In this document: positions 1 through 64,000 of the stretch, one piece after another | How positions within the stretch are numbered: the stretch's first letter is position 1 | Layout: each line of letters opens with the position of its first letter | Source: an uncultured Blautia sp. | GTDB taxonomy: Bacteria; Bacillota; Clostridia; Lachnospirales; Lachnospiraceae | NCBI GenBank assembly: GCA_934408705.1 | Contig: CAKRVL010000003.1 | Coordinates: 1 to 64,000 of the forward strand | Direction of reading: 5' to 3' | Length of the DNA stretch: 64,000 nucleotides | Made by a program: the position numbers and the translations under genes | Notes under the pieces: model-generated | Databases searched by the model: none | What the model saw: only the letters and a program-made list of their open reading frames with translations | What the model was told of the DNA's origin: nothing

Positions 1-407
1 TCTCCCGGCTGAAGAGGAGCATCCAGATTTACTTTTGCGATTGCAGCTCTTGCAAGGATCACTGCCTTTAAGGTAGCTTCTTCCATATCCTTGTGGATCC
101 AGGAGCAATGCTCACGAATATTTGCAATTTCAACCATATATGGGTTTAAGCCCGCTTTCTCTGCTGCTTTACGGAAAGTAGCCTCATGCATACGCGGGGA
201 ACAGGAACAGACTACGATTCCTGTCAGATTTTTCTCGTGGATGGCACTAATGATCTTGGCCTGTCCAGCCTCAGAACACATATACTGATAGTCTTCTGCA
301 TGAACAACGCCCGGCTCTTTTGCTGCCATTTCTACAACTTTTTTTACATCAACTGTGGCTGCAATATTGGTACCACAATGACATACAAATACACCTATTC
401 TCTGCAC
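1..407 (-). CDS. hdrA: HdrA-like subunit (N-terminal part, cut by window edge)
   Basis: The visible 135 residues open with a VCHCGTNI motif and continue with a CSCSPRMHE stretch, which matches the N-terminus of CoB-CoM heterodisulfide reductase iron-sulfur subunit A. HdrA carries FAD and iron-sulfur clusters and is the flavin-based electron-bifurcating subunit of Hdr complexes; the FAD part lies outside the window. The start is a GTG whose ribosome binding site AGGAGG (418-423) abuts the hdrC stop codon. It is the last visible gene of ldh-hdrB-hdrC-hdrA. In bacteria without methanogen cofactors the physiological disulfide or other acceptor is unknown. Confidence 0.85.
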   Translation of the reverse strand, partial: MQRIGVFVCHCGTNIAATVDVKKVVEMAAKEPGVVHAEDYQYMCSEAGQAKIISAIHEKNLTGIVVCSCSPRMHEATFRKAAEKAGLNPYMVEIANIREHCSWIHKDMEEATLKAVILARAAIAKVNLDAPLQPG

Positions 408-414
408 CAGTTTC

Positions 415-816
415 TTACCTCCTGTATCTTCTGAATGCACTTACAAGCAGCTGCTGAGGTGTTTCCTCGTCAAGCAGCTCCGGGATCTCATCTGCTTCCA
501 GATAATTTTGTCCACGCTCACGGACAACAAGCTGTCTGGCTGCATCGATCAGTTTTCCCGGTTTTACATCTCTTGGGCAGCGCTCCACGCATGCAAAGCA
601 GGAAAGGCATTTCCAAAGAGATTTTGACTGTGCCAGTGCCTCGATATCGCCGTTCTGTACATAAGTTACAAACTGGTGAGGTTTGATATCCATCTCATTA
701 AATGCAGGACAGGTTGCGGAGCATTTTCCGCATTTCATACATTTCAGGGGATTTACTCCGGAAATCTCTTTGATTCTTTCTGCTGCATTTTCTGTATTTC
801 CATATGTATAAGCCAT
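415..816 (-). CDS. hdrC: HdrC-like 4Fe-4S subunit
   Basis: A 133-residue ferredoxin-like protein with two complete 4Fe-4S motifs, C26-C29-C32-C36 and C70-C73-C76-C80, each ending in Cys-Pro. This is the size and spacing of heterodisulfide reductase subunit C, which passes electrons between HdrA and HdrB. The ATG overlaps the hdrB stop codon (TAATG), with a GGAGG site just upstream, so translation is probably coupled. No membrane segment or signal peptide is seen, which fits a soluble cytoplasmic HdrABC complex. Confidence 0.88.
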   Translation of the reverse strand: MAYTYGNTENAAERIKEISGVNPLKCMKCGKCSATCPAFNEMDIKPHQFVTYVQNGDIEALAQSKSLWKCLSCFACVERCPRDVKPGKLIDAARQLVVRERGQNYLEADEIPELLDEETPQQLLVSAFRRYRR

Positions 817-1610
817 TACTTTGACACCTCCTCTTTTACTCCAAGAGCCTCTGCAAGAAGCTCTGTGAAATAATATACAGGGAGAGCACCGTTTCCGTTC
901 TTTTTCAGGTTATACATGCAAAGAGGACAGGCTGTGATCAGCATATCAGCCTCAAAGCCATTTGCGCTGTCCATGATCTTTTCACACATATTCTGTGCCA
1001 TCTCTTTTTCTTTCAGGGAAATGTAGCCGCCGCAGCATTCATTACGATATGGGTAAACAACCGGCTCAGCACCAAGCGCACGGATGAAGTCCTCCATGAT
1101 GGTTGGATTCTCCGGATTATCAAATGCCATGATCTTGCCAGGTCTTAAAAGAAGGCAGCCGTAATATGCAGCGATTTTTTTGCCTGTTAAAGGATTTACT
1201 ACTTTTTTGCTGAGTTCATCAAATCCCACTTTATCACGGAGTACCTCCAGATAATGAAGGACATTTGTCTCTCCTTCATATGGAGCATCCAGTTTCAGAT
1301 AATTGTTTGCTCTTGTACGAATATCGTCCACATTTTTCATGTCGTCATTCACACGTTTGAGTACATGATGACAGGCTGAACAGACGGTGATCAGATCCTG
1401 TCCTTTTTCTTTTGCGTCATTTAAAGCACGGACGGAAGAAAGCTTGGTTGCAATCTCGTCACTGCCAAGAGGATATACCCCACCGCAGCACTGCCAGTCT
1501 TTAATCTCTTCCATTTCGAAGCCCAGTGCTTTTGCAGAAACTCTGGCATATGCATCCAGATCTTTCGCTTTATTCTTCAGGGTACATCCCGGATAATAAC
1601 TGTACTTCAT
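816..1610 (-). CDS. hdrB: HdrB-like CCG-domain subunit
   Basis: 264 residues with two CCG domains (CCGGVYP then CSACH; CCGGYIS then CPLC). In HdrB each CCG motif binds a noncubane 4Fe-4S cluster that reduces a disulfide. A longer reading frame begins at a TTG at 1628, but the ATG at 1610 gives the expected start MKYSYYPGC and has GGAAAGGA about ten bases upstream. It begins 21 bases after the ldh stop and overlaps hdrC. All CCG cysteines look intact. The substrate in this organism is not evident from the sequence. Confidence 0.88.
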   Translation of the reverse strand: MKYSYYPGCTLKNKAKDLDAYARVSAKALGFEMEEIKDWQCCGGVYPLGSDEIATKLSSVRALNDAKEKGQDLITVCSACHHVLKRVNDDMKNVDDIRTRANNYLKLDAPYEGETNVLHYLEVLRDKVGFDELSKKVVNPLTGKKIAAYYGCLLLRPGKIMAFDNPENPTIMEDFIRALGAEPVVYPYRNECCGGYISLKEKEMAQNMCEKIMDSANGFEADMLITACPLCMYNLKKNGNGALPVYYFTELLAEALGVKEEVSK

Positions 1611-1631
1611 GCTTTTTTTCCTTTCCAATTC

Positions 1632-2579
1632 TTACAATTCGATCTGCGCGATGACTTCTTTTAATGCATCTGCACTCTTCTTCAGAAGGGCAACTTCTTC
1701 TTTGTTCATACGCATTTTAACTTTTCCCTGGATTCCATTTGGACCTACAAGGGTGAGGGTGCTCAGACATACGTCATCAATTCCATACTCACCATGAAGC
1801 ATAGAGGACACTGTTGCAATAGAATCAGAAGCAGACAGGATCAGACCTACCAGCTGGCATACAGTTGCTGATACTGCGTAGAAGGTTGCGCCTTTCTTTG
1901 CAATAACCTGTCCGCCGGATTTCTGCACATACTCAAGCATAGCCTCTTTATCCAGTGGCTTCACATCTTTACCATGTGCTTTCATTTCTTCATAATATTC
2001 ATCTGTGTTGAGTCCGGAAATATAAGCACCTGTCCATGGAATAAAGGAGGTGTCGCCATGCTCACCGAAAACGTAAGCGTGGATATTTCCCTGAGCAACC
2101 TTGAAGTGTTCGGAAAGTCCGTAACGAAGTCTTGCAGTATCAAGAATAGTTCCGGATCCCATGATCTGATTCTCCGGAAGTCCGGAAATCTTGGTAAACA
2201 CGTAAGTCATAATATCTACCGGATTGCTTACGATGATATACTTTGCATTCGGAGCTTCTTTTACGATCTGAGGAGTAATGCTCTTCAGGATATTTACATT
2301 TGTCTGGGTAAGTTCAATTCTGGTCTGGCCAGGCTTACGGGCAATTCCGGATGTAATGATCACGATATCAGAATCCTTTGCATCTGCGTAGTCTCCCGCA
2401 ACCAGAGATACAGGACTTCTAAAGCAGGTTCCCTGCTCGATATCCATAACCTCTCCCTCTACTTTTTCCTTGTTGATGTCGATCAGAACGATCTGGGAAG
2501 CAATTTCATCATGTGCCAGTGTATAGGCGATTGTAGATCCAACGCTTCCTGCTCCAATAATAGTAATTTTGCTGCTCAT
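1632..2579 (-). CDS. ldh: L-lactate/malate-type dehydrogenase
   Basis: 315 residues of the LDH/MDH superfamily, NAD-dependent. Visible are the Rossmann GAGSVG motif (10-15), Asp34 that should bind the NAD ribose, Asp147/Arg150 and the catalytic pair in GEHGDT (His174). Annotated relatives are called L-lactate dehydrogenase. The residue that decides substrate, glutamine in most lactate dehydrogenases (the QKPGETR loop), is Arg81 here (ARKPGQTR), which is the malate dehydrogenase choice. The start ATG has AAAGGAG six bases upstream. It is the first gene of the operon with hdrBCA, behind an extended -10 promoter and a Rex-like operator. Confidence 0.88.
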   Translation of the reverse strand: MSSKITIIGAGSVGSTIAYTLAHDEIASQIVLIDINKEKVEGEVMDIEQGTCFRSPVSLVAGDYADAKDSDIVIITSGIARKPGQTRIELTQTNVNILKSITPQIVKEAPNAKYIIVSNPVDIMTYVFTKISGLPENQIMGSGTILDTARLRYGLSEHFKVAQGNIHAYVFGEHGDTSFIPWTGAYISGLNTDEYYEEMKAHGKDVKPLDKEAMLEYVQKSGGQVIAKKGATFYAVSATVCQLVGLILSASDSIATVSSMLHGEYGIDDVCLSTLTLVGPNGIQGKVKMRMNKEEVALLKKSADALKEVIAQIEL

Positions 2580-2607
2580 AATAAACTCCTTTCATGGGGT
2601 TTGTGGG

Positions 2608-2613
2608 ATTATA
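2608..2613 (-). promoter_or_regulatory. Extended -10 promoter of ldh-hdrBCA
   Basis: Reads TGGTATAAT on the minus strand, a perfect -10 with the upstream TG of an extended -10 element. The -35 (around 2631-2636) is poor, which is usual for this class. Transcription should begin about 20 bases before the ldh start. Confidence 0.55.
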
Positions 2614-2685
2614 CCAACATTCACATCTGTTTCATTCATTTTACGTGGTTTTTATTGGTATTCCCTGTGGATTGTCCTTTGTTTT

Positions 2686-2703
2686 TTGTCTATTTTTTAA
2701 CAA
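2686..2703. promoter_or_regulatory. Candidate Rex operator upstream of ldh
   Basis: TTGTCTATTTTTTAACAA has one perfect and one five-of-seven half site of the Rex consensus TTGTTAA-N4-TTAACAA with exact 18-base length. Rex senses NADH/NAD and represses fermentation genes such as ldh in Gram-positives. It lies about 73 bp upstream of the -10, farther than a simple blocking repressor usually sits. Confidence 0.42.
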
Positions 2704-2837
2704 TCACAGTTAGAAAAAAAGCGGCCAAAACTTTATTTTCTGCCTTATGACATGGCCTAAACCAGAAACACAGACTATTTTTTCCCTGTTTTTCTGGGTT
2801 AAGTCATGTCAAATCCTGCTTATTTACAAATAAAACT

Positions 2838-2866
2838 TAACAAAAGGACAGTTTTCCTTTTTGTCT
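2838..2866 (-). terminator. Hairpin downstream of the HD gene
   Basis: Arms ACAAAAGGA and TCCTTTTTGT form a stem of about nine pairs; the minus-strand continuation is U-rich but interrupted. It probably ends transcription of the HD-domain gene, at moderate certainty because of the weak tail. Confidence 0.4.
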
Positions 2867-3020
2867 CCGCATAAAATATTGGTTTTCTCCGCTTTCAATA
2901 AGATACCATACTGATAATCTTTTAACAACATTTTTTTGAATTTTTTTCTCAGTTTTAAGTTTTCTACATATTACACAAATATTCTTTTACTGTTTTGTGT
3001 ATTTTGTCTTTATGCCTTTT

Positions 3021-3677
3021 TTATAAAACTTTACGTCCATTCACAGTAAGTTTAAATGTAGTTTGCAGAACCTCTGCTGATTTTCTGCAAAGCATCATTC
3101 TCTCCAGAAAAATCTCAAAGTAATCATACATGGAGCAGATGCTTTCATCTACCTGAAGGTTTAACGCCAGCACTGATTTATCTCTTTCAATTTTCAGCTT
3201 GGATTCTGTAACTGCATAATTCACACGATCATGTATATCATAAGCAGAGCTTTCTTTCTGACGTACTCTGCTTCTCCTTACATCTGTCTTGTCTGCGATA
3301 ATCAATGCCGCAGAAACAATATCCTCCGGGCTTCCTGTAGATTCATCGTGGTTTCCGATTGCAGAGACAATTGTGATTCTGTCTTCCAGAGGCATGTTGG
3401 TTTCCTTCAGAAGATCGTTTGCAAGCAAAGCGCCATATTCTGCATGATGATTCCTGTTGATCGCATTTCCAATATCATGCATATATCCGGCTATTTTGGC
3501 CAGCTCCACTTCGTGTTTAGGATATTCCAATCTTTCCAGAATTTTTCCTGCCCTTTGCGAAACCTGTATACAATGCGCCTTAGAATGGTCTGTATATCCC
3601 AGCAGTCCCAGATTGGCATCTCCTTTTTTCAGATATGCGTTTATTTCTTTATTATTCAAAATTTCTTTATATTTCAA
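3021..3677 (-). CDS. HD-domain phosphohydrolase
   Basis: 218 residues of the metal-dependent HD superfamily. The motifs H..HD..D are visible: HSKAH near residue 31, GYMHDIGN with the adjacent His-Asp near 67, NHHAEYG, and NHDE. The start is a TTG with AAAGGAG eleven bases upstream; no ATG is available nearby. Members hydrolyse phosphates from nucleotides or act on (p)ppGpp or cyclic dinucleotides, and this one cannot be assigned more precisely. It stands alone between the ldh operon and two unknown membrane proteins. Confidence 0.75.
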   Translation of the reverse strand: MKYKEILNNKEINAYLKKGDANLGLLGYTDHSKAHCIQVSQRAGKILERLEYPKHEVELAKIAGYMHDIGNAINRNHHAEYGALLANDLLKETNMPLEDRITIVSAIGNHDESTGSPEDIVSAALIIADKTDVRRSRVRQKESSAYDIHDRVNYAVTESKLKIERDKSVLALNLQVDESICSMYDYFEIFLERMMLCRKSAEVLQTTFKLTVNGRKVL

Positions 3678-3788
3678 GTGTATTCTTTCTCCTTTTTCTT
3701 CTTTAAAGTTCTTTTTCAGGATAATTGTAGTTAAGCAAAAACATATTATTGTCTTAAAAATGTAAAATTTTATTTAAATATTTAAAAG

Positions 3789-3836
3789 AAGGAAGCACCT
3801 GTCTGCTACAATTCGACAAGTGCTTCCTTTTTTGTA
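3789..3836 (-). terminator. Bidirectional terminator
   Basis: Arms AAGGAAGCAC and GTGCTTCCTT form a ten-pair stem with an inner CTGTC/GACA contact, and a T-rich tail on both strands. On the minus strand it follows the 3910-4368 gene. Confidence 0.75.
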
Positions 3837-3909
3837 TACTTCTTTAACCTGTTTAAAAATACTACAAATAGTTTTTCTTAAAATTAAAAGAAATTCATCA
3901 GCGCATTTC

Positions 3910-4368
3910 TTAGTCACCATTAAAAAATTTATCTATTTTTCTTTTCCAGTCACCCTTTTGTTTTACATGATCATCTTCTGTTATTTTTACTTCTGTTCTT
4001 CCGGTTTTCTTTACATCCGAAACCGATTTTTCATACTTAAAACCATAGCGATCAATTAAAGCGACTGTAAATGTATCGTATTCATCATACGCATCTGATA
4101 TTTTTATTAATACTGTATTCTCATTTGGATTTTTTCTTTTCTCAATTTCGGTTCCCTCACCAATAGTAACATAAATTTCATTAATAACCTGGTCTGTTGC
4201 GTTGATAATAGTCAGGTAACGGTCATCCTTACTTTTCTCAGCTTTCTCGATGGTTACTTTCTCATCTTTTTTATCAGAAACACGGGGTAGTATTACAAAC
4301 TTTAACAATAAGCCAACTCCCAGAATAATAACAGCCCCACATCCCAGCCATATCCATACTTTTTTCAT
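3910..4368 (-). CDS. Membrane-anchored protein of unknown function
   Basis: 152 residues with one N-terminal transmembrane segment (about 5-27) and a hydrophilic extracytoplasmic part rich in Lys, Glu and Asp. No family was recognised. The central part (about 50-120) looks like a small beta-rich domain. It is preceded by a good ribosome binding site (AAAAGGGAGAGG) and lies 36 bases downstream of another unknown membrane protein, so the two are probably cotranscribed and may act together. Confidence 0.6.
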   Translation of the reverse strand: MKKVWIWLGCGAVIILGVGLLLKFVILPRVSDKKDEKVTIEKAEKSKDDRYLTIINATDQVINEIYVTIGEGTEIEKRKNPNENTVLIKISDAYDEYDTFTVALIDRYGFKYEKSVSDVKKTGRTEVKITEDDHVKQKGDWKRKIDKFFNGD

Positions 4369-4404
4369 TTTCCTCTCCCTTTTACTTATCAGGGTTTCCT
4401 CTGT

Positions 4405-5358
4405 TTATACCTTTCTTTCTGAATTTTTCTTCTTAAAATGTAACTTTTTACTTTTTTTATTTTCTTCCGGTGGACGCGGCACATTCTCCTCTTCTGTTAA
4501 ATTTTTTTTCTGATTCTGAGCTTCTATTTTAGATTTATATAAGTTACTTACTGTACTTTCTATTTTTCTGCTATATTGTCCTGCCCTATTCTTTATTTCC
4601 AGACCTTCTCTTTCAGCCTCGGAAATATCATTTTTCAAATAGCTTATCTGTGCGTTCAAAGATTTACGATAAAATGGCCAAGCAGCCACAACTAATGGTT
4701 CAGTTTTCAAATATAGAATAATTCCAATAAATCCAGACAACACATATACGATTCCCCAAATGCCCATAGCTTCATTAACAATTGACAATTTAGCCAGTGC
4801 GCATACCACCACTAGGCCAAGGCTTATCACGCTCACAAGCTTTACTCCCAACCATGACAATAAAATAGCAACAATCAAGAGTATTTTAGAATCAAAAGAA
4901 AAAAGTTCTTTTCCAAAAATTTTAAATTCATTTGTTCCTAAAAATATTTGAATCAAAGATGCCAATAGCATCAGAACCAATATGCATACTACAATCTCAC
5001 GTATTGATTCCAGTACATTCTTAAAACCCTTTATACGCACAACATACGCTGAATAAATAAACACCGCATACATCATCGAAATCATATCTGGTCTTATAGA
5101 TACTGTAGAATGACCATTTTTCCATCCCACAAAAGATAACAGAATGGCCACCAGCAGAAAAAGAATTAAACAAGGTGTACCCTTTCTCTTAATGACTTTC
5201 CCTGTATATACTTCTCCAACACACTTGAATTCTTCTGCAAACATTTCACTTGCAATCTGTTGTGCTTCCTCTTCCGTTCCAGAAGGCGCATTTACGACAT
5301 AACTTTTATCATGTTCTGTTGCTACTGTGCCCCCTGCATGTACTAAAAACTGAGACAT
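4405..5358 (-). CDS. Multi-spanning membrane protein of unknown function
   Basis: 317 residues. A soluble N-terminal part of about 60 residues is followed by about six hydrophobic segments (roughly 64-82, 90-108, 120-140, 154-170, 172-192, 197-217), then a charged, coiled-coil-like region (about 235-290) and a Lys/Glu-rich tail. I do not recognise the family. It starts 35 bases after pepT, so it may be read from the pepT promoter. The pair with the downstream single-span protein looks accessory beside its metabolic neighbours. Confidence 0.6.
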   Translation of the reverse strand: MSQFLVHAGGTVATEHDKSYVVNAPSGTEEEAQQIASEMFAEEFKCVGEVYTGKVIKRKGTPCLILFLLVAILLSFVGWKNGHSTVSIRPDMISMMYAVFIYSAYVVRIKGFKNVLESIREIVVCILVLMLLASLIQIFLGTNEFKIFGKELFSFDSKILLIVAILLSWLGVKLVSVISLGLVVVCALAKLSIVNEAMGIWGIVYVLSGFIGIILYLKTEPLVVAAWPFYRKSLNAQISYLKNDISEAEREGLEIKNRAGQYSRKIESTVSNLYKSKIEAQNQKKNLTEEENVPRPPEENKKSKKLHFKKKNSERKV

Positions 5359-5393
5359 TTTCTCATTTCTCCTTTGTATTTCAAGCTTGTCCT

Positions 5394-6608
5394 TCAGGCA
5401 TACAGCTTCACAATATTTTTCAGATTCTCCACTGCATAATCCATACCTTCTACCGTAATATGCTCACATGGACCATGGAATGCATATCCACCGGTTCCAA
5501 GGTTCGGGCAGGGAAGTCCCATGAAGGAAAGTCTTGCTCCGTCTGTACCACCACGGATAGCTACAGTCTCCGGATTCAGCCCTGACTGCTGCACAGCCTT
5601 CTTCGCATTGTCGATCAGGTGCATACATGGCTCGATCATCTCTTTCATATTGCGATACTGCTCTTTCATAGTGAGAGTCACAGTACCTTCGCCATATTTT
5701 TCATTGAGGAGCTTGGCAATATGTCTCATCATCTCCTGACGGCAGGCAAACATGGCGCTGTCGTGATCACGGATAATATACTCAAGGCTTGCAGATGACA
5801 CATCACCGCTCATCTCGCAGAGATGGAAAAATCCCTCATACTCTTCTGTATTAGCCGGAGTATCTCCTGATGGCAGCATATTGTTAAATTCCATAGCAAC
5901 CAGAGCTGCATTGATCATGGTATTCTTACTGCTGCCCGGATGTACGGAAAAGCCTTTGATCTTAACTTTGGCACCGGCTGCATTGAAATTCTCATATTCA
6001 ATTTCATTCTCAGCACCGCCATCCACTGTGTATGCAAAATCCGCTCCGAATCCCTCTACATCAAAAAAATCTGCTCCGCAGCCAACTTCTTCATCCGGAG
6101 TAAAACCAATGCATATTTTTCCGTGGGGAATATTTTCTGTAATGATCTGCTCTGCCATAGTCATGATCTCAGCCACACCTGCTTTGTCATCAGCACCAAG
6201 AAGTGTGGTGCCATCTGTAGTGATCAGCGTTCTCCCTTTCAGAGCTGCCAGATGTGGAAAATCCTTCAGTGTAAGGGTATATTCGCTCTCTCCCAGCTTC
6301 ACATCTCCTCCGTCATAATCCGGGATGATCTGGGGATTTACATTTTCTCCTGAGAAATCAGGTGCTGTGTCCATATGTGCAATAAAGCCAAGAGCAGGCT
6401 TATCTTCCAGACCTTTTGTCGCCGGGATCACACCATAGACATAGCATTTATCATCAATGCGCACATCCTGAACTCCTATTTTTTTCAATTCCTCTGCCAG
6501 TTGATTTCCAAGATCAAACTGACGACTTGTGGATGGCACATTCTCCTGCTCATCCTCGCTTGTGGTATAAACCTTTACATAGTCTAATAAACGTTCATAT
6601 GCTCGCAT
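5394..6608 (-). CDS. pepT: Peptidase T (tripeptide aminopeptidase)
   Basis: 404 residues, the normal length for PepT, a cytoplasmic di-zinc M20B exopeptidase that removes the N-terminal residue of tripeptides. The metal-binding and catalytic signatures are in order: AHMDTAPDFSG, GADDKAG, the PDEEVG general-base motif, and the C-terminal RGGTDG and YAFHGPCEH motifs. The ATG follows AAAGGAG. The upstream region carries the stem-loop element described at 6693-6887. Function is peptide use during fermentative growth. Confidence 0.95.
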   Translation of the reverse strand: MRAYERLLDYVKVYTTSEDEQENVPSTSRQFDLGNQLAEELKKIGVQDVRIDDKCYVYGVIPATKGLEDKPALGFIAHMDTAPDFSGENVNPQIIPDYDGGDVKLGESEYTLTLKDFPHLAALKGRTLITTDGTTLLGADDKAGVAEIMTMAEQIITENIPHGKICIGFTPDEEVGCGADFFDVEGFGADFAYTVDGGAENEIEYENFNAAGAKVKIKGFSVHPGSSKNTMINAALVAMEFNNMLPSGDTPANTEEYEGFFHLCEMSGDVSSASLEYIIRDHDSAMFACRQEMMRHIAKLLNEKYGEGTVTLTMKEQYRNMKEMIEPCMHLIDNAKKAVQQSGLNPETVAIRGGTDGARLSFMGLPCPNLGTGGYAFHGPCEHITVEGMDYAVENLKNIVKLYA

Positions 6609-6692
6609 TTTGATTTTCTCCTTTTACCTGCTTATTTTTTCAGATGCCGGGAATTACCGCAGTATCTGATTTTCTTTTTTGACCTTTTGTCT

Positions 6693-6887
6693 CTGGTATC
6701 ATCATATGATGATACCAGCGGATTGTTTCGTGCGTTGCACTCCCACAATCCTACCCAATATTCGCATATCGTGAAGCATACACTCCACTTTTATGCTCAT
6801 ATTGGGGCGGGTTTCAAGGTCATTTTCCCACCTTTGTGCAAGCACAGGTGGGGGAATGACCTTTTTCCCCTGGTATCATCATATGAT
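6693..6887. repeat. Stem-loop cluster bounded by 18-bp direct repeats
   Basis: CTGGTATCATCATATGAT occurs at 6693-6710 and again at 6870-6887. The first copy is half of a perfect 26-bp palindrome (6693-6718). Between the repeats are three consecutive hairpins: GGATTGT/ACAATCC (6720-6751), CCCAATAT/ATATTGGG with an inner GCATA/TATGC (6754-6806), and AAGGTCATT/AATGACCTT with an inner CCCACCT/AGGTGGG (6816-6863). The second repeat touches the hydrogenase stop codon. It could be a small non-autonomous mobile element, a structured RNA, or a set of terminators; nothing in the window decides. Confidence 0.6.
6816..6863. terminator. Strong hairpin after the hydrogenase gene
   Basis: Stem AAGGTCATT/AATGACCTT plus CCCACCT/AGGTGGG. 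The T run (CTTTTTC) lies on the plus-strand side only; on the minus strand, where the hydrogenase is read, no U tract follows. It may therefore work as an mRNA 3' end stabiliser rather than a classical terminator. Confidence 0.45.
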
Positions 6888-6888
6888 T

Positions 6889-8400
6889 TTATAACTCTTC
6901 CAGTCTTTCCAATTCTCCGCCAAATGAAGTATCCATGCATTCCTCAAAAGATGCTTCCTTCTTCATCTTCTCCAGTGCTATCCCAGCTTTCTTTACAGTC
7001 TGCACAGTTCCGGCTCCTGCAATGCAGCCGCCTGGACATGCCATGCCCTCCAGAAGATAACCATTATATTTGCCTGCTTTGGCAGCCATCATCATTTTTT
7101 TACACTCCTGAAGTCCATTAGCACTGACTACCTTCACTTCCCGTTCCGGATCCATACGCTTCACAGCTTTCACAACAGCTGCCGCAACACCGCCACTGGC
7201 AGCGAAGCCTCGGCCGTCACTACTTGCCTGAGTAAGAGGCTCTTCCTCTGGAATACTGGAAAAATCAACATTCTTTGCGTCAAACATACCTTTCACTTCT
7301 TCAAATGTAAGAACAAAATCCACATAGCTTCGAATGGATTTGCGGCTTGCCTCCAGCTTCTTAGCCGCACATGGCCCTACAAAGACAATCTTACATTCCG
7401 GCTCCTGCTGCTTCAGAAGTCTGGCAGTCAATACCATAGGTGTAAGTGCCATAGAAATACAGTTTTCAAACTGGGGGAACATCTTTTTTGCCATTACAGA
7501 CCAGGCAGGGCAGCAGGATGTTCCCATAAATGGGATCTTCTCCGGTACTTCTGCCATGAAATCCTTAGCCTCTTCAATGGTACAAAGGTCTGCACCCACT
7601 GCAACCTCTTTAATGTCAGTAAAGCCAAGTGCCCTGAAAGCTCCGCGAAGCTGGGTATTCTTCAGTTCCGGCTCAAACTGACCTGCCACAGCCGGTGCTA
7701 CAATGGCATAAACCGGCGTATCACTCTTCAATGCCATAATGGTCTGATAGATCTGACCTTTATCCACGATCGCACTGAAAGGACAGCTGACCAGACACAT
7801 TCCACAGGAAACACACTTGTCATAGTCGATTTCAGCTCTGCCATATTCATCAGAATGGATTGCATCCATTCCACAGGCTTTAGCACATGGGCGCTCCTGT
7901 TTAATGATCGCATTATAGGGACATGACTCCAGACATTTTCCACATTTGATACATTTTTCCTGATCGATCACAGAACGGCCATTTTCCATACGGATGGCAT
8001 CCTTCGGACAGACCTCCTGACATGGATGCTCCAGACAGCCCTGGCAGCCCTCCGTGACGATCACCCGCTTCTCTGGACAGGAGTTGCACGCAAATTTAAT
8101 AATATTAATAAGTGGCGGCTCATAATATTTTTCTTCAATTAAACTGGCCTCTACACCCTTGGAAATTGGTGCATGTTCAGAAATATTTCGAAGAGGCAGC
8201 CCCATTGCCACACGCAGTCTCTCCCCTACGATCGCCCTTTCCAGGAAAATACTGTCTCGATATGTGGCAATCTCTCCCGGAAGGATTTTGTATGGAAGAT
8301 CATCCATCTCCTTCTCAATATTGCCTTCATAAGCCAGACGGGCAATTTCAGTAAAAATCTGGTGTCTGATTTTTGTCTTAGATGAGTATAGTCCTCGCAT
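6889..8400 (-). CDS. Group B [FeFe] hydrogenase, monomeric
   Basis: About 503 residues. The N-terminal half has several ferredoxin-type cysteine clusters (around residues 107-133, 150-165, 174-209), and the C-terminal half is the H-cluster domain: L1 TSCCPAW with the proton-relay Cys, L2 GPCAAKKLE (Met-Pro-Cys of group A is Gly-Pro-Cys here) and L3 EGMACPGGC. These features match group B enzymes common in gut fermenters, which evolve hydrogen from reduced ferredoxin. Start chosen at the second Met (8400), which has AAGGAG eight bases upstream. Neighbours are a glycyl radical enzyme and its activase. No HydEFG maturase is in the window. Confidence 0.88.
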   Translation of the reverse strand: MRGLYSSKTKIRHQIFTEIARLAYEGNIEKEMDDLPYKILPGEIATYRDSIFLERAIVGERLRVAMGLPLRNISEHAPISKGVEASLIEEKYYEPPLINIIKFACNSCPEKRVIVTEGCQGCLEHPCQEVCPKDAIRMENGRSVIDQEKCIKCGKCLESCPYNAIIKQERPCAKACGMDAIHSDEYGRAEIDYDKCVSCGMCLVSCPFSAIVDKGQIYQTIMALKSDTPVYAIVAPAVAGQFEPELKNTQLRGAFRALGFTDIKEVAVGADLCTIEEAKDFMAEVPEKIPFMGTSCCPAWSVMAKKMFPQFENCISMALTPMVLTARLLKQQEPECKIVFVGPCAAKKLEASRKSIRSYVDFVLTFEEVKGMFDAKNVDFSSIPEEEPLTQASSDGRGFAASGGVAAAVVKAVKRMDPEREVKVVSANGLQECKKMMMAAKAGKYNGYLLEGMACPGGCIAGAGTVQTVKKAGIALEKMKKEASFEECMDTSFGGELERLEEL

Positions 8401-8502
8401 TCTCATTTCTCCTTATGCTGTTATTTTACACCAGCCAGATTTCACCGCGTTCAATCCAACTGTCTTTATAGGGTTCCTTTGCTCCTCCGCTTCATATTCT
8501 TT

Positions 8503-8531
8503 ATCATACACAAAAATCCTGAAATAGTAAA
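8503..8531 (-). promoter_or_regulatory. Promoter of the hydrogenase gene
   Basis: TTTACT (8526-8531), 17-base spacer, TATGAT (8503-8508) on the minus strand. It sits directly downstream of the dispersed structured repeat at 8537-8697. Confidence 0.5.
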
Positions 8532-8536
8532 GCAGT

Positions 8537-8697
8537 AAAGCGGACATGAGCAATCCGCTTCGCTACTTGCTCATGAACGCAGTCGCTTCGCGATCTGTCA
8601 GTGGGAGCTGAAGGCTCCCACTGACAGAAGCATCCCCCCTCACCCGCCGCTTAGTGCTCCGCACACTTGAAGCGGGGGAATGCTTATCTGCGTTCAA
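8537..8697. repeat. Dispersed structured repeat, copy 1
   Basis: About 160 bp, nearly identical to 53215-53374 in the same orientation. It contains hairpin AGCGGA/TCCGCT, a core from 8558 to 8592 shared by both copies, a 14-pair hairpin CTGTCAGTGGGAGC/GCTCCCACTGACAG with loop TGAAG, and a third stem AGCAT/ATGCT enclosing CCGCTT/AAGCGG. TGAACGCAG inside is complementary to CTGCGTTCA at the right edge. It separates the activase terminator from the hydrogenase promoter. Possible origins are a relic of an IS200/IS605-like end or a family of structured RNAs. Confidence 0.8.
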
Positions 8698-8707
8698 ATA
8701 GTTTACA

Positions 8708-8750
8708 TAAAAAGAACCGGACTCCCTATATCGGGAAATTCCGGTTCCTG
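8708..8750 (-). terminator. Terminator of the glycyl radical operon
   Basis: GAACCGGA/TCCGGTTC stem with an inner TCCC/GGGA and TTTTTAT on the minus strand, just after the activase stop. Confidence 0.8.
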
Positions 8751-8772
8751 TTCTTATTCAACTCTTCTATTC

Positions 8773-9564
8773 TCATCCACCGATCTGACAATCCAGATCA
8801 CAGACTGTATGCACTGCCTTTTTCAGCATTTCCATATGCTCCGGTTCCGGTGGGAGTATCTCTGGAAGCTTATACTCTCTTCCGAGCCAATCGTACTTAT
8901 CCTGCCCCAGACGGTGATATGGAAGAAGATGGATCTTCTTCACACCAGGTAAGGTAGAGGCAAAAGCCGCAATAGACTTAATTTCTTCTACGCTGTCATT
9001 AAACGTAGGAATAACCGGAACACGGATCACCAGATTCGTCATTCCGGATAAAGCTACTTTTCTGGCATTTTCAAGAGCCAGATCATTGGGCTTACCTGTA
9101 AATTTCTTATGCTTCTCCTGATTTGTATGCTTGATATCCATCAGATAAGTATCCAGATATGGCAATACCATCTCAATATTTTTCCAGGGAACACAGGCCA
9201 TACTCTCAATAGCTGTATTAATGCCACGCTCCTTGGCTGCACGAAGAAGATCACGGGAAAACTCTGGCTGACAGAGACATTCTCCGCCGGAGAGTGTCAT
9301 ACCGCCGCCGGAGCGATAATAATATGGGCGGTCCTTCTCCACCAGCTCTATCATCTCCCGGACTGTTACGTCACGTCCTATAGTTTTCACACCATCTGGA
9401 GTTTTCATTGTCTGAATCTTATATTCCTGGGATTCCGGATTACAGCACCACTGACATCTGAGCACACAGCCCTTCAAAAATACAATGGTACGAATTCCGG
9501 GACCATCGTGGATGGAATAACGCTGGACGTCAAAAATACGTCCTGTAGTATCTAAATATTCCAT
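8773..9564 (-). CDS. Glycyl radical enzyme activating enzyme (radical SAM, PflA-like)
   Basis: About 263 residues. The radical SAM motif is CVLRCQWC, preceded by the activase signature YSIHDGPGIRT; GGGMTLSGGE is the SAM-binding glycine motif. It should cleave S-adenosylmethionine to place the glycyl radical on the adjacent enzyme. The frame could begin at 9612, but the ATG at 9564 has TGGAG six bases upstream and gives the usual start. It lacks the extra ferredoxin insert with additional cysteines found in glycerol dehydratase activases, so the protein is PflA-sized although its partner looks like a dehydratase. Confidence 0.88.
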   Translation of the reverse strand: MEYLDTTGRIFDVQRYSIHDGPGIRTIVFLKGCVLRCQWCCNPESQEYKIQTMKTPDGVKTIGRDVTVREMIELVEKDRPYYYRSGGGMTLSGGECLCQPEFSRDLLRAAKERGINTAIESMACVPWKNIEMVLPYLDTYLMDIKHTNQEKHKKFTGKPNDLALENARKVALSGMTNLVIRVPVIPTFNDSVEEIKSIAAFASTLPGVKKIHLLPYHRLGQDKYDWLGREYKLPEILPPEPEHMEMLKKAVHTVCDLDCQIGG

Positions 9565-9618
9565 AGATTTCTCCATTATTTCATATATGGTGATGTGCCC
9601 CGCAGGCAACATCTCCCT

Positions 9619-12144
9619 TTAGAAGCCCTGCTCAGTTCTTCTGATAATATCATCCTGTAAGGACTTGGACAGTGTAGTAAACAGTGCACTGTAACCAGCT
9701 ACACGTACAACCAGATGCTTATAATTCTCCGGATGTGCCTGAGCATCCAGCAGTGTCTCTCTGCTTACAACGTTAAACTGCATATGCATTCCCTTCTGAT
9801 CGAAGTAGGAACGGATCAATGCAACGAACTTCTCAAGTCCCTCACGTCCTGACAATGCGGACGGATGGAATTTCTGGTTAAACAGAGTACCATTGGATAC
9901 GATGAAGTGGTCCAGCTTGGCAACAGAGCTTGCTGCTGCGGTAGGTCCGTTCACATCCTTACCGGCGGATGGGGAAACACCATCAGCCACCGGAGTATGG
10001 GCATATCTTCCGTCTGGTGTGGCACCAGTCTGTCCGCCCAGCGGCACGTTAGCAGACACAGGATACAGACCTGCCTGATACTGTCCGCCTCTTGGGTTTG
10101 AGAAATACTGAAGCGGTTTCGTATAGGTATATGCAACGTCTCTTGCAAAAGCGTCAACCTCCGGAATATCATTTCCGAATTTAGGAACCTCTGCGATCAT
10201 GTCGTGAATTTCCTCATATCTGGCCATCTTCTCAGGTGACATCTGAGCATTCATGACAGACTTCAGGACAGCTGCTGTAGTCTCAGCATCAACCTTAGCT
10301 CCGCTCTCGGTCATCTCTCTTAAGATACCGGTCGTTATTTCTTTCACAGACTGCTCATCCAGCCCCTTGCCATAGTTCCATGCAAGAGCCTCTTTCAGCT
10401 CTTCCATTGTAAACTTCTTCTCCTCATATACAAGCTGACGGATCGCATAAAGGGAATCTGCCATATTCGCAATACCAAAGCCCTGAGGACCTGTAAAGTT
10501 ATAAACTGCACCGCCTTCCTGTACAGTCTTTCCACGCTTGATACAATCATCGATCATACTGGAAAGGAACGGAAGAGGACAACGCTTGGCGTGAGCTACA
10601 TCAATAGCATTATCTGCATTTACAAGCAGTGAGATACAATATTCCATCTGCTTCTTATATGCATCATAGAACTGGTCAAAGGTCTTCATCTGGGTTACAT
10701 CACCGGTAGGAATACCAACCATCTCACCCTGATCCATACCATTTGCAAATACAAGCTCCAGCGGACGGCACATATTGAAGAATGCAGCGTCATGCCATCC
10801 CTCTGTCTTACCAGCCTTCTGCGGCTCAACGCAACCGATAATATTATATTCACGGGCATCTGCAAGGGAAAGTCCTCTGTTCTGCAGTGCCGGGATAATT
10901 ACCTCGTCATTATAATAAGCAGGAAGTCCAATACCTGTTCTGGTAAGCTCAGCTGCCTTGATCAGAAGATCATGTGGAGAGCCATTCCATACACGGATGG
11001 AAAGGGACGGTGCCGGAAGATGTACATGCATAGATGCTTCAATACACATGAAGGAAAGGTCATTTGTTACATCCTCACCTTCCTTATTCTGACCGCCTAC
11101 GATCAGGTTCTGGAACAAGCTGTATCCTGCAAAGCCCTCAGCAGAAGCCACATCACGACACTTGTTCAGGTCATTTAATTTCACCCAGATACAGTCAAGC
11201 AGCTCCTGAGCTGCCACTCTGGTGATCACACCGCTCTCAATATCCTTCTTATAGTAAGGATACATATACTGATCAAAACGTCCTGGTGAAATGGAATGTC
11301 CGCTAGACTCCATCTGAAGGAGCTGCTGCACAAACCAGAAGGACTGACATGCTTCCCAGAAATTAGTTGCGCCCTTAGCAGGCACCTTACTACAGTTAGA
11401 TGCGATTACAAGAAGCTCTGCTTTACGCTGAGGATCTGTACATTTCTCTGCCATTTCAAGAGCAAGTCTGGCATATCTTGCTGCATAATCCATAACAGCC
11501 TGACAACTCAAAATAACTGCTTCCAGGAATCGGGAACGCTCTGCATAATCTCCGTCACCTACATTGCATTTATCCAGCTCAGCCTGTGCCTTCGCCATAA
11601 TGCCCTCGTATCCGATCTCAAGAACTTCCCAATATTTTACGGTAACATGTCCTACACCATTGTAAAAATAGTTTCCTGGTGTAAAAATATTATGATCGAT
11701 GGCGCGGATTGCCTCCGGTGCCATATATGCTGTGGCAAGCTCACTGGTAGTCTTACCCTTCCAGTATTTGTGTACTTCACGAAGATCTGCTTTAGCCTGC
11801 TCTGAGATATAGAAAGGATCAGCAGTTCTTGTTGCAACAGTATCAAGCTCATCCTCAAGCCACTGGAATGAAAATTCCGGGAATGTCTGGCATCCTCTTG
11901 GAGCAATGGAGCTGCTTCCTACAATCAACTCCTCATCACGGATGATAATGGGAATATTATGTAAAATATGGGCAAAAGCTTTCGCTCTTCTGGTAATGAT
12001 CGGCTGATCCTCAGTCTCCTTATAAGACTCTGTGATCAGCTTGGCTCTGTAAGATTCGATCTCCGGCATCTTCGCATAGAGATGGTCAACCAGACGAGTA
12101 ATTCTGGAGGATTTCGGAATCTCACTTGTATTGTATTTCTCCAT
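9619..12144 (-). CDS. Glycyl radical enzyme of the glycerol/diol dehydratase type
   Basis: 841 residues. The glycyl radical loop RVAGYSALF places Gly817 24 residues from the end. The active-site loop is GCVEPQ (Cys438, Glu440), with His166 (GVGHV), His283-Ser284 (GHSIS) and Asp452 (GWHDAAFF). These are the residues known in B12-independent glycerol dehydratase of Clostridium butyricum, with near-identical spacing. Formate C-acetyltransferase instead has two adjacent cysteines, absent here. Databases may label such proteins formate C-acetyltransferase, which the residues argue against. It heads an operon with its activase behind a consensus promoter. The substrate (glycerol, 1,2-propanediol or another diol) is inferred. 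Confidence 0.85.
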   Translation of the reverse strand: MEKYNTSEIPKSSRITRLVDHLYAKMPEIESYRAKLITESYKETEDQPIITRRAKAFAHILHNIPIIIRDEELIVGSSSIAPRGCQTFPEFSFQWLEDELDTVATRTADPFYISEQAKADLREVHKYWKGKTTSELATAYMAPEAIRAIDHNIFTPGNYFYNGVGHVTVKYWEVLEIGYEGIMAKAQAELDKCNVGDGDYAERSRFLEAVILSCQAVMDYAARYARLALEMAEKCTDPQRKAELLVIASNCSKVPAKGATNFWEACQSFWFVQQLLQMESSGHSISPGRFDQYMYPYYKKDIESGVITRVAAQELLDCIWVKLNDLNKCRDVASAEGFAGYSLFQNLIVGGQNKEGEDVTNDLSFMCIEASMHVHLPAPSLSIRVWNGSPHDLLIKAAELTRTGIGLPAYYNDEVIIPALQNRGLSLADAREYNIIGCVEPQKAGKTEGWHDAAFFNMCRPLELVFANGMDQGEMVGIPTGDVTQMKTFDQFYDAYKKQMEYCISLLVNADNAIDVAHAKRCPLPFLSSMIDDCIKRGKTVQEGGAVYNFTGPQGFGIANMADSLYAIRQLVYEEKKFTMEELKEALAWNYGKGLDEQSVKEITTGILREMTESGAKVDAETTAAVLKSVMNAQMSPEKMARYEEIHDMIAEVPKFGNDIPEVDAFARDVAYTYTKPLQYFSNPRGGQYQAGLYPVSANVPLGGQTGATPDGRYAHTPVADGVSPSAGKDVNGPTAAASSVAKLDHFIVSNGTLFNQKFHPSALSGREGLEKFVALIRSYFDQKGMHMQFNVVSRETLLDAQAHPENYKHLVVRVAGYSALFTTLSKSLQDDIIRRTEQGF

Positions 12145-12219
12145 GGTTCTCCTTTCTCATGGAAGTTCCGGCATAAATGACATGTCCTGCGCTGTTCCAT
12201 GACATAGTTTTCTATGCTC

Positions 12220-12248
12220 ATTATACGTCATCTCCCATACGGTGTCAA
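12220..12248 (-). promoter_or_regulatory. Consensus promoter of the glycyl radical operon
   Basis: TTGACA (12243-12248), 17 bases, TATAAT (12220-12225) on the minus strand, a perfect sigma-A match. The stretch 12250-12400 upstream is A/C-rich with repeated CAAAAAC-like words and no supported gene. Confidence 0.8.
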
Positions 12249-12402
12249 CATAATTCAACACTATTTTTGTTGCTTTAGTTGGTGTTTTTGTTCTGTTTTT
12301 GTGGTTTTCCGTTGTTTTTAGATTAGAAATCACATTTTCCCCGACCATTTTATCATCTTCCCAAAAGAACACAGAACAAAGCATACAGCTTCCTCTTACA
12401 CG

Positions 12403-12439
12403 CAAAAAAGCAGACAGTCTCTTATGAAACCATCTGCTT
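12403..12439 (-). terminator. Terminator of the Cys-rich peptide gene
   Basis: AAGCAGA/TCTGCTT stem followed by six T on the minus strand, 23 bases after the stop of the 42-residue gene. Confidence 0.7.
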
Positions 12440-12461
12440 ACAATATGCTAATCATATTTAT

Positions 12462-12590
12462 TTAATGACATCCGCCGCAGCTTCCACAATTTCCATTGCA
12501 GCCTTTTCCACTTTTTTTATCCTTCCGGATGCTTCTGATCGCAAGACCTGCAATCGCTGCTACAATAACACCAACAACCACTGTTCCCAT
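12462..12590 (-). CDS. FeoB-associated Cys-rich membrane protein (orphan)
   Basis: A 42-residue peptide: one transmembrane helix (about 2-17), a basic stretch RSIRKDKKSGK, then a C-terminal cluster CNGNCGSCGGCH. This is the layout of the small Cys-rich protein encoded at the end of feo ferrous-iron transport operons. AAAGGAG lies seven bases before the ATG. No feoA or feoB is adjacent here; the gene has its own strong promoter with a probable metal-regulator operator and its own terminator. It may bind or hand over iron at the membrane; the role is unproven. Confidence 0.8.
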   Translation of the reverse strand: MGTVVVGVIVAAIAGLAIRSIRKDKKSGKGCNGNCGSCGGCH

Positions 12591-12693
12591 ACTCTGCTCC
12601 TTTCTGGTTACCTGTAGCTCAAGTTGTCACAGTTAACTTCAAAACACTTCTTAAAATTTTATTTATATCTGAAGGCTATGGGCCTCTTACATT

Positions 12694-12725
12694 GTTAGTA
12701 TAGGCTAACGTTTATTAGATGTCAA
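12694..12725 (-). promoter_or_regulatory. Promoter with inverted-repeat operator for the Cys-rich peptide
   Basis: TTGACA (12720-12725), 17 bases, TATACT (12697-12702). The inverted repeat GTTAG-N6-CTAAC (12694-12709) covers the -10 and resembles half sites of DtxR/IdeR-type metalloregulators (TTAG..CTAA). Iron-responsive repression is the natural reading but is an inference. Confidence 0.6.
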
Positions 12726-12785
12726 TATTTTTTTTAAAAACAACTTCCTTATATCAGCAAAAATCTCATTCCAAAATCAGCCGCT

Positions 12786-13856
12786 TTATACATTCAACTT
12801 CATCTGACCATCTTTAATGTATCCCATATTCCGCATTCCACGGTAAATGACATAGGATAAAATTCCCGGAAGCAGGAAATGAAATACTACAATTTTCAGT
12901 ATGACCAGTACCGGAGATTCAATAGCGGCCATAGTCTGATAAGTCATGATCTGTCCCACCAGACCGGAGGTTCCCATTCCAGAGCCTGTAGCATTATTTA
13001 TCATATGGAATGGTCCTGTGATCGCAATCGGTCCCAGAATCGCAGATGCCAGTGTCGGTGGAAGCCAGATCAGGGGACGCTTCATAATATTAGGTATCTG
13101 AAGCATAGATGTTCCAACACCCTGTGCAAAAAAGCCGCCCACACCATTATCCTTAAAGCTTATCACTGCAAAGCCTATCATCTGACAACAGCATCCGATG
13201 GTAGCCGCACCTGCTGCCACACCATTTAATCCCAGAATAATCCCAAGAGCAGCGGAGCTGATCGGCAAAGTCAGAACCATTCCCATGATAACCGAAACCA
13301 CGATTCCCATAAGGATCGGCTGCTGCTCAGTTCCCCAGTTCACCAGGTCTCCAAGCCAGGTCATGAACCTTGACACTCCAGGGCCCACCAGAATCCCTAC
13401 TGCACCACCGGAAAGGATCGTAACTGCCGGAGTGATCAAAAGATCCAGCTTTGTTTTTCCTGCAACCAGTCTTCCCACAGTAATTCCCACATAGGCTGCG
13501 ACAAATGCGCCGAGAGGCTCTCCTGGGCCTGCTAATACCAGTGCTCCTGTATCTGACAGCAATGTTCCTGCGATCAGATTAGAAGCATATGCACCAATCA
13601 TTCCGGCAGCTGCCGCAGACAAAAGCACATATGTGGATTCCCGGAATTTATACGCAACTCCAATACCGATTCCTGCGCCTGTAAGTCTCTGTGCCACTAT
13701 GGCAAAGGTGCTTAAGTAAGCACCATACGTGCCACCCATCAGATCACCGATCTGCTTCAGGATAGTTCCAATGATCAAAGTGGAAAACAATCCCAGAGCC
13801 ATACCGCTCAGACCATCAATAAAAATATTATTCAAAATTTTTTTGATTGCTTTCAT
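12786..13856 (-). CDS. PTS EIIC-like membrane transporter
   Basis: 356 residues, almost entirely hydrophobic, with about nine to ten Gly/Ala-rich membrane spans. It matches the PTS_EIIC_2 type of proteins annotated as PTS transporter subunit IIC, but no EIIA, EIIB or HPr-like domain is fused or adjacent, so true phosphotransferase coupling is doubtful. The ATG has AAGGAGG close upstream. It begins eight bases after the M42 peptidase stop codon, suggesting a joint operon with hflX and that peptidase. The substrate is unknown. Confidence 0.7.
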   Translation of the reverse strand: MKAIKKILNNIFIDGLSGMALGLFSTLIIGTILKQIGDLMGGTYGAYLSTFAIVAQRLTGAGIGIGVAYKFRESTYVLLSAAAAGMIGAYASNLIAGTLLSDTGALVLAGPGEPLGAFVAAYVGITVGRLVAGKTKLDLLITPAVTILSGGAVGILVGPGVSRFMTWLGDLVNWGTEQQPILMGIVVSVIMGMVLTLPISSAALGIILGLNGVAAGAATIGCCCQMIGFAVISFKDNGVGGFFAQGVGTSMLQIPNIMKRPLIWLPPTLASAILGPIAITGPFHMINNATGSGMGTSGLVGQIMTYQTMAAIESPVLVILKIVVFHFLLPGILSYVIYRGMRNMGYIKDGQMKLNV

Positions 13857-13864
13857 AAGCCTCC

Positions 13865-14896
13865 TTATCCTAAATATGCTTTTAATAATTTCAATGTGTT
13901 TTTCGCCCCGTCTCTATGAGAACGCTCATAGCCATGTGAAGCATAAACACCAGGTCCGATCAGACCATGCTTCATGTCATAACCTGCCTTCAGAGCTGCA
14001 TCCACATCGGAACCATAATGAGGATATACATCTACTGCGAAAGAAATATCATTCTCCTGTGCAGCCCTAATAAGTCCGGATACCACCTGATAATCATACG
14101 GGCCCATACTATCCTTTGCACAGATGGAAACCATTGTCTCGTCACACTCTAAGCCATTTCCGACGCATCCCATGTCTACGGAAATCATCTCAGTTACCCC
14201 ATCCGGAATTGCAGCGCATCCACCATGTCCCACTTCCTCATAAGATGTGATCAATACATAGATCGTGCGCTCCGGCTGAAGCTTTTTCTCCTTCAGATAT
14301 CTGGCATAGCCAAGAAGGATAGCTGTGCTGAATTTATCATCCAGAAAACGGCTCTTAATGTATCCACTCTCAGTCACTACTGTTCTTGGATCAAAGCACA
14401 CAAAATCACCGGTCATGATTCCAAGTTTTTTTACATCTTCTTTCGTCTTCACAGGCTCATCCAGAATGGCCTCCATAGTATCATAAGTACGCTTGGTATC
14501 ACTATAATCTCCATTTACATGAACAGAAGCATTCTCCAGCTGGAAGGTAGCATCATAAACCTTGCCTGTTTTGGTATAAACCTTACAATTCTCAGCTTCA
14601 GCATTATTAGGATTCATTCCGCCAATATTGGTAAGCTTCAGACGGCCATTATCCATGATCTGGCAAACCATACCGCCAAGTGTATCCATATGGGCAGCAA
14701 GGACAACCGCATTCTTGTCATCTTTACCTCCAAGCTTTACCAATACAGCTCCCTTCTGCGTGATCTGCGGCTCATAGCCCAGCTTCTCAAACTCCTTCTT
14801 TACAAAATCAGCAGCCATATGTGTAAACCCACTTGGACTTGGAACTGCAAGCAGCTCCTGTGCTGTTTTCATAACATAATCTGTATACTTTTTCAT
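13865..14896 (-). CDS. M42 family metallopeptidase
   Basis: 343 residues, the usual size of M42 glutamyl/deblocking aminopeptidases that form cytoplasmic tetrahedral dodecamers. Visible metal and catalytic motifs are AAHMDTLG, RFLDDKFS, the EEVGHGG glutamate pair, SVDMG, and the C-terminal SHGYERSH. It likely trims peptides. AAAGGAG precedes the ATG. It lies between hflX (25 bases upstream) and the PTS-like transporter in one transcription direction. Confidence 0.9.
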   Translation of the reverse strand: MKKYTDYVMKTAQELLAVPSPSGFTHMAADFVKKEFEKLGYEPQITQKGAVLVKLGGKDDKNAVVLAAHMDTLGGMVCQIMDNGRLKLTNIGGMNPNNAEAENCKVYTKTGKVYDATFQLENASVHVNGDYSDTKRTYDTMEAILDEPVKTKEDVKKLGIMTGDFVCFDPRTVVTESGYIKSRFLDDKFSTAILLGYARYLKEKKLQPERTIYVLITSYEEVGHGGCAAIPDGVTEMISVDMGCVGNGLECDETMVSICAKDSMGPYDYQVVSGLIRAAQENDISFAVDVYPHYGSDVDAALKAGYDMKHGLIGPGVYASHGYERSHRDGAKNTLKLLKAYLG

Positions 14897-14920
14897 GATC
14901 GTATCTCCTTTTTTATTTTT

Positions 14921-16156
14921 TTACAAAAGCTTCCCATGAATTTCCATAGGTACTCTGGCCTTTACCATAATTCCGTTATCCGTGTATTCCTCTGAAAGCA
15001 GCTGTCCATACTCCCTGATCAGCTGGATCTTGCCGGCCTCCTGATATGCAAAAAGCTTCTCCACATAAATCTGCTCTTCGGAAAGGATTTTCCCCAGAAG
15101 CAGCTTTAAATCCTCCAGGCCTTCCCCTGTTTTGGCAGAAACCTTAAGAGTATAATCTGCCATACTGTCACGCATGCGGATCGCTGCACCCACATCGACC
15201 TTATTAAATAAAGTAATCGTCTTTTTGCCCTGGACACCAAGCTCCTGCAAGGTATCATAAACAACCTCCATCTGCTGTACTGCCTGAGGATTCGAGCAGT
15301 CTACCACATGAATAATGTAATCTGCGTATTTCGCTTCCTCCAGGGTACTCTTAAAAGCTTCAACCAGATTATGCGGCAGCTTACGGATAAACCCAACAGT
15401 ATCTGTAAGCAGGATCTGCTGTCCGTCATCTAATGTCAATGCTCTGGTTGTCGGATCCAATGTGGCAAACAGCTTATCCTCTGAAAGCACTCCGGCTCCA
15501 GTGAGGGTATTTAACAATGTAGATTTACCTGCATTGGTATAACCTACAATAGCAGCTGTTTTCATCTTTCCCCGGGTACGTCCGGTGCGAAGCAGTTCTC
15601 TGTGCTTCTCCACCTGGGAAAGCTCCTCCTTCAACGCTGTTATCCTCTTACGGATCAGACGGCGGTCACTCTCCAGCTTCTTCTCACCAGGTCCCCTTGT
15701 TCCGATTCCGCCTCCAAGCCTTGACAAAGATGCACCAAGACCTACCAGCCTTGATGCCCTGTAACGCAGCTGTGCCAGTTCTACCTGGATCTTGCCCTCG
15801 CTGGTTGTGGCATGCTTTGCAAAAATATCAAGGATCAAAAGGGTTCTGTCCATCACCTTGCATTCCAGCTCACGCTCCAGATTATTCATCTGTGCCGGTG
15901 AAAGCTCATCATCACAGATAATTCCCGTGGCATCTGTGGCCAGCATAAGAGCACGGACTTCCTCTATCTTTCCCTTTCCAATATAAGTCCCGGGATGAAC
16001 AGTCTCGCGGTTCTGGATAATCTTTCCCACTGTTTCTGCTCCTGCAGTGTCTGCCAGCTCCTCCAGCTCATCCAATGACTCCTTTACATTATCATTTTCA
16101 TCCAGCTGGACTCCTACCAGGATCACACGCTCCTGTATCTCTTCAATGTATTCCAT
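14921..16156 (-). CDS. hflX: GTPase HflX (ribosome-splitting)
   Basis: 411 residues from the ATG at 16156, which has AAAGGAGG four bases upstream; a longer frame to 16204 adds 16 residues without such a site. The HflX N-terminal domain with GTYIGKGK is followed by the glycine-rich GGIGTRGPGE linker and a G domain with GYTNAGKST (G1), DTVGF (G3) and NKVD (G4). HflX splits stalled or hibernating 70S ribosomes under stress. It is the first gene of an operon with the M42 peptidase and the transporter. Confidence 0.95.
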   Translation of the reverse strand: MEYIEEIQERVILVGVQLDENDNVKESLDELEELADTAGAETVGKIIQNRETVHPGTYIGKGKIEEVRALMLATDATGIICDDELSPAQMNNLERELECKVMDRTLLILDIFAKHATTSEGKIQVELAQLRYRASRLVGLGASLSRLGGGIGTRGPGEKKLESDRRLIRKRITALKEELSQVEKHRELLRTGRTRGKMKTAAIVGYTNAGKSTLLNTLTGAGVLSEDKLFATLDPTTRALTLDDGQQILLTDTVGFIRKLPHNLVEAFKSTLEEAKYADYIIHVVDCSNPQAVQQMEVVYDTLQELGVQGKKTITLFNKVDVGAAIRMRDSMADYTLKVSAKTGEGLEDLKLLLGKILSEEQIYVEKLFAYQEAGKIQLIREYGQLLSEEYTDNGIMVKARVPMEIHGKLL

Positions 16157-16388
16157 AAATCCTCCTTTCGGATTTCGATATACTAACTTCTGGTTACTTT
16201 TCAATCAGAAAATCATCTGTTAGAGTATAACATACTCCCATCATTTTTGGGAGTGGATTCATGAAATAAAAAAACAACTAAAAATTACAAAACGCATAGT
16301 TAACTGATGTATAATAAATTAAAGGACTGATTTCGTCCACATCAGAAACTATGTATCAATTATTGACCTACATAACAGGAGGACTCTT

Positions 16389-17255
16389 ATGAAAAAGAAC
16401 AAGCTGAAAACTATTCTTGCCACCTTATGTCTGTCGTGCATGCTTCTGACAGGCACTCATTCCATCCAGGCCGAAGCCACCACCAGCACTCCCCAGACTA
16501 CAGTTCCTGCCACAGAGAACACCGGTGCTCCTCAGTCTCCTGTTCCTGCTAACGCGAACACCTGGAAGACCAGGAAAGGATATCACTACTATTACAACGC
16601 TCAGGGACGAAAGGTCACAGGCAAAGTTAAGATTGGCTCCCGCTACTATTTCTTCGACAAAAAAGGAATTCAGCGTTATGGATGGAAAAAAATCAAAAAC
16701 AACTACTACTTTTTCCGCATCAGCACCGGCACAACCGGAGCTTATATGCTGACCTCTACCAAGGTAAACGGAATTTCCCTGAATTCCTCCGGACGCGCCA
16801 GTAAATCCGGTTCTAATGTACGCAAGCTTCAGCTGATGACAGAAGCTAACAAAATTGTGGAAAAGATCACCAAGCCTGGCATGAACAAGACACAGCGTCT
16901 CCGTGCCTGCTTCGACTATGTTAAGAAGCATTATCCATATTTCACCTGGCGTCAGTTCAGAAATACCTCCGACTGGGAGAAGGATTTTGCAGAGGATATG
17001 TTTATAAGAGGACGGGGAGACTGTATTTCCTACGCTTCAGCCTTTGCTTATCTGGCTAATGCCGTAGGTATGAAAAAGATATATGCCGTTTGTTCCGGCG
17101 GACATGGCTGGGCAGAGATCAATGGCAAGGTCTACGATCCTGACTGGGCACTGGTAAGCAATGTAGATTCCTATTTTGCCATGCCTTACAGCCTCAGTGG
17201 TGTAAACGGACGCCCTATGTACAAGGGAAACAGGCTTTATGTAAAAAAAATCTGA
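16389..17255 (+). CDS. Secreted transglutaminase-like protein with wall-binding repeats
   Basis: 288 residues. A signal peptide (about 1-29, ending near IQAEA) is followed by a Thr/Pro-rich linker, two or three aromatic repeats of the choline/cell-wall-binding type (YHYYYNAQGRKVTG, YYFFDKKG, YYFF; about 64-112), and a C-terminal transglutaminase-like core with Cys212 (GRGDCISYASAF), His239 (GGHGWAEI) and Asp250 (YDPDW). Such proteins act at the cell surface as proteases or crosslinkers. It is the only plus-strand gene between 1 and 37,700. AGGAGG lies just upstream of the ATG. Confidence 0.85.
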   Translation: MKKNKLKTILATLCLSCMLLTGTHSIQAEATTSTPQTTVPATENTGAPQSPVPANANTWKTRKGYHYYYNAQGRKVTGKVKIGSRYYFFDKKGIQRYGWKKIKNNYYFFRISTGTTGAYMLTSTKVNGISLNSSGRASKSGSNVRKLQLMTEANKIVEKITKPGMNKTQRLRACFDYVKKHYPYFTWRQFRNTSDWEKDFAEDMFIRGRGDCISYASAFAYLANAVGMKKIYAVCSGGHGWAEINGKVYDPDWALVSNVDSYFAMPYSLSGVNGRPMYKGNRLYVKKI

Positions 17256-17332
17256 CATCATACATAAACACATAAAAAAGCCCCACTGCTTATTGCTTTT
17301 CGCAACCAGCCCAGGGGACTTACTTGATTCGA

Positions 17333-17381
17333 AAAAAAGGATTTGAACTACGGTTTCCTTCCGTAACTTCAAATCCTTTTT
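17333..17381. terminator. Bidirectional terminator between convergent genes
   Basis: GGATTTGA/TCAAATCC extended by ACGG/CCGT around loop TTTCCTT, with A-run on the left and T-run on the right. It serves both the transglutaminase gene and the TPR lipoprotein gene. Confidence 0.85.
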
Positions 17382-17403
17382 ATATTCATACATCCTGCAT
17401 TCT

Positions 17404-18489
17404 TTACTCAGTGCTTCCCGTTCTGGACTTCAAAAAATCAAGCTCTTTGGAAGCTTCTTCATCCTCCGGATACATTCCCACATAAGATACTACTTTCTCT
17501 TGGGCTGTAACAAAATCCAGTTTTTTCTCATAAACCACAATTTCATTAAACAACAGACTCTGCATTTCATCATCAGAAGCAACTGTAATCCCATTGTTTA
17601 TATTTTCAAGAGCAGAATCATAATTTCCTTCTGCAATATCACACACAGCCAGACCATTATAGCCTAATGCAGCTGTCTTCATCTGGTTCTTGGAAGTATC
17701 CTCCAGCTTCTGGCTGATGAACTGCTGATACATGGCACGGGCATTAGCATAATCTTCCTGGGCGCCGTACACCATACCAAGAAGCAGAAGTGCTTCTGTG
17801 CTTCCCTGATTGGAGGCATCTGTCAGCTCCTTCTTTGCATTGGCATAATCTTCCATATAGTAATAGATCCTGCCCCGATTACACAGATCATCTGCCCCTT
17901 TGGCTTCAGTTGATAAAACAGCCTCCAGGTACCTGGTTCCATCAGCTTCCATGTCCTTTTCCAGATAGGTCTCATAAATCTGAATAGCACGATCATAGCT
18001 GGAATCTTCACCATATGCCTGCTCAAAATCCAGAGAAGCCTCATCATATCCATCCATAGCAAGAGCAACCTTGCCTGTCAGGAACCAGGAATCTGCATCC
18101 ATATCATAATTCTGTGCAAGCTCCTGACAATCTGCCATGGCCTCCTGGGGCTGCCCTGCCTGTAATCTCGCTGTAGCGCGGTACAGATACAGATCACGAG
18201 CCATACCCTTACTTACTCTCTCCTGAGAAAGAGCATTTGTAAAAGCACTCACAGCTTCTTCGTAATTTCCAAGACGAAGCTGGCAGATCCCGATTCCACG
18301 ATAGGAAACCACAAGCTTAATCCCATTATTTACAGAGGTATTAAACTCATCCAGAGCGTACTCATAGCTTCCCTGCTCCAGATCCTTCTGAGCTTCCTTA
18401 AAAATCTGCTGTTTTTCATTATCACAGCCCGCCAGAAGAGTAATCCCCATGACGGCTGTTATCATTATTGCTATTTTTCTGATTTTCAT
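17404..18489 (-). CDS. TPR-repeat lipoprotein
   Basis: 361 residues from the ATG at 18489. The start gives a lipoprotein signal with lipobox LAGC (Cys near 21), followed by roughly eight to nine tetratricopeptide repeats spanning the rest (for example the AVSAFTNAL, YYYMEDYANAKKEL and NGLAVCDIAEGNYDSAL regions). TPR arrays mediate protein contacts, so a role in envelope assembly is plausible. It begins two bases after the glmM stop codon and is probably translationally coupled to it. No enzymatic motif is seen. Confidence 0.82.
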   Translation of the reverse strand: MKIRKIAIMITAVMGITLLAGCDNEKQQIFKEAQKDLEQGSYEYALDEFNTSVNNGIKLVVSYRGIGICQLRLGNYEEAVSAFTNALSQERVSKGMARDLYLYRATARLQAGQPQEAMADCQELAQNYDMDADSWFLTGKVALAMDGYDEASLDFEQAYGEDSSYDRAIQIYETYLEKDMEADGTRYLEAVLSTEAKGADDLCNRGRIYYYMEDYANAKKELTDASNQGSTEALLLLGMVYGAQEDYANARAMYQQFISQKLEDTSKNQMKTAALGYNGLAVCDIAEGNYDSALENINNGITVASDDEMQSLLFNEIVVYEKKLDFVTAQEKVVSYVGMYPEDEEASKELDFLKSRTGSTE

Positions 18490-18491
18490 TC

Positions 18492-19838
18492 TCAACCAAC
18501 GATCAGTCCCTCGGCTTCCATTACCTGTACAACACTGTCTACATATTGATGACAAAGCTCATTTGTCTCAGCCTCTACCATAACACGGATCAACGGCTCT
18601 GTACCACTTTCACGCACAAGGATACGTCCGGAATCTCCAAGCGCCTCAGCTGCTGCCTCAACAGCTGCTATAACCTTTGGATTCTCCCGTGCAGTTTTCT
18701 TATCTGCTACGCGCACATTGCGAAGAACCTGAGGATATACTTTCATCTCTTTCGCAAGGTCACATAATGTAGCTTTCTTATCCACACATGCCTCCATGAC
18801 CATAAGAGAGGTAAGGATACCATCTCCGGTAGCAGCGTAACGGCTGAAAATAATATGTCCGGACTGCTCTCCACCGATGCTGTAGTTGTTAGCAAGCATA
18901 TTTTCAGCAACATACTTGTCACCTACTGCAGTCTGCTCATAACGCATTCCTTCGCGTTCCAGAGCCTTGTAAAGTCCCATATTGGACATAACTGTGGTAA
19001 CAACTGTATCTCCATTCAGTTTACCCTGCTCCTTCAGATATTTACCACATACATACATGATCTTATCACCATCAATAATATTTCCACGGTGATCAACTGC
19101 GATACAACGGTCAGCATCTCCATCATAAGCAAATCCAATGTCAAGACCATTTTCCACTACATATTTCTGAAGAACTTCAATATGTGTAGAACCGCAGTTA
19201 GTATTGATATTAGTACCATCCGGCTGATTATTGATCACATATGTCTTCGCCTGAAGTGCTTCAAAAACGCTCTTTGCAATTGCGGAGGAGCTTCCGTTTG
19301 CACAGTCAAGGCCCACCTTTACATTCTTGAAATCACGACTTGGGATGGAGATCAGATATCCAATATAACGGTTACGTCCGGATGCAAAATCAATAGTACG
19401 TCCAATGTCCTCCTTGCGCGCCAGAGGCAGCTCCTCGATCTCACCATCAATATAAGCTTCAATCCGTTCCTCGATCTCAGCTTCAATCTTCTGTCCGTTT
19501 CCATTCAGAAGCTTGATTCCATTATCGTAGAATGGATTGTGGCTGGCAGAGATCATGATACCGCAGTCAAAATCCTCTGTACGGACTGCAAATGATACAC
19601 TTGGAGTAGTTGTTACATGAAGAAGATAAGCATCTGCACCGGAAGCTGTAAGACCGGCAACAAGAGCATACTCAAGCATATAGCTGCTTCGTCTGGTATC
19701 TTTTCCGATTACGATCTTTGCCTTATGGTCACGGCCATAATACCAGCCTACATAACGTCCAACCTTAAACGCATTGTCAACAGTCAGCTGAACATTTGCC
19801 TCTCCACGAAATCCGTCTGTTCCAAAATATTTTCCCAT
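18492..19838 (-). CDS. glmM: Phosphoglucosamine mutase
   Basis: 448 residues, full length for GlmM, which interconverts glucosamine-6-phosphate and glucosamine-1-phosphate for UDP-GlcNAc and peptidoglycan. The start GTDGFRG, the phosphoserine loop ISASHNP (Ser99), the metal-binding DGDADR, the sugar-binding GGEQSGH and the C-terminal phosphate-binding ESGTEPLIRVM are all present. It lies between a nucleotidyltransferase and the TPR lipoprotein in the same direction. Confidence 0.96.
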   Translation of the reverse strand: MGKYFGTDGFRGEANVQLTVDNAFKVGRYVGWYYGRDHKAKIVIGKDTRRSSYMLEYALVAGLTASGADAYLLHVTTTPSVSFAVRTEDFDCGIMISASHNPFYDNGIKLLNGNGQKIEAEIEERIEAYIDGEIEELPLARKEDIGRTIDFASGRNRYIGYLISIPSRDFKNVKVGLDCANGSSSAIAKSVFEALQAKTYVINNQPDGTNINTNCGSTHIEVLQKYVVENGLDIGFAYDGDADRCIAVDHRGNIIDGDKIMYVCGKYLKEQGKLNGDTVVTTVMSNMGLYKALEREGMRYEQTAVGDKYVAENMLANNYSIGGEQSGHIIFSRYAATGDGILTSLMVMEACVDKKATLCDLAKEMKVYPQVLRNVRVADKKTARENPKVIAAVEAAAEALGDSGRILVRESGTEPLIRVMVEAETNELCHQYVDSVVQVMEAEGLIVG

Positions 19839-19891
19839 ATCTAATCATCCTCCTAGATTATAACTCTCAACTTGTCAATTACAATGCTGTC

Positions 19892-20809
19892 TTATTTATA
19901 AAGTCCGTCCGGATATACCCCAGCCTCAGTAAGCTCCTTAAAGGCTTTGATCACAACCTCTTTATCCTCCTGGTAAGTTACCCCGAACCAGGTGTCCTTT
20001 GTTTCAAGAACATCTACCTGGGCTGTTCCATTCTGGATCAGCTCATCGATCATAACCGGAAGCAGATATTCTGCTTTGATATCACCAGGCTTCACATTCT
20101 GAAGGAATTCTACAAAGCCATTATACAGGGTATCCATAAATGCAGGAGTCAGTCCCCACATATTCATGGAAACCAGCTCATTCAGATCAAGCTGCTCTGC
20201 CGGCTTGTCATCCTCGCGGCTCTCAGCGCCCTGAGCTGTCTTAAAAATATTATGTGTCTCTGTGACACCTGTAAGCTTACCATCTGCAATATGGCAAAGA
20301 CCTCTTGTAACGCTTCCGTTATCACTTAAGGTATTTCCAAGTCTGAAGCCAGCCATGCAAATATGAAGAACATCATCAGCAGGCTGCTCCTGAATCAGAT
20401 AATCATGCACCTTTACATACGCTTCCTTACCATAGTAATCATCTGCATTGATAACTGCAAATGGCTCTGTCAGAAACTCCCGTGCACAGATAACAGCATG
20501 TCCGGTTCCCCATGGCTTGGTTCTGTCAGCCGGCTTTTCAAATCCTTCCGGAAGCTTCTCCATCTCCTGATATGCATAAGCAACCTCGGCGATTTTCTCA
20601 ACTCTTGCACCAATAGTGCTCTTAAATTCCTCTTCCAGATCCTTGCGGATGATAAAAACAATCTTGTTAAAACCTGCTTCCAATGCATCCCTGATGGAAT
20701 AATCCATAATGATCTCACCATTTGGTCCAACCGGCGCAAGCTGCTTGATTCCATTTCCAAAACGGCTTCCAACACCTGCTGCCATAATTACAAGCGCTGT
20801 CTTTTTCAT
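19892..20809 (-). CDS. Sugar-phosphate-type nucleotidyltransferase
   Basis: 305 residues. The N-terminal signature VIMAAGVGSRFG is the NTP-binding loop of the nucleotidyltransferase superfamily, followed by KPWGTGHA and a NADDYYG metal-binding motif. It should transfer a nucleotide to a sugar phosphate or related acceptor; the specific substrate is not decided by the sequence. The ATG at 20809 has GGAGGG seven bases upstream, so I prefer it to the longer frame at 20824. It lies upstream of glmM and downstream of prfA, all in one direction. Confidence 0.82.
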   Translation of the reverse strand: MKKTALVIMAAGVGSRFGNGIKQLAPVGPNGEIIMDYSIRDALEAGFNKIVFIIRKDLEEEFKSTIGARVEKIAEVAYAYQEMEKLPEGFEKPADRTKPWGTGHAVICAREFLTEPFAVINADDYYGKEAYVKVHDYLIQEQPADDVLHICMAGFRLGNTLSDNGSVTRGLCHIADGKLTGVTETHNIFKTAQGAESREDDKPAEQLDLNELVSMNMWGLTPAFMDTLYNGFVEFLQNVKPGDIKAEYLLPVMIDELIQNGTAQVDVLETKDTWFGVTYQEDKEVVIKAFKELTEAGVYPDGLYK

Positions 20810-20844
20810 AGGTAAACCCTCCATTTATTTGATTGTTTTATTAC

Positions 20845-21918
20845 TTACTGCTCCTGAAGATTACTTAATTTCACAGCCTGGTCTGCTGCGATCAGACTAT
20901 CAATGATCTCATCCAGGTCTCCGCCCAGAATATTATCCAATCTGTGAAGTGTAAGCTTAATACGATGATCTGTCACACGTCCCTGTGGGAAATTATATGT
21001 TCTGATCTTCTCAGAGCGGTCACCTGTACCAATCTGGCTTCTTCTTGCTTCAGCCTCAGCATCATGCTGCTTCGCCAGCTCCATCTCATACAGACGGGAA
21101 CGAAGCACCTTCAAAGCCTTATCTTTATTCTTCAGCTGTGACTTCTCATCCTGACAGGAAATTACTATTCCTGTAGGAATATGAGTTAATCGTACAGCAG
21201 AGTCTGTAGTATTGACACACTGTCCACCATTTCCGGATGCACGGAATACGTCAAATTTACAGTCATTCATATCCAGATGGAAGTCGATTTCTTCTGCCTC
21301 AGGCATGATTGCAACAGTACATGTAGAGGTATGGATTCTTCCACCAGATTCAGTCTCAGGAACTCGCTGTACACGATGTACACCACTTTCATATTTCAGT
21401 CTGGAATAAGCTCCGGCACCATTGATCATAAAGGTAACCTCTTTGAAACCGCCAATTCCATTCTCATTCAAGCTCATCATCTCTGTTTTCCAGCGTCTGG
21501 ATTCTGCATACTTCACATACATTCTGTATATCTCAGCAGCAAAAAGCGCAGCCTCATCTCCACCAGCGCCGGCACGGATCTCCACAATAACGTTCTTGCT
21601 GTCATTAGGATCCTTAGGTAAAAGAAGGATTTTCAGCTCATGCTCCAGTGCTTCCACCTGCTTCTTGGCATCAGAAAGCTCTTCCTTAAGCATCTCCCTC
21701 ATTTCCTCATCCTTCTCTTCTTCCAGCATGGAAAGACTATCCTGGATGGTTTCTTTATTCTTCTTATATTCCTTATAGGTATCCACAATTGGCTGCAGGT
21801 CGCTCTGTTCCTTCATCAGTTTCTGGAAACGCTCTGGATTGGATGTTACATCCGGCTCACCCAGCTCGTTCAGAACTTCTTCGAAGCGTATGAGCAAATC
21901 GTCCAACTTGTCAAACAT
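20845..21918 (-). CDS. prfA: Peptide chain release factor 1
   Basis: 357 residues. The GGQ motif that triggers peptidyl-tRNA hydrolysis is at 231-233, and PET at 187-189 is the PxT codon-recognition tripeptide of RF1, which reads UAA and UAG. AGGAGG precedes the ATG. It follows prmC, whose product methylates the GGQ glutamine, a common and functionally sensible pairing. Confidence 0.97.
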
Positions 21919-22014
21919 GGTTTTCCTCCTGTTATTTTCTGTTGCTGCAAAAACTGCACAACAACAATTTCTATTCTTTCTTCTGAGGCAGCAGCCTCAG
22001 CATTCCACAAAGGA

Positions 22015-22884
22015 TCATCGTCTTCCCAGCACAACTCTGTCCAGTCCGGTCAGATCCTTAATGATCTGTACATCAAAAAAGCCATTATCACACATCAGCT
22101 TCGATACTGCCTCACCCTGATCATATCCGATTTCAAACAGCATCCAGCCATCCTTTTTCAGAAAAGGCGCTCCCTCTGATACGATTTTTCTATAAAAATA
22201 CAGTCCATCCTCATGGCCGTCCAGTGCAAGCCGCGGATCGTGATCCCGCACCTCCTCCATAAGCTCTTCAATGTCTGCACTCCTGATATAAGGGGGATTC
22301 GAAATAAGGATATCATATAGTGCTGTATCTTTACCAGCCTTTTCTTGAAAAAAAGGTGACAAAAACAAGTCACTTTCCACAAGCTCTGCTCTGTCTGTCA
22401 CCTGAAGCCCTGCTGCATTTCGTTCCGCCACCTGAAGTGCCGGCCTGGAAACATCGGCACCGACTCCATATGCGTCTTCCTTAAGAGCCAGAAGACTTAA
22501 AAGAATACAGCCCGATCCGGTGCACATATCCAGAATCCTGGGAGCATTTTTCCCCTTCAGGATTTCCAGGGCTTTCTCAACCAGCGTCTCAGTGTCCTGT
22601 CTGGGCACCAGTACATTCTGGTTGACATAAAATTCATATCCCATAAACCAGGCCTGGTGAGTAATATGCTGCAACGGAATATGACTCGCTCTTTTTGCAA
22701 TAGCCTCCCGGTATGCAGTCGCTTTTTCCTCATCCACCAGCTCATCTGAGTGGGCAAAATAAAAAGCTCTGTTCACACCAGTCACATATTCCAGAAGAAG
22801 CCAGGCATCCAGCCTGGCTTCCTGGAGCTCATGCTCTTCCAGAACCTTGGTTCCTTCTTTTAATAAAGCTTCCAGAGATATCAT
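22015..22884 (-). CDS. prmC: Release factor glutamine N5-methyltransferase
   Basis: 289 residues with the PrmC helical N-terminus and a class I methyltransferase domain (LDMCTGSGCILLSL SAM-binding loop). The NPPY motif that recognises the release-factor glutamine is present (SNPPYI). It methylates the GGQ glutamine of RF1 and RF2. The start overlaps the DUF1385 stop by four bases (ATGA), and prfA follows. Confidence 0.95.
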   Translation of the reverse strand: MISLEALLKEGTKVLEEHELQEARLDAWLLLEYVTGVNRAFYFAHSDELVDEEKATAYREAIAKRASHIPLQHITHQAWFMGYEFYVNQNVLVPRQDTETLVEKALEILKGKNAPRILDMCTGSGCILLSLLALKEDAYGVGADVSRPALQVAERNAAGLQVTDRAELVESDLFLSPFFQEKAGKDTALYDILISNPPYIRSADIEELMEEVRDHDPRLALDGHEDGLYFYRKIVSEGAPFLKKDGWMLFEIGYDQGEAVSKLMCDNGFFDVQIIKDLTGLDRVVLGRR

Positions 22885-23882
22885 TTCTCTTCACCTGTTG
22901 TATTTTCATCATTTTCGCAGGGAATATCCAGATCAAACTCTTCCTTTAAATATGTTCTCCAGTCAAACACAGCCTCCACAGCTTTAATAGCAACCTCCGC
23001 CATATCTGCTGTAGGCTCCTTAGTGGTAAATTTCTGCATTGCCATACCTGGCTTACTCATCATCAGGGCAAATTTACTGTCAGTTCTTCCTGCCCACTGG
23101 ATGATCTCAAATGAAATTCCGGATACAATAGGCACCATAAGGAGACGTCCAAAAAGACGCAGCCAATACGAAGGTACCAATACGAAAATAAAATGCAGGA
23201 AAATACTTACCAGCATAACTAGGAATAAAAAGCTTGTTCCACATCGTCTATGAAATCTGGAGCTTTCCAGTACATTCTCCACTGTCAATGGCTTGCCATT
23301 CTCCACACAGTTAATACATTTATGCTCTGCTCCATGATACATAAAGGTTCTCTGGATATCCTTCATTCTGGAAATCAAAAGCATATATCCCATAAACAAG
23401 CCCAACTTCACAAATGCTTCCACAATAGTAACTACCACCTCGGAAGCACCTACCTTACGGCAAAGGCTTGCCAGCGCATAAGGCAGAAGCATAAATGCGG
23501 CAATGGAAACTACTATAGAAACAGCTACAGTCACATAAAGTAAAGCCTTAAATGCCCTGTCCTCTTTTTTCTTCTTAGCCTCCAGTTCCTCCTGAGAAAG
23601 AGCTGCATTCTTCTTAGTCTCTTCCTCATCCTCCTCATCTCCTGCGATCTCTGCTGAATACATCAGGCATTTAGTTCCTGTCACCAGAGAATCGATGAAG
23701 CTGACCATTCCGCGGATAATAGGCTTGCGCCAGATCTTTGCCTTGCCAAAGATACATTTGTAATCTTCAACCTTTACTTCAATTTCTTTATCAGGACGGC
23801 GCACTGCAATAGAATATTTGTCCTTATGACGCATCATGATGCCTTCCATTACAGCTTGTCCACCGATGTTAGATGGTTTCAT
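22881..23882 (-). CDS. DUF1385 membrane protein
   Basis: 333 residues starting NIGGQAVMEGIMMR, the signature of DUF1385 (YqhQ-like) proteins, which are integral membrane proteins commonly encoded beside prmC and prfA in Firmicutes. About four to five hydrophobic segments are seen (for example 115-140, 150-172, 220-260). An acidic, lysine-rich loop lies near 82-105. The biochemical role is not established. It overlaps prmC and follows rpmE, forming part of a rho-rpmE-DUF1385-prmC-prfA arrangement. Confidence 0.9.
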   Translation of the reverse strand: MKPSNIGGQAVMEGIMMRHKDKYSIAVRRPDKEIEVKVEDYKCIFGKAKIWRKPIIRGMVSFIDSLVTGTKCLMYSAEIAGDEEDEEETKKNAALSQEELEAKKKKEDRAFKALLYVTVAVSIVVSIAAFMLLPYALASLCRKVGASEVVVTIVEAFVKLGLFMGYMLLISRMKDIQRTFMYHGAEHKCINCVENGKPLTVENVLESSRFHRRCGTSFLFLVMLVSIFLHFIFVLVPSYWLRLFGRLLMVPIVSGISFEIIQWAGRTDSKFALMMSKPGMAMQKFTTKEPTADMAEVAIKAVEAVFDWRTYLKEEFDLDIPCENDENTTGEEK

Positions 23883-23915
23883 TTTATCCTCCGTCTCATA
23901 AATTCAGTCAAATTA

Positions 23916-23949
23916 CAAAGAAAGGTTGAGATTTCCCAACCTCAACCTT
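23916..23949 (-). terminator. Hairpin after rpmE
   Basis: AAGGTTGAG/CTCAACCTT stem, then TCTTTG on the minus strand. It probably attenuates reading into DUF1385 rather than fully stopping it. Confidence 0.6.
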
Positions 23950-23969
23950 CTCATTCAGTAATATTCAAA

Positions 23970-24173
23970 TTATTTATTCAGGCCGTATTTCTCATTGAAC
24001 TTATTGATACGTCCGCGAGCCTGAGTAGCTTTCTGCTGTCCTGTATAGAACGGATGACATTTGGAGCAGATTTCTACGTGGATGTCCTGCTTGGTAGAAC
24101 CTGTTACAAAAGTATTACCGCAGTTGCAGGTTACAGTTGCCTGATAGTAATTCGGATGGATTCCTTCTCTCAT
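23970..24173 (-). CDS. rpmE: Ribosomal protein bL31 (zinc form)
   Basis: 67 residues. Cys16, Cys18, Cys36 and Cys39 form the zinc site, so this is the C-plus form of L31. GAGAGGTG precedes the ATG at 24173; the upstream GTG in the same frame (24182) lies within that binding site and is not the start. It sits directly downstream of rho, as in many Firmicutes. Confidence 0.96.
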
Positions 24174-24282
24174 GATTTTCACCTCTCTATATTTATTCTA
24201 TTTTATTTGCGTTGAATCTGACGAATTCACACTTTACACAGCCTACTGATTATAGCATGGTGTTATAAGAAATGCAAGTTAT

Positions 24283-25893
24283 TTATAAAAATTTCTGTTT
24301 TTTTACCATTTGCACAAATTCTGCATTATTAGATGTGCGGGCAAACATGTTCAGAATCTGCTCAACAGCCTCATCGGACTTCATTCCGTTAAGGGCTTTT
24401 CGCATAATATAAACAGCTTCCTGCTCATCTTTGCTAAGCAGCAGATCCTCCCGTCTGGTGCCTGATTTCTGGATATCAATAGCCGGGAAGACCCTCTTCT
24501 CCTGCAATTTACGGTCAAGCACAAGCTCCATGTTACCGGTACCCTTGAACTCCTCGTAAATAACATCGTCCATCTTGCTTCCGGTATCAACCAGTGCAGT
24601 AGCAAGGATAGTGAGACTGCCTCCTTCACGCATATTACGCGCAGCACCAAAGAAGCGCTTCGGCATATGAAGAGCCCCCGGATCAAGACCACCAGACAAG
24701 GTTCTTCCGCTTGGCGGTACTACCAGGTTATATGCTCTCGCCAGTCTGGTAATAGAATCCAGAAGGATCACAACATCCTGCTTATGTTCTACAAGGCGGC
24801 GTGCACGCTCCACAACCATCTCAGATACACGCTTATGATGCTCCGGAAGCTCATCAAATGTAGAGTAGATAACCTCCACATTCGGTCCCTGTATTGCTTC
24901 CTTAATATCAGTAACCTCCTCAGGACGCTCGTCAATAAGAAGGATGATCAGATGCATATCTCTATTATTCTTAAGGATAGACTTCGCCACATCCTTAAGA
25001 AGTGTAGTCTTACCTGCCTTAGGCGGGGAAACGATCATACCACGCTGTCCCTTTCCGATAGGACTGATCAGATCCACTATACGCATGGCTGTAGTACCAC
25101 CAGGGCGCTCCATGATCAGACGCTCATCAGGAAATATAGGAGTCATATTCTCAAAGCTATATCTCTTCTGACCTTCGCTTGGATGGAAACCATTAATAGA
25201 TGTCACATACAAAAGAGCGCTAAACTTCTCTCCCTGGGTTTTAATACGGATATTTCCCTGGACTATATCACCTGTTTTCAGATTGAATCTGCGGATCTGT
25301 GACGGAGAAACATAGATATCATTCTCTCCCGGAAGGTAATTCTCACTTCGGATAAATCCAAAGCCGTCCGGCATAACCTCCAGAATACCATTGGCCTTCT
25401 CTCCACTGTCAAGCTGTATGGCTTCAGCAGAAACATTATAAGGATTGCCGGAATCATCTGCCTGATTGGCGTTCTCATTAGCTGTGCGGGGCTGTTCCTG
25501 CACTTCTGCCTTAAGCTCAGCAGGCGGAACTACTTCAACAGCTTTGGCAGCAGTGGTACGCTTCACATAATTCTCCTGTCTGTTCTCGCCATTGTAGCTG
25601 CCCTGACGTCCGGTATTCTCATTTCTGCTGTAATTACTGCGGTATTCCGGATTCCGTCTAACAATCGTGCGTGATTTTACAGATGTGGTATCCGACTTCT
25701 CATTCTCTGATGCAGCAGCAGGCTCCTGCTTCTCAGAAGACACCTGTACCGTATCTGCTGCTTCCTTCTTATCCTCTTCTAACATACGTTCAATTAATTC
25801 AGGCTTTCTCATGGTAGAAATGCCCTTCAGTCCTCTGGCTTTAGCTAAATCCTTCAACGTAGCCAAGGATAAAGATTCATATTTTTCTCTCAT
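24283..25893 (-). CDS. rho: Transcription termination factor Rho
   Basis: 536 residues, longer than the approximately 420 of Escherichia coli because of an Asn/Arg/Glu-rich insertion (about 40-165) between the Rho_N helices and the cold-shock RNA-binding domain ([20 protein letters not shown]). The ATPase part has Walker [10 protein letters not shown], Walker [11 protein letters not shown] and the Q/R-loop region up to the C-terminal GTRREDLL motif. Such low-complexity insertions are known in Clostridia Rho proteins and can drive condensation. The ATG at 25893 has AGAGG nine bases upstream. Confidence 0.96.
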
Positions 25894-26024
25894 CAATCAT
25901 CTACCTCTTCGACTAATATTGTTCTGAAACATATTTCATTTTGATTTACCGGGATACAAATGTCTGATTAGACAGAAGCTATATATTGAATAAAAAACGT
26001 GTTCAAAAAAATCTATCAAGTTTA

Positions 26025-26053
26025 ATTCTAGCACATTCCCTGCACCATGTCTA
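26025..26053 (-). promoter_or_regulatory. Promoter of rho
   Basis: TAGACA (26048-26053), 17 bases, TAGAAT (26025-26030) with an upstream TG on the minus strand. Confidence 0.55.
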
Positions 26054-26201
26054 TATCAATTCCAATTATGTCTATCCCTGCCCACATTTTTCAGTTACGT
26101 GATAATAAAGCATTTCATCTTTGCTTTGTATTATACACACCTGAAGTTTTTCATTGCAAGAATTTTTTGTCGACACTTATCAAGACGCTTCGACATTTCT
26201 T

Positions 26202-26235
26202 TAACAACAAACACCCGGAGATATTCCTCCGGGTG
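26202..26235 (-). terminator. Terminator of the PPEP-like gene
   Basis: CACCCGGAG/CTCCGGGTG nine-pair stem followed by TTTGTTGTT on the minus strand. Confidence 0.8.
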
Positions 26236-26252
26236 CCGGTCATCTGAATAAT

Positions 26253-27242
26253 TTAACTCCAATACGGTCCATAAACCTTCTGAATCTTAGCAATCTGTGA
26301 ATCTGTTATCTGAGCGAGTGCATTCTGAACAGCTGCATATGTCTGCGGTCTGGAGCTCTTCAGAGAAGCATTGTTCAGGATATAATCCTTAACAGATTCT
26401 GCGAAATACTCCGAAGAATTCTGTGTTACATAAGCCTTATTGAAGGATGTAACATTTCCTTTCTCTGCTGCAAAAATGCTCTGGAAGCTTGCTGTTTTAT
26501 CTGTATTTCCAACGATAAATGCAAGGAAATGACCCAGCTCATGGTAAATGGAATCGTCAACCTGCTTCATTGTTATGGATCTTGTCTGCGCTGCAAAATA
26601 TCCGGAATAGTTAACAGATGGATCAACAACAACCTTAAAGCCTAACTGCTGGAATGCAGCGAGAACATGATTGTCCATTTTACCTGCGATAGAAGCTACA
26701 TTGGCTTCATATTTAGTCTGATTCTTAACAGAAGTAGTATCGGAAGCTGTAGTGCTTGCAGCATTCACACTGGCAACTGAAACCTGCTGTGTAGTTGTAA
26801 CCTGAACTGTAGTTGTAACCTTGGAAGTAACCAGTTTCTTCTTGGACTTCTTAGTGTATTTCTCAGTAGAATTGGTAACAACAGTCTTCTTGGTGTCAAC
26901 AGTTGTATTGCCGGATTTCTTAGTAGAATTGGTAACCTTGGTCTTCGGTTTCAGCTTTCTGGTGTAACTCTTCTTAGCTGCTTTTTTTAATTTAACTGTT
27001 TTCTTAGTTGTTTTAGTCTTGGATGTGGTCTTCACTGTAGTCTTCGGCTGAGAAGCTAATGGTGTCTCTTCCTCCGGAATAGATGCTTCCATGATCGGAT
27101 CTGTGTAGCTTGGGAATTCCGGCACATCACCTGAGCCTGAAAATAAGGATACACCGCCAATCACTACAGCAAGTGCAATAGCAGCACAGCTGGAAACAAC
27201 CTTCTTATTAGCGAACCACTCTGTAAGTTTCTTTCCTTTCAT
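26253..27242 (-). CDS. Secreted zinc metallopeptidase, PPEP/lethal-factor-like
   Basis: 329 residues. A membrane anchor or signal segment (about 16-36) is followed by a Lys/Thr-rich low-complexity linker (about 66-170) and a C-terminal domain (about 180-315) with HELGH (234-238), Tyr271 and Glu278 in SSEYFAES. From memory of Clostridioides difficile Pro-Pro endopeptidase PPEP-1 (Zmp1), the zinc glutamate follows the transition-state tyrosine by seven residues, as here, and the C-terminal PQTY..QN..A stretch also matches. It is likely a surface protease that cuts adhesins or matrix proteins. The gene is preceded by its own promoter, a c-di-GMP-I riboswitch and a terminator. Actual Pro-Pro specificity is not shown. 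Confidence 0.82.
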   Translation of the reverse strand: MKGKKLTEWFANKKVVSSCAAIALAVVIGGVSLFSGSGDVPEFPSYTDPIMEASIPEEETPLASQPKTTVKTTSKTKTTKKTVKLKKAAKKSYTRKLKPKTKVTNSTKKSGNTTVDTKKTVVTNSTEKYTKKSKKKLVTSKVTTTVQVTTTQQVSVASVNAASTTASDTTSVKNQTKYEANVASIAGKMDNHVLAAFQQLGFKVVVDPSVNYSGYFAAQTRSITMKQVDDSIYHELGHFLAFIVGNTDKTASFQSIFAAEKGNVTSFNKAYVTQNSSEYFAESVKDYILNNASLKSSRPQTYAAVQNALAQITDSQIAKIQKVYGPYWS

Positions 27243-27327
27243 ATATACACACCTCTCTTGAACGGTGATGAACCTGACCTGCCGCTATCCGGAAATCATC
27301 TGCATCTTCTAAAGTAACAATATTACA

Positions 27328-27361
27328 CAAAAAAACCGTTTATCCAAATAAATAAACGGTC
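27328..27361 (-). terminator. Riboswitch expression-platform terminator
   Basis: ACCGTTTAT/ATAAACGGT stem with loop TTATTTGG and a seven-T tract on the minus strand, placed between the c-di-GMP aptamer and the metallopeptidase start. Confidence 0.85.
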
Positions 27362-27409
27362 GCCACAAATAGAAGACTTCTGTCTCCTGTCATATCACAT
27401 AATCAATCT

Positions 27410-27492
27410 CAATGCGGCAACCGGCTGTCATAGTCAGCTGACCTTAGACCCTTGGCTTTGCGTCCCTGCCTTTCGACAGGTTTGCCTTTAAT
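27410..27492 (-). promoter_or_regulatory. c-di-GMP-I (GEMM-I) riboswitch aptamer
   Basis: On the minus strand the conserved GEMM-I blocks appear in order: AAAGGCAAACC, a short P1b stem closed by a GAAA tetraloop (CTGTCGAAAGGCAG), GGGACGCAAAGCC, GGGTCTAAGG, and the closing GCCGGTTGCC. This aptamer binds cyclic di-GMP. A terminator at 27328-27361 provides a transcriptional expression platform. The region between (27362-27409) can hold the antiterminator. Direction of control (on or off) cannot be read securely; the C. difficile zmp1 riboswitch turns expression off. Confidence 0.93.
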
Positions 27493-27501
27493 TACCCTTC
27501 T

Positions 27502-27530
27502 ATAATAGTGCAAAACACAACCATTGTCAA
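27502..27530 (-). promoter_or_regulatory. Promoter of the riboswitch-metallopeptidase unit
   Basis: TTGACA (27525-27530), 17 bases, TATTAT (27502-27507) on the minus strand, directly upstream of the aptamer. Confidence 0.85.
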
Positions 27531-27684
27531 CGGTACCCCCTTGTTAATAATTACAAAATTCTGTCTAAAAGTTACGAAACAAAAAAAATCTGTAAAAATA
27601 TCTGAGCTGATGATAATGGCTGATAACCCTTCTCAAATATTTTCACAGATTCCTTTTCGATGTCTGGAGGACAGCAGACACGCA

Positions 27685-28716
27685 TTACAGTTTGCGCGTA
27701 GACTCCCGTTCTATAAGCCTTCCTGCCAGCATTTGCCGTTTAACCACCTTTTTCCGGTCAATCATATCAAACAAAGTACGAATACTCTGCTGTGCAGTTT
27801 CCACTCTGGGATATTCCAAAGTGGTAATAGATGGATTATAATATTCTGCAATATCCTGTCCATCAGCCCCTGCCACGCAATAATCCTCCGGTACTCTTTT
27901 ACCGCTGTCAATGATTGCTTTGCAGGCTCCTACAGCCAAAGTATCTGAAATAGCATAAATACAGGTAAAATTCACTCCTGATTTCAAAAGCTCACAAGTA
28001 CTGTTATAACCATTCTCAATCGTATAGATTCTTTTACCTGGTTTTAAACGGACTATAAGCTTCTCATCATACTCCAGTCCATTTTTCTCCATTGACCTTT
28101 TATAGCCATTCAGATGGCACCTTCCCAGACCTTCATCTCCTGAAGTAATAAAGGCGATCCTTTTATGTCCGCAGCCGCACAGATAATCAACCATACTCTG
28201 GCTCTCAATCTCTGTATCACTCGTCACAAGGGCACTTTTAGGATAAGTTCCTGTATCCTCCGGAACTGTTTTTCCGGAACCACTGATCACATACGGAACT
28301 CTCAGCATTCTCAGCCTTGACTCGTCATAATCATACATACCGCCAAGAAATATGATTCCTTTGACTTTTTTCTCTTTTTCCAGCTGAAGGGCAAGCTCAA
28401 CTTCATCTTCATCATCTGCTACATTCTGCAATACCAGGCAATATTTCCTGTCACGGACTTCCCGCTCCAATACATGCAGCATAACACCCCAGTATGAGTT
28501 GCTGATTTCTTTTACTATAACTGCGATCGTATTGGAATCAGCTCTTTTCAGATTTCTGGCACTGTTATTCGGCACATAATTATACTCTTTTATAATATCC
28601 AGAATCTTCTGTTTCGTCTCAGGATTAATGTCCGGATGATTGTTAATGGCCCTGGACACTGTGCTGACTCCTACGCCACACAATTTCGCAACCTCTTTAA
28701 TTGTTATCTGCTCCAT
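27685..28716 (-). CDS. LacI-family transcriptional regulator
   Basis: 343 residues from the ATG at 28716 (GGAGGG five bases upstream; a longer frame to 28731 lacks a site). The N-terminal helix-turn-helix ITIKEVAKLCGVGVSTVSRAINN is typical, with a hinge near 45-60 and a periplasmic-binding-like sugar domain after it. It is the last gene of the sugar locus and probably binds the three tandem 12-bp operator units in front of the ABC binding-protein gene. The ligand is probably the imported sugar or a derived acid. Confidence 0.9.
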   Translation of the reverse strand: MEQITIKEVAKLCGVGVSTVSRAINNHPDINPETKQKILDIIKEYNYVPNNSARNLKRADSNTIAVIVKEISNSYWGVMLHVLEREVRDRKYCLVLQNVADDEDEVELALQLEKEKKVKGIIFLGGMYDYDESRLRMLRVPYVISGSGKTVPEDTGTYPKSALVTSDTEIESQSMVDYLCGCGHKRIAFITSGDEGLGRCHLNGYKRSMEKNGLEYDEKLIVRLKPGKRIYTIENGYNSTCELLKSGVNFTCIYAISDTLAVGACKAIIDSGKRVPEDYCVAGADGQDIAEYYNPSITTLEYPRVETAQQSIRTLFDMIDRKKVVKRQMLAGRLIERESTRKL

Positions 28717-28808
28717 AACTGCCCTCCTCACGCAACAATGTGTTCATTATATATGTCCTGGCATATTATGGCAAACGATTTTCAATAAAATTTATAAAAA
28801 ATTATTTA

Positions 28809-29636
28809 TCAGCAAATATGCTTGTCATTATAGGCGATATTTCCTTTTCCGTATTTGTAGAGAACAGCCGGTTCTGAAGACATATGGCTGAAGTCAATAG
28901 GCTCTGGAGTTGCAGTTCCCTCTACGATTTTATCAGCACATGTGATAAGATCATGAAGAATTGCTTTTCCGATCGGACGAATAAAATGTCCCGGGAAAAT
29001 AAGCTCAAAATCTTCTTTATCTAACTTCTTCAATCCCTCTGCATATTCCTTTACTGTTGAGGAATATGTATCAAAAATCAGGATCGGAGTTGACACTACA
29101 CTGTCTCCTGCAAACAGGAATTTATTTTTTCTATCCAGGAAAACTACACTTCCAGGAGTGTGTCCCGGTGTAAATAATACTTCCAGGCTTCTGCCTCCCA
29201 GATCAAAAATCTGATGCTCACTCAGTGGAAGCATCTGGAAATCTCCGGGCTCACGACCTTCAATTATGTACTCTGTTCCATAAAATCCCGGTTCTTTCTT
29301 TGTTTTTTCCACATAATGCTTCCAGCCACTTCTAAGCTTCTCTGTATCTGCCATTTTGAAATCTTTTTCACTCAGATATGCCTTTCCGAACTCGTGATTG
29401 CCTCCCACATGATCCAGATGTCCATGTGTATTTAATACAACATATGGCAGATCAGTCAGAGTCTCGATCACTTTTTTCAGATTTCCAAAGCCTGAACCGG
29501 TATCGATCACAGCTGCACTTTTTTCACCTTTTACAAGATAAATAATGTCAGCTCCGAACTCATCGATTGCCCAGACATCCTCTGCCACCAGCTGAACTGT
29601 ATAGCCCTCAATTCTCTGTAAATTAATATTATCCAT
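28809..29636 (-). CDS. MBL-fold metallohydrolase
   Basis: 275 residues of the metallo-beta-lactamase fold. HGHLDH (His71, His73, Asp75, His76) and later GHTPGS and FPGHF supply the di-metal ligands. No signal peptide is seen, so it acts in the cytoplasm. It lies 25 bases after the second ABC permease and before the LacI gene. Given the lactonase, SDR and dehydratase in the same locus, a lactone- or ester-hydrolysing role on the imported sugar is possible, but the family is too broad to decide. Confidence 0.82.
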   Translation of the reverse strand: MDNINLQRIEGYTVQLVAEDVWAIDEFGADIIYLVKGEKSAAVIDTGSGFGNLKKVIETLTDLPYVVLNTHGHLDHVGGNHEFGKAYLSEKDFKMADTEKLRSGWKHYVEKTKKEPGFYGTEYIIEGREPGDFQMLPLSEHQIFDLGGRSLEVLFTPGHTPGSVVFLDRKNKFLFAGDSVVSTPILIFDTYSSTVKEYAEGLKKLDKEDFELIFPGHFIRPIGKAILHDLITCADKIVEGTATPEPIDFSHMSSEPAVLYKYGKGNIAYNDKHIC

Positions 29637-29661
29637 TTTGCTGCCTTTCTGATTTTTATTA

Positions 29662-30480
29662 TCACATCTTTACTGCACCTGCGGTAAGTCCGCTGGTGAT
29701 ATATTTCTGTGCTGCAATATAAATGATTACGATTGGAACCATAGACAGAGTCATTCCGGCAAGCATCAGATTCCACTCAGATCCGGAGGTACTCTTAAAC
29801 ATGTAAATAGCAACTGTCAGAGTTCTCAATCCATTGTCTGAAACATACAGATTTGGCATAAGGAAATCATTCCATGTCCACAGGAAAAACAGTACCAGAA
29901 GAGTTATGCTTGTGGATCGTACCAATGGGAAAATTACCTGCCACATGCAGCGGAACATTCCACAGCCGTCAATTGCCGCTGCCTCTTCCAGTTCCTTTGG
30001 AATTGATTTCAGGAAACCAACATAGGTAAAAATACCAAATGCTCCGTGGAAGCCGGCATACAGGAAAATAAGTACGGTCAGGTTATTCAAAAGATTTGCA
30101 TTGGTCAGCTGTACAGAAAGCGCGATCATAATGGAATGGAACGGAATGATCTGTCCAAGGGTAAAGAGCAGATACAAAACGTTTCCAAGCTTTCCAGGGA
30201 TATGCGCAATTCCATATGCAGCCATAAAGGAAATGATGGTACATACCAGCATGGTTCCCAGGGTTACATATGCTGAGTTTCCGACTACTCTCCAGAATTT
30301 CAGACGTTCTATAGCTTCGGTAAAGTTACCGGTATAGAGGTAATGTGGAAAAGAAAGGAAGTTCTGGATCATATCATTATGTGTCTTGAATGCGTTCATC
30401 ACAAGCAGGATGATCGGCATAAGGAACAGGACACCAAAGAAAAACATAATAATGGTTGGAAGCCATACTTTCTTTTTCAT
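29662..30480 (-). CDS. ABC sugar transporter permease (MalG-like)
   Basis: 272 residues with six transmembrane helices and the cytoplasmic EAA loop (ELEEAAAIDGCGMFRCMWQVIFPL), which contacts the ATPase. It is the second permease of a carbohydrate uptake type 1 ABC system. Its ATG overlaps the stop of the first permease (TAATG). No ATPase gene is in the locus; such importers usually borrow a shared MsmK/MalK-like ATPase encoded elsewhere. Confidence 0.93.
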   Translation of the reverse strand: MKKKVWLPTIIMFFFGVLFLMPIILLVMNAFKTHNDMIQNFLSFPHYLYTGNFTEAIERLKFWRVVGNSAYVTLGTMLVCTIISFMAAYGIAHIPGKLGNVLYLLFTLGQIIPFHSIMIALSVQLTNANLLNNLTVLIFLYAGFHGAFGIFTYVGFLKSIPKELEEAAAIDGCGMFRCMWQVIFPLVRSTSITLLVLFFLWTWNDFLMPNLYVSDNGLRTLTVAIYMFKSTSGSEWNLMLAGMTLSMVPIVIIYIAAQKYITSGLTAGAVKM

Positions 30481-31364
30481 TAGTATTCTACCTCCTTCTT
30501 ACGAGTGCAGTACAACTGGATCAGAGTAACCGCTGCTACTGTAAGGAACAGGATTACAGATTTCGCTGAGCCATAGCCCAGGTTGTACTTGGTGAAAGCT
30601 TCCTGGTAAATATTCATGGCAACTGGCATTGTGGAACCGTAAGGACCACCGCCTGTCATTGCGTTCGGAATATCGAATGACTTAAATGCTCCTGAAATAG
30701 AAACAAACAGATTGATCGTGACAGTTGGCATAAGCAGCGGAAGCTCGATTTTCAGAACTTTTTTCAGACCGCTGCAGCCATCCAGCTCAGCAGACTCCAT
30801 AACATCCTTCGGAATAGTCTGAAGACCTGCGGTATAAATGATCATCAAGAAACCAATGTTCTGCCAGATGGAAACCACAATGATCGTCACAGTTGCCATT
30901 GACGGAGTTCCGAACCAACTTATATTTGCCAGCCAGTCCCAGCCCAATGCTCCGCCAAGTGCAGGCATTGCATTTGTAAAAATAAACACCCAGATAAAGG
31001 ATACCAATACGGCACTGACAATGTTAGGAATGAAGAACATAGCTCTGATCACGCCCTTAGCCTTAATGTTCTCATTCAGGAAATAAGCAAGAATAAATCC
31101 AAAAACATTGCTGCCAATAATGGTGAACGCACCAACAAAAAGGTTAAATCCAAAGGAAGTCCAGAATTTTGTATCGGAAAACAGTTTTACATAATTGTCA
31201 AATCCCACAAAAGCTTTTTTCCCGGACATCAGATTCCATTTCAGGAATGAATATGGAATGGTTCCGCCAAACAGAGGTGCCAGCATTGCAAAGGAATACA
31301 AAAGCAAAGCAGGCAGAATCAGCAGAAGATAAAATTTCTTGTTTTTCTTATATAAAGATGACAT
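30480..31364 (-). CDS. ABC sugar transporter permease (MalF-like)
   Basis: About 294 residues with six membrane helices and an EAA-type loop (DVMESAELDGCSGLKKVLKIELPLL). Start placed at the ATG at 31364, which has AGAGAGGA just upstream. It pairs with the MalG-like permease and the binding protein. A stem-loop with a T tract between the binding-protein gene and this gene would make the binding protein more abundant than the permeases. Confidence 0.92.
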   Translation of the reverse strand: MSSLYKKNKKFYLLLILPALLLYSFAMLAPLFGGTIPYSFLKWNLMSGKKAFVGFDNYVKLFSDTKFWTSFGFNLFVGAFTIIGSNVFGFILAYFLNENIKAKGVIRAMFFIPNIVSAVLVSFIWVFIFTNAMPALGGALGWDWLANISWFGTPSMATVTIIVVSIWQNIGFLMIIYTAGLQTIPKDVMESAELDGCSGLKKVLKIELPLLMPTVTINLFVSISGAFKSFDIPNAMTGGGPYGSTMPVAMNIYQEAFTKYNLGYGSAKSVILFLTVAAVTLIQLYCTRKKEVEY

Positions 31365-31431
31365 ATTATCCTCTCTTTCTTTTTCTAAAAGGCTCATCTG
31401 CTTATACAGATATCACGATAAATCTTCCATT

Positions 31432-31464
31432 AAAAAGATTCCCGGGGTGCTCCCCCCGGGAATC
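31432..31464 (-). terminator. Intra-operon terminator/attenuator
   Basis: GATTCCCGGGG/CCCCGGGAATC stem with T5 on the minus strand, between the binding-protein gene and the first permease gene. Partial read-through fits the usual excess of binding protein. Confidence 0.85.
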
Positions 31465-31486
31465 GCAGGTCAGCATTTCCTCTTAT

Positions 31487-32743
31487 TTACTGATCCAGAT
31501 ATTCAAGATATGCTGCGTCAAGCTCGGAAATTACCTCATCCTTGTCAGCAGCGTCTGCCATGTAGCCCTGGAAGATATCTCCGGAGATAACATCAAATCC
31601 GTTTACATACTGCTGATATACCCACGGAATTACGTTTCCGCTGTTTGCATATTCCAGATAATCGTTTGTAGATGCAGAATCATAACTAACTGTGAAATCC
31701 TGGGAAGCTGGTGCAGAACCTGGTTTCTCGGTTACAATTGCAATATATCCGTCAGAAAGAGAAGCATCACTTAAGAAGTCAATAACCTCTTTGCAGGCAT
31801 CCATATGCTCTGTCTGAGTGCTTACTCCATATACGATTCCTACGTCAACTGCTGCTTTGTTTCTCTCAGCATCATTGGATACTGGTAATGCGAAGTATCC
31901 GATTTCCGGCGGGTTATCCATTCTTGCTACTACATTCTGGCTGAACTCACCGCTGATCAACATAGCTGCTTCAGAGTTTGCAAGTGCGTTGAAACCGGAT
32001 GTAGAGTCACAATCCATCATATTGCTTCCGCAATGAGCTTTGATAACATCAGCTGTTGCAAATACATCATCGATACCATCTACATTGAAGGTTCCCTCAC
32101 CGGAATTTAACTGATCCAGGAAGCCTTCCATATCATCCTGTACTACGTTTGACATCATTACACTGAACATGTGTTTCAGAGTCCAGGAATCTTTGAATGT
32201 GGAAGCGATTGGTGTTACGCCGGACTCTTCCAGCTTCTCGCATGCTGCTTCGAATTCATCTCTTGTTTTCGGAACTTCTTCGATTCCGGCATCCTTAAAC
32301 ATCTGCTTGTTGTAGAATACACCAAGATACTCAACGTTTGCAGGATATCCGTAGATTTTTCCATCATAGGTAGCAGCTTCAAGAGCTGTCGGGTAAACCT
32401 TCTCAGTAAAATCCATTCCGCTTAAATCCTGAATTCTTCCTGCCTCTGCAAAATCCTGCACCTGTGTCCATGGTGTAAGGATGTAGATATCCGGCCAGTC
32501 ATTTGTTGCAGCTGCAGTTCCAAGGAAATCAGAGTAATCTCCGGACTGCATTGTGATATCCAGCTCGATATCATCATGTTTGCTGTTGAAGGACTCCATT
32601 GTACGATCCAGCTGATCGCCCCACTCACCATTCCATACGGTCATTGTAACCTTGGTCTTCTCTCCATCAGCCCAGCAAAGGTTTGTTCCAAGAGACATAA
32701 CCATTGTTCCGGCTAATACTGCTGCTAACATTTTTTTCTTCAT
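31487..32743 (-). CDS. ABC extracellular sugar-binding protein
   Basis: 418 residues of solute-binding family 1. A signal peptide (about 1-25) has a hydrophobic core and a Cys near 23, though the lipobox is not canonical. The mature part shows TVWNGEWGDQLDRTMESFNSKH near the start and the GKIYGYP signature near 125, as in maltose/oligosaccharide-binding proteins. It captures the substrate for the two permeases. AGGAGG precedes the start. Its promoter carries three tandem LacI-type operator units. Confidence 0.93.
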   Translation of the reverse strand: MKKKMLAAVLAGTMVMSLGTNLCWADGEKTKVTMTVWNGEWGDQLDRTMESFNSKHDDIELDITMQSGDYSDFLGTAAATNDWPDIYILTPWTQVQDFAEAGRIQDLSGMDFTEKVYPTALEAATYDGKIYGYPANVEYLGVFYNKQMFKDAGIEEVPKTRDEFEAACEKLEESGVTPIASTFKDSWTLKHMFSVMMSNVVQDDMEGFLDQLNSGEGTFNVDGIDDVFATADVIKAHCGSNMMDCDSTSGFNALANSEAAMLISGEFSQNVVARMDNPPEIGYFALPVSNDAERNKAAVDVGIVYGVSTQTEHMDACKEVIDFLSDASLSDGYIAIVTEKPGSAPASQDFTVSYDSASTNDYLEYANSGNVIPWVYQQYVNGFDVISGDIFQGYMADAADKDEVISELDAAYLEYLDQ

Positions 32744-32810
32744 TTCTTATACCTCCTAGTATAATTTTATTTTCCGCCAACTGAGTATTTTCAGTTGTCT
32801 GGTCCGTTAT

Positions 32811-32846
32811 GGTAGCGTTTCCGGTAATGTTACCGGTAACGTTTCC
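32811..32846. promoter_or_regulatory. Triple tandem 12-bp LacI-type operator
   Basis: Three adjacent dyads: GGTAGCGTTTCC (32811-32822), GGTAATGTTACC (32823-32834), GGTAACGTTTCC (32835-32846). Each is a near palindrome around a CG or TG centre, the form bound by LacI-family proteins; the junctions create a perfect GTTACCGGTAAC palindrome. They begin just downstream of the promoter at 32859-32887, in the early transcribed region, a typical repressor position. Confidence 0.75.
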
Positions 32847-32858
32847 GTCGATATTTAA

Positions 32859-32887
32859 ATCATATCATAATCACTTATATTTTTCAA
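32859..32887 (-). promoter_or_regulatory. Promoter of the ABC importer genes
   Basis: TTGAAA (32882-32887), 17 bases, TATGAT (32859-32864) on the minus strand. Confidence 0.7.
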
Positions 32888-33026
32888 TATCTTTTTATGA
32901 TTCTTTATCACTTTCGTATGTATTCACAATATTTTTTGTGCGTTTTTATATAAATTGCACAGCATTTGCAGGAGTTGACAATCCACACTTTTACTGCCTG
33001 CAAATACTGTAACAAAGTGACTGTAT

Positions 33027-34256
33027 TTACGGTCTTACTGCAGTTCCATCAGGAAGCCTTGGCAGCATCCAATCCCATGTAACAACCTCTTCGCTGCAAG
33101 GATACTCAGCTGCTGCTTTTTCATCAATATCCACACCAATTCCAGGTTTTCCATTCAGATACAGATATCCATCCCGCATTTCTGGAATTCCAGTAAAAAT
33201 CTGATGTAAGGCAACCGCACCTTCATCCTCAGACAAAGTATTAGTGTCAGCCCATTCCTGAATTCCAAAATTCGGAGAAACCATATCCAGATGGATGTTT
33301 ACAGCGTGGCCAATTGGCGTAAGATCTATAGGTCCATGCCATGCAGTCCGTATTCCGAATGCATCGCAAAGAGCAATCATCTTACGTGCCGGTGTAATTC
33401 CTCCGATCTGACTTAAATGGATTCTTATGTAATCGATTTCTCTTTCCGTAATAAGCCCCATCCATTCATTTGGATTATTAAACAGCTCTCCCATAGCCAG
33501 AGGAGTAGCACAATTCTGTCTGATCTGCTTAAACCATCCGCTCTGTTCCGGGGAAAGGCAATCTTCAAGAAAGAACAGACGGAATTTCTCCATATCTTTT
33601 GCAAACATCACTGCGTCTGAAGGTCTCAGCCGTTCATGCACATCGTGGCAAAGCTCCAGATCCCAGCCATAGGTTTCCCTGAGGCGTTCAAACAGCTGTA
33701 TCGTTTTTTTCATATATTCTTTCGGATCATAATAGCAGCCCTCAAAGGAGCCTTCCGGTGGCTGATGAGGCATATCCTTTCCGCCATAACCGCCAACCTG
33801 TGCACGGATACAGCGATATCCTCTTTCTTTAAGTTCTCCTACTTTTTGTATGCACTCCTCTATCGTAGCGCCTTCAGCATGTGTGTAGCACGGAACTCCC
33901 GTCCTGCATCTTCCTCCCCACAGCTCATACAGCGGCATTCCTGCCATTTTGCCTTTAATATCCCACAATGCCATATCAACACCTGACAGGGCATTATTTA
34001 AAACAGGCCCGTTTCTCCAGTAGCTCATTCCTTTTATAGACTGCCAGATATCTTCAATATCAGAAACATCTCTGCCAATGAGATATGGCTTCAGATATTT
34101 TTCCACTGCTGCAACCACTGCCAGATGTCTGTGCGCAAATGTTGCACATCCCACACCATATAAGCCCGGCTCACTTGTTTCAATTTTCACTGTCACCAGA
34201 TTGATTTTCTGCGGTGCACAGCAAATTACTTTTACATCTCTGATCGTTACGCTCAT
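33027..34256 (-). CDS. Enolase-superfamily sugar acid dehydratase (ManD/RspA-like)
   Basis: 409 residues of the mannonate dehydratase (ManD) branch of the enolase superfamily. Metal ligands and base match the family: Asp205 and His207 in CHDVHERL, Glu231 in FLEDCL, Glu257 in MGELFNN, and the later WHGPIDLTPIGHA region. Members dehydrate D-mannonate and/or D-gluconate to 2-keto-3-deoxygluconate. The start overlaps the SDR stop by four bases (ATGA). Exact substrate within the branch cannot be read from sequence alone. Confidence 0.85.
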   Translation of the reverse strand: MSVTIRDVKVICCAPQKINLVTVKIETSEPGLYGVGCATFAHRHLAVVAAVEKYLKPYLIGRDVSDIEDIWQSIKGMSYWRNGPVLNNALSGVDMALWDIKGKMAGMPLYELWGGRCRTGVPCYTHAEGATIEECIQKVGELKERGYRCIRAQVGGYGGKDMPHQPPEGSFEGCYYDPKEYMKKTIQLFERLRETYGWDLELCHDVHERLRPSDAVMFAKDMEKFRLFFLEDCLSPEQSGWFKQIRQNCATPLAMGELFNNPNEWMGLITEREIDYIRIHLSQIGGITPARKMIALCDAFGIRTAWHGPIDLTPIGHAVNIHLDMVSPNFGIQEWADTNTLSEDEGAVALHQIFTGIPEMRDGYLYLNGKPGIGVDIDEKAAAEYPCSEEVVTWDWMLPRLPDGTAVRP

Positions 34257-35065
34257 TTTGCTCCTCCCCAGTCATTTTTTCCATCTTCTACTTTTTCCGG
34301 CATTCCCGGCAGGATCAGACCTCCGTCAACACGCAGAACTTCTCCGGTTATATAGGATGCATTCTCACTTGCAAGGAATACTACCGCTTTTCCTATATCC
34401 TCCGGTGATCCATTTCTGCCCATTGGAATTCTTTCTCCCAGACTTTCCCAGAAGCCTTCCAGCTCTGTCCTGCCTTCTGCTTTTATTTCCTCTGGCGTAC
34501 GGATACAGATAGCTCCCGGAGCCACACAGTTCACACGGATTCCATATGGTGCAAGATCCAGTGCCATAGACTGTGAAGCCCTGTTAACTGCTGCCTTTAT
34601 GCCGCCGTAAACACAATCTCCAGGATATGCTCTTTCTGCTCTTGAAGAGGTTACGTTGATAATGCATCCTTTAACATCATGTGCTTTCATATATCTGGCT
34701 GCCTTGCTGGAAAGTACAAGATAATTCACAAGATCCAGATTCAGCATTTTCTGGGTTTCTTCCATTTTCAGGTCCAGAATGGACTGAAACACGGTAACTC
34801 CTGCATTATTTACAAGGAGATCCAGCCCGCCCAGCTCCTTAACAGCCTGGTCAAAAAACTTCTCCCCTTCTCCCGGCTGTGCCATATCAGCCTTTGCATA
34901 CCATGCAAAGGAACCCATGCTTCTTATTTCTTCAGCTGCGGCCTTAGCCTCATCTTCCCGTGTCCGATAGGAAAAGGCAATATCATATCCCGCTGCTGCC
35001 AGTTCTCTGATGATTCCCCGTCCGATTCCACGGCTGGCACCTGTAACCACTGCTTTCTTTCTCAT
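34253..35065 (-). CDS. Short-chain dehydrogenase/reductase
   Basis: About 270 residues of the classical SDR family. The cofactor motif TGASRGIG, NNAG, the catalytic Ser (INVTSS) and the YGGIK Tyr-Lys pair are intact. It is NAD(P)-dependent; an Arg after the first strand region (SYRTRED) hints at NADPH binding. In this operon it is a good candidate for oxidising the imported sugar or its acid. Start taken at the ATG at 35065, with AGAGG nine bases upstream. Confidence 0.85.
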   Translation of the reverse strand: MRKKAVVTGASRGIGRGIIRELAAAGYDIAFSYRTREDEAKAAAEEIRSMGSFAWYAKADMAQPGEGEKFFDQAVKELGGLDLLVNNAGVTVFQSILDLKMEETQKMLNLDLVNYLVLSSKAARYMKAHDVKGCIINVTSSRAERAYPGDCVYGGIKAAVNRASQSMALDLAPYGIRVNCVAPGAICIRTPEEIKAEGRTELEGFWESLGERIPMGRNGSPEDIGKAVVFLASENASYITGEVLRVDGGLILPGMPEKVEDGKNDWGGAK

Positions 35066-35080
35066 CACAGTTTTCCTCTC

Positions 35081-36127
35081 TTAACTTTTTATTTTTCCAG
35101 GTAATACCTGCACAGGTACGGGAACTTCCACAAGCACTCGCTTATTTATCAGTTCGCCATCTGACTGCCTGTCAAAAATGTATATCCTTCCGGTTTTCTG
35201 ATCAGCAGCAAGTAAATGGTTCTCACCGCTATCCAGGCAGATGCTTCGAAACCATCCGTCTGGAATCAGAACCTTTTGTTTCAAATTTAACGTTCCATTT
35301 TCTTCTATTGTAAATCCAAGGATTTCTCCCGTTCCTCTGACAGATGCGTAAAGCATTTTTCCCTCTGCCACACACAATTCTGCTGCAAGCACACCCTCTG
35401 GCATAGACTCTGCCAGGGAAACCGTCTGGCACAGATGCCCCTTACAGTAAACGGAGATTGTAATATCCAGTTCATTTAACACATAGAGATATGTTTTCCC
35501 ATTTTTCTCCAGTATTTCCATATGTCTTGGACCTGCTCCTGGTCTCACATTTATGGTTTCTTTTTGTGTAAGCTTATTTTTGTCTGTGTCAAAAGAGTAA
35601 ATCTTATCGCACCCCAGATCGGCCGCATATAAGTCCTCCCCATGAAGCAGACAGGAGTGAAGATGAGATGCTTCCTGACGTTCCGGATCCAGGCCATTTC
35701 CTGTAAAAGATATTTCTTGTAAAAGCTTCGGACTGCCGGCCTCTGAAATATCAATAACCTTCAAATCTCCACTTCCGTAATCAGATACAAAAAGCCTTTT
35801 CCCTTTTTCATCCTTTTCAATATGGCAGGATGCTTTTCCCGGCATCTCAAGGCATGCTTTTTGTCTGGCTGTCAGCTTTTCTTCGTGAATGCTTACTTCA
35901 TATTCTATAATCTCCGCAGCATCTTCTCTTTCACTTACCGCAAAAAGCCTGTTTTTCACCAGACATACCCAGGAAGGGTTCTTCATTTGTATGATAAGGG
36001 GAGCACCTGTAACACTTCCTGAGGTTTCATTATACGGAATCAGATAGATACCTTTTCCAAGCTCCTGTTTTTCCTGAACAGCGGGAGCGTCATGCTGTGT
36101 GTATGTTCCAACAAGCAAAATATCCAT
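35081..36127 (-). CDS. Beta-propeller lactonase-family protein
   Basis: About 348 residues of the seven-bladed lactonase family (6-phosphogluconolactonase YbhE type and carboxylate cyclases). Repeated short beta strands with motifs such as VGTYT at the start, LHSCLLHGEDLYAADLGCD in the middle and GAGPRHMEI are typical. It likely opens a sugar lactone made by the SDR. No signal peptide. I prefer the start at 36127 because the site AAGGAG directly abuts the ATG at 36142; both are possible. Confidence 0.78.
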   Translation of the reverse strand: MDILLVGTYTQHDAPAVQEKQELGKGIYLIPYNETSGSVTGAPLIIQMKNPSWVCLVKNRLFAVSEREDAAEIIEYEVSIHEEKLTARQKACLEMPGKASCHIEKDEKGKRLFVSDYGSGDLKVIDISEAGSPKLLQEISFTGNGLDPERQEASHLHSCLLHGEDLYAADLGCDKIYSFDTDKNKLTQKETINVRPGAGPRHMEILEKNGKTYLYVLNELDITISVYCKGHLCQTVSLAESMPEGVLAAELCVAEGKMLYASVRGTGEILGFTIEENGTLNLKQKVLIPDGWFRSICLDSGENHLLAADQKTGRIYIFDRQSDGELINKRVLVEVPVPVQVLPGKIKS

Positions 36128-36170
36128 TATCTCTTCTTCCATCTCCTTTTCTTACACTGCTTAATTTCTT

Positions 36171-37517
36171 TTATTGAAATTTCAAGTCATCTGACAGTTC
36201 CACGACCATATGTAATTCGCCTGGTGACATCACCTTTTCTCCATGGATCACCACATTGTCAAAATAAAAGCCATGAGGTCTGCATACTTCGTTTTTCATC
36301 TCAAATCCACGTATAATGGACACCGGAAAAGCTCCTTCTGTAATTTCAATATTTTTAAAGAAAATATCATTTACCATGCCTCTTTCTCTGTCTCGTGAAT
36401 ACTTGGAGTCAAGAGTTTTGATATCAATAAATTTTTCCTGGGCATCCTCGATCCTGATGTTTTCGTATACAATATCATGTACATGGGCACGGTCAGCGTT
36501 ATGAATTGTCAACACGCCTCCTGACTGATTGCCTTCGTACTGGCAATGTACGACATCACAATTTCTGAAAACAACATCTGAAATTTCGTCACATCTTGTC
36601 TCATATCCTATTTCAAGTGTGTTTCCGAATTCTGCATTCCAGAATATACAATCTTCAACAAGAATATTCTTTACATCTGTGCAGCCTGACGGATCCTGGA
36701 ATTCCACAGCCTTAATAGATATACAGTCATCATTTGCCCTGATAAAGCAATTGCGAAGCACTACATTCTCACATCCGACTATATCTACTCCATCTCCTGT
36801 GATTACTTTTCCCAGAACATTTACATCTTCAATCAAAACATTTTTGCATGCAACCGGAACAATATGCCAGGAACCACCATCCAGAAGTGTGATTCCGCGT
36901 ATTTCGATATCTTCACCAAGTACAGGAACGATCAGCTGCTCTGCACCATTTTCATCCCATGCATGCCAGTTTCCTCCATAGAGGATTCCATTTCCCAGAA
37001 TACGTACTCTGTCTGCCATTCTGGAATAGATTCTTCCGCTTACAACTGCTCCATGCTCTATATAAACTGTTTCGTCAGATTTAAGCTGAAGGCATCCCAC
37101 ATTGTAGGCTTTTCCACTCTCAAATACATAAGTGGCATTCTCTGGTTTCTGTACATATTTCCCAGGAAGGATATAAAGCGGTGACTCCAGCTTATCGTCC
37201 AGCTCAAGAGTAACCCTCTTTCCGGCAGGAAGGCTTATGCTGATTTTGTTTCCATCTTCTTCGAATGGTATCTGTGAAGCAGTGGGACGGATAACAGCCT
37301 TCTGGAATGGTTCATTTACTGTAATCTCTACTTCTGCCTTTTCATTTTCTTCTAAGAAAGAAACAAAATCAAAAAATTCTGTATGATATACTCTCTGTTC
37401 CTTTCCATTTACCTTAACCTGATACAGCTCTGATACCGGAATATCTTCTACTGATTTCAGTTCATACAGCGGGTTCTCACTAATCTGTCGCGGTACAAAT
37501 TCCTGTTTTTTCATCAT
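36171..37517 (-). CDS. GH28-like right-handed beta-helix protein
   Basis: 448 residues. The C-terminal two thirds is a right-handed parallel beta-helix with polygalacturonase-type motifs ITGDGVD and ANDDCISIK, which carry catalytic aspartates of family GH28. The third motif, GHG, is not visible (FGNTLEIG lies in its place), so activity on pectin is uncertain. There is no signal peptide, so it would work inside the cell on imported oligosaccharides. It is the first gene of the sugar locus; AAGGAG precedes the ATG. Confidence 0.75.
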   Translation of the reverse strand: MMKKQEFVPRQISENPLYELKSVEDIPVSELYQVKVNGKEQRVYHTEFFDFVSFLEENEKAEVEITVNEPFQKAVIRPTASQIPFEEDGNKISISLPAGKRVTLELDDKLESPLYILPGKYVQKPENATYVFESGKAYNVGCLQLKSDETVYIEHGAVVSGRIYSRMADRVRILGNGILYGGNWHAWDENGAEQLIVPVLGEDIEIRGITLLDGGSWHIVPVACKNVLIEDVNVLGKVITGDGVDIVGCENVVLRNCFIRANDDCISIKAVEFQDPSGCTDVKNILVEDCIFWNAEFGNTLEIGYETRCDEISDVVFRNCDVVHCQYEGNQSGGVLTIHNADRAHVHDIVYENIRIEDAQEKFIDIKTLDSKYSRDRERGMVNDIFFKNIEITEGAFPVSIIRGFEMKNEVCRPHGFYFDNVVIHGEKVMSPGELHMVVELSDDLKFQ

Positions 37518-37543
37518 TACGTTTCTCCTTGTTTTTAAAATTC

Positions 37544-37593
37544 GTAATTATGTTTGTAATCATAACTATACACTGTTTTTCTTTTTTAGTAAA
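37544..37593 (-). promoter_or_regulatory. Promoter and candidate operator of the sugar locus
   Basis: TTTACT (37588-37593), 17 bases, TATAGT (37565-37570) on the minus strand. Directly downstream lies TTATG-N8-CATAA (37548-37565, within 37544-37566), also readable as two AT(G/A)ATTAC direct repeats. The divergent GntR is the likely binder. Confidence 0.55.
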
Positions 37594-37667
37594 GTGGTTT
37601 ATCTGACAAGATATTTCGATTATTTTTATGCATTTTGTATAAGAATCCGTGTTCATTTAATTATTGT

Positions 37668-37696
37668 TTGACTTATTTGTTTGATACATATATACT
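37668..37696 (+). promoter_or_regulatory. Promoter of the GntR gene
   Basis: TTGACT (37668-37673), 17 bases, TATACT (37691-37696), about 40 bases before the GntR start. Confidence 0.7.
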
Positions 37697-37735
37697 ATAG
37701 GTTACTAAAACAACCTTATTTTGAAAGGAAACATC

Positions 37736-38506
37736 ATGGAAAAACTTCCAGCATACAAGAAATGTTATAACAAATTAAAAGCTGATATAGATAATAATGT
37801 TTACCCTATAGGTTCCTATCTTCCAACAGAAGATGAACTGGGAAAAATGTTCTCTGTAAGCCGCACAACTATCCGCCATGCTATTGACCTTCTGGTTAAG
37901 GACAAGCGTATAAAGGTTAAACAGGGCGCCGGCACACAGGTTATTAATCCTAAAGAGAGAGGGCTTACAAATTTTTCAAAGTTTCATAATGTAATAAACA
38001 TACACACTTTATTTCCGGAGGACGAGTCTTTGACCATCAGCGGGACCTGGATCGACCGTGTTCCTGCCAGCAGTCAGGTTGCCAACGCCCTGGAGCTCAG
38101 CGAGGGAACAGAAGTCTTCCGCCTTCAAAGAGTGATCTTTACCAATGAACAGCCTGTAATTATCCAGACCAATTATATCCGGATTGATTTTTTTCCGGAT
38201 TTAGATACCTATCGTGAACAGCTTGTAGATCTCTATTACTTTATTCAGAAGCATTACGGGATAAAATTTGAAACCGGCGAAGAACATATCAATATCAGCT
38301 CAGCTGATTTCCTTGATGCACAGATTCTCAATATTGAGCCAGGAGCTCCCATCTTTTTTAACACCAGGACAGCCCACTGCGCACTGGGGCCTATGGAATA
38401 CTTGGAAGCCAGAATCCGCCCTGATCTGTGCCATTTTGTGGTTAATATGAAGGAACCGCCGGCATGGTACGATCTTCCCGAATTTCAAAAATCACTAGAT
38501 GAATGA
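37736..38506 (+). CDS. GntR-family regulator, HutC/UTRA type
   Basis: 256 residues. The N-terminal winged helix (YPIGSYLPTEDELGKMFSVS with TTIRHAIDLL) and a C-terminal UTRA ligand-binding domain (about 85-240, with the EVFRLQRVIFTNEQPVI strand) mark the HutC subfamily, whose ligands are often sugar phosphates or related metabolites. A TTG start at 37721 is possible in frame, but the ATG at 37736 has GAAAGGA seven bases upstream. It diverges from the GH28 gene and probably controls the sugar locus. The transglutaminase lipoprotein gene follows 25 bases downstream. Confidence 0.88.
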   Translation: MEKLPAYKKCYNKLKADIDNNVYPIGSYLPTEDELGKMFSVSRTTIRHAIDLLVKDKRIKVKQGAGTQVINPKERGLTNFSKFHNVINIHTLFPEDESLTISGTWIDRVPASSQVANALELSEGTEVFRLQRVIFTNEQPVIIQTNYIRIDFFPDLDTYREQLVDLYYFIQKHYGIKFETGEEHINISSADFLDAQILNIEPGAPIFFNTRTAHCALGPMEYLEARIRPDLCHFVVNMKEPPAWYDLPEFQKSLDE

Positions 38507-38531
38507 TCAGCTTATGAAAAGGAGCTGCACT

Positions 38532-39461
38532 ATGTCTAATCGTATTTTTGCCCTTCCTCTTTGCTTATTTCTATTTAGCCTGACAATATTTCTCACTGCA
38601 GGCTGCTCTCAAAACAGCAAATCAGGTTCCAAAGAAGAACCACCTGTTTTTTCCCCACTGAAGGTTCTGGTCCCGGAAGCCCCGGGAACCAGCACTATAG
38701 GGCAGTCTCCCCTGATACTGGACACCTCAGAGCTCGACCAGGGCTACCTCACTGCGATTAGCGAAGATAACGGTACTGTTAAGAATATACAGCTTACCTT
38801 TGAAGACGGCATTGTTTATTCTTACTTTGTACAGTCCGGTGAAAAAGCTGTTCTTCCTTTTACCAGTGGCAGCGGCACTTATCAGGTGGTTTGCTATGAA
38901 CAGGTAAACGGCAGCCAGTATGCAGCACTTTATGCACAGGCACTGGAGGTTACGCTGGAAAATGAATTTCTCCCCTTTCTTTACCCTAATCAGTATGTAA
39001 ATTTCACCCCTGATTCTCAGGCAAGTAAGCTGGCGCTTTCCCATCTTTCCGATGATGCAACGGAACAGGAAAGTATTGATTTTGTTTTCCAGTATGTGAC
39101 CAGCCACATTACCTATGACGATGAGAAGGCAGCTACAGTAGAAACCGGATATCTGCCGGATGTGGACGAAACACTTTCCTTAGGAAAGGGAATCTGTTTT
39201 GATTATGCTGCTTTGATGACAGCCATGCTGAGAAGCCGGGATATTCCCTGTAAGCTTCAGATTGGCTATGCCGGTGATATCAAACACGCCTGGATTGACG
39301 TTTATATCCGGGGAAAAGGCTGGGTAGAACACGCCATTACATACGACGGTGAGAAGTGGAACCGCATGGATCCAACTTTTACAGCTAACAGCGAAGATGA
39401 AGAGCTTATAAATTCTTATATCGGTGACAGCAAAAATTACACCCTGCAATTTACAAGATAA
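38532..39461 (+). CDS. Transglutaminase-like lipoprotein
   Basis: 309 residues from the ATG at 38532 (AAGGAG seven bases upstream). The signal ends in a lipobox LTAGC. A beta-rich N-terminal part (about 35-145) precedes a transglutaminase-like core with Cys (GKGICFDYAALMT), His (KHAWIDV) and Asp (RMDPTF). It is anchored to the outer face of the membrane and may hydrolyse or crosslink protein. It lies immediately upstream of the type IV filament-like genes and may belong to the same transcript. Confidence 0.85.
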   Translation: MSNRIFALPLCLFLFSLTIFLTAGCSQNSKSGSKEEPPVFSPLKVLVPEAPGTSTIGQSPLILDTSELDQGYLTAISEDNGTVKNIQLTFEDGIVYSYFVQSGEKAVLPFTSGSGTYQVVCYEQVNGSQYAALYAQALEVTLENEFLPFLYPNQYVNFTPDSQASKLALSHLSDDATEQESIDFVFQYVTSHITYDDEKAATVETGYLPDVDETLSLGKGICFDYAALMTAMLRSRDIPCKLQIGYAGDIKHAWIDVYIRGKGWVEHAITYDGEKWNRMDPTFTANSEDEELINSYIGDSKNYTLQFTR

Positions 39462-39494
39462 TACAGCCCTTTTTACAGAAAGGATTACTTGATT

Positions 39495-40538
39495 ATGATT
39501 ACCAGTTTAAACAATAGGGAGCTGTTCCAGTTTTTCCAGCAGTTTTCCATTATATTACGTTCCGGAATGTCCGCTGTAGAAGGACTTTCCATATTAAACG
39601 ACGACAGCCAGACTCAAAGGGGCAATGAGATTCTGTCAGCGCTTTCCAAAGATATGGAGGAATCTGGCTCTCTGGCTCATGCCATGAAGGAAACCGGTGC
39701 ATTTCCAGATACTGCCACAGCTTATGTCCGCACCGGTGAAGAAACCGGCTGCCTGGATGAAGTCATGACCGGGCTTGCCAGCTTTTACCAAAAAGAGCTC
39801 CAGATCTCCCAGCAGATCCGAAGTGCTGTTACTTATCCTCTTGTAATGCTTGGCATGATGATAGCTGTGATCGCCATCCTGCTGGTTAAGGTGCTTCCTG
39901 TATTCCGTCAGGTATTTCGCCAGCTGGGACTTGAGATGAATGGGATCTCAGGTGCCCTTCTGGGAATAGGAGAAGCTCTTGGCAGCTACTCCACTGTATT
40001 TCTTATCCTCCTGGCGGCGATCATCGGCTTTCTTTTTTTCCTGGCCATCCATCCCAGAGGACAGAAACTGGTTCAGAAAATGGTCTATCATTTCCCGGGA
40101 ATGAAAGAAATCCCTGTAAATCTGGATTACAGCCGCCTTTGTCAGTGTATTTCCATGGGAATCCGAAGCGGACTTTCCCCTGAGCTTTACATAGAGCTGG
40201 CAGAAACTGTTGTTTCCCAGCCTGAAATAAAGGAAAAGCTTACAGACCTTCAGAAGCAGCTTTCCGAAGGCTTTGGCCTTACAGAAGCAATTGCCTGTTC
40301 CGGACTTTTTAAGGCAATGGAGCTTCGCCTGATCTCTCTTGGTATTCATGCAGGCTCTTCCGACGAGGTTATGGAGAAGCTTTCCTCACAGTATGAGGAG
40401 CAATCTGTGGGAACCATTTCACATATTGTTTCTATTCTGGAGCCAACTATCGTCATCGTCCTTTCCCTGCTTGTGGGACTGATCCTGCTTTCTGTTATGA
40501 TGCCGCTGCTTGGTCTGCTTTCAGAAATGATTGCCTGA
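39495..40538 (+). CDS. Type II secretion/type IV pilus inner-membrane platform protein (GspF/PilC-like)
   Basis: About 347 residues with two T2SSF domains, each a cytoplasmic helical bundle followed by membrane helices (near 108-132, 155-178 and 313-340). The signature GLSILNDDSQ..RGNEILSALS and RTGEETGCLDE early in the protein are typical. It forms the membrane platform that couples pilin subunits to the ATPase. The ATG at 39495 has AAAGGA ten bases upstream; a TTG at 39489 is an alternative start. Confidence 0.9.
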   Translation: MITSLNNRELFQFFQQFSIILRSGMSAVEGLSILNDDSQTQRGNEILSALSKDMEESGSLAHAMKETGAFPDTATAYVRTGEETGCLDEVMTGLASFYQKELQISQQIRSAVTYPLVMLGMMIAVIAILLVKVLPVFRQVFRQLGLEMNGISGALLGIGEALGSYSTVFLILLAAIIGFLFFLAIHPRGQKLVQKMVYHFPGMKEIPVNLDYSRLCQCISMGIRSGLSPELYIELAETVVSQPEIKEKLTDLQKQLSEGFGLTEAIACSGLFKAMELRLISLGIHAGSSDEVMEKLSSQYEEQSVGTISHIVSILEPTIVIVLSLLVGLILLSVMMPLLGLLSEMIA

Positions 40539-40554
40539 TAAGGGAGAGATTCAC

Positions 40555-40905
40555 ATGGATATATTCGAAACCAGAAGAACACAGATCAGACGTTTTATCC
40601 GTCATCTGTTTCCCATAATATTTACACTGCTCTTATGTACTCTTTTCTATATTGGAATTGTCCATACACAGACCAATTCCCTGGAAAAAGAACAAATCAC
40701 CTTAACCAGGGCTCTTGAGGGCGGTGCCATAAGAACCTACGCACTCACCGGCAGATATCCTCAAAGTCTTTCGGAGCTTCTTTCTGATTACCACATCACC
40801 TATGATAATGAAAAATTTGTGGTGGAATATGTACCAAACGGCTCCAATCTTCTGCCATCCATAAGTGTATTCCCTTTAAAAGCTAAAAAAGGAGGGGCAC
40901 GATGA
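40555..40905 (+). CDS. Small single-span filament-operon protein
   Basis: 116 residues from the ATG at 40555 (AAGGGAGAG upstream). A transmembrane helix (about 20-41) is followed by a short extracytoplasmic domain with GGAIRTYALTGRYPQSLSEL, which resembles the region after the helix in type II pseudopilins (a Tyr-Pro turn and helix). No typical prepilin peptidase site is seen. I read it as a minor pilin-like or assembly component; the family is not certain. It overlaps the next gene by four bases. Confidence 0.65.
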   Translation: MDIFETRRTQIRRFIRHLFPIIFTLLLCTLFYIGIVHTQTNSLEKEQITLTRALEGGAIRTYALTGRYPQSLSELLSDYHITYDNEKFVVEYVPNGSNLLPSISVFPLKAKKGGAR

Positions 40906-41402
40906 ACAGCAGATTTTCCCAAAAGCATAATATTGATTCTCTGGCTGTGCTGCTCCTTTTCGCTATGTATGTGCTGTTTCTGCTGTTTCTGCTGCTTTTT
41001 GGTGCCGGCAATTACCGGGCCTCAGTAAAGAGCCTGGATACTAACAATAATCTCTACACAGCAGCATCCTATATCGCGACCAAATTCCGCCAGCATGACC
41101 AGCCAGGTACCACCTCTGTAACAGAATTCCAGGGCTGTACCGCAATCTGTTTCCAGGAGGACATTGAAGGCAAAGCCTATTCAACCTATATTTATTTTGA
41201 TCACGGGCACCTGAAAGAGCTTTTCACTGCTGCCGGTTCCCAGGCGGATATTTCTATGGGAACACAGCTTGCAGAGCTTTCGGATTTTCGTGCAGAAGCT
41301 GTGGAAGACAGCTTTTACCAGATCACACTAACTGATACAGACGGACATATCTCCCGTCTTTTACTTCACCCCGGAGTTCCATCTGAACACAGTTATTCCT
41401 GA
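40902..41402 (+). CDS. DUF4860 protein
   Basis: 166 residues. A transmembrane helix (about 12-35) precedes a beta-rich domain with NNLYTAASYIATKFRQHD, the hallmark region of DUF4860 proteins, which I recall from Lachnospiraceae type IV filament operons. Function is unknown. It starts within the previous stop (ATGA) and is followed fourteen bases later by a pilin-like gene, so it belongs to the same transcript. Confidence 0.75.
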   Translation: MNSRFSQKHNIDSLAVLLLFAMYVLFLLFLLLFGAGNYRASVKSLDTNNNLYTAASYIATKFRQHDQPGTTSVTEFQGCTAICFQEDIEGKAYSTYIYFDHGHLKELFTAAGSQADISMGTQLAELSDFRAEAVEDSFYQITLTDTDGHISRLLLHPGVPSEHSYS

Positions 41403-41416
41403 AAGGACTTTTTCTC

Positions 41417-41872
41417 ATGAAAAATATTACTACACATTCAAAATCCGGACTTTTTCTAATGGAAATGATATTTGTTCTTCTCTTTCTGGGACTGACCTGT
41501 GGAATCTGTGTCCGCCTCTTCGCAGCCTCCTACACAGCCCGCCAAAAGGCGCGGGAAGCTGATCATATCCAGGAGCTTATCACTAACACAGGTGAAATCC
41601 TGGAAGGAACCGATGGCACTGCCAAAAGCTTTCTGGCTTTAATGCCGGACGGAAGCATCACTGATGGCGGAAATGTTTGTTATTATTTTGACAAAAAATG
41701 GAAAGCAGTTTCCCAGGAAAACAGCACCTATAAAATGGACGTAGTCCTCTCACATAATGATACCTGCAAAAGTGCCCAAATCCGGATTTCCGGTGCAAAT
41801 GGGGAAGAAACTATTTACACTCAGACCATTCGTTTTCCCTTTTCCCAGGCAACAAAGGAGGACGCTTCATGA
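41417..41872 (+). CDS. Type IV prepilin-like protein
   Basis: 151 residues. The N-terminus has a short basic leader ending in Gly, then LFLMEMIFVLLFLGL, which matches a class III prepilin signal with Glu at position +5 after the Gly cleavage site. The hydrophobic helix is followed by a globular domain with a possible disulfide (Cys pairs near 92 and 117). It probably is a filament subunit processed by a prepilin peptidase encoded elsewhere. It overlaps the next gene by four bases. Confidence 0.72.
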   Translation: MKNITTHSKSGLFLMEMIFVLLFLGLTCGICVRLFAASYTARQKAREADHIQELITNTGEILEGTDGTAKSFLALMPDGSITDGGNVCYYFDKKWKAVSQENSTYKMDVVLSHNDTCKSAQIRISGANGEETIYTQTIRFPFSQATKEDAS

Positions 41873-42363
41873 ATGAGAAGAACAATCTTTTTTCCGCAAC
41901 CGGAATTCCTTCACTTTTCCTGATATTTGCAGTGCTTATGCTGGTTATCCTGTCCCTGCTGGGATATGGGACTTCCCGTCAGGATTTACAGTCCAGCACC
42001 CTTTCCCTTAAGCAGACTACCGATTATTACAATGCCTGCACCCAGGCCACAGACTTTTATTCAGAAACAGTTCAGACACTGAAGGAATTTCAGCTTCAGG
42101 CAGTAACAGAAGCCGAATACTATCAGATGGCAGCCCGCTGCTTCGAGCAGACCGGGGATACCGTCTGGGATCCTGATACCCATACTGTCCAGTACATAAA
42201 AGAATTTTCGGATACCCAGAGTCTTGTGGTGAAAATTGCAGTTTCATGGTATAATGCAGATATGAACGCCAGCAACAGTCCTGCCAGGATTCTTTCCTGG
42301 AATACCATGGTTACTGCTGACTGGAAGCCTGACAACAGTCAGCCGGTCTACAAAGGAGAATAA
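41869..42363 (+). CDS. Filament-operon protein with one membrane span (PilX-like position)
   Basis: 164 residues with an N-terminal hydrophobic segment (about 13-33) and a soluble domain of mixed helix and strand. No family recognised. Its location between a prepilin-like gene and the PilT-like ATPase, the size and the single N-terminal helix suggest a minor filament component. It starts by ATGA overlap with the preceding gene, and its stop is four bases before the ATPase start codon. Confidence 0.62.
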   Translation: MNEKNNLFSATGIPSLFLIFAVLMLVILSLLGYGTSRQDLQSSTLSLKQTTDYYNACTQATDFYSETVQTLKEFQLQAVTEAEYYQMAARCFEQTGDTVWDPDTHTVQYIKEFSDTQSLVVKIAVSWYNADMNASNSPARILSWNTMVTADWKPDNSQPVYKGE

Positions 42364-42367
42364 CTTT

Positions 42368-43438
42368 ATGGAAGAAAAAGTAAGAGCATTTCTGGCGCTT
42401 GCTACCGCGAAAAAAGCCTCTGACATTTTTATCATCGCAGGCCGTCCTCTTTCTGTAAAAATCGATGGAAAGCTTTGTATCCTGGAGGGCTTTGAAGAAC
42501 GCCTTATGCCTCCTGAAACTAACGAATTCATCCAGATTATTTATAAAATGGCTAATAACCGTAATATCCAGCCAATGCTGGAAACCGGAGACGACGACTT
42601 TTCCATGGCAATTCCCGGACTTTCCAGGTTTCGTGTAAATACATACCGGCAGCGTGGCTCTCTGGCTGCGGTCATCCGGATCATTGCATTCCGGCTGCCA
42701 GATCCCAGGGATCTGCACATTCCGGATGCGGTTATGGAAGCTGCAGATCTTACCAAAGGTATGGTTCTGATCACAGGTCCTGCGGGAAGCGGAAAGTCTA
42801 CCACCATGGCCTGCATTATTGACCGGATCAACCACAGCCGTGAAGGACATATTATTACCCTGGAGGATCCTCTGGAGTATCTGCACCACCATGACAAGTG
42901 TATCGTCAGCCAGCGTGAGATCTGTACAGATACAGCCAATTACCTGGTTTCACTGCGGGCTACCCTGCGCCAGAGTCCTGATGTGATCCTTCTCGGGGAA
43001 ATGCGAGATCACGAAACCATCCAGACGGCAATGACAGCCGCAGAAACCGGACATCTGATTCTTTCCAGCCTTCATACCACAGGAGCTGCTAATACTATCA
43101 GTCGTATTATGGATGTTTTTGAACCAAACCAGCAGCATCAGATTGCGATCCAGCTTTCCATGGTTCTGCAGACTGTTATTTCCCAGCAGCTGGTACCGGA
43201 TGTAAACGGACACAATATTCCGGTCTTTGAGATCATGCGGCTTACCCCTGCTATCCGGAATATGATCCGTGACAACAAAATTTATCAGATTGACGGTGTG
43301 ATCTCTTCTTCTGCCCAGGCAGATATGCGTTCCATGGATAACAGTCTCCTGGAGCTTTACCGCAATGGTCAGATCACCAGAGAGACTGCGCTGAAATACT
43401 CTTCCAATCCGGAAATGTTAAAACGGAAGCTCCTGTAA
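42368..43438 (+). CDS. pilT: PilT-like type IV pilus ATPase
   Basis: 356 residues, PilT length. Walker A GPAGSGKST (137-145), the Asp box (ITLEDPLEY), Walker B (VILLGEMRD), and the His box (GHLILSSLHTT) are intact. The C-terminal AIRNMIRDNK is close to the AIRNLIRE motif that marks retraction ATPases of the PilT group. No PilB-like extension ATPase is in the operon. The stop codon lies inside the terminator stem at 43422-43453. Confidence 0.88.
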   Translation: MEEKVRAFLALATAKKASDIFIIAGRPLSVKIDGKLCILEGFEERLMPPETNEFIQIIYKMANNRNIQPMLETGDDDFSMAIPGLSRFRVNTYRQRGSLAAVIRIIAFRLPDPRDLHIPDAVMEAADLTKGMVLITGPAGSGKSTTMACIIDRINHSREGHIITLEDPLEYLHHHDKCIVSQREICTDTANYLVSLRATLRQSPDVILLGEMRDHETIQTAMTAAETGHLILSSLHTTGAANTISRIMDVFEPNQQHQIAIQLSMVLQTVISQQLVPDVNGHNIPVFEIMRLTPAIRNMIRDNKIYQIDGVISSSAQADMRSMDNSLLELYRNGQITRETALKYSSNPEMLKRKLL

Positions 43439-43453
43439 TGGGCTTCCGTTTTT
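43422..43453 (+). terminator. Terminator of the filament operon (bidirectional)
   Basis: AACGGAAGC/GCTTCCGTT nine-pair stem then TTT; the PilT-like gene stops inside it. The reverse strand has TTTT as well and can end the convergent protease gene. Confidence 0.85.
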
Positions 43454-43474
43454 CACATTATTTTTATTCTGTTA

Positions 43475-46051
43475 TCACTTTCTCAACACAGACGCAGATG
43501 CTTTATATTTGCTTTTCACCACGCCTGAAGGCTCTTTCACATAAGCGCGCACATAATAGCGGTATTTGGTTCCTTTTTTCACCTTGCGGTCTGTCCAGGA
43601 TGAGGTTTTCCCCTTCTTAATGGTAGCTGCCAGCTTGTATTTCCCGCTTCCCGTCTTCCTGTAAATATAGTAGCCATCGCATTTCTTCTGTGCCTTCCAC
43701 TTCACTCTCAGACCTTTCTTTACATTGCACACAGAAGAAATCGTCTGCCTGCCAGGTGCTGACTTATATTTTCCACCGGACTTATAGCTGCTTGCAACAG
43801 TCTTTCCATTCACAGTACAATATGCTCTTACTGTATACTCATACACTGTGGATGTGCTGATTTTTTTATCCTTATAGGAGGTTACTGCTGGTTTCTTTAT
43901 AGTAGCAAGCCTGTTCCACTTGCCGGAGGCTGTCTTACGATAAACCACATAACCGGCTGCTCCGGAAATTTTATTCCAGGTCACTGTATTATAGCCGCTT
44001 GAAGAAACCTTAACAGACACAGATGGTGTGGAAAGTGCGGTCTTCACTGTAACAGCATCTGTATAATCTGAGTATTTCGGGGTACCATTTACCATGCTGT
44101 ATACACGGAGCCTGTAGGCGTAGGTAATACCAGGCTGAACCTTGGTATCTGTCCAGGAATCTGAGGACCAGGACAGAGTTGCCATCTTCTGGTATTCACC
44201 ACCGGAGGCCTTTCTGTAAATCTGATACCCGGTAACTCCAGATACCTTATTCCAGGTAAGCCCCACCTGATCATACCCTTTAGCTGCAGCCTGAAGAGAC
44301 GCTGGCTTCTCTACACTTATATCGCTGCTAAGAGTTCTGGTATGTGCCTTGATCCTGGCGCATGCCTTGGAGCTTGTCTGGGAAAAATCACTCCATCCGT
44401 TATTCTCATGATAACAAAAGCTCTGTTTCTCCCTTAATCCGGCATAAAACTCTACCCAGTCATATGCACTGTCTGTCTCACACAGATATTCTACCGTACC
44501 AGATCCGATATTGGTAATTACCACAGAATATAAGGTTCCGCTCATCAGGTTAACCTCCGGCACCTGAACTGTGGAGATTCCTGCATGCTCCTGGTAAAAT
44601 GTCACCGGCGAGCTGTACGCAGGCGTTCCGCTTACCGGATTGCCCGGATCAGTCAGATTCGTATAAATCTGAATACTGTAGCTTCCTCCATCCGTATAGG
44701 TAGCAAGAACCACCTCGCCCAATGCTTCACCTTTTCCCCCTCCTGCTTTTGCCTGAAAAACATTGGCAACAGAAGAAATTCCTCCATTTCCTGAAGGATA
44801 CAGCTTCAGCTTGCTAAGCGCACTGGAGCCATCATAAAAATAATTATTATAATATTGGGGACTTGTAATAGCTTCTGCTGCTACAAGATTATAATTTCCC
44901 TTATTCTCGTAGGAGATATAAAAATATCCATTATCTCCCCAGTCTTCTCCCCAGCTGTTTCTGGCTATCCAGGCCCCATCTGAGGTGACTTCGCTGGCTG
45001 CATTAAAATTATCCCTGGAATAATTATCATCCCAGCCAACCAGAGTAATGGCATGATTTACACTCGTTCCCCTGGGATAGCTATAAGCACAGGTATAAGG
45101 ATTATAATAAATGTCATACATTCCAAAGGACATGGAAACTGAGCCATATTCCGAAATCAGATTCTTAATATTACTTACAGAATAGGAAGAAAACGCTGCA
45201 TTCTCCAGGTATGCGGCAGTCGTATATGCCATCCCGGAGGCCGGAACATTATCTGAATCCAGAGTATGATCTGCATTTGTCTCATATGGGACCTGCGATT
45301 CCAGTGCCATACCGCTCCAGGTACTTAGGAAAATTGCTGCCAGAGTCTGGTTTCCACCTTCTCTGTAGGAATGAAGAACTACATTCCTGTCACTGGCTGT
45401 GTTTCCAAGAGGATCATTCTGCCGGTTGGCAAAGAAATATGCCAGATGCTCTTCGGACAGATCAAACACTCCTGCTCCAGCTCTCAAAAATGATATTTCC
45501 AGATTCGATGCCAGTGTATATGCCCAGCACATATTAGAAGGCTTCTGATTCCTTACCGGTATGGAAAGGCTGCCTCTCGGATCATATTTCGCAGGATAGG
45601 AGGCCGCTCTTGCAGCGCCCACACTTCCTGTATCACCGTTTCCATTTCCGGATGGAGGATCCACATAGCTTATGGACTGCAGCTCCCTGATCGGCTCCAG
45701 CTGCGCCTGAATCTCCTCTTCACTAAGGGAAGCCTCATCATCAGCAGCCTCATCCTGTAAGGGATCCGGATCCCCGGGGTCCAGACTGCCAAATCCAGCA
45801 GACTGATCCTGGATTTCTTCCGGACTGCCATCAGAAAAACCATCTGGCTCATCAGTCTCCCCATCTGTCATATCCACAATCCCGTTCTCATTTGTTTCAC
45901 CATCTGAATCAGCGAACTCCGCTTCTGCCTCAAAGCCTTCCACATCAGCAGCGCTTACAGGCTGAACAGGCAATTGGGTAAAAATCAATGACTGGGCAAT
46001 CAGCACGCTTGCAATGCCTTTTTTTATTAATTTTCTATATTTCATATTCAT
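43475..46051 (-). CDS. Secreted papain-like (C1) protease with C-terminal FN3-like repeats
   Basis: 858 residues. A signal peptide (about 1-35, ending near VSAAD) is followed by an Asp/Glu-rich linker (35-125), a C1A peptidase domain with Gln169 and Cys175 (NQKPSNMCWAY), His (VNHAITLVGWDD) and Asn (ARNSWGEDWG), a beta-rich domain, and three fibronectin-type modules from about residue 590 (GYQIYRKASG, GYVVYRKTASG, GYYIYRKTGSG). The C-terminus is very basic, possibly wall-binding. No sortase motif. The ATG overlaps the hisC stop (ATGA), with only a weak binding site, so it seems coupled to hisC. Confidence 0.87.
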   Translation of the reverse strand: MNMKYRKLIKKGIASVLIAQSLIFTQLPVQPVSAADVEGFEAEAEFADSDGETNENGIVDMTDGETDEPDGFSDGSPEEIQDQSAGFGSLDPGDPDPLQDEAADDEASLSEEEIQAQLEPIRELQSISYVDPPSGNGNGDTGSVGAARAASYPAKYDPRGSLSIPVRNQKPSNMCWAYTLASNLEISFLRAGAGVFDLSEEHLAYFFANRQNDPLGNTASDRNVVLHSYREGGNQTLAAIFLSTWSGMALESQVPYETNADHTLDSDNVPASGMAYTTAAYLENAAFSSYSVSNIKNLISEYGSVSMSFGMYDIYYNPYTCAYSYPRGTSVNHAITLVGWDDNYSRDNFNAASEVTSDGAWIARNSWGEDWGDNGYFYISYENKGNYNLVAAEAITSPQYYNNYFYDGSSALSKLKLYPSGNGGISSVANVFQAKAGGGKGEALGEVVLATYTDGGSYSIQIYTNLTDPGNPVSGTPAYSSPVTFYQEHAGISTVQVPEVNLMSGTLYSVVITNIGSGTVEYLCETDSAYDWVEFYAGLREKQSFCYHENNGWSDFSQTSSKACARIKAHTRTLSSDISVEKPASLQAAAKGYDQVGLTWNKVSGVTGYQIYRKASGGEYQKMATLSWSSDSWTDTKVQPGITYAYRLRVYSMVNGTPKYSDYTDAVTVKTALSTPSVSVKVSSSGYNTVTWNKISGAAGYVVYRKTASGKWNRLATIKKPAVTSYKDKKISTSTVYEYTVRAYCTVNGKTVASSYKSGGKYKSAPGRQTISSVCNVKKGLRVKWKAQKKCDGYYIYRKTGSGKYKLAATIKKGKTSSWTDRKVKKGTKYRYYVRAYVKEPSGVVKSKYKASASVLRK

Positions 46052-47112
46052 TCTCGATTTTTCAAATATTTTTTAAGGAAGCCAATCAGCCTCTCCATTT
46101 CTTCCTGAGTACCGATTGTAATACGCAAGTAATTATCAATACGTGGCTTCGGAAAGTATCTTACATAAATATGCTCCTGACGAAGAACTTCAAAAAGCTC
46201 CTTAGCCGGGCAGCTGCTGTGCGCAGCAAAAATAAAGTTGGTTCTGGAATCCGGGAAAGTAAAGCCTAAAGCAGTCAGTTCTCTCTTGGTCCATTCTCTG
46301 GATGCAATAATTTTTTCACAGGTCGCTGTAAAATATTCCTTATCTGAAATAGCCGCCACACCGGTTGCAAGGGTAGTACGATTCATTGTATATGAGTTGA
46401 AGGAATATTTCACATCATTCAGAAATCTGATCAGCTGCGGATTACCACAGGCAAAGCCAATACGCATTCCTGCCATGGATCGGGACTTGGAAAAGGTCTG
46501 GACTACCAGAAGATTATCGTATTTATCCAGTAATTCCACTGCAGATCTGGCTCCGAAATCCACATAGGCTTCATCTACGATCACGATCACATCCGGATTA
46601 TGCTGCAGGATTTCCTCTATATCAGCAAGAGGGAGCTCCACTCCTGTAGGAGCATTTGGATTAGGGAAAATGATTCCACCATTTTCTCCGAAGTAATCTT
46701 CCTTACGAATACAAAAATTCTCGTCCAGAGCTCTACACTTATATGGGATTCTGAAAAGATCAGCCCATACGTCATAAAAAGAATATGTGATATCCGGAAA
46801 AAGAATTGGTTTTCCTGAATTAAAGAAAGTGAGGAAGCTCATAGCAAGCACATCATCTGATCCAACTCCTACAAATACCTGCTCATCCTTCAAGCCATAA
46901 TTCTGTGCAATAGCGTGAACCAGATCACCGGCTGTAGGATCCGGGTAAAGACGGAGCGTATCTGGCTGAAGCTCATGTAATGCTTTCTCTACGCCTGGTG
47001 CAGGGGGATATGGGTTCTCGTTGGTATTCAGCTTGATCATGTCAGGCTGGTTCGGCTGCTCGCCTGGTGTATAAGGTACTACTTTACGAATATTTGCTTC
47101 CCATGTATTCAT
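46048..47112 (-). CDS. hisC: Histidinol-phosphate aminotransferase
   Basis: 354 residues of the fold type I aminotransferase family, HisC branch. The start LNTNENPYPP substrate motif, ANAPTG-like NPNAPTG, DEAYVDF, the PLP-lysine region SKSRSMAGMRIG and the C-terminal RITIGTQEEM are all present. It converts imidazole-acetol phosphate to histidinol phosphate and can act on aromatic amino acids. No other his genes are near. The next gene is a secreted protease in overlapping frame. Confidence 0.93.
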   Translation of the reverse strand: MNTWEANIRKVVPYTPGEQPNQPDMIKLNTNENPYPPAPGVEKALHELQPDTLRLYPDPTAGDLVHAIAQNYGLKDEQVFVGVGSDDVLAMSFLTFFNSGKPILFPDITYSFYDVWADLFRIPYKCRALDENFCIRKEDYFGENGGIIFPNPNAPTGVELPLADIEEILQHNPDVIVIVDEAYVDFGARSAVELLDKYDNLLVVQTFSKSRSMAGMRIGFACGNPQLIRFLNDVKYSFNSYTMNRTTLATGVAAISDKEYFTATCEKIIASREWTKRELTALGFTFPDSRTNFIFAAHSSCPAKELFEVLRQEHIYVRYFPKPRIDNYLRITIGTQEEMERLIGFLKKYLKNRE

Positions 47113-47191
47113 TTCAGTCCATCCTCGCTTCTTCGTATTTTTAATTATAGTTATCCTTTAAAATAATTTGTAGTATGCATATTTCTGCATA

Positions 47192-47220
47192 ATTATAACT
47201 ATTGTACGTTTTTCTGTAAT
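47192..47220 (-). promoter_or_regulatory. Promoter of hisC
   Basis: ATTACA (47215-47220), 17 bases, TATAAT (47192-47197) on the minus strand, about 80 bases before the start. Confidence 0.5.
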
Positions 47221-47261
47221 ATTTGTCAAATTCCGTTATTCGCAGAAACAAAGTTATGGAA

Positions 47262-47327
47262 AATAAAAATGCCCCTTCCAGGCAGCAAGTCTATGGTACT
47301 TCACTTGTCAGCCGGAAAGGGAGCATA
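47262..47327 (-). terminator. Terminator of mgtE
   Basis: Long imperfect stem from ATGCTCCCTTTCCGGC to GCCTGGAAGGGGCAT, then TTTTTATTTTC on the minus strand. Confidence 0.75.
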
Positions 47328-47373
47328 TTTTAAATATTATTTGTAAAGCGTTCAAAAATTTCTATATAACTTT

Positions 47374-48768
47374 TTATCCTGCCAGATGCAGCACTCCAAT
47401 CAGGAATACCCATCCAAGACCATAGTAAGTCACAACAGCAACAAGGTCGTTGATTGTTGTGATCAGGGGACCTGACGCAACCGCCGGGTCAACACCAACC
47501 TTCTTAAAGAATAACGGGATACAGGTTCCCACTGCACTTGATATGAGCATTGCCAGAAGAAGGGCAATTCCGATACAGCCAGAAACTGCGTATGCAAATA
47601 CCAGCGTTTTTCCCTTGAAAAGATAAATATAAAGTCCAATAAGTGCGAATGAAAGGATTCCAAGCAATGCACCGTTGCAAAGACCAATTCGCATTTCCTT
47701 AAATACAAGCTCCAGCTTCTGTCTGCCCGTAAGAGACTCGTCCATCAGCACACGGATGGTAACAGCCAGGGACTGTGTACCAACGTTACCAGCCATGTCC
47801 AATATAAGGGACTGGAACGCCATAATAATAGGCAACTGAGTTACTACATTCTCGAATACGCCAACCACAGAGGATACCACCATACCAAGTCCAAGAAGAA
47901 CGATCAGCCATGGCATACGTTTCTTCATACTCTCTTTCAGTGGCTCCTGCAGATCCTCCTCTGCGGTAAGACCAGCCAGCATGGCGTAATCCTCTCCCAT
48001 CTCATCATCCACCAGATCGATGATATTGGAAGATGTGATAACACCTAAAAGGCGGTTATCATTATCCAGAACCGGAATAGAATCCTCGGAATATGCTTTC
48101 AGCTCTTCGATACAGTCGTCAATATCCTCCTCTGCATATACATAGGGATAGGAGGTTGCCACCAGATCATCCAGCACTCTGTCCTGTCTTGCAATGATCA
48201 GATCCTTCAGATCAATAGCTCCATAAAATTTCTGTGATTCCGTTACTACAAAGATTGTAGAAATATTATCATTTCTGGCAGCCTGCTCAACCAGACTGCT
48301 CATAGCCTGCTTTACTGTAAGATTCTCACGAATGATGATACAGTTAGTAGTCATACGGCTACCGATCTCATCCTCATCAAAGGAAGCAATCATCTCGATA
48401 TCATGACGGACATCATCATCCATTAATTCTACCAGAATTTTCTTCTTAGCCTTATCTATTTTGTGGAGAACCTCCACAAGGGCATCTGTCTCCATGCGTG
48501 AAAGAATAGCTGCACCTTTTTTTACATCCATCTCTTTCACATATTCCGCTGCGTTATCTGAGTCTGTATACTCAAATATATCGGACAGCATATTTAAGTC
48601 CAGAATACGGTACAGTTTGTAGCGTTCCTGAACAGTCAACCGTGGCATTGCATCCGCAATATCATTGGCATGAAAATCCCCCAGCTTGTCACTCATAGCT
48701 GCCGGAGAGGTATTACTTCTTACTACAGCCAGAATATCCTGGGTGTAGTCCTGCACTCTTTTCTCCAT
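47374..48768 (-). CDS. mgtE: Magnesium transporter MgtE
   Basis: 464 residues from the ATG at 48768, which has GGAG eight bases upstream; the longer frame to 48891 reads through the leader. The MgtE N domain (superhelical, about 20-125) and two CBS domains (about 130-255) sense cytoplasmic magnesium, followed by a linker helix and five membrane helices with the conserved PIIMAFQSLILDMAGNVGTQS pore region (full motif at about 335-355). It imports Mg2+. A long structured leader lies upstream. Confidence 0.95.
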   Translation of the reverse strand: MEKRVQDYTQDILAVVRSNTSPAAMSDKLGDFHANDIADAMPRLTVQERYKLYRILDLNMLSDIFEYTDSDNAAEYVKEMDVKKGAAILSRMETDALVEVLHKIDKAKKKILVELMDDDVRHDIEMIASFDEDEIGSRMTTNCIIIRENLTVKQAMSSLVEQAARNDNISTIFVVTESQKFYGAIDLKDLIIARQDRVLDDLVATSYPYVYAEEDIDDCIEELKAYSEDSIPVLDNDNRLLGVITSSNIIDLVDDEMGEDYAMLAGLTAEEDLQEPLKESMKKRMPWLIVLLGLGMVVSSVVGVFENVVTQLPIIMAFQSLILDMAGNVGTQSLAVTIRVLMDESLTGRQKLELVFKEMRIGLCNGALLGILSFALIGLYIYLFKGKTLVFAYAVSGCIGIALLLAMLISSAVGTCIPLFFKKVGVDPAVASGPLITTINDLVAVVTYYGLGWVFLIGVLHLAG

Positions 48769-48951
48769 CCTGCTTTCTCCAATCTGATAATAAAATATTT
48801 CTTCCCTTTCAGGGAATATTGGATCCCACACAGGGCATATGAAGTAATCCAGATATAGTTTTATCTGGATCATACACAAATATACGCACAAAAAAGGGTA
48901 GAATAATCATGATAAGTCCCTTTATTCGTACAGTAAAATTCTTGTGGATAT

Positions 48952-49064
48952 CATAGGATTGAAAAAAGAAATGAAATCAGTAAGCACACACTGCGCCCAT
49001 TTATAAGAAAGAAAAAACAGAATGGGTACAATGCTCATCTGTCATTTCGTTTTTCCATCCTATG
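48952..49064 (-). promoter_or_regulatory. Structured leader of mgtE: long stem
   Basis: On the minus strand the 23 bases starting CATAGGATGGAAAAACG pair with the 23 ending CAATCCTATG, with two mismatches. Inside, CAG/CTG, AGCA/TGCT and CCCATT/AATGGG extend the fold. The same CCCATT is needed by the alternative terminator at 49012-49104, so the two structures exclude each other. This is the logic of a riboswitch or attenuator. It does not match the M-box, the usual Mg2+ riboswitch of mgtE, in any block I could find. Confidence 0.6.
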
Positions 49065-49104
49065 CAACTACTTCGCCCATGAGAATCGCAACTATCCATT
49101 CTGT
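49012..49104 (-). terminator. Alternative terminator in the mgtE leader
   Basis: ACAGAATGG (49096-49104) pairs with CCATTCTGT (49017-49025), followed directly by six T on the minus strand. The loop of about 70 bases contains the 5' arm of the long stem at 48952-49064. Confidence 0.6.
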
Positions 49105-49158
49105 TCACCTGCCTTTGATTTTAGATTTTGTGGGAGCATATCATGTTCCCCACAGGTC

Positions 49159-49187
49159 ATTCTAACTGCTTTTATGCAAAAAAGCAA
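49159..49187 (-). promoter_or_regulatory. Promoter of mgtE
   Basis: TTGCTT (49182-49187), 17 bases, TAGAAT (49159-49164) on the minus strand. It implies an untranslated leader of about 380 bases, which begins with a small GTGGG/CCCAC hairpin (49131-49154). Confidence 0.6.
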
Positions 49188-49280
49188 TTCTTATTTTGCT
49201 ATTTATTTAATTTTTCACCTGATTTTTTCGGTTTTCTTTCCATTTCTTTACATAGCGATCATTTTCCTATGGCTGGATAG

Positions 49281-49307
49281 AAAAAGCGAGACGGCAAAAG
49301 CCGTCTC
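49281..49307 (-). terminator. Terminator of the phospholipase D gene
   Basis: GAGACGGC/GCCGTCTC eight-pair stem with AAAA loop, then GCTTTTTC on the minus strand. Confidence 0.85.
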
Positions 49308-49329
49308 AAAAAAGTCAACACGTTATAAA

Positions 49330-50793
49330 TTACAACAACTGTCTCAAAGGTCTTATGATCACTCTCAGCATTTCGTAAAACAGTTTTTTCTTCCTGGTCA
49401 GAATTTTTTTCTCATATAGGCTTCCTTCTGTTTCCTGACCGGAGGATAATACTTCTTTACTTTTTTTCATATAAATGTTTTCAGTTTCCTGAATCTGGTC
49501 GTTTAACTCCTGACTGTCAATTACCAGCATTAATTCTGTATCCAAATATGTACTTCGCATATCCAGGTTATAGGATCCAACCACAGATAACCTGTCATCT
49601 ATCAGAACTGCTTTCGTATGTACTGCATGCTCATTCATAAGCTCGTACACATCTGCACCTGTTTTCAGGATTTTCTTCTTCTGATTCAGGTAATCGGTGC
49701 ATCCCCAGGGGTTGGAGCCTTTCTCAACTGCATTGAGGACAATCTGCAGCTTGGCATGAGATGCTATTTCTCTTAGTGTATCATACATATAGCCGTTGCA
49801 GATCACATATGGAGTCTGAATAGTCACATTGTCTGCGTCCTGTGCCAAATAGTGGATTGTCTGGAGTACCAGAGGCGCCTTTGGTCCGTCCTGGGTTCCG
49901 TTATTGATAAGGGTGATTTTGTTTGCAGGAATCGTATCTTTTTCCCAGAAACTATACGCTTCAATATCTGGATATTTCTCTTTCAGAGCAGCGTAACGCG
50001 TTTCTAAAGACTGGCACTGTTTTTCGTACTTTGACAGATTTTCTTGTATTTCGTCTGCCGCCTCTTCTGACACAGAAATTTCTGAACTATTCTTTTTTCT
50101 TCCACCCTTTAATTTCACGCAATCTTCATTCCAGATCTGCCCGAAATATGCTTCCAGCTCCTGCAGGGATTCTCCCTGACCTTTCGTGGTATCATACACC
50201 AGAATATCCCGGTCCATATTGATACCGGTGGTTTTATCCCCCAGGAAAATATCATTACTATTCCGGCCGCCAAGCAGATACATTTCATTGTCTACAATAA
50301 GATATTTATCATGCATTCGATAATTTACCCGGAACAGACTGGCAGGTGTTATGGGATTGTATACGCCTACCTGCACATTTTCTCTTGCCACCAGTGCCTG
50401 GAATTCCTTGCTTTTGTTCAGAAACAGCTGCTGGTAAATGCCATCAATCAATAACTGGATTTTCACACCTTTTTCTGCCGCATTATTTAATGCTGCTAAA
50501 AGATCTGTACCACTGTCATCAGCCCGCAGATCAAAGGTTGACAGCACAATACTCTTCTTCGCAGCTTCAATCATCCGCAAGCGCCACAAAAGAGCTTCTT
50601 CGTTATCGTCAATACAGCGTATTCTTTCCACTCCAGGGGTATCTGAAGTAAACGCTGTCTGTTTCAGTTTTTCTTCATATTCTACGTCCGGCTTTTTGCA
50701 ATATAATGGCAGGAAAACATTTGCCAGAACTACAATAAGAAGCAGGCACAGGAATATTTTCCAGATTCGTTTTAGGATTTTCTTTTTGTTCAT
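49330..50793 (-). CDS. Phospholipase D family protein (cardiolipin synthase-like)
   Basis: 487 residues. One N-terminal membrane segment (about 10-28) is followed by two PLD phosphodiesterase domains with complete HKD motifs: MHDKYLIVDNE..GGRNSND near residue 160 and VHTKAVLIDDR..GSYNLD near 390. It may condense phosphatidylglycerol into cardiolipin or hydrolyse phospholipids or a surface polymer. It lacks the two-helix N-terminus of classical Cls, so the assignment stays at family level. Confidence 0.85.
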   Translation of the reverse strand: MNKKKILKRIWKIFLCLLLIVVLANVFLPLYCKKPDVEYEEKLKQTAFTSDTPGVERIRCIDDNEEALLWRLRMIEAAKKSIVLSTFDLRADDSGTDLLAALNNAAEKGVKIQLLIDGIYQQLFLNKSKEFQALVARENVQVGVYNPITPASLFRVNYRMHDKYLIVDNEMYLLGGRNSNDIFLGDKTTGINMDRDILVYDTTKGQGESLQELEAYFGQIWNEDCVKLKGGRKKNSSEISVSEEAADEIQENLSKYEKQCQSLETRYAALKEKYPDIEAYSFWEKDTIPANKITLINNGTQDGPKAPLVLQTIHYLAQDADNVTIQTPYVICNGYMYDTLREIASHAKLQIVLNAVEKGSNPWGCTDYLNQKKKILKTGADVYELMNEHAVHTKAVLIDDRLSVVGSYNLDMRSTYLDTELMLVIDSQELNDQIQETENIYMKKSKEVLSSGQETEGSLYEKKILTRKKKLFYEMLRVIIRPLRQLL

Positions 50794-50891
50794 ATTTTTT
50801 CCTTGTACTGATATTTTCTATATCCTTTTATAATATATTCACACACGGCTTTCGTCAATAAGTCAAAGGGATATTATAAGAACTCTGCTAC

Positions 50892-50947
50892 TTGACATTT
50901 AACCGTATTATCATTATAATTACCACTGATAATTAACAGTGGTAATT
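50892..50947 (+). promoter_or_regulatory. Promoter and palindromic operator of the MarR-MATE operon
   Basis: Perfect sigma-A promoter: TTGACA (50892-50897), 17 bases, TATAAT (50915-50920). A perfect inverted repeat AATTACCACTG-N8-CAGTGGTAATT (50918-50947) overlaps the -10 and the start site. This is where a MarR autorepressor would bind. Confidence 0.9.
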
Positions 50948-50971
50948 ATTTTTTTGTAAGGAGAAACATAC

Positions 50972-51424
50972 ATGGACATTGAACTTATCAAGCGTATGAT
51001 GGATGCCTGTTATCAGGGCAAGCGAATCCGGGATATGCTTCCGCCTCTTCCGGATGGAGTTGCATCTTCTTATATTCAGTATCTGGATGTAATTGAAAAG
51101 CTGGAAAAACAGGGAATTCAAGTGAAGCTATCAGATGTAAGTGACGCTCTTTCCCTTCCTCGTCCCGGTGTAACTCGTACAGTGAAGGACATGGAAGCCA
51201 AAGGCTATGTGAAAAAGTTTGCATCCGCCGAGGACGGCCGGGTTACCTACCTAACTGTCACAGAAGCCGGAAAAGCTATTTCAGATAAGTACAATAAACA
51301 GTACTTTACTATTCTATCCGGTTATGTGGACAGTATTCCCGAGGAGGACATTCTGTGCACCATACGGACCATGGAGAAATTTTACAAAATTATGTGCGAA
51401 AGGAGAATTGACCTTGACAAATGA
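50972..51424 (+). CDS. MarR-family transcriptional regulator
   Basis: 150 residues with a winged helix-turn-helix (about 50-105: VKLSDVSDALSLPRPGVTRTVKDMEAKG region, wing EDGRVTYLTVTEAG). Such regulators repress their own operon until a drug or phenolic ligand binds. AAGGAG precedes the ATG. The efflux pump gene starts inside its 3' end, and the palindrome at the promoter supports autoregulation. Confidence 0.92.
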   Translation: MDIELIKRMMDACYQGKRIRDMLPPLPDGVASSYIQYLDVIEKLEKQGIQVKLSDVSDALSLPRPGVTRTVKDMEAKGYVKKFASAEDGRVTYLTVTEAGKAISDKYNKQYFTILSGYVDSIPEEDILCTIRTMEKFYKIMCERRIDLDK

Positions 51425-52757
51425 AAAGAATGACTTTACCCAGGGAAGCATTCTGAAAAAGCTTGCCCTTTTTATGCTGCCAATTCTTGGTGCCCTTGTA
51501 CTGCAGGCCGCATATGGTGCCGTAGACCTTCTGGTAGTTGGACGTTTCGGCTCTACATCCGGACTGTCTGCTGTTTCTACCGGAAGCCAGGTACTGAACC
51601 TTGTTACTTTTGTGGTAACACAGTTTGCTATGGGAATCACAGTCCTCATAGCCCGTTATCTTGGCGAAAAGAAGCCTGAACGGATTGGCTCTGTTATTGG
51701 CGGTGCAGCAGTTGTTTTTACTATTATCTCTGCCATACTTTTTATTGTAATGATTGCTTTCGCCCACCCCATTTCCGTACTTATGCAGGCTCCTGCTGAA
51801 GCAGTTTCACTTACCACAAGCTATGTAAGAATATGTGGAAGCGGTATTTTCTTCATCGTTGCCTATAACCTGCTCGCTGCTATTTTCCGTGGGCTGGGTG
51901 ACAGTAAATCACCGCTTCTATTCGTTCTGGTAGCATGTATTGTGAACATTTTCGGAGATTTATTTCTGGTTGCAGGACTTCATCTTGATGCCGCCGGCGC
52001 AGCTCTCGCTACAGTTTTCGCACAGGCGATCAGTGTAGTATGTGCGATCGTCATCCTGCTGAAAAAGAAGCTGCCCTTTTCCATCAAAAAATCCGACTTC
52101 CGTTTTAATTCCCAATGTAAAAGGTTTCTGGGAATCGGACTGCCCCTGGCTCTCCAGGAATTTCTTACCCAGATGTCCTTTCTGGCACTTTGTGCATTTG
52201 TAAACAGATTGGGGCTGGAAGCCTCCTCCGGATATGGGGTTGCCTGCAAAATAGTAAACTTTGCCATGCTGATTCCAAGCGCACTGATGCAGTCCATGGC
52301 ATCCTTCGTTTCCCAGAACGTAGGCGCAGGAAAGCCAAAGCGTGCAAAGCAGTCTATGTTCACCGGAATCGAAGTCGGACTGCTATTCGGATGTCTGGTT
52401 TTTGTTCTGGTTCTATTGAGGGGTGACGTGCTTGCCAGCCTGTTCTCAACTGATGCCGCTGTTATACAGAAGGGCTTTGATTATCTGAAGGGCTTCGCTC
52501 CTGAAACAATTTTAACAGCGATTATGTTCAGTATGGTAGGTTATTTTAACGGAAATAATCAGACCTTGTGGGTTATGTTCCAGGGGTTATTTCAGACACT
52601 TCTGGTACGTCTTCCAATGTCATATTATATGAGCATTCAGCCTGATGCCAGCCTGACAAAAATTGGCCTGGCGGCACCCACTTCCACACTGGTAGGAATT
52701 TTGCTGAATACGGTTTTCTTTCATTACTTCAACAAAAAAATCAGAAATAAATCATGA
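51414..52757 (+). CDS. MATE-family multidrug efflux transporter
   Basis: 447 residues from a TTG at 51414, which has AGGAG eight bases upstream; the first in-frame ATG before it (51324) lies deep inside marR and is unlikely. Twelve membrane helices in two halves and motifs such as QAAYGAVDLLVVGRFG identify the MATE (NorM/DinF-like) family, which exports drugs or metabolites in exchange for Na+ or H+. It overlaps marR by eleven bases, so translation is coupled. Confidence 0.92.
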   Translation: MTNEKNDFTQGSILKKLALFMLPILGALVLQAAYGAVDLLVVGRFGSTSGLSAVSTGSQVLNLVTFVVTQFAMGITVLIARYLGEKKPERIGSVIGGAAVVFTIISAILFIVMIAFAHPISVLMQAPAEAVSLTTSYVRICGSGIFFIVAYNLLAAIFRGLGDSKSPLLFVLVACIVNIFGDLFLVAGLHLDAAGAALATVFAQAISVVCAIVILLKKKLPFSIKKSDFRFNSQCKRFLGIGLPLALQEFLTQMSFLALCAFVNRLGLEASSGYGVACKIVNFAMLIPSALMQSMASFVSQNVGAGKPKRAKQSMFTGIEVGLLFGCLVFVLVLLRGDVLASLFSTDAAVIQKGFDYLKGFAPETILTAIMFSMVGYFNGNNQTLWVMFQGLFQTLLVRLPMSYYMSIQPDASLTKIGLAAPTSTLVGILLNTVFFHYFNKKIRNKS

Positions 52758-52766
52758 TTCCAAAAA

Positions 52767-52800
52767 TGGCTGACAGTTTTGAGCTGCCAGCTATTTTTTT
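52767..52800 (+). terminator. Terminator of the MarR-MATE operon
   Basis: TGGCTGACAG pairs with CTGCCAGCTA (one mismatch, one wobble) and is followed by seven T. Confidence 0.75.
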
Positions 52801-52851
52801 AATTTGGTTACAATATAGTTTTATTTCACCAATAAATTTACTCATAATCTA

Positions 52852-52910
52852 TTGACAACTTAAGAAAATAAATATATAATTTCAAATATAATAACAGTAA
52901 TCATTATTAT
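52852..52910 (+). promoter_or_regulatory. Promoter and inverted repeat of the rubredoxin gene
   Basis: TTGACA (52852-52857), 17 bases, TATAAT (52875-52880), a consensus promoter. ATAATAA-N9-TTATTAT (52888-52910) lies after the start site and resembles Fur/PerR-type boxes loosely. Confidence 0.7.
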
Positions 52911-52928
52911 TTTAAGGAGGATTTAATC

Positions 52929-53084
52929 ATGAAATATGTATGCGACGTATGCGGCTGGGAATATGATGAAGAACAGGGATATCCGGAAGGCGGAATTGCT
53001 CCTGGTACGAAATGGGAAGATGTTCCGGAGGACTTTGAATGTCCGTTATGCTCTGTTGGGAAAGATCAGTTTTCTCCGGAATAA
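52929..53084 (+). CDS. Rubredoxin
   Basis: 51 residues, too short for most gene finders' default limits but complete. Cys5-Cys8 (CDVCG) and Cys38-Cys41 (CPLC) bind the single iron, and the aromatic residues Trp10, Tyr12, Tyr18 and Trp29 match the family. It is a cytoplasmic one-electron carrier used with oxygen- or peroxide-reducing enzymes in anaerobes. AAGGAGG lies nine bases before the ATG. It has its own consensus promoter and terminator. Confidence 0.96.
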   Translation: MKYVCDVCGWEYDEEQGYPEGGIAPGTKWEDVPEDFECPLCSVGKDQFSPE

Positions 53085-53121
53085 TTGTATAGCTACAATG
53101 CCGCTATATTGCTAAGTGAAT

Positions 53122-53174
53122 AAAAAAAGTCCCCTTCACAGTCTGTAAAATACACTGCGAAGAGGACTTTTTTT
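53122..53174 (+). terminator. Terminator of rubredoxin
   Basis: AAAGTCC-CTTC-CAG pairs with CTG-GAAG-GGACTTT, followed by a T tract; also usable on the other strand. Confidence 0.85.
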
Positions 53175-53214
53175 ATGACAGGTTATTCTTATTACGCCCG
53201 TTCTGCTTTTTTGT

Positions 53215-53374
53215 AAAGCGGACATTCCAGGTCCGCTTCGCTACTTGCTCATGAACGCAGTCGCTTCGCGATATGTCAGTGGGAGCTGAAGGCTCCCACT
53301 GACATAAGTATCCCACTCATCCGCCGCTTAGTGCTCCGCGCACTTGAAGTGGGGGAATGCTTATCTGCGTTCAA
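53215..53374. repeat. Dispersed structured repeat, copy 2
   Basis: Second copy of the element at 8537-8697, same orientation. The central 14-pair hairpin has A-T as outer pair (ATGTCAG...CTGACAT) where copy 1 has C-G, a compensatory change. The first hairpin keeps its stem but has an unrelated loop. The right edge extends into cstA: the last codons and the TAA stop of cstA (53361-53374) are repeat sequence. Confidence 0.8.
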
Positions 53375-55052
53375 TTTCCGGTTTTTCCAAAAGCTTCTTA
53401 ATACCCTGGATTGCAACCAGTACACCCAGTATTAACAGTAATACTGCAAATATCAGCTGTAAAGAATTTCCAAAATCCAGACCTGTTGTTACAAATGCTT
53501 TGGAAAGCTTTACAATTGTCATTCCAAGTGCGGTAAAGGTAACTGCCATCATAAATACCATTGGTACCCAGAGCATCCAGCCCTGACGTTTGGTTTTCTT
53601 TAAGAATACGGCGCAGGCTACCAGTGCAAGTACGGATAACAGCTGGTTTGCAGAACCGAATAACGGCCAGATTTCTGCATATCCAACCTTTGTAAGCAGA
53701 TAAGCAAGTACAAGTGTAATAATCGTTGCAAAGTATTTGTTTGTTACCACTTTCTGGAATGGACTCATATTTTTCTCGTCTGTGTCGGAATCAAGGAAAA
53801 ATTCCTGGAAGGACAGACGTCCTACTCTGGCTACAGAGTCAAGTGATGTAAGCGCAAATGCGGATACTGCAAGGTTGATCAGGGTAAATACCAGTGAATG
53901 AGGCAGACCAATTACGGAAAGGAAGTTTGCAATCGCGCCTGCGAATATCTGCGGCTGGGTTGTAAGTCCCTGTGCTGCTGCCTCACCCTGTCCAAATGAT
54001 GCAACTGCGATCAATGCGATGATTGCAAGCATACTCTCCATAAGCATTGCACCAAAGGAAACCGGAAGCATATTCTTTTCATTTTTAATCTGCTTGGAAG
54101 CAGTACCGGAAGATACCAGGGAATGGAAGCCGGAAACTGCACCACAGGCAATTGTTACAAATAAGATTGGGAACATGTACTGTCCATCTACATTAAAGCT
54201 TGTAAATGCCTGAAGATTACATGCCGGGTTCGCTGCAAATACACCGATAACAGCGCCCACGATCATGAAAATCAGCAGATAGCTGTTCAGATAATCACGG
54301 GGCTGGAGCAGCGCCCATACAGGAGCTACACTGGCTACCAGAATATATGCAAAAATGATAATGTGCCATGTTCCAAGACTTACATACATTGGGAACTGAA
54401 GGCCCAGCACAATTGCTACAACCAACAGCACAATTGCAAAAGCAGTATTTACCCATTTATTAAACTTTGTGTATTTCAGGAAAAATCCAAGTCCAACTGC
54501 TTCAATAATGAATAACATTGAAGTAGTTGCAACAGCTCCGTTTGCTGCTACTTTTGTAACCTCTCCTGCCTCGCTTGTGGCAAATCCGTTAAAGGTTCCG
54601 GCTACAACATCTGCGAATGCTGCAACAACCAGAATACAAAACAGCCAGCAGAATAAAAGGAATAATTTTTTTCCAAGTTTTCCAATGTACGCTTCAATTA
54701 TGTATCCGATTGTACGTCCTTTATTCTTTACAGAAGCATACATGGATGCAAAATCCTGAACTGCTCCGAAGAACACACCACCGATCAGGATCCAAAGCAA
54801 TACCGGAAGCCATCCAAAAATTGCAGCCTGGATTGGTCCGTTGATCGGGCCTGCACCGGCAATGGATGCGAACTGATGTCCAAATACTACATTGGTATCA
54901 GCTGGTACATAATCAACTCCATCCTCCATCTCGTAAGCCGGAGTTTTGGCTTTCGGGTCAATTCCCCATTTGTTCTGGAGATAACGGCCATACAGAAGAT
55001 ATGCGCCACCCAGAACTACGATAGCGATTACCATCATCATAATTCCACTCAT
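53361..55052 (-). CDS. cstA: CstA-family carbon starvation/peptide or pyruvate transporter
   Basis: 563 residues with about sixteen hydrophobic helices. Family motifs are seen: DGVDYVPADTNVVFGHQFASIAGAGPI (full motif at about 45-72) and GAVSGFHSLVSSGTASKQ near 307. CstA members import pyruvate or peptides. The final residues and stop codon come from the dispersed repeat, so the native C-terminus may have been replaced. Upstream are a T-box leader and a LytTR/GHKL two-component pair, a regulator type that controls CstA relatives (BtsSR-BtsT) in enterobacteria. Confidence 0.93.
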   Translation of the reverse strand: MSGIMMMVIAIVVLGGAYLLYGRYLQNKWGIDPKAKTPAYEMEDGVDYVPADTNVVFGHQFASIAGAGPINGPIQAAIFGWLPVLLWILIGGVFFGAVQDFASMYASVKNKGRTIGYIIEAYIGKLGKKLFLLFCWLFCILVVAAFADVVAGTFNGFATSEAGEVTKVAANGAVATTSMLFIIEAVGLGFFLKYTKFNKWVNTAFAIVLLVVAIVLGLQFPMYVSLGTWHIIIFAYILVASVAPVWALLQPRDYLNSYLLIFMIVGAVIGVFAANPACNLQAFTSFNVDGQYMFPILFVTIACGAVSGFHSLVSSGTASKQIKNEKNMLPVSFGAMLMESMLAIIALIAVASFGQGEAAAQGLTTQPQIFAGAIANFLSVIGLPHSLVFTLINLAVSAFALTSLDSVARVGRLSFQEFFLDSDTDEKNMSPFQKVVTNKYFATIITLVLAYLLTKVGYAEIWPLFGSANQLLSVLALVACAVFLKKTKRQGWMLWVPMVFMMAVTFTALGMTIVKLSKAFVTTGLDFGNSLQLIFAVLLLILGVLVAIQGIKKLLEKPEIERR

Positions 55053-55094
55053 AATCTTTCTCCTCGTCTTTCGTTTGTAGTCAAGTGGTTAATA

Positions 55095-55345
55095 TATATA
55101 AAAAACGCCCTTGCTATCCAATGGATAACAAAGGCGGAATTTCCGTGGTACCACTTTGTATTATCGTATCTATTACTAAATACGACCACTCACTGCTGTC
55201 TGTATAAACAGCTCCTTCTGTAACGTGAAGACTACGTCCCAGCTTACTAAAATACTTATTTTTATTCAGTGGGATGCTCCCAGGTGATATCACAAAATAC
55301 CCTCTGCCGCATCTCACCAAGCTGCGGTTCTCTGTAATCAGGCTT
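55095..55345 (-). promoter_or_regulatory. T-box riboswitch upstream of cstA
   Basis: On the minus strand: AGAGA and GGTGAGA of stem I (55308-55331), then the conserved antiterminator sequence AAAGTGGTACCACGG (55143-55157) and a terminator that shares the TTCCGCC side. T-boxes bind uncharged tRNA and raise expression when an amino acid is short. The specifier codon could not be assigned safely; it should lie near GTGATATCACCTGGGAGC (55272-55291). Confidence 0.88.
55100..55136 (-). terminator. T-box expression-platform terminator
   Basis: CGCCTTTGTTATCC pairs with GGATAGCAAGGGCG around loop ATT, followed by six T on the minus strand, between the T-box motif and cstA. Confidence 0.85.
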
Positions 55346-55438
55346 CTTTTATGACTTGTCCTGTTCCATGCATTTCTCTTTATCTAACTAAAGTTTTACT
55401 ACTTTTTTTAGAAAAATGCAATACAGTATTTGTATATA

Positions 55439-56779
55439 TTACACGGTTTTATCCGTCTGTTTTTGTGCATTTTCACCGACTGGTATTAGTATTTTCAGGT
55501 CAAACCAATTCTCCTTTGTGTCAATGGAGACAGCACCATCATATTTATTTACCGTATAGCGGATACTTTTCAATCCATAGCCATGGAATTCTTTTTCCCG
55601 CTTTGTTGTGATAAACGCTCCATCCTGATAATTCAGTTCAGTATCATAATAATTTTCAAACCGGAGAAGCAGAAAATTTTTCTGTTTTGAGACACTGACA
55701 TGTATCAGTCTTTTTTCTTTATCCGAGATCTTCATTTCACATTCAATGGCATTGTCCAGCGCATTTCCAAAAATACTGCAGATATCCATAACATCCATAA
55801 AATCCAGCAATGTTCCATCTGCAACGCAGGTAAAGGTAATATTATGCTTTGCACAATAAAGACTCTTGGTAGTCAGTACAGTATCCAGCACTTTATTTCC
55901 TGTTTTGTTCTGACTTTCATATTTCTTTATATCTGCTTCCATCTGGTCCAGAAATTCTTCTCGTTTTCCAGGATCGGCTTCACTTCTTAACACCGCAATC
56001 TGGTGCTTCAGATCATGATACTTATAATTGATCAGCTCAATGCTTTCCCTTGACTGCTTGTATTGGGCATACTGATTCTGAAGCACATTCTGCACCGCCT
56101 CAAGCTCTTTTCTTACCCGAAGCTCACAGCACTGTATCAAATGTGCATATAAAATTGCAATTCCTGCAACATCTACCATAGTACGGATATTCCCTATTTC
56201 AAAAGAATATCTGCCTGTAAATGGCGTGTTCACATTCACATAACTCATATTGCTGACAGCAAATACGGCAATACCGATCAGGAGTCCGGAAAAATATTCC
56301 CTTCTGGTGATTTCCATCTGTCCATCCTTTGGAAGATGAACATGGAGAATTTTGTACAATATCACTGCAATCACAACATAGATCAGAAGAACTATCATTC
56401 CCTGCTGCCACCAGGACATCCATGCTTCTTTCCCTGTATAACACAGGATCTGCCACCCGGCAGAAGCCATAAATTCAGCTGCTACAAAAGCAATCATTCC
56501 AAAATATGCCGCATCAGTCAGCCTTATCTCACAGCAGCAAAAAACAAAAGCAACCATCAGAAAAACCGCAAATATCATACAGGGAATCCAGAAAATCAGC
56601 CTTACACTGCCGGTAGAGATCAGAAATGCACTCTGTATCCCAAATGCTCCTGCCACCAGACAGCCTGTTAAAACCGATGAAAATCTTTTTTTGAAAGGCA
56701 GAATAAAAATCAAGCATGCCATCCACTCTGCAATTGCAGTATAAATTCTCGGAATATCCGGCATATAATATTCTGTCAT
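55439..56779 (-). CDS. GHKL sensor histidine kinase (AgrC/LytS-like)
   Basis: 446 residues from the ATG at 56779, which overlaps the response-regulator stop (ATGA). Six to seven membrane helices (about 8-195) form the sensor. The dimerisation helix has the phosphorylated His in YHDLKHQ, followed by the ATPase with N box (FGNALDNAIE) and G box (GYGLKSIRYTV). This layout is that of quorum-peptide or metabolite sensors paired with LytTR regulators. The stimulus is unknown. The T-box-cstA unit lies directly downstream. Confidence 0.88.
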   Translation of the reverse strand: MTEYYMPDIPRIYTAIAEWMACLIFILPFKKRFSSVLTGCLVAGAFGIQSAFLISTGSVRLIFWIPCMIFAVFLMVAFVFCCCEIRLTDAAYFGMIAFVAAEFMASAGWQILCYTGKEAWMSWWQQGMIVLLIYVVIAVILYKILHVHLPKDGQMEITRREYFSGLLIGIAVFAVSNMSYVNVNTPFTGRYSFEIGNIRTMVDVAGIAILYAHLIQCCELRVRKELEAVQNVLQNQYAQYKQSRESIELINYKYHDLKHQIAVLRSEADPGKREEFLDQMEADIKKYESQNKTGNKVLDTVLTTKSLYCAKHNITFTCVADGTLLDFMDVMDICSIFGNALDNAIECEMKISDKEKRLIHVSVSKQKNFLLLRFENYYDTELNYQDGAFITTKREKEFHGYGLKSIRYTVNKYDGAVSIDTKENWFDLKILIPVGENAQKQTDKTV

Positions 56780-57486
56780 TTCATCACCTCTCCCCAATAC
56801 CTGGTCAGGGCTTCCATGAAGACCTTTCTGCGGGCACGACTTAACGTCAGACTTTCTTCTTTCACCACAGCACATCCATCCTGGATTCTGTCCACATGCT
56901 GAAGATTGATCAAATACCCTTTATTTCCCCGGCAAAAATTCATCTCCGAAAGCCTTTCCTCCATCTCCTTCATTTTCCCAGTTGTCTCATAATTACCCAG
57001 TATAGTATGGAGTATCAGGGTATGTCCCTGACTTTCGATATAATAGATATTTGCAATATTGATTCTGACCATGCCGCCTTTAATATTCACCATGATGATC
57101 TTTGTTTCCCGTTTTTTCATCCGGCTGATGGCGCGATTAAGCCTCTGGGAAAAAGCGAAATAGGACACCGGCTTCAGTACATAATCCAGTGCATCCACAG
57201 CATATCCCCTGATTGCATATTGTGCCATATTCGTAATAAAAATGATCACAACCTCTGTGTCAATCTTGCGGATTTCTTCAGCTGCAGACATTCCGTCCAT
57301 GAATTTCATTTCCACATCCATCAGGATAATATCGTACTGGGATTTATATTTATTTACAATCTGATCGCCATCTGAATAGACTGTAATGTCAAACATCTCT
57401 TTGTTCTCTTTTTCATATTGGTGCAGAAACTGCTGAAGCTGCTTTGCATACAATTCTTCATCTTCCACAATCGCAATGCTGATCAT
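56776..57486 (-). CDS. LytTR-family response regulator
   Basis: 236 residues. A receiver domain (about 1-120) has the acidic pair in IVEDEE, the phospho-acceptor Asp in ILMDVEM and the conserved Lys in VLKPVS. The C-terminal LytTR DNA-binding domain (about 135-236) has IYYIESQGHTLILHT. It pairs with the overlapping GHKL kinase and probably controls cstA or distant genes. AAGGAGG precedes the ATG. Confidence 0.92.
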   Translation of the reverse strand: MISIAIVEDEELYAKQLQQFLHQYEKENKEMFDITVYSDGDQIVNKYKSQYDIILMDVEMKFMDGMSAAEEIRKIDTEVVIIFITNMAQYAIRGYAVDALDYVLKPVSYFAFSQRLNRAISRMKKRETKIIMVNIKGGMVRINIANIYYIESQGHTLILHTILGNYETTGKMKEMEERLSEMNFCRGNKGYLINLQHVDRIQDGCAVVKEESLTLSRARRKVFMEALTRYWGEVMK

Positions 57487-57567
57487 ACCAGTCCTCCTTT
57501 TTCCTGTTATTACACCTTCCTTTCATAATAAAGAATTTTCCCGCGCTCTGCAAGACAAAAATCGCAT

Positions 57568-57642
57568 AAAAAAAATCCCCCTTTTTCTCTGGAATTTCTT
57601 GCAGATTCCTCGCTCTGCTTTTCCCAGATTTAAAAGGGGGAC
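57568..57642 (-). terminator. Terminator of the GH3 gene
   Basis: TCCCCCTTTT...TCTGG pairs with CCAGAG...AAAGGGGGA, followed by eight T on the minus strand. Confidence 0.85.
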
Positions 57643-57668
57643 TTATTTCTTCAGATATTACTGTTTAA

Positions 57669-60600
57669 TTATTCGTTTGCAGCCTGTTTTTTCTTTTTTC
57701 TCCAGCGTACAATTACAATTGTATCAACTACAATAAGAACAACTGCAAGAATCACATCAATCATTACAAACAGTTTTGTCATATTGGTCATTCCGGTTGC
57801 CGGATTTCCATCTGCATAATATCCACTGTTTGCTACAGTATAAAGGATATTTTTGCAAGCCTGGCGCATTGCAAGAACTGCTGTTGCGCTCTGGTCTGTC
57901 AGCTTGTTGGACTCTGCGCTGTTAAATCCAAGCATCAGATCATTTCCGTTTCTGATACAATGATCTGTGATCATGTAACCATAGGAACCGTCATAATCTG
58001 TCTCTACCATTCCAACGAATCCCCATTCTCCACGGAGTACGTTGTTCAAAAGTTCGTTGTTTGCACAACTTGGTACTGTACCGATCCAGTTAAAGGATGA
58101 CATAACTGCCATTGCTTTTCCTTCAAAGCCCTTTGTTGCAAGCTCAAATGCTTTCAGATATCCTTCACGGATTGTCTGCTCAGAAGCAAATGTGAGAAGG
58201 AAAGAGCATCTGTTTGTTTCCTGGTCATTTAATGCAAAATGCTTCATGTATGGATAAACACCCTTGGTAGCTGCTCCATTCATTTCATTTGCTGCCATAT
58301 ATCCGGATAACAGACTGTCTTCTGAATAGTATTCGAAGTTACGTCCTGCAAATGCGGTACGGTGAATATTCATAGCCGGACCATACCATCCGTAGTTGTC
58401 AGCATCTACATATTCCTGTCCCATAGAAACGCCAATCTCATTTGCGAGTTCTTTGTTCCATGTCTGAGCCATAAGAACTTCGGATGGATAAGCAGTTCCA
58501 TATGCCTTTGTGATAAAGTTGTTTAATCCGGCAGGTCCGTCACAGTCAGATGTGGCAATTTTACCTACTGATTTGATTTCTGCAGTCTGCCATCCACCAA
58601 CATTGATCAGAGTAACCATATCTTCGAAGCTGAGCTGGTCTAACAGCTTATCCCAGTCTGCATCGTCATAATCTTTTCCGGTAAGGTCAGCAAGCTGAAG
58701 TCCGTTGTCTGCTCCCATTGCCGGCATTTCATCAGAATCATTGTTATATTTGGTTCCATCGTAAATACCAAATACATTCTCTTCTACGGCTGCTCTTGTC
58801 TCGTCGCTCATTACATAAGCATCCTCTCCCGGCACACCGCATGCTTTGTCATAGTTTGCAAAACCATCCTCACGGGAAAGCTGCTCAAAGTCGCCTCTTG
58901 CGTAATCCTCAAACTGGTTTGTTGCAACAGTTTTGTCGGAAGAACGGCCATCTTTGCTGTAATCAATATCTTCATCAACGGTGAACTTCTCTTCACCAAG
59001 AACTGTATGAGAGTCTGAACGAAGAGAAATTGTGTATTCGCCAGCCTCTAAGATATAACCGCCTCCGGAAATCTTAATACCTTCAGAATCATAGGAAGCC
59101 ATATCTTCTTTGTTGATGGTAAAGGATTTTGTCTGTGATTCTCCTGGCTCAATAGAATCTGTTTTCTCGAAAGCGATCAGGTTTGCTGCTGCTTTCTCGA
59201 TTCCACCGTTTGTGTAAGGTGCTGTGTAGTAAATTTCCACAACATCTTTTCCTGCAACAGAGCCTGTGTTCTCTACCGTTACATCAAAGGTGACGGTATC
59301 TCCGTTATCCTTGAAATTCTCAATCTGTTTGTCAAAGGTTGTGTAGCTCAGTCCATATCCAAATGGATACTGTACCATATCCTCATACTTGATAAGGCCC
59401 TCTTCAGCTGCTGTTTCATAGAATTTATATCCTACATAGATTCCCTCTGCATAGTTTACAAATCCCATGCTTCCTTCGTAAGCCGGATCATTTGCTGCGA
59501 TCTGCTCTTTCAGATCTTCTACGTTTGTATAAGCATTCAGACCCATATTGTTGTAGTATGGAGTCTCTGTCAGATCCTTTACAAAGGTATCTACTGTTTT
59601 TCCAGATGGGTTTACAGAACCATTGATGATCTCGCCCAGTGCCTCGAAGCCTGTTGCACCAGCTCCAGGAGCAAAGATAACAGCACCGATCTGCTCATAT
59701 TTGTCAACCCAGTCCAGTTCCATTGCATTATTTGCGTTTACAACTACAATAACATTGTCAAACTGGGAGCATACTGTATCCAGCATATCTTCCTCTGTTT
59801 TGGAAAGCTCAAGATAGCTTTCTCCCTCGTCAAAGTCATCATAGTCTCCATTGTTTGTGTAACTTCCTTTTACATATCCGTAATTATCCGGGGAAACAGA
59901 TACTTCCTCTGCTTTCTTCGCATAGCTTCCATCAATTACAGATTTCATGTCGGTTGGAAGGTCTGCACCCTCTCCACCGGAACGTCCGATTACAACTACA
60001 GCTGTGTCGGAATACTCTTTTGCTTCGTCCATCAGGCTGTCTGTGTAATACTCCTTGGTCGGCTCAGGCAGTGTCCAGTCCTGCTGTGCCATGGCAATTG
60101 TAGGACGGTCAGCTCTGTAGTCGGTATACATCTTAGTAAGAGACTGGTTTGTCTCATATCCGGCATCCTTTAAGGACTGCAGGATACCGATTGCTGTGGA
60201 AGAATCAGAAGATCCTGATCCTGTTCCGCCAAACAGCGGGTTTGTAGAATCCCAGCCAAATACATTCAGTTTCTTTGTATCTGAGGAAAGAGGTAAGATA
60301 CCATCGTTTTTCAGTAATACCATTCCTTCTTCAGCAACCTTCTGAATTGTTGCACGGCTCTGGTCTGTAGTCTCTTGTGCAAGTACTACTTTCTTTGCAT
60401 TTAAAACACTTGATACATTGTTGTACATCGGTCCGTAGCAGATTACATTTACAAGCACTGCAACAATTGCAATAAATGCAATGGCAGCCTGCCAGCGGAT
60501 CACATGACGGAAGCCCTTTTTGGCTTTATGAGCCACAACCATTACTACGATCATCACAACAAGTAAAGCAAGGATTGCGATAATGTAGCCGATCAGCTTC

Positions 60601-60683
60601 TCAATATAGGATGTAAGGTCAGCCTGACTTACACCGAGACTGCTGAAAACCGGGCTCAGTAAGTTTACTAAAAATCCTGTCAT
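57669..60683 (-). CDS. Membrane-anchored GH3 beta-glycosidase with permuted domain order
   Basis: About 1,004 residues. Two membrane helices (about 30-55 and 66-88) open the protein and one closes it (about 965-990, then RWRKKKKQ). Between them the order is GH3 C-terminal domain (about 110-440), FN3-like domain (470-575), then the GH3 barrel with SDCDGPAGLN, the KHFALND motif and the nucleophile Asp in MVETDYDG near 890. Usual GH3 enzymes have the barrel first. The second ATG (60683) has a better spaced site (GGGAGG, eight bases) than the first. Likely a surface exo-glycosidase; sugar specificity unknown. Confidence 0.88.
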   Translation of the reverse strand: MTGFLVNLLSPVFSSLGVSQADLTSYIEKLIGYIIAILALLVVMIVVMVVAHKAKKGFRHVIRWQAAIAFIAIVAVLVNVICYGPMYNNVSSVLNAKKVVLAQETTDQSRATIQKVAEEGMVLLKNDGILPLSSDTKKLNVFGWDSTNPLFGGTGSGSSDSSTAIGILQSLKDAGYETNQSLTKMYTDYRADRPTIAMAQQDWTLPEPTKEYYTDSLMDEAKEYSDTAVVVIGRSGGEGADLPTDMKSVIDGSYAKKAEEVSVSPDNYGYVKGSYTNNGDYDDFDEGESYLELSKTEEDMLDTVCSQFDNVIVVVNANNAMELDWVDKYEQIGAVIFAPGAGATGFEALGEIINGSVNPSGKTVDTFVKDLTETPYYNNMGLNAYTNVEDLKEQIAANDPAYEGSMGFVNYAEGIYVGYKFYETAAEEGLIKYEDMVQYPFGYGLSYTTFDKQIENFKDNGDTVTFDVTVENTGSVAGKDVVEIYYTAPYTNGGIEKAAANLIAFEKTDSIEPGESQTKSFTINKEDMASYDSEGIKISGGGYILEAGEYTISLRSDSHTVLGEEKFTVDEDIDYSKDGRSSDKTVATNQFEDYARGDFEQLSREDGFANYDKACGVPGEDAYVMSDETRAAVEENVFGIYDGTKYNNDSDEMPAMGADNGLQLADLTGKDYDDADWDKLLDQLSFEDMVTLINVGGWQTAEIKSVGKIATSDCDGPAGLNNFITKAYGTAYPSEVLMAQTWNKELANEIGVSMGQEYVDADNYGWYGPAMNIHRTAFAGRNFEYYSEDSLLSGYMAANEMNGAATKGVYPYMKHFALNDQETNRCSFLLTFASEQTIREGYLKAFELATKGFEGKAMAVMSSFNWIGTVPSCANNELLNNVLRGEWGFVGMVETDYDGSYGYMITDHCIRNGNDLMLGFNSAESNKLTDQSATAVLAMRQACKNILYTVANSGYYADGNPATGMTNMTKLFVMIDVILAVVLIVVDTIVIVRWRKKKKQAANE

Positions 60684-60748
60684 AATCATTTCCTCCCTTT
60701 GTTATTTGCAGGAGTATTTTATCAGATTTCAGCAGATTCTGCTGTATT

Positions 60749-62587
60749 TTACATAAACGGTTCTTTTTTTACATAAACGGTAGTTTTGCTACTTTCCAAA
60801 CAGAGTCGTCCCCACCCGATTAAGTCATTCGGCAATTTTCCCGATCCTGGCAAGGCTTTTGCGCCACGGCGGAGATAAGCTTTTAGTTTTTCGCCGTAGA
60901 GGTAGGGATCGTTTCGGCGGGTGATTCCCCATTCCATAAGGAGGGCAGCGGCGCCAGTGACGAAAGGCGTGGAAAAGGAGGTGCCAGTGAAGAATGCATA
61001 GCCTCCACCAGAGCGGGGAGCATAGATGTCAACACCGGGAGCGACAAGGTCTGGTTTAGGAAATGGGAGGGCATGACAGCCGCGGCCGGAGAAATCGGCA
61101 TAGGTGTTTTGACGGGCGTCGTAGGCGCCGACGCTGATCACGCGCCTGGCGGTAGCAGGGATTGTGAGGGTTCCCTGGGCACGTGGAAGATAGAAGGCTG
61201 TGTCTGGGTTTAGCGTTTTGCCACCTGGAAGCCACAGGAAATATTCCCCATTTTTTATATTTCTTGCTGCTAAGATTATTTTCCACACACCGCTGTCTAC
61301 ATAGGTTTTTTTCTCATCCTGCGCCAGAAAATCTACATAAATCTCCTGCGTCACATGATATGGTGCCGGTTTTCCATAATAAATCAGAAGTTCCGTATTT
61401 CCTGCCTGCCACCGCTGGGCGCCCAGTATTTCGGAAAGGGGGCCAACACGCTCCCCGGCCGGATTTTCCAGATAGATTTCCATCTCATCTTCGTAATTTT
61501 TCCAAAGCTGCACATCCAAGGTTGGCTCAAAAGCACCAACACCAAGTTCAATTTCCTGGGTTTCACCTGGCGAAAGCTTTCCTCCGGTGTGCAGAGCATC
61601 ATTTCCATTGTTCCCCATTCCTACACAAATCACATTTTTCCCAATGCCGGACACGCTGTCCAGGTAAGTTTCCAGCAGAGAATCACCTCTGTGTGAGCCA
61701 TAATTATTTCCAAAGCTTAAATTGATCGCGATAGGTCTTCCCATCCGTATAGCCTGCCGAACCAGATAATCTACACCTTGCATCAGCTCTGTAGTTCTTG
61801 GAAAAGAGTCCTGTCTTGGAATTCCCATTTTCACAACCAGAAGGTCACTTTCATATGCCACGCCCCGGTTCACTGCACCACGGGAAAAATCACTGCCAGC
61901 TGCCACTCCAAGCACAGCGGTTCCATGACCGCTTACATCTTCAGACGGAACAAGGCGCCGCCCCTCTCGCACAGAAAGGGACAACGCCTCATTGATTTCC
62001 TCATTGGTATATTCAGTTCCTGTTGCATAGCCTTCCGGGGGATTACCGGGAATGCTTTGATCCCACAAGCGCAATATTCTGGACTTTCCGTCTGCTGTGA
62101 GAAATGCTGAATGACGGTAATCCACGCCGGAATCTACAATTCCGATCAACACACCGCGCCCTGTCAGCCGTAGATTTCCCGGCTCATCGCGCTGCACCTG
62201 GGTAATACAGCTTGCCTCTTTGGAAAACAGGTCTTCGAAATACAGACGGGTGGGCTTTTCTATAAATTCTATCTGGGGACGCCTGGAATATTCATCCAGC
62301 ATACTTTCAGGAAGCGTCACAATGGCATACCCGCCAAGGAGAGGAACCACAGAAATTTCGTTTCCGCCTAATAATGTCTCAACGGAATCCCTATCATTTC
62401 CCGCACCATATTTCATTCCGTCAGAAACTTCCTCATTGGCAATCCCCATTTCACTATACTTCACAATAATTTCCCATTTTCGTGTCTGTTTCTCATATCC
62501 CACATTCAGATTCCGGGATTTCTCTCTTTCCTCTTCTGTAGCATCCATTGCAAGATTCAAAAGATTATCCAGCTTCTGATCTGGCAT
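60749..62587 (-). CDS. S8 subtilase (Csp-like), no signal peptide
   Basis: 612 residues from the ATG at 62587, which has GGAGGG close upstream. The catalytic triad is intact: Asp in IVDSGVDYRH, His in SGHGTAVLG and Ser in GTSFSTPFVTG. A long insertion between His and Ser (about 290-470) and an N-terminal prodomain-like part fit the clostridial Csp-like subtilases, which are often cytoplasmic or leave the cell without a classical signal. The 3' end has a 14-bp direct repeat, the second copy holding the stop codon. Confidence 0.88.
   Translation of the reverse strand: MPDQKLDNLLNLAMDATEEEREKSRNLNVGYEKQTRKWEIIVKYSEMGIANEEVSDGMKYGAGNDRDSVETLLGGNEISVVPLLGGYAIVTLPESMLDEYSRRPQIEFIEKPTRLYFEDLFSKEASCITQVQRDEPGNLRLTGRGVLIGIVDSGVDYRHSAFLTADGKSRILRLWDQSIPGNPPEGYATGTEYTNEEINEALSLSVREGRRLVPSEDVSGHGTAVLGVAAGSDFSRGAVNRGVAYESDLLVVKMGIPRQDSFPRTTELMQGVDYLVRQAIRMGRPIAINLSFGNNYGSHRGDSLLETYLDSVSGIGKNVICVGMGNNGNDALHTGGKLSPGETQEIELGVGAFEPTLDVQLWKNYEDEMEIYLENPAGERVGPLSEILGAQRWQAGNTELLIYYGKPAPYHVTQEIYVDFLAQDEKKTYVDSGVWKIILAARNIKNGEYFLWLPGGKTLNPDTAFYLPRAQGTLTIPATARRVISVGAYDARQNTYADFSGRGCHALPFPKPDLVAPGVDIYAPRSGGGYAFFTGTSFSTPFVTGAAALLMEWGITRRNDPYLYGEKLKAYLRRGAKALPGSGKLPNDLIGWGRLCLESSKTTVYVKKEPFM
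60753..60783. repeat. 14-bp direct repeat at the subtilase 3' end
   Basis: TTTTACATAAACGG occurs twice, 60753-60766 region and 60770-60783 region, separated by a few T-rich bases. The last residues KTTVYVKKEPFM of the subtilase are encoded by it. It may be a local duplication or an operator for the GH3 gene downstream. Confidence 0.4.
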
Positions 62588-62704
62588 ATTCCCTCCGTTT
62601 TGCAGCGTATGCATACTCAAAATATATTTATCTTTAATTTACGCCAACCTGTTTTAAATAATTCCTCAGCCTTTTTATTAGATTGTAAAGTGTTCAAATA
62701 CCCG

Positions 62705-63886
62705 TTATTTTTCCTGTACTTTCACCTTTTTCAGCAGAAAAATCATCACCAACAGCACCACTGGGAAAATCAGGCCTACGCCCATACCCACGCGGATATT
62801 ATCTCCGGCATTCTGGGTGACACGACCCACGATTCCAGGGCCTATGCTGCCTCCAAGGTCTCCTGCCATGGCAAGAAGGGCAAACATAGCGGTCCCGCCG
62901 GCCGGAAATTTCTTAGAGGAAATACTGATGGTTCCAGGCCACATGATTCCAACGGAAAATCCGCATACAATACAGCCAATCAATCCTGCTGCCGGATTAG
63001 AAGACAGGGATGCAAGAAGATAGCAGAATACGCATAAAATTCCGGATCCTGCCATAAATTTCATCAAGTCCATTTTATCTCCGTATTTTCCAAAGATCAC
63101 ACGGCTGATTCCCATCGTAATGGCAAACATGCAGGGACCGGCCAGATCTCCGATGGTCTTGGACAGTCCAAGTGCTGCCTCTGCATAGGCAGATGCCCAC
63201 TGGGACATGGACAGCTCTGATGCCCCTGAACACACCATCAGACACACAGCAATCCAGAACACAGGCTTACGAAACAGTTCCTGGATTTTCATACCTTCCC
63301 CTTCATCCACCAGATGCTCGATGGGACAAGTAGCGAAATTGTATACATTAATGGTTGGAACAATTGCCCACAAAACTGCCAGCCACTTCCAGCTGTCCAT
63401 TCCGAAAACTGCGAAAAACAAGGTGGAAACTGCAATAGTTCCCACAGAGCCCCAGCAGTAGAAGGAATGAAGAAGACTCATGGTCGCTTCTTTATTTTCG
63501 AAAGGACATGCTTCCATAATCGGACTGCAAAGCACTTCAATCAGTCCGCTTCCAACAGCATAAACAATAACACTGATGATAATTCCCACAAAAGGATCTG
63601 GCAGAAGCTCCGGAAGAAATGCCAGCCCCGCCAGTCCTAAAGCGGAACTGATCTCAGAGGTCACAATGCACACGCGATATCCGATTTTGTCCACAAACCG
63701 GGCACAAAACAAATCAACCAACAGCTGGGTAAAGAAAAAGCAGGTGGAGATCAGTGCAATATTTCCAAGGGAAATATGATAATCTGTGTGAAATTTCAAA
63801 AACAGAAGCGGTGCAAAATTTGCTGCTATGGCCTGGGTGATAAAGCCCAGATAACAGGCTCGTTTGGTTTTCTGGTAATTTTGCAT
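62705..63886 (-). CDS. MFS transporter
   Basis: 393 residues with twelve membrane helices. It resembles sugar-type major facilitator proteins (FucP/NarK-like annotation groups), with a central charged loop (DEGEGMKIQELFRKP near 200). It probably exchanges a sugar or small metabolite by proton symport; substrate unknown. AAAGGAG precedes the ATG. It stands alone upstream of the subtilase. Confidence 0.85.
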   Translation of the reverse strand: MQNYQKTKRACYLGFITQAIAANFAPLLFLKFHTDYHISLGNIALISTCFFFTQLLVDLFCARFVDKIGYRVCIVTSEISSALGLAGLAFLPELLPDPFVGIIISVIVYAVGSGLIEVLCSPIMEACPFENKEATMSLLHSFYCWGSVGTIAVSTLFFAVFGMDSWKWLAVLWAIVPTINVYNFATCPIEHLVDEGEGMKIQELFRKPVFWIAVCLMVCSGASELSMSQWASAYAEAALGLSKTIGDLAGPCMFAITMGISRVIFGKYGDKMDLMKFMAGSGILCVFCYLLASLSSNPAAGLIGCIVCGFSVGIMWPGTISISSKKFPAGGTAMFALLAMAGDLGGSIGPGIVGRVTQNAGDNIRVGMGVGLIFPVVLLVMIFLLKKVKVQEK

Positions 63887-63929
63887 GATTGGTTCTCCTT
63901 TTTTCTTTTTTAAAGAAAATTTTTGTCTT

Positions 63930-63971
63930 ATTGGATTATATTATATTTGAATGTGTTTTTCATTGGATTAT
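63930..63971. promoter_or_regulatory. Direct repeats upstream of the MFS gene
   Basis: ATTGGATTAT at 63930-63939 and again at 63962-63971, 32 bp apart (three helical turns). A TATAAT-like -10 lies between them on the minus strand. It may be an activator or repressor site; weak evidence. Confidence 0.3.
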
Positions 63972-64000
63972 TTATGATTTTTGTTGTATAATATCGTAAA

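Follow-up and report, generated by a model that had tools for sequence, protein, structure and literature searches.

A c-di-GMP-I riboswitch precedes the gene for a probably surface-tethered ATLF-fold zinc peptidase in an uncultured Blautia

Introduction

The Pro-Pro endopeptidase PPEP-1 of C. difficile has been described together with its two surface substrates (PMC6366702), and one of the class I c-di-GMP riboswitches of that species, reported to be OFF switches, controls its gene (PMC11477304). The substrate gene adjoins the protease gene for both PPEP-1 and PPEP-2, the latter from Paenibacillus alvei (PMC12828418); another substrate of PPEP-1 has its gene elsewhere, and PPEP-3, from Geobacillus thermodenitrificans, is described as having no neighbouring substrate (PMC10413326). 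The structural account in PMC12828418 places an S-loop ahead of the edge strand, with Lys101 and Trp103 in PPEP-1 and Arg111 and Tyr113 in PPEP-3. On substrate binding this loop closes and bonds to a pair of tandem Glu residues, Glu184-185 (Glu196-197 in PPEP-3), and a diverting loop shapes the cleft (PMC12828418).

In the literature that we searched, Blautia was not found together with the term "Pro-Pro endopeptidase" and little was found on c-di-GMP in this genus; among the passages retrieved, those that combine Blautia, c-di-GMP and riboswitches name Blautia for another switch, and there are passages in which Blautia, c-di-GMP and type IV pili occur together. Here we analyze a locus in a 64-kb stretch of DNA from an uncultured Blautia sp. 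(the window). The original prediction proposed a riboswitch-controlled, PPEP/Zmp1-like protease at 26253..27530, and these coordinates proved correct. We consider it probable that the locus is a single-gene unit in which a c-di-GMP-I OFF riboswitch is combined with a zinc metallopeptidase of the ATLF fold that is exported and probably tethered to the surface.

Results

A c-di-GMP-I aptamer directly behind a near-consensus promoter

All features of the unit lie on the minus strand. A sigma-70-type promoter (TTGACA-17 nt-TATTAT, 27502..27530) matches the consensus at 11 of 12 positions, bearing out the promoter that had been proposed; a scan of 1.6 kb gave four promoter-like sites, of which this is the best. 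Because shuffled sequences average 3.4 such sites, the site alone is weak proof; what counts is its position directly before helix P1 of the aptamer. From the spacing, transcription is expected to start at about 27496-27494, in the first bases of P1.

The aptamer itself (27413..27496) was assigned to the GEMM-I class, with all conserved blocks, in the original prediction. The covariance search proposed there as a check returned a match to Rfam RF01051 of 81.2 bits, far over the gathering score of 35, along the whole model (positions 1-87 of 87; E = 2.1e-14, computed over the 64-kb window). It is one of three Rfam matches at the gathering threshold in the window; the others are a Clostridiales-1 RNA (6710-6878, 139 bits) and a T-box leader (55127-55377, 110.9 bits), both on the minus strand. 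The aptamer has a G at the specificity position, which we take to be G20 of Vc2, and this fits c-di-GMP rather than cGAMP as the ligand, as would be expected from the known members of the family. PMC9481103 speaks of a variant position linked to c-AMP-GMP.

The aptamer shares a strand with an antiterminator

An intrinsic terminator downstream of the aptamer (27329..27361) consists of a 12-bp stem with a 4-nt loop (27361..27334) followed by a U tract, in line with the transcription-terminating architecture proposed earlier; three terminator-like sites were found in the scanned stretch, against 1.3 in shuffles. Folding of the 172-nt leader, based on this one sequence, yields two competing structures. 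In the first, the initial seven bases of the transcript, GGUAAUU (the 5' arm of P1, 27490..27496), pair with GGUUGCC (the 3' arm) to close P1, and the 12-bp terminator is free to form (-11.6 kcal/mol, or about -4.6 kcal/mol without its basal pairs). In the second, the 3' strand of P1, extended to GGUUGCCGCA (27413..27422), acts as the switching strand and pairs with UGUGGCGACC (27358..27367), whose last bases form the base of the terminator stem. The strand at 27413..27422 can thus pair alternatively with 27490-27496 or with 27358-27367, and the antiterminator competes with both P1 and the terminator base. Its duplex has 11 pairs, the eleventh from one further G at 27357, and a computed energy of -20.5 kcal/mol. 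When the downstream stretch was shuffled 2000 times with its dinucleotides preserved, no duplex was as strong (mean -8.2, sd 2.1).

When growing prefixes of the leader were folded (lengths sampled every 8 nt from 75), the predicted structure changed twice: lengths of 83-131 nt gave P1, those of 139, 147, and 155 nt gave the antiterminator, and those of 163 and 171 nt gave P1 together with the terminator. For the complete leader, the energies of the P1 and antiterminator states are practically equal (-51.6 against -51.3), so the direction of the switch rests on its architecture and on analogy. In the c-di-GMP-I class, the ligand stabilizes P1. Given that the 3' arm of P1 is shared with the antiterminator, the expected action is OFF, with c-di-GMP terminating transcription, and the computed direction fits such a transcription-terminating switch. 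Known families suggest that the same direction would hold in vivo. The proposed likeness to C. difficile ppep-1 thus extends to the riboswitch class and, by folding, to the OFF direction (PMC11477304).

The protein has a hydrophobic N-terminus and a cationic linker

An RBS-like GAGAGG, read from the sequence at 27252..27257, lies 9 nt ahead of the ATG of a 329-aa ORF (26253..27242) that matches Pfam ATLF and is 98% identical to one relative, P0001. A terminator 3' of this gene (26210..26237; 12-pair stem, 7 G-C) suggests that the protease is made from a single-gene transcript. The minus-strand unit is adjoined by a gene identified from its own sequence as Rho (24283-25896) and by a gene for a LacI-family regulator (27685-28731); a sugar ABC transporter is a further neighbor.

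The protein begins with a hydrophobic segment (residues 15-33, 27144..27200), where the 19-residue Kyte-Doolittle mean peaks at 2.3; after residue 60 it never exceeds 0.92. An acidic segment (residues 36-62, net charge -7) is followed by a cationic linker (residues 63-175, 26718..27056) with 27 Lys, 30 Thr, and a net charge of +25, and then by the catalytic domain (residues 175-329, 26256..26720). The Lys/Thr-rich stretch is as originally described, and a zinc peptidase of the PPEP/lethal-factor fold with an N-terminal hydrophobic segment agrees with the secreted peptidase proposed there; similar cationic linkers occur in relatives. Residues 15-33 may be a signal anchor or a signal peptide; this is the one hydrophobic segment, and no signal-peptidase site is obvious by eye in the N-terminus. 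It is plausible that the protease stays attached to the cell, and export is what known families would predict. The model of the full-length protein is poor (mean pLDDT 49); in it, the linker appears largely as long beta strands, with block means of 69-85 across residues 71-150.

The catalytic domain has the lethal factor/PPEP fold and active site

The Pfam ATLF profile (PF07737) matches residues 126-303 from profile position 19 with 38.7 bits, over a cut-off of 27.4; about the first 50 residues of this match belong to the Lys/Thr linker, where it may be a false one. An AlphaFold2 model of residues 166-329 is confident (pLDDT 93.8) and, by fold comparison, overlays both lethal factor and PPEP structures, the outcome anticipated in the original prediction. 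The active site comprises H234-E-L-G-H238 (the zinc-binding and catalytic motif, 26529..26543), Y271 (26430..26432), the counterpart of the oxyanion Tyr178 of PPEP-1, and the third zinc ligand E278 (26409..26411), the counterpart of Glu185. The spacing from H238 to Y271 is 33 residues and from Y271 to E278 is 7, compared with 32 and 7 in PPEP-1 (from Y178, Glu184-185, and an H146 inferred from the catalytic Glu143), in agreement with the PPEP-1 spacing invoked in the original prediction. HELGH, Tyr271, and Glu278 do not vary among the 50 sequences aligned (the window protein and 49 relatives), down to 40% identity, and 242 of 250 fetched proteins have an HExxH with the downstream Tyr and Glu at this spacing.

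The domain appears to lack the PPEP S-loop

Model residues 7-145 align with residues 46-220 of PPEP-1. From the first His of HExxH onward the two are nearly equal in length (77 and 79 residues), whereas ahead of this motif the window domain has 62 residues and PPEP-1 has 96, a deficit of ~34 residues that is consistent with an absent S-loop. By length arithmetic and sequence, no counterparts of the S-loop residues Trp103/Tyr113 and Lys101/Arg111 can be placed in the window domain, and 240 of the 242 proteins have no Trp within the 70 residues before HELGH. In five scanned relatives (P0223, P0188, P0187, P0164, P0147), the Pfam matches begin at positions 102-115 of 193 and the first half of the ATLF profile is unmatched. 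The window protein's own match, which begins at position 19, tells against such a loss, with the reservation made above for its linker part. The residue before the zinc ligand Glu278, at the Glu184 position, is Ser in 42 and Ala in 8 of the 50 aligned sequences, so a Glu-Glu tandem at the third zinc ligand was rejected for all of them. Joint loss of the S-loop and its Glu latch would be coherent, and the domain seems to be a reduced variant without the PPEP S-loop.

Could it nonetheless be a true PPEP that, like PPEP-1, cuts Pro-Pro bonds, here in LPXTG-type adhesins encoded elsewhere? The fold, the catalytic residues, and the riboswitch class all agree with this, as does Val272, which lies at the place of Val175 in the S2' pocket of PPEP-2. 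Tyr212, near-invariant (48 of 50) and beside the invariant edge-strand Gly214, might fill part of the S-loop role in place of Trp103/Tyr113. Given the ~34 missing residues and the uniform Ser or Ala in place of Glu184, however, we regard this reading as unlikely. With the S-loop apparently lost, the enzyme probably differs from PPEP-1 in the bonds that it cleaves. Of the PPEP/Zmp1-like protease first proposed, the fold and catalytic residues stand, but identity as a Pro-Pro endopeptidase is too strong a claim; we describe the protein as a peptidase of the ATLF fold whose action may resemble that of a Pro-Pro endopeptidase, and we do not class it as one.

Some relatives share the probably tethered plan

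With the full protein as query, 767 of 813 candidates reached E <= 0.001, and the catalytic domain alone gave 66 matches among 77; a wider search found 1363 proteins at E <= 0.01 among 6378 candidates. For the full-protein and wider searches the best 120 are listed. The few source names among the matches listed are Blautia, Lachnospiraceae, and Lacrimispora, and the named relatives there include Blautia faecis, B. obeum, and Blautia sp. MSJ-9, which supports the commensal Lachnospiraceae host of the original prediction as one that resembles Blautia. The plan of hydrophobic segment, acidic segment, cationic linker, and domain recurs in P0188, P0190, P0193, and P0223, which are only 40-43% identical to the window protein. 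In the 184 fetched proteins where 200 or more residues precede HELGH, Lys and Thr together account for a fraction of 0.30 to 0.52 of the stretch from residue 40 to the domain; the lowest value belongs to P0187, which carries Ig-like (Big_2) domains in this region. By eye, P0164 has a cleavable-looking signal peptide.

Scans of genome contigs with six 8-residue words of the window protein, or with two words from its N-terminus and linker, found no encoding locus; because protein searches gave many relatives, these empty scans are weak evidence on distribution. A GEMM-I DNA pattern had no match in viral contigs, tblastn had none against plasmids and phages, and a fold search of a viral library gave none at E <= 0.001, the best (1.3e-3) being a phage protein named Lethal factor. 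Viral-contig scans with the protein or motif returned nothing, or only one phage locus (L009), on a 217-kb IMG/VR contig. There, a 486-aa protein (5266-6726) contains an internal ATLF-like domain, 33% identical, that keeps HELGH, Tyr, and Glu; its end reads as tail-tape-measure-like. This protein has no Pfam match, and the locus has no Rfam riboswitch.

No Pro-Pro substrate is evident in the window

Of the ORFs with 100 aa or more in the 64-kb window, five contain the ..PP.P motif, some of them overlapping frames that are unlikely to be genes. None of the ORFs of this size pairs PPxP with an export signal that is evident by eye, and within the 64 kb we saw no surface substrate with Pro-Pro, whether in an adjacent gene or behind a switch of opposite sign. 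This also tells against a true PPEP; since PPEP-3 likewise has no neighboring substrate, it is weak negative evidence.

The lack of a substrate neighbor, with Rho, a LacI regulator, and a sugar ABC transporter nearby instead, would also suit an exported protease with another job, turned on at low c-di-GMP and acting on nutrient peptides, on host matrix or mucin glycoproteins, or on other bacteria. The relative P0135, whose signal peptide looks cleavable and which has no long cationic linker, and P0187, with its Ig-like domains, lend this some support. A hydrophobic N-terminus together with a cationic linker, as in the window protein and in P0188, P0190, P0193, and P0223, points instead to a site of action near the producing cell, and we think such another job improbable. 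These two alternatives dispute only the surface-trimming step or the specificity of the enzyme.

The window's ORFs of at least 100 aa, taken without overlaps, showed no GGDEF motif, and we assume that the strain turns over c-di-GMP. The window also holds a cluster resembling type IV pilus or type II secretion systems (39489-43438; T2SSF, T2SSE/PilT-like); c-di-GMP control of this cluster was considered and set aside, as no c-di-GMP riboswitch match occurs there even at an E-value of 1. Elsewhere in the window, a protein with choline-binding repeats and a transglutaminase-like core (16389-17255) and a large cysteine protease of the papain family that has fn3 and GH85_C domains (43475-46051) both have, by eye, signal-peptide-like starts. 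A subtilisin with a Csp prodomain (60749-62620; Pfam CspB_prodomain, Peptidase_S8) is of a kind known from spore germination.

Class I switches were also seen on two plasmids. On the minus strand of an Agathobacter rectalis plasmid (NZ_CP143948.1, L010), three of them (4854-4945, 7178-7269, 9236-9327; 57-59 bits) precede small genes of a type VII secretion cluster (Imm59 immunity, WXG100 target, hypothetical), which suggests that c-di-GMP controls type VII secretion on this Lachnospiraceae plasmid. A Ruminococcus albus plasmid (NC_014824.1, L002) carries one at 3994-4076 (70.7 bits), ahead of two genes annotated as hypothetical protein and ATP-binding protein, and a second at 269767-269848.

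Discussion

Building on the computed aptamer, terminator, competing antiterminator, fold, catalytic residues, and linker, we propose the following mechanism. At high c-di-GMP, in the sessile state, the aptamer would close P1, the terminator would form, and the protease gene would be silent. As c-di-GMP falls, the 3' arm of P1 would pair with the terminator base and the full mRNA would be made. The cationic linker would then carry the protease domain at its tip, on the outer side of the membrane, and the most likely targets of this domain would be surface proteins of its own cell, so that adhesion changes. The last steps, the substrate and the release from surfaces, are conjectural, and we give trimming of the cell's own surface about an even chance.

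Two further alternatives touch other parts of this mechanism. What the riboswitch controls could be a pseudoprotease or a binding protein, and there is a precedent: CD1597 of C. difficile, a PPEP homolog with an intact HExxH, is reported to have no activity, so that an intact motif is no proof of activity (PMC11460543). Conservation of HELGH, Tyr271, and Glu278 in every aligned sequence argues against this, and we consider it very unlikely. Least probable of all is an ON switch in which c-di-GMP favors read-through, compatible as this is with the near-equal energies, because the antiterminator uses the 3' arm of P1, so that a ligand-stabilized P1 frees the terminator, and because in C. difficile the class I switches act in the OFF direction (PMC11477304).

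If the preferred reading of an OFF-switched, surface-tethered peptidase is true, c-di-GMP has at this locus a direct output at the cell surface of a commensal that can be put to the test, and the locus suggests that pathogens, in one of which the design of a protease under a GEMM-I switch is known, are not alone in having it. A catalytic family that seemingly lacks the S-loop would offer a natural test of what this loop does in PPEPs. More tentatively, Blautia and related gut Lachnospiraceae may possess a distinct and widespread class of surface-tethered "mini-ATLF" proteases, with an anchor, an acidic segment, a cationic Lys/Thr linker, a ~155-residue domain without an S-loop, and a new cleavage specificity; wired here to a c-di-GMP OFF switch, it would be a commensal counterpart of the C. 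difficile detachment switch.

Anchoring is not new in itself: going by the title of a 2021 study by van Leeuwen, the PPEP-domain family reportedly includes secreted and membrane-anchored proteins. The catalytic domain of lethal factor, the namesake of Pfam ATLF, is about 17% identical to the window domain. What we take to be the delivery parts of lethal factor were not seen in the window protein; sharing a fold does not imply toxicity, and there is no sign of a toxin at this locus. CD1597 resembles the window protein in carrying a PPEP-like domain behind an N-terminal region but, unlike it, is described as having no export signal and as inactive in assays (PMC11460543). The S-loop Tyr113/Arg111 and the Glu196-Glu197 pair reported for PPEP-3 are unmatched in the window protein (PMC12828418). 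The nearest parallel is PPEP-1 (Zmp1/CD2830), where a c-di-GMP-I riboswitch controls the gene as at the window locus; as in the C. difficile surface-release circuit, the computed arrangement puts a protease under a class I OFF switch. The window protein differs from PPEP-1 in its N-terminal hydrophobic segment and the cationic linker that follows, in a domain ~34 residues shorter before HExxH and without the Glu-Glu tandem, and in a gene with no adjoining Pro-Pro substrate gene.
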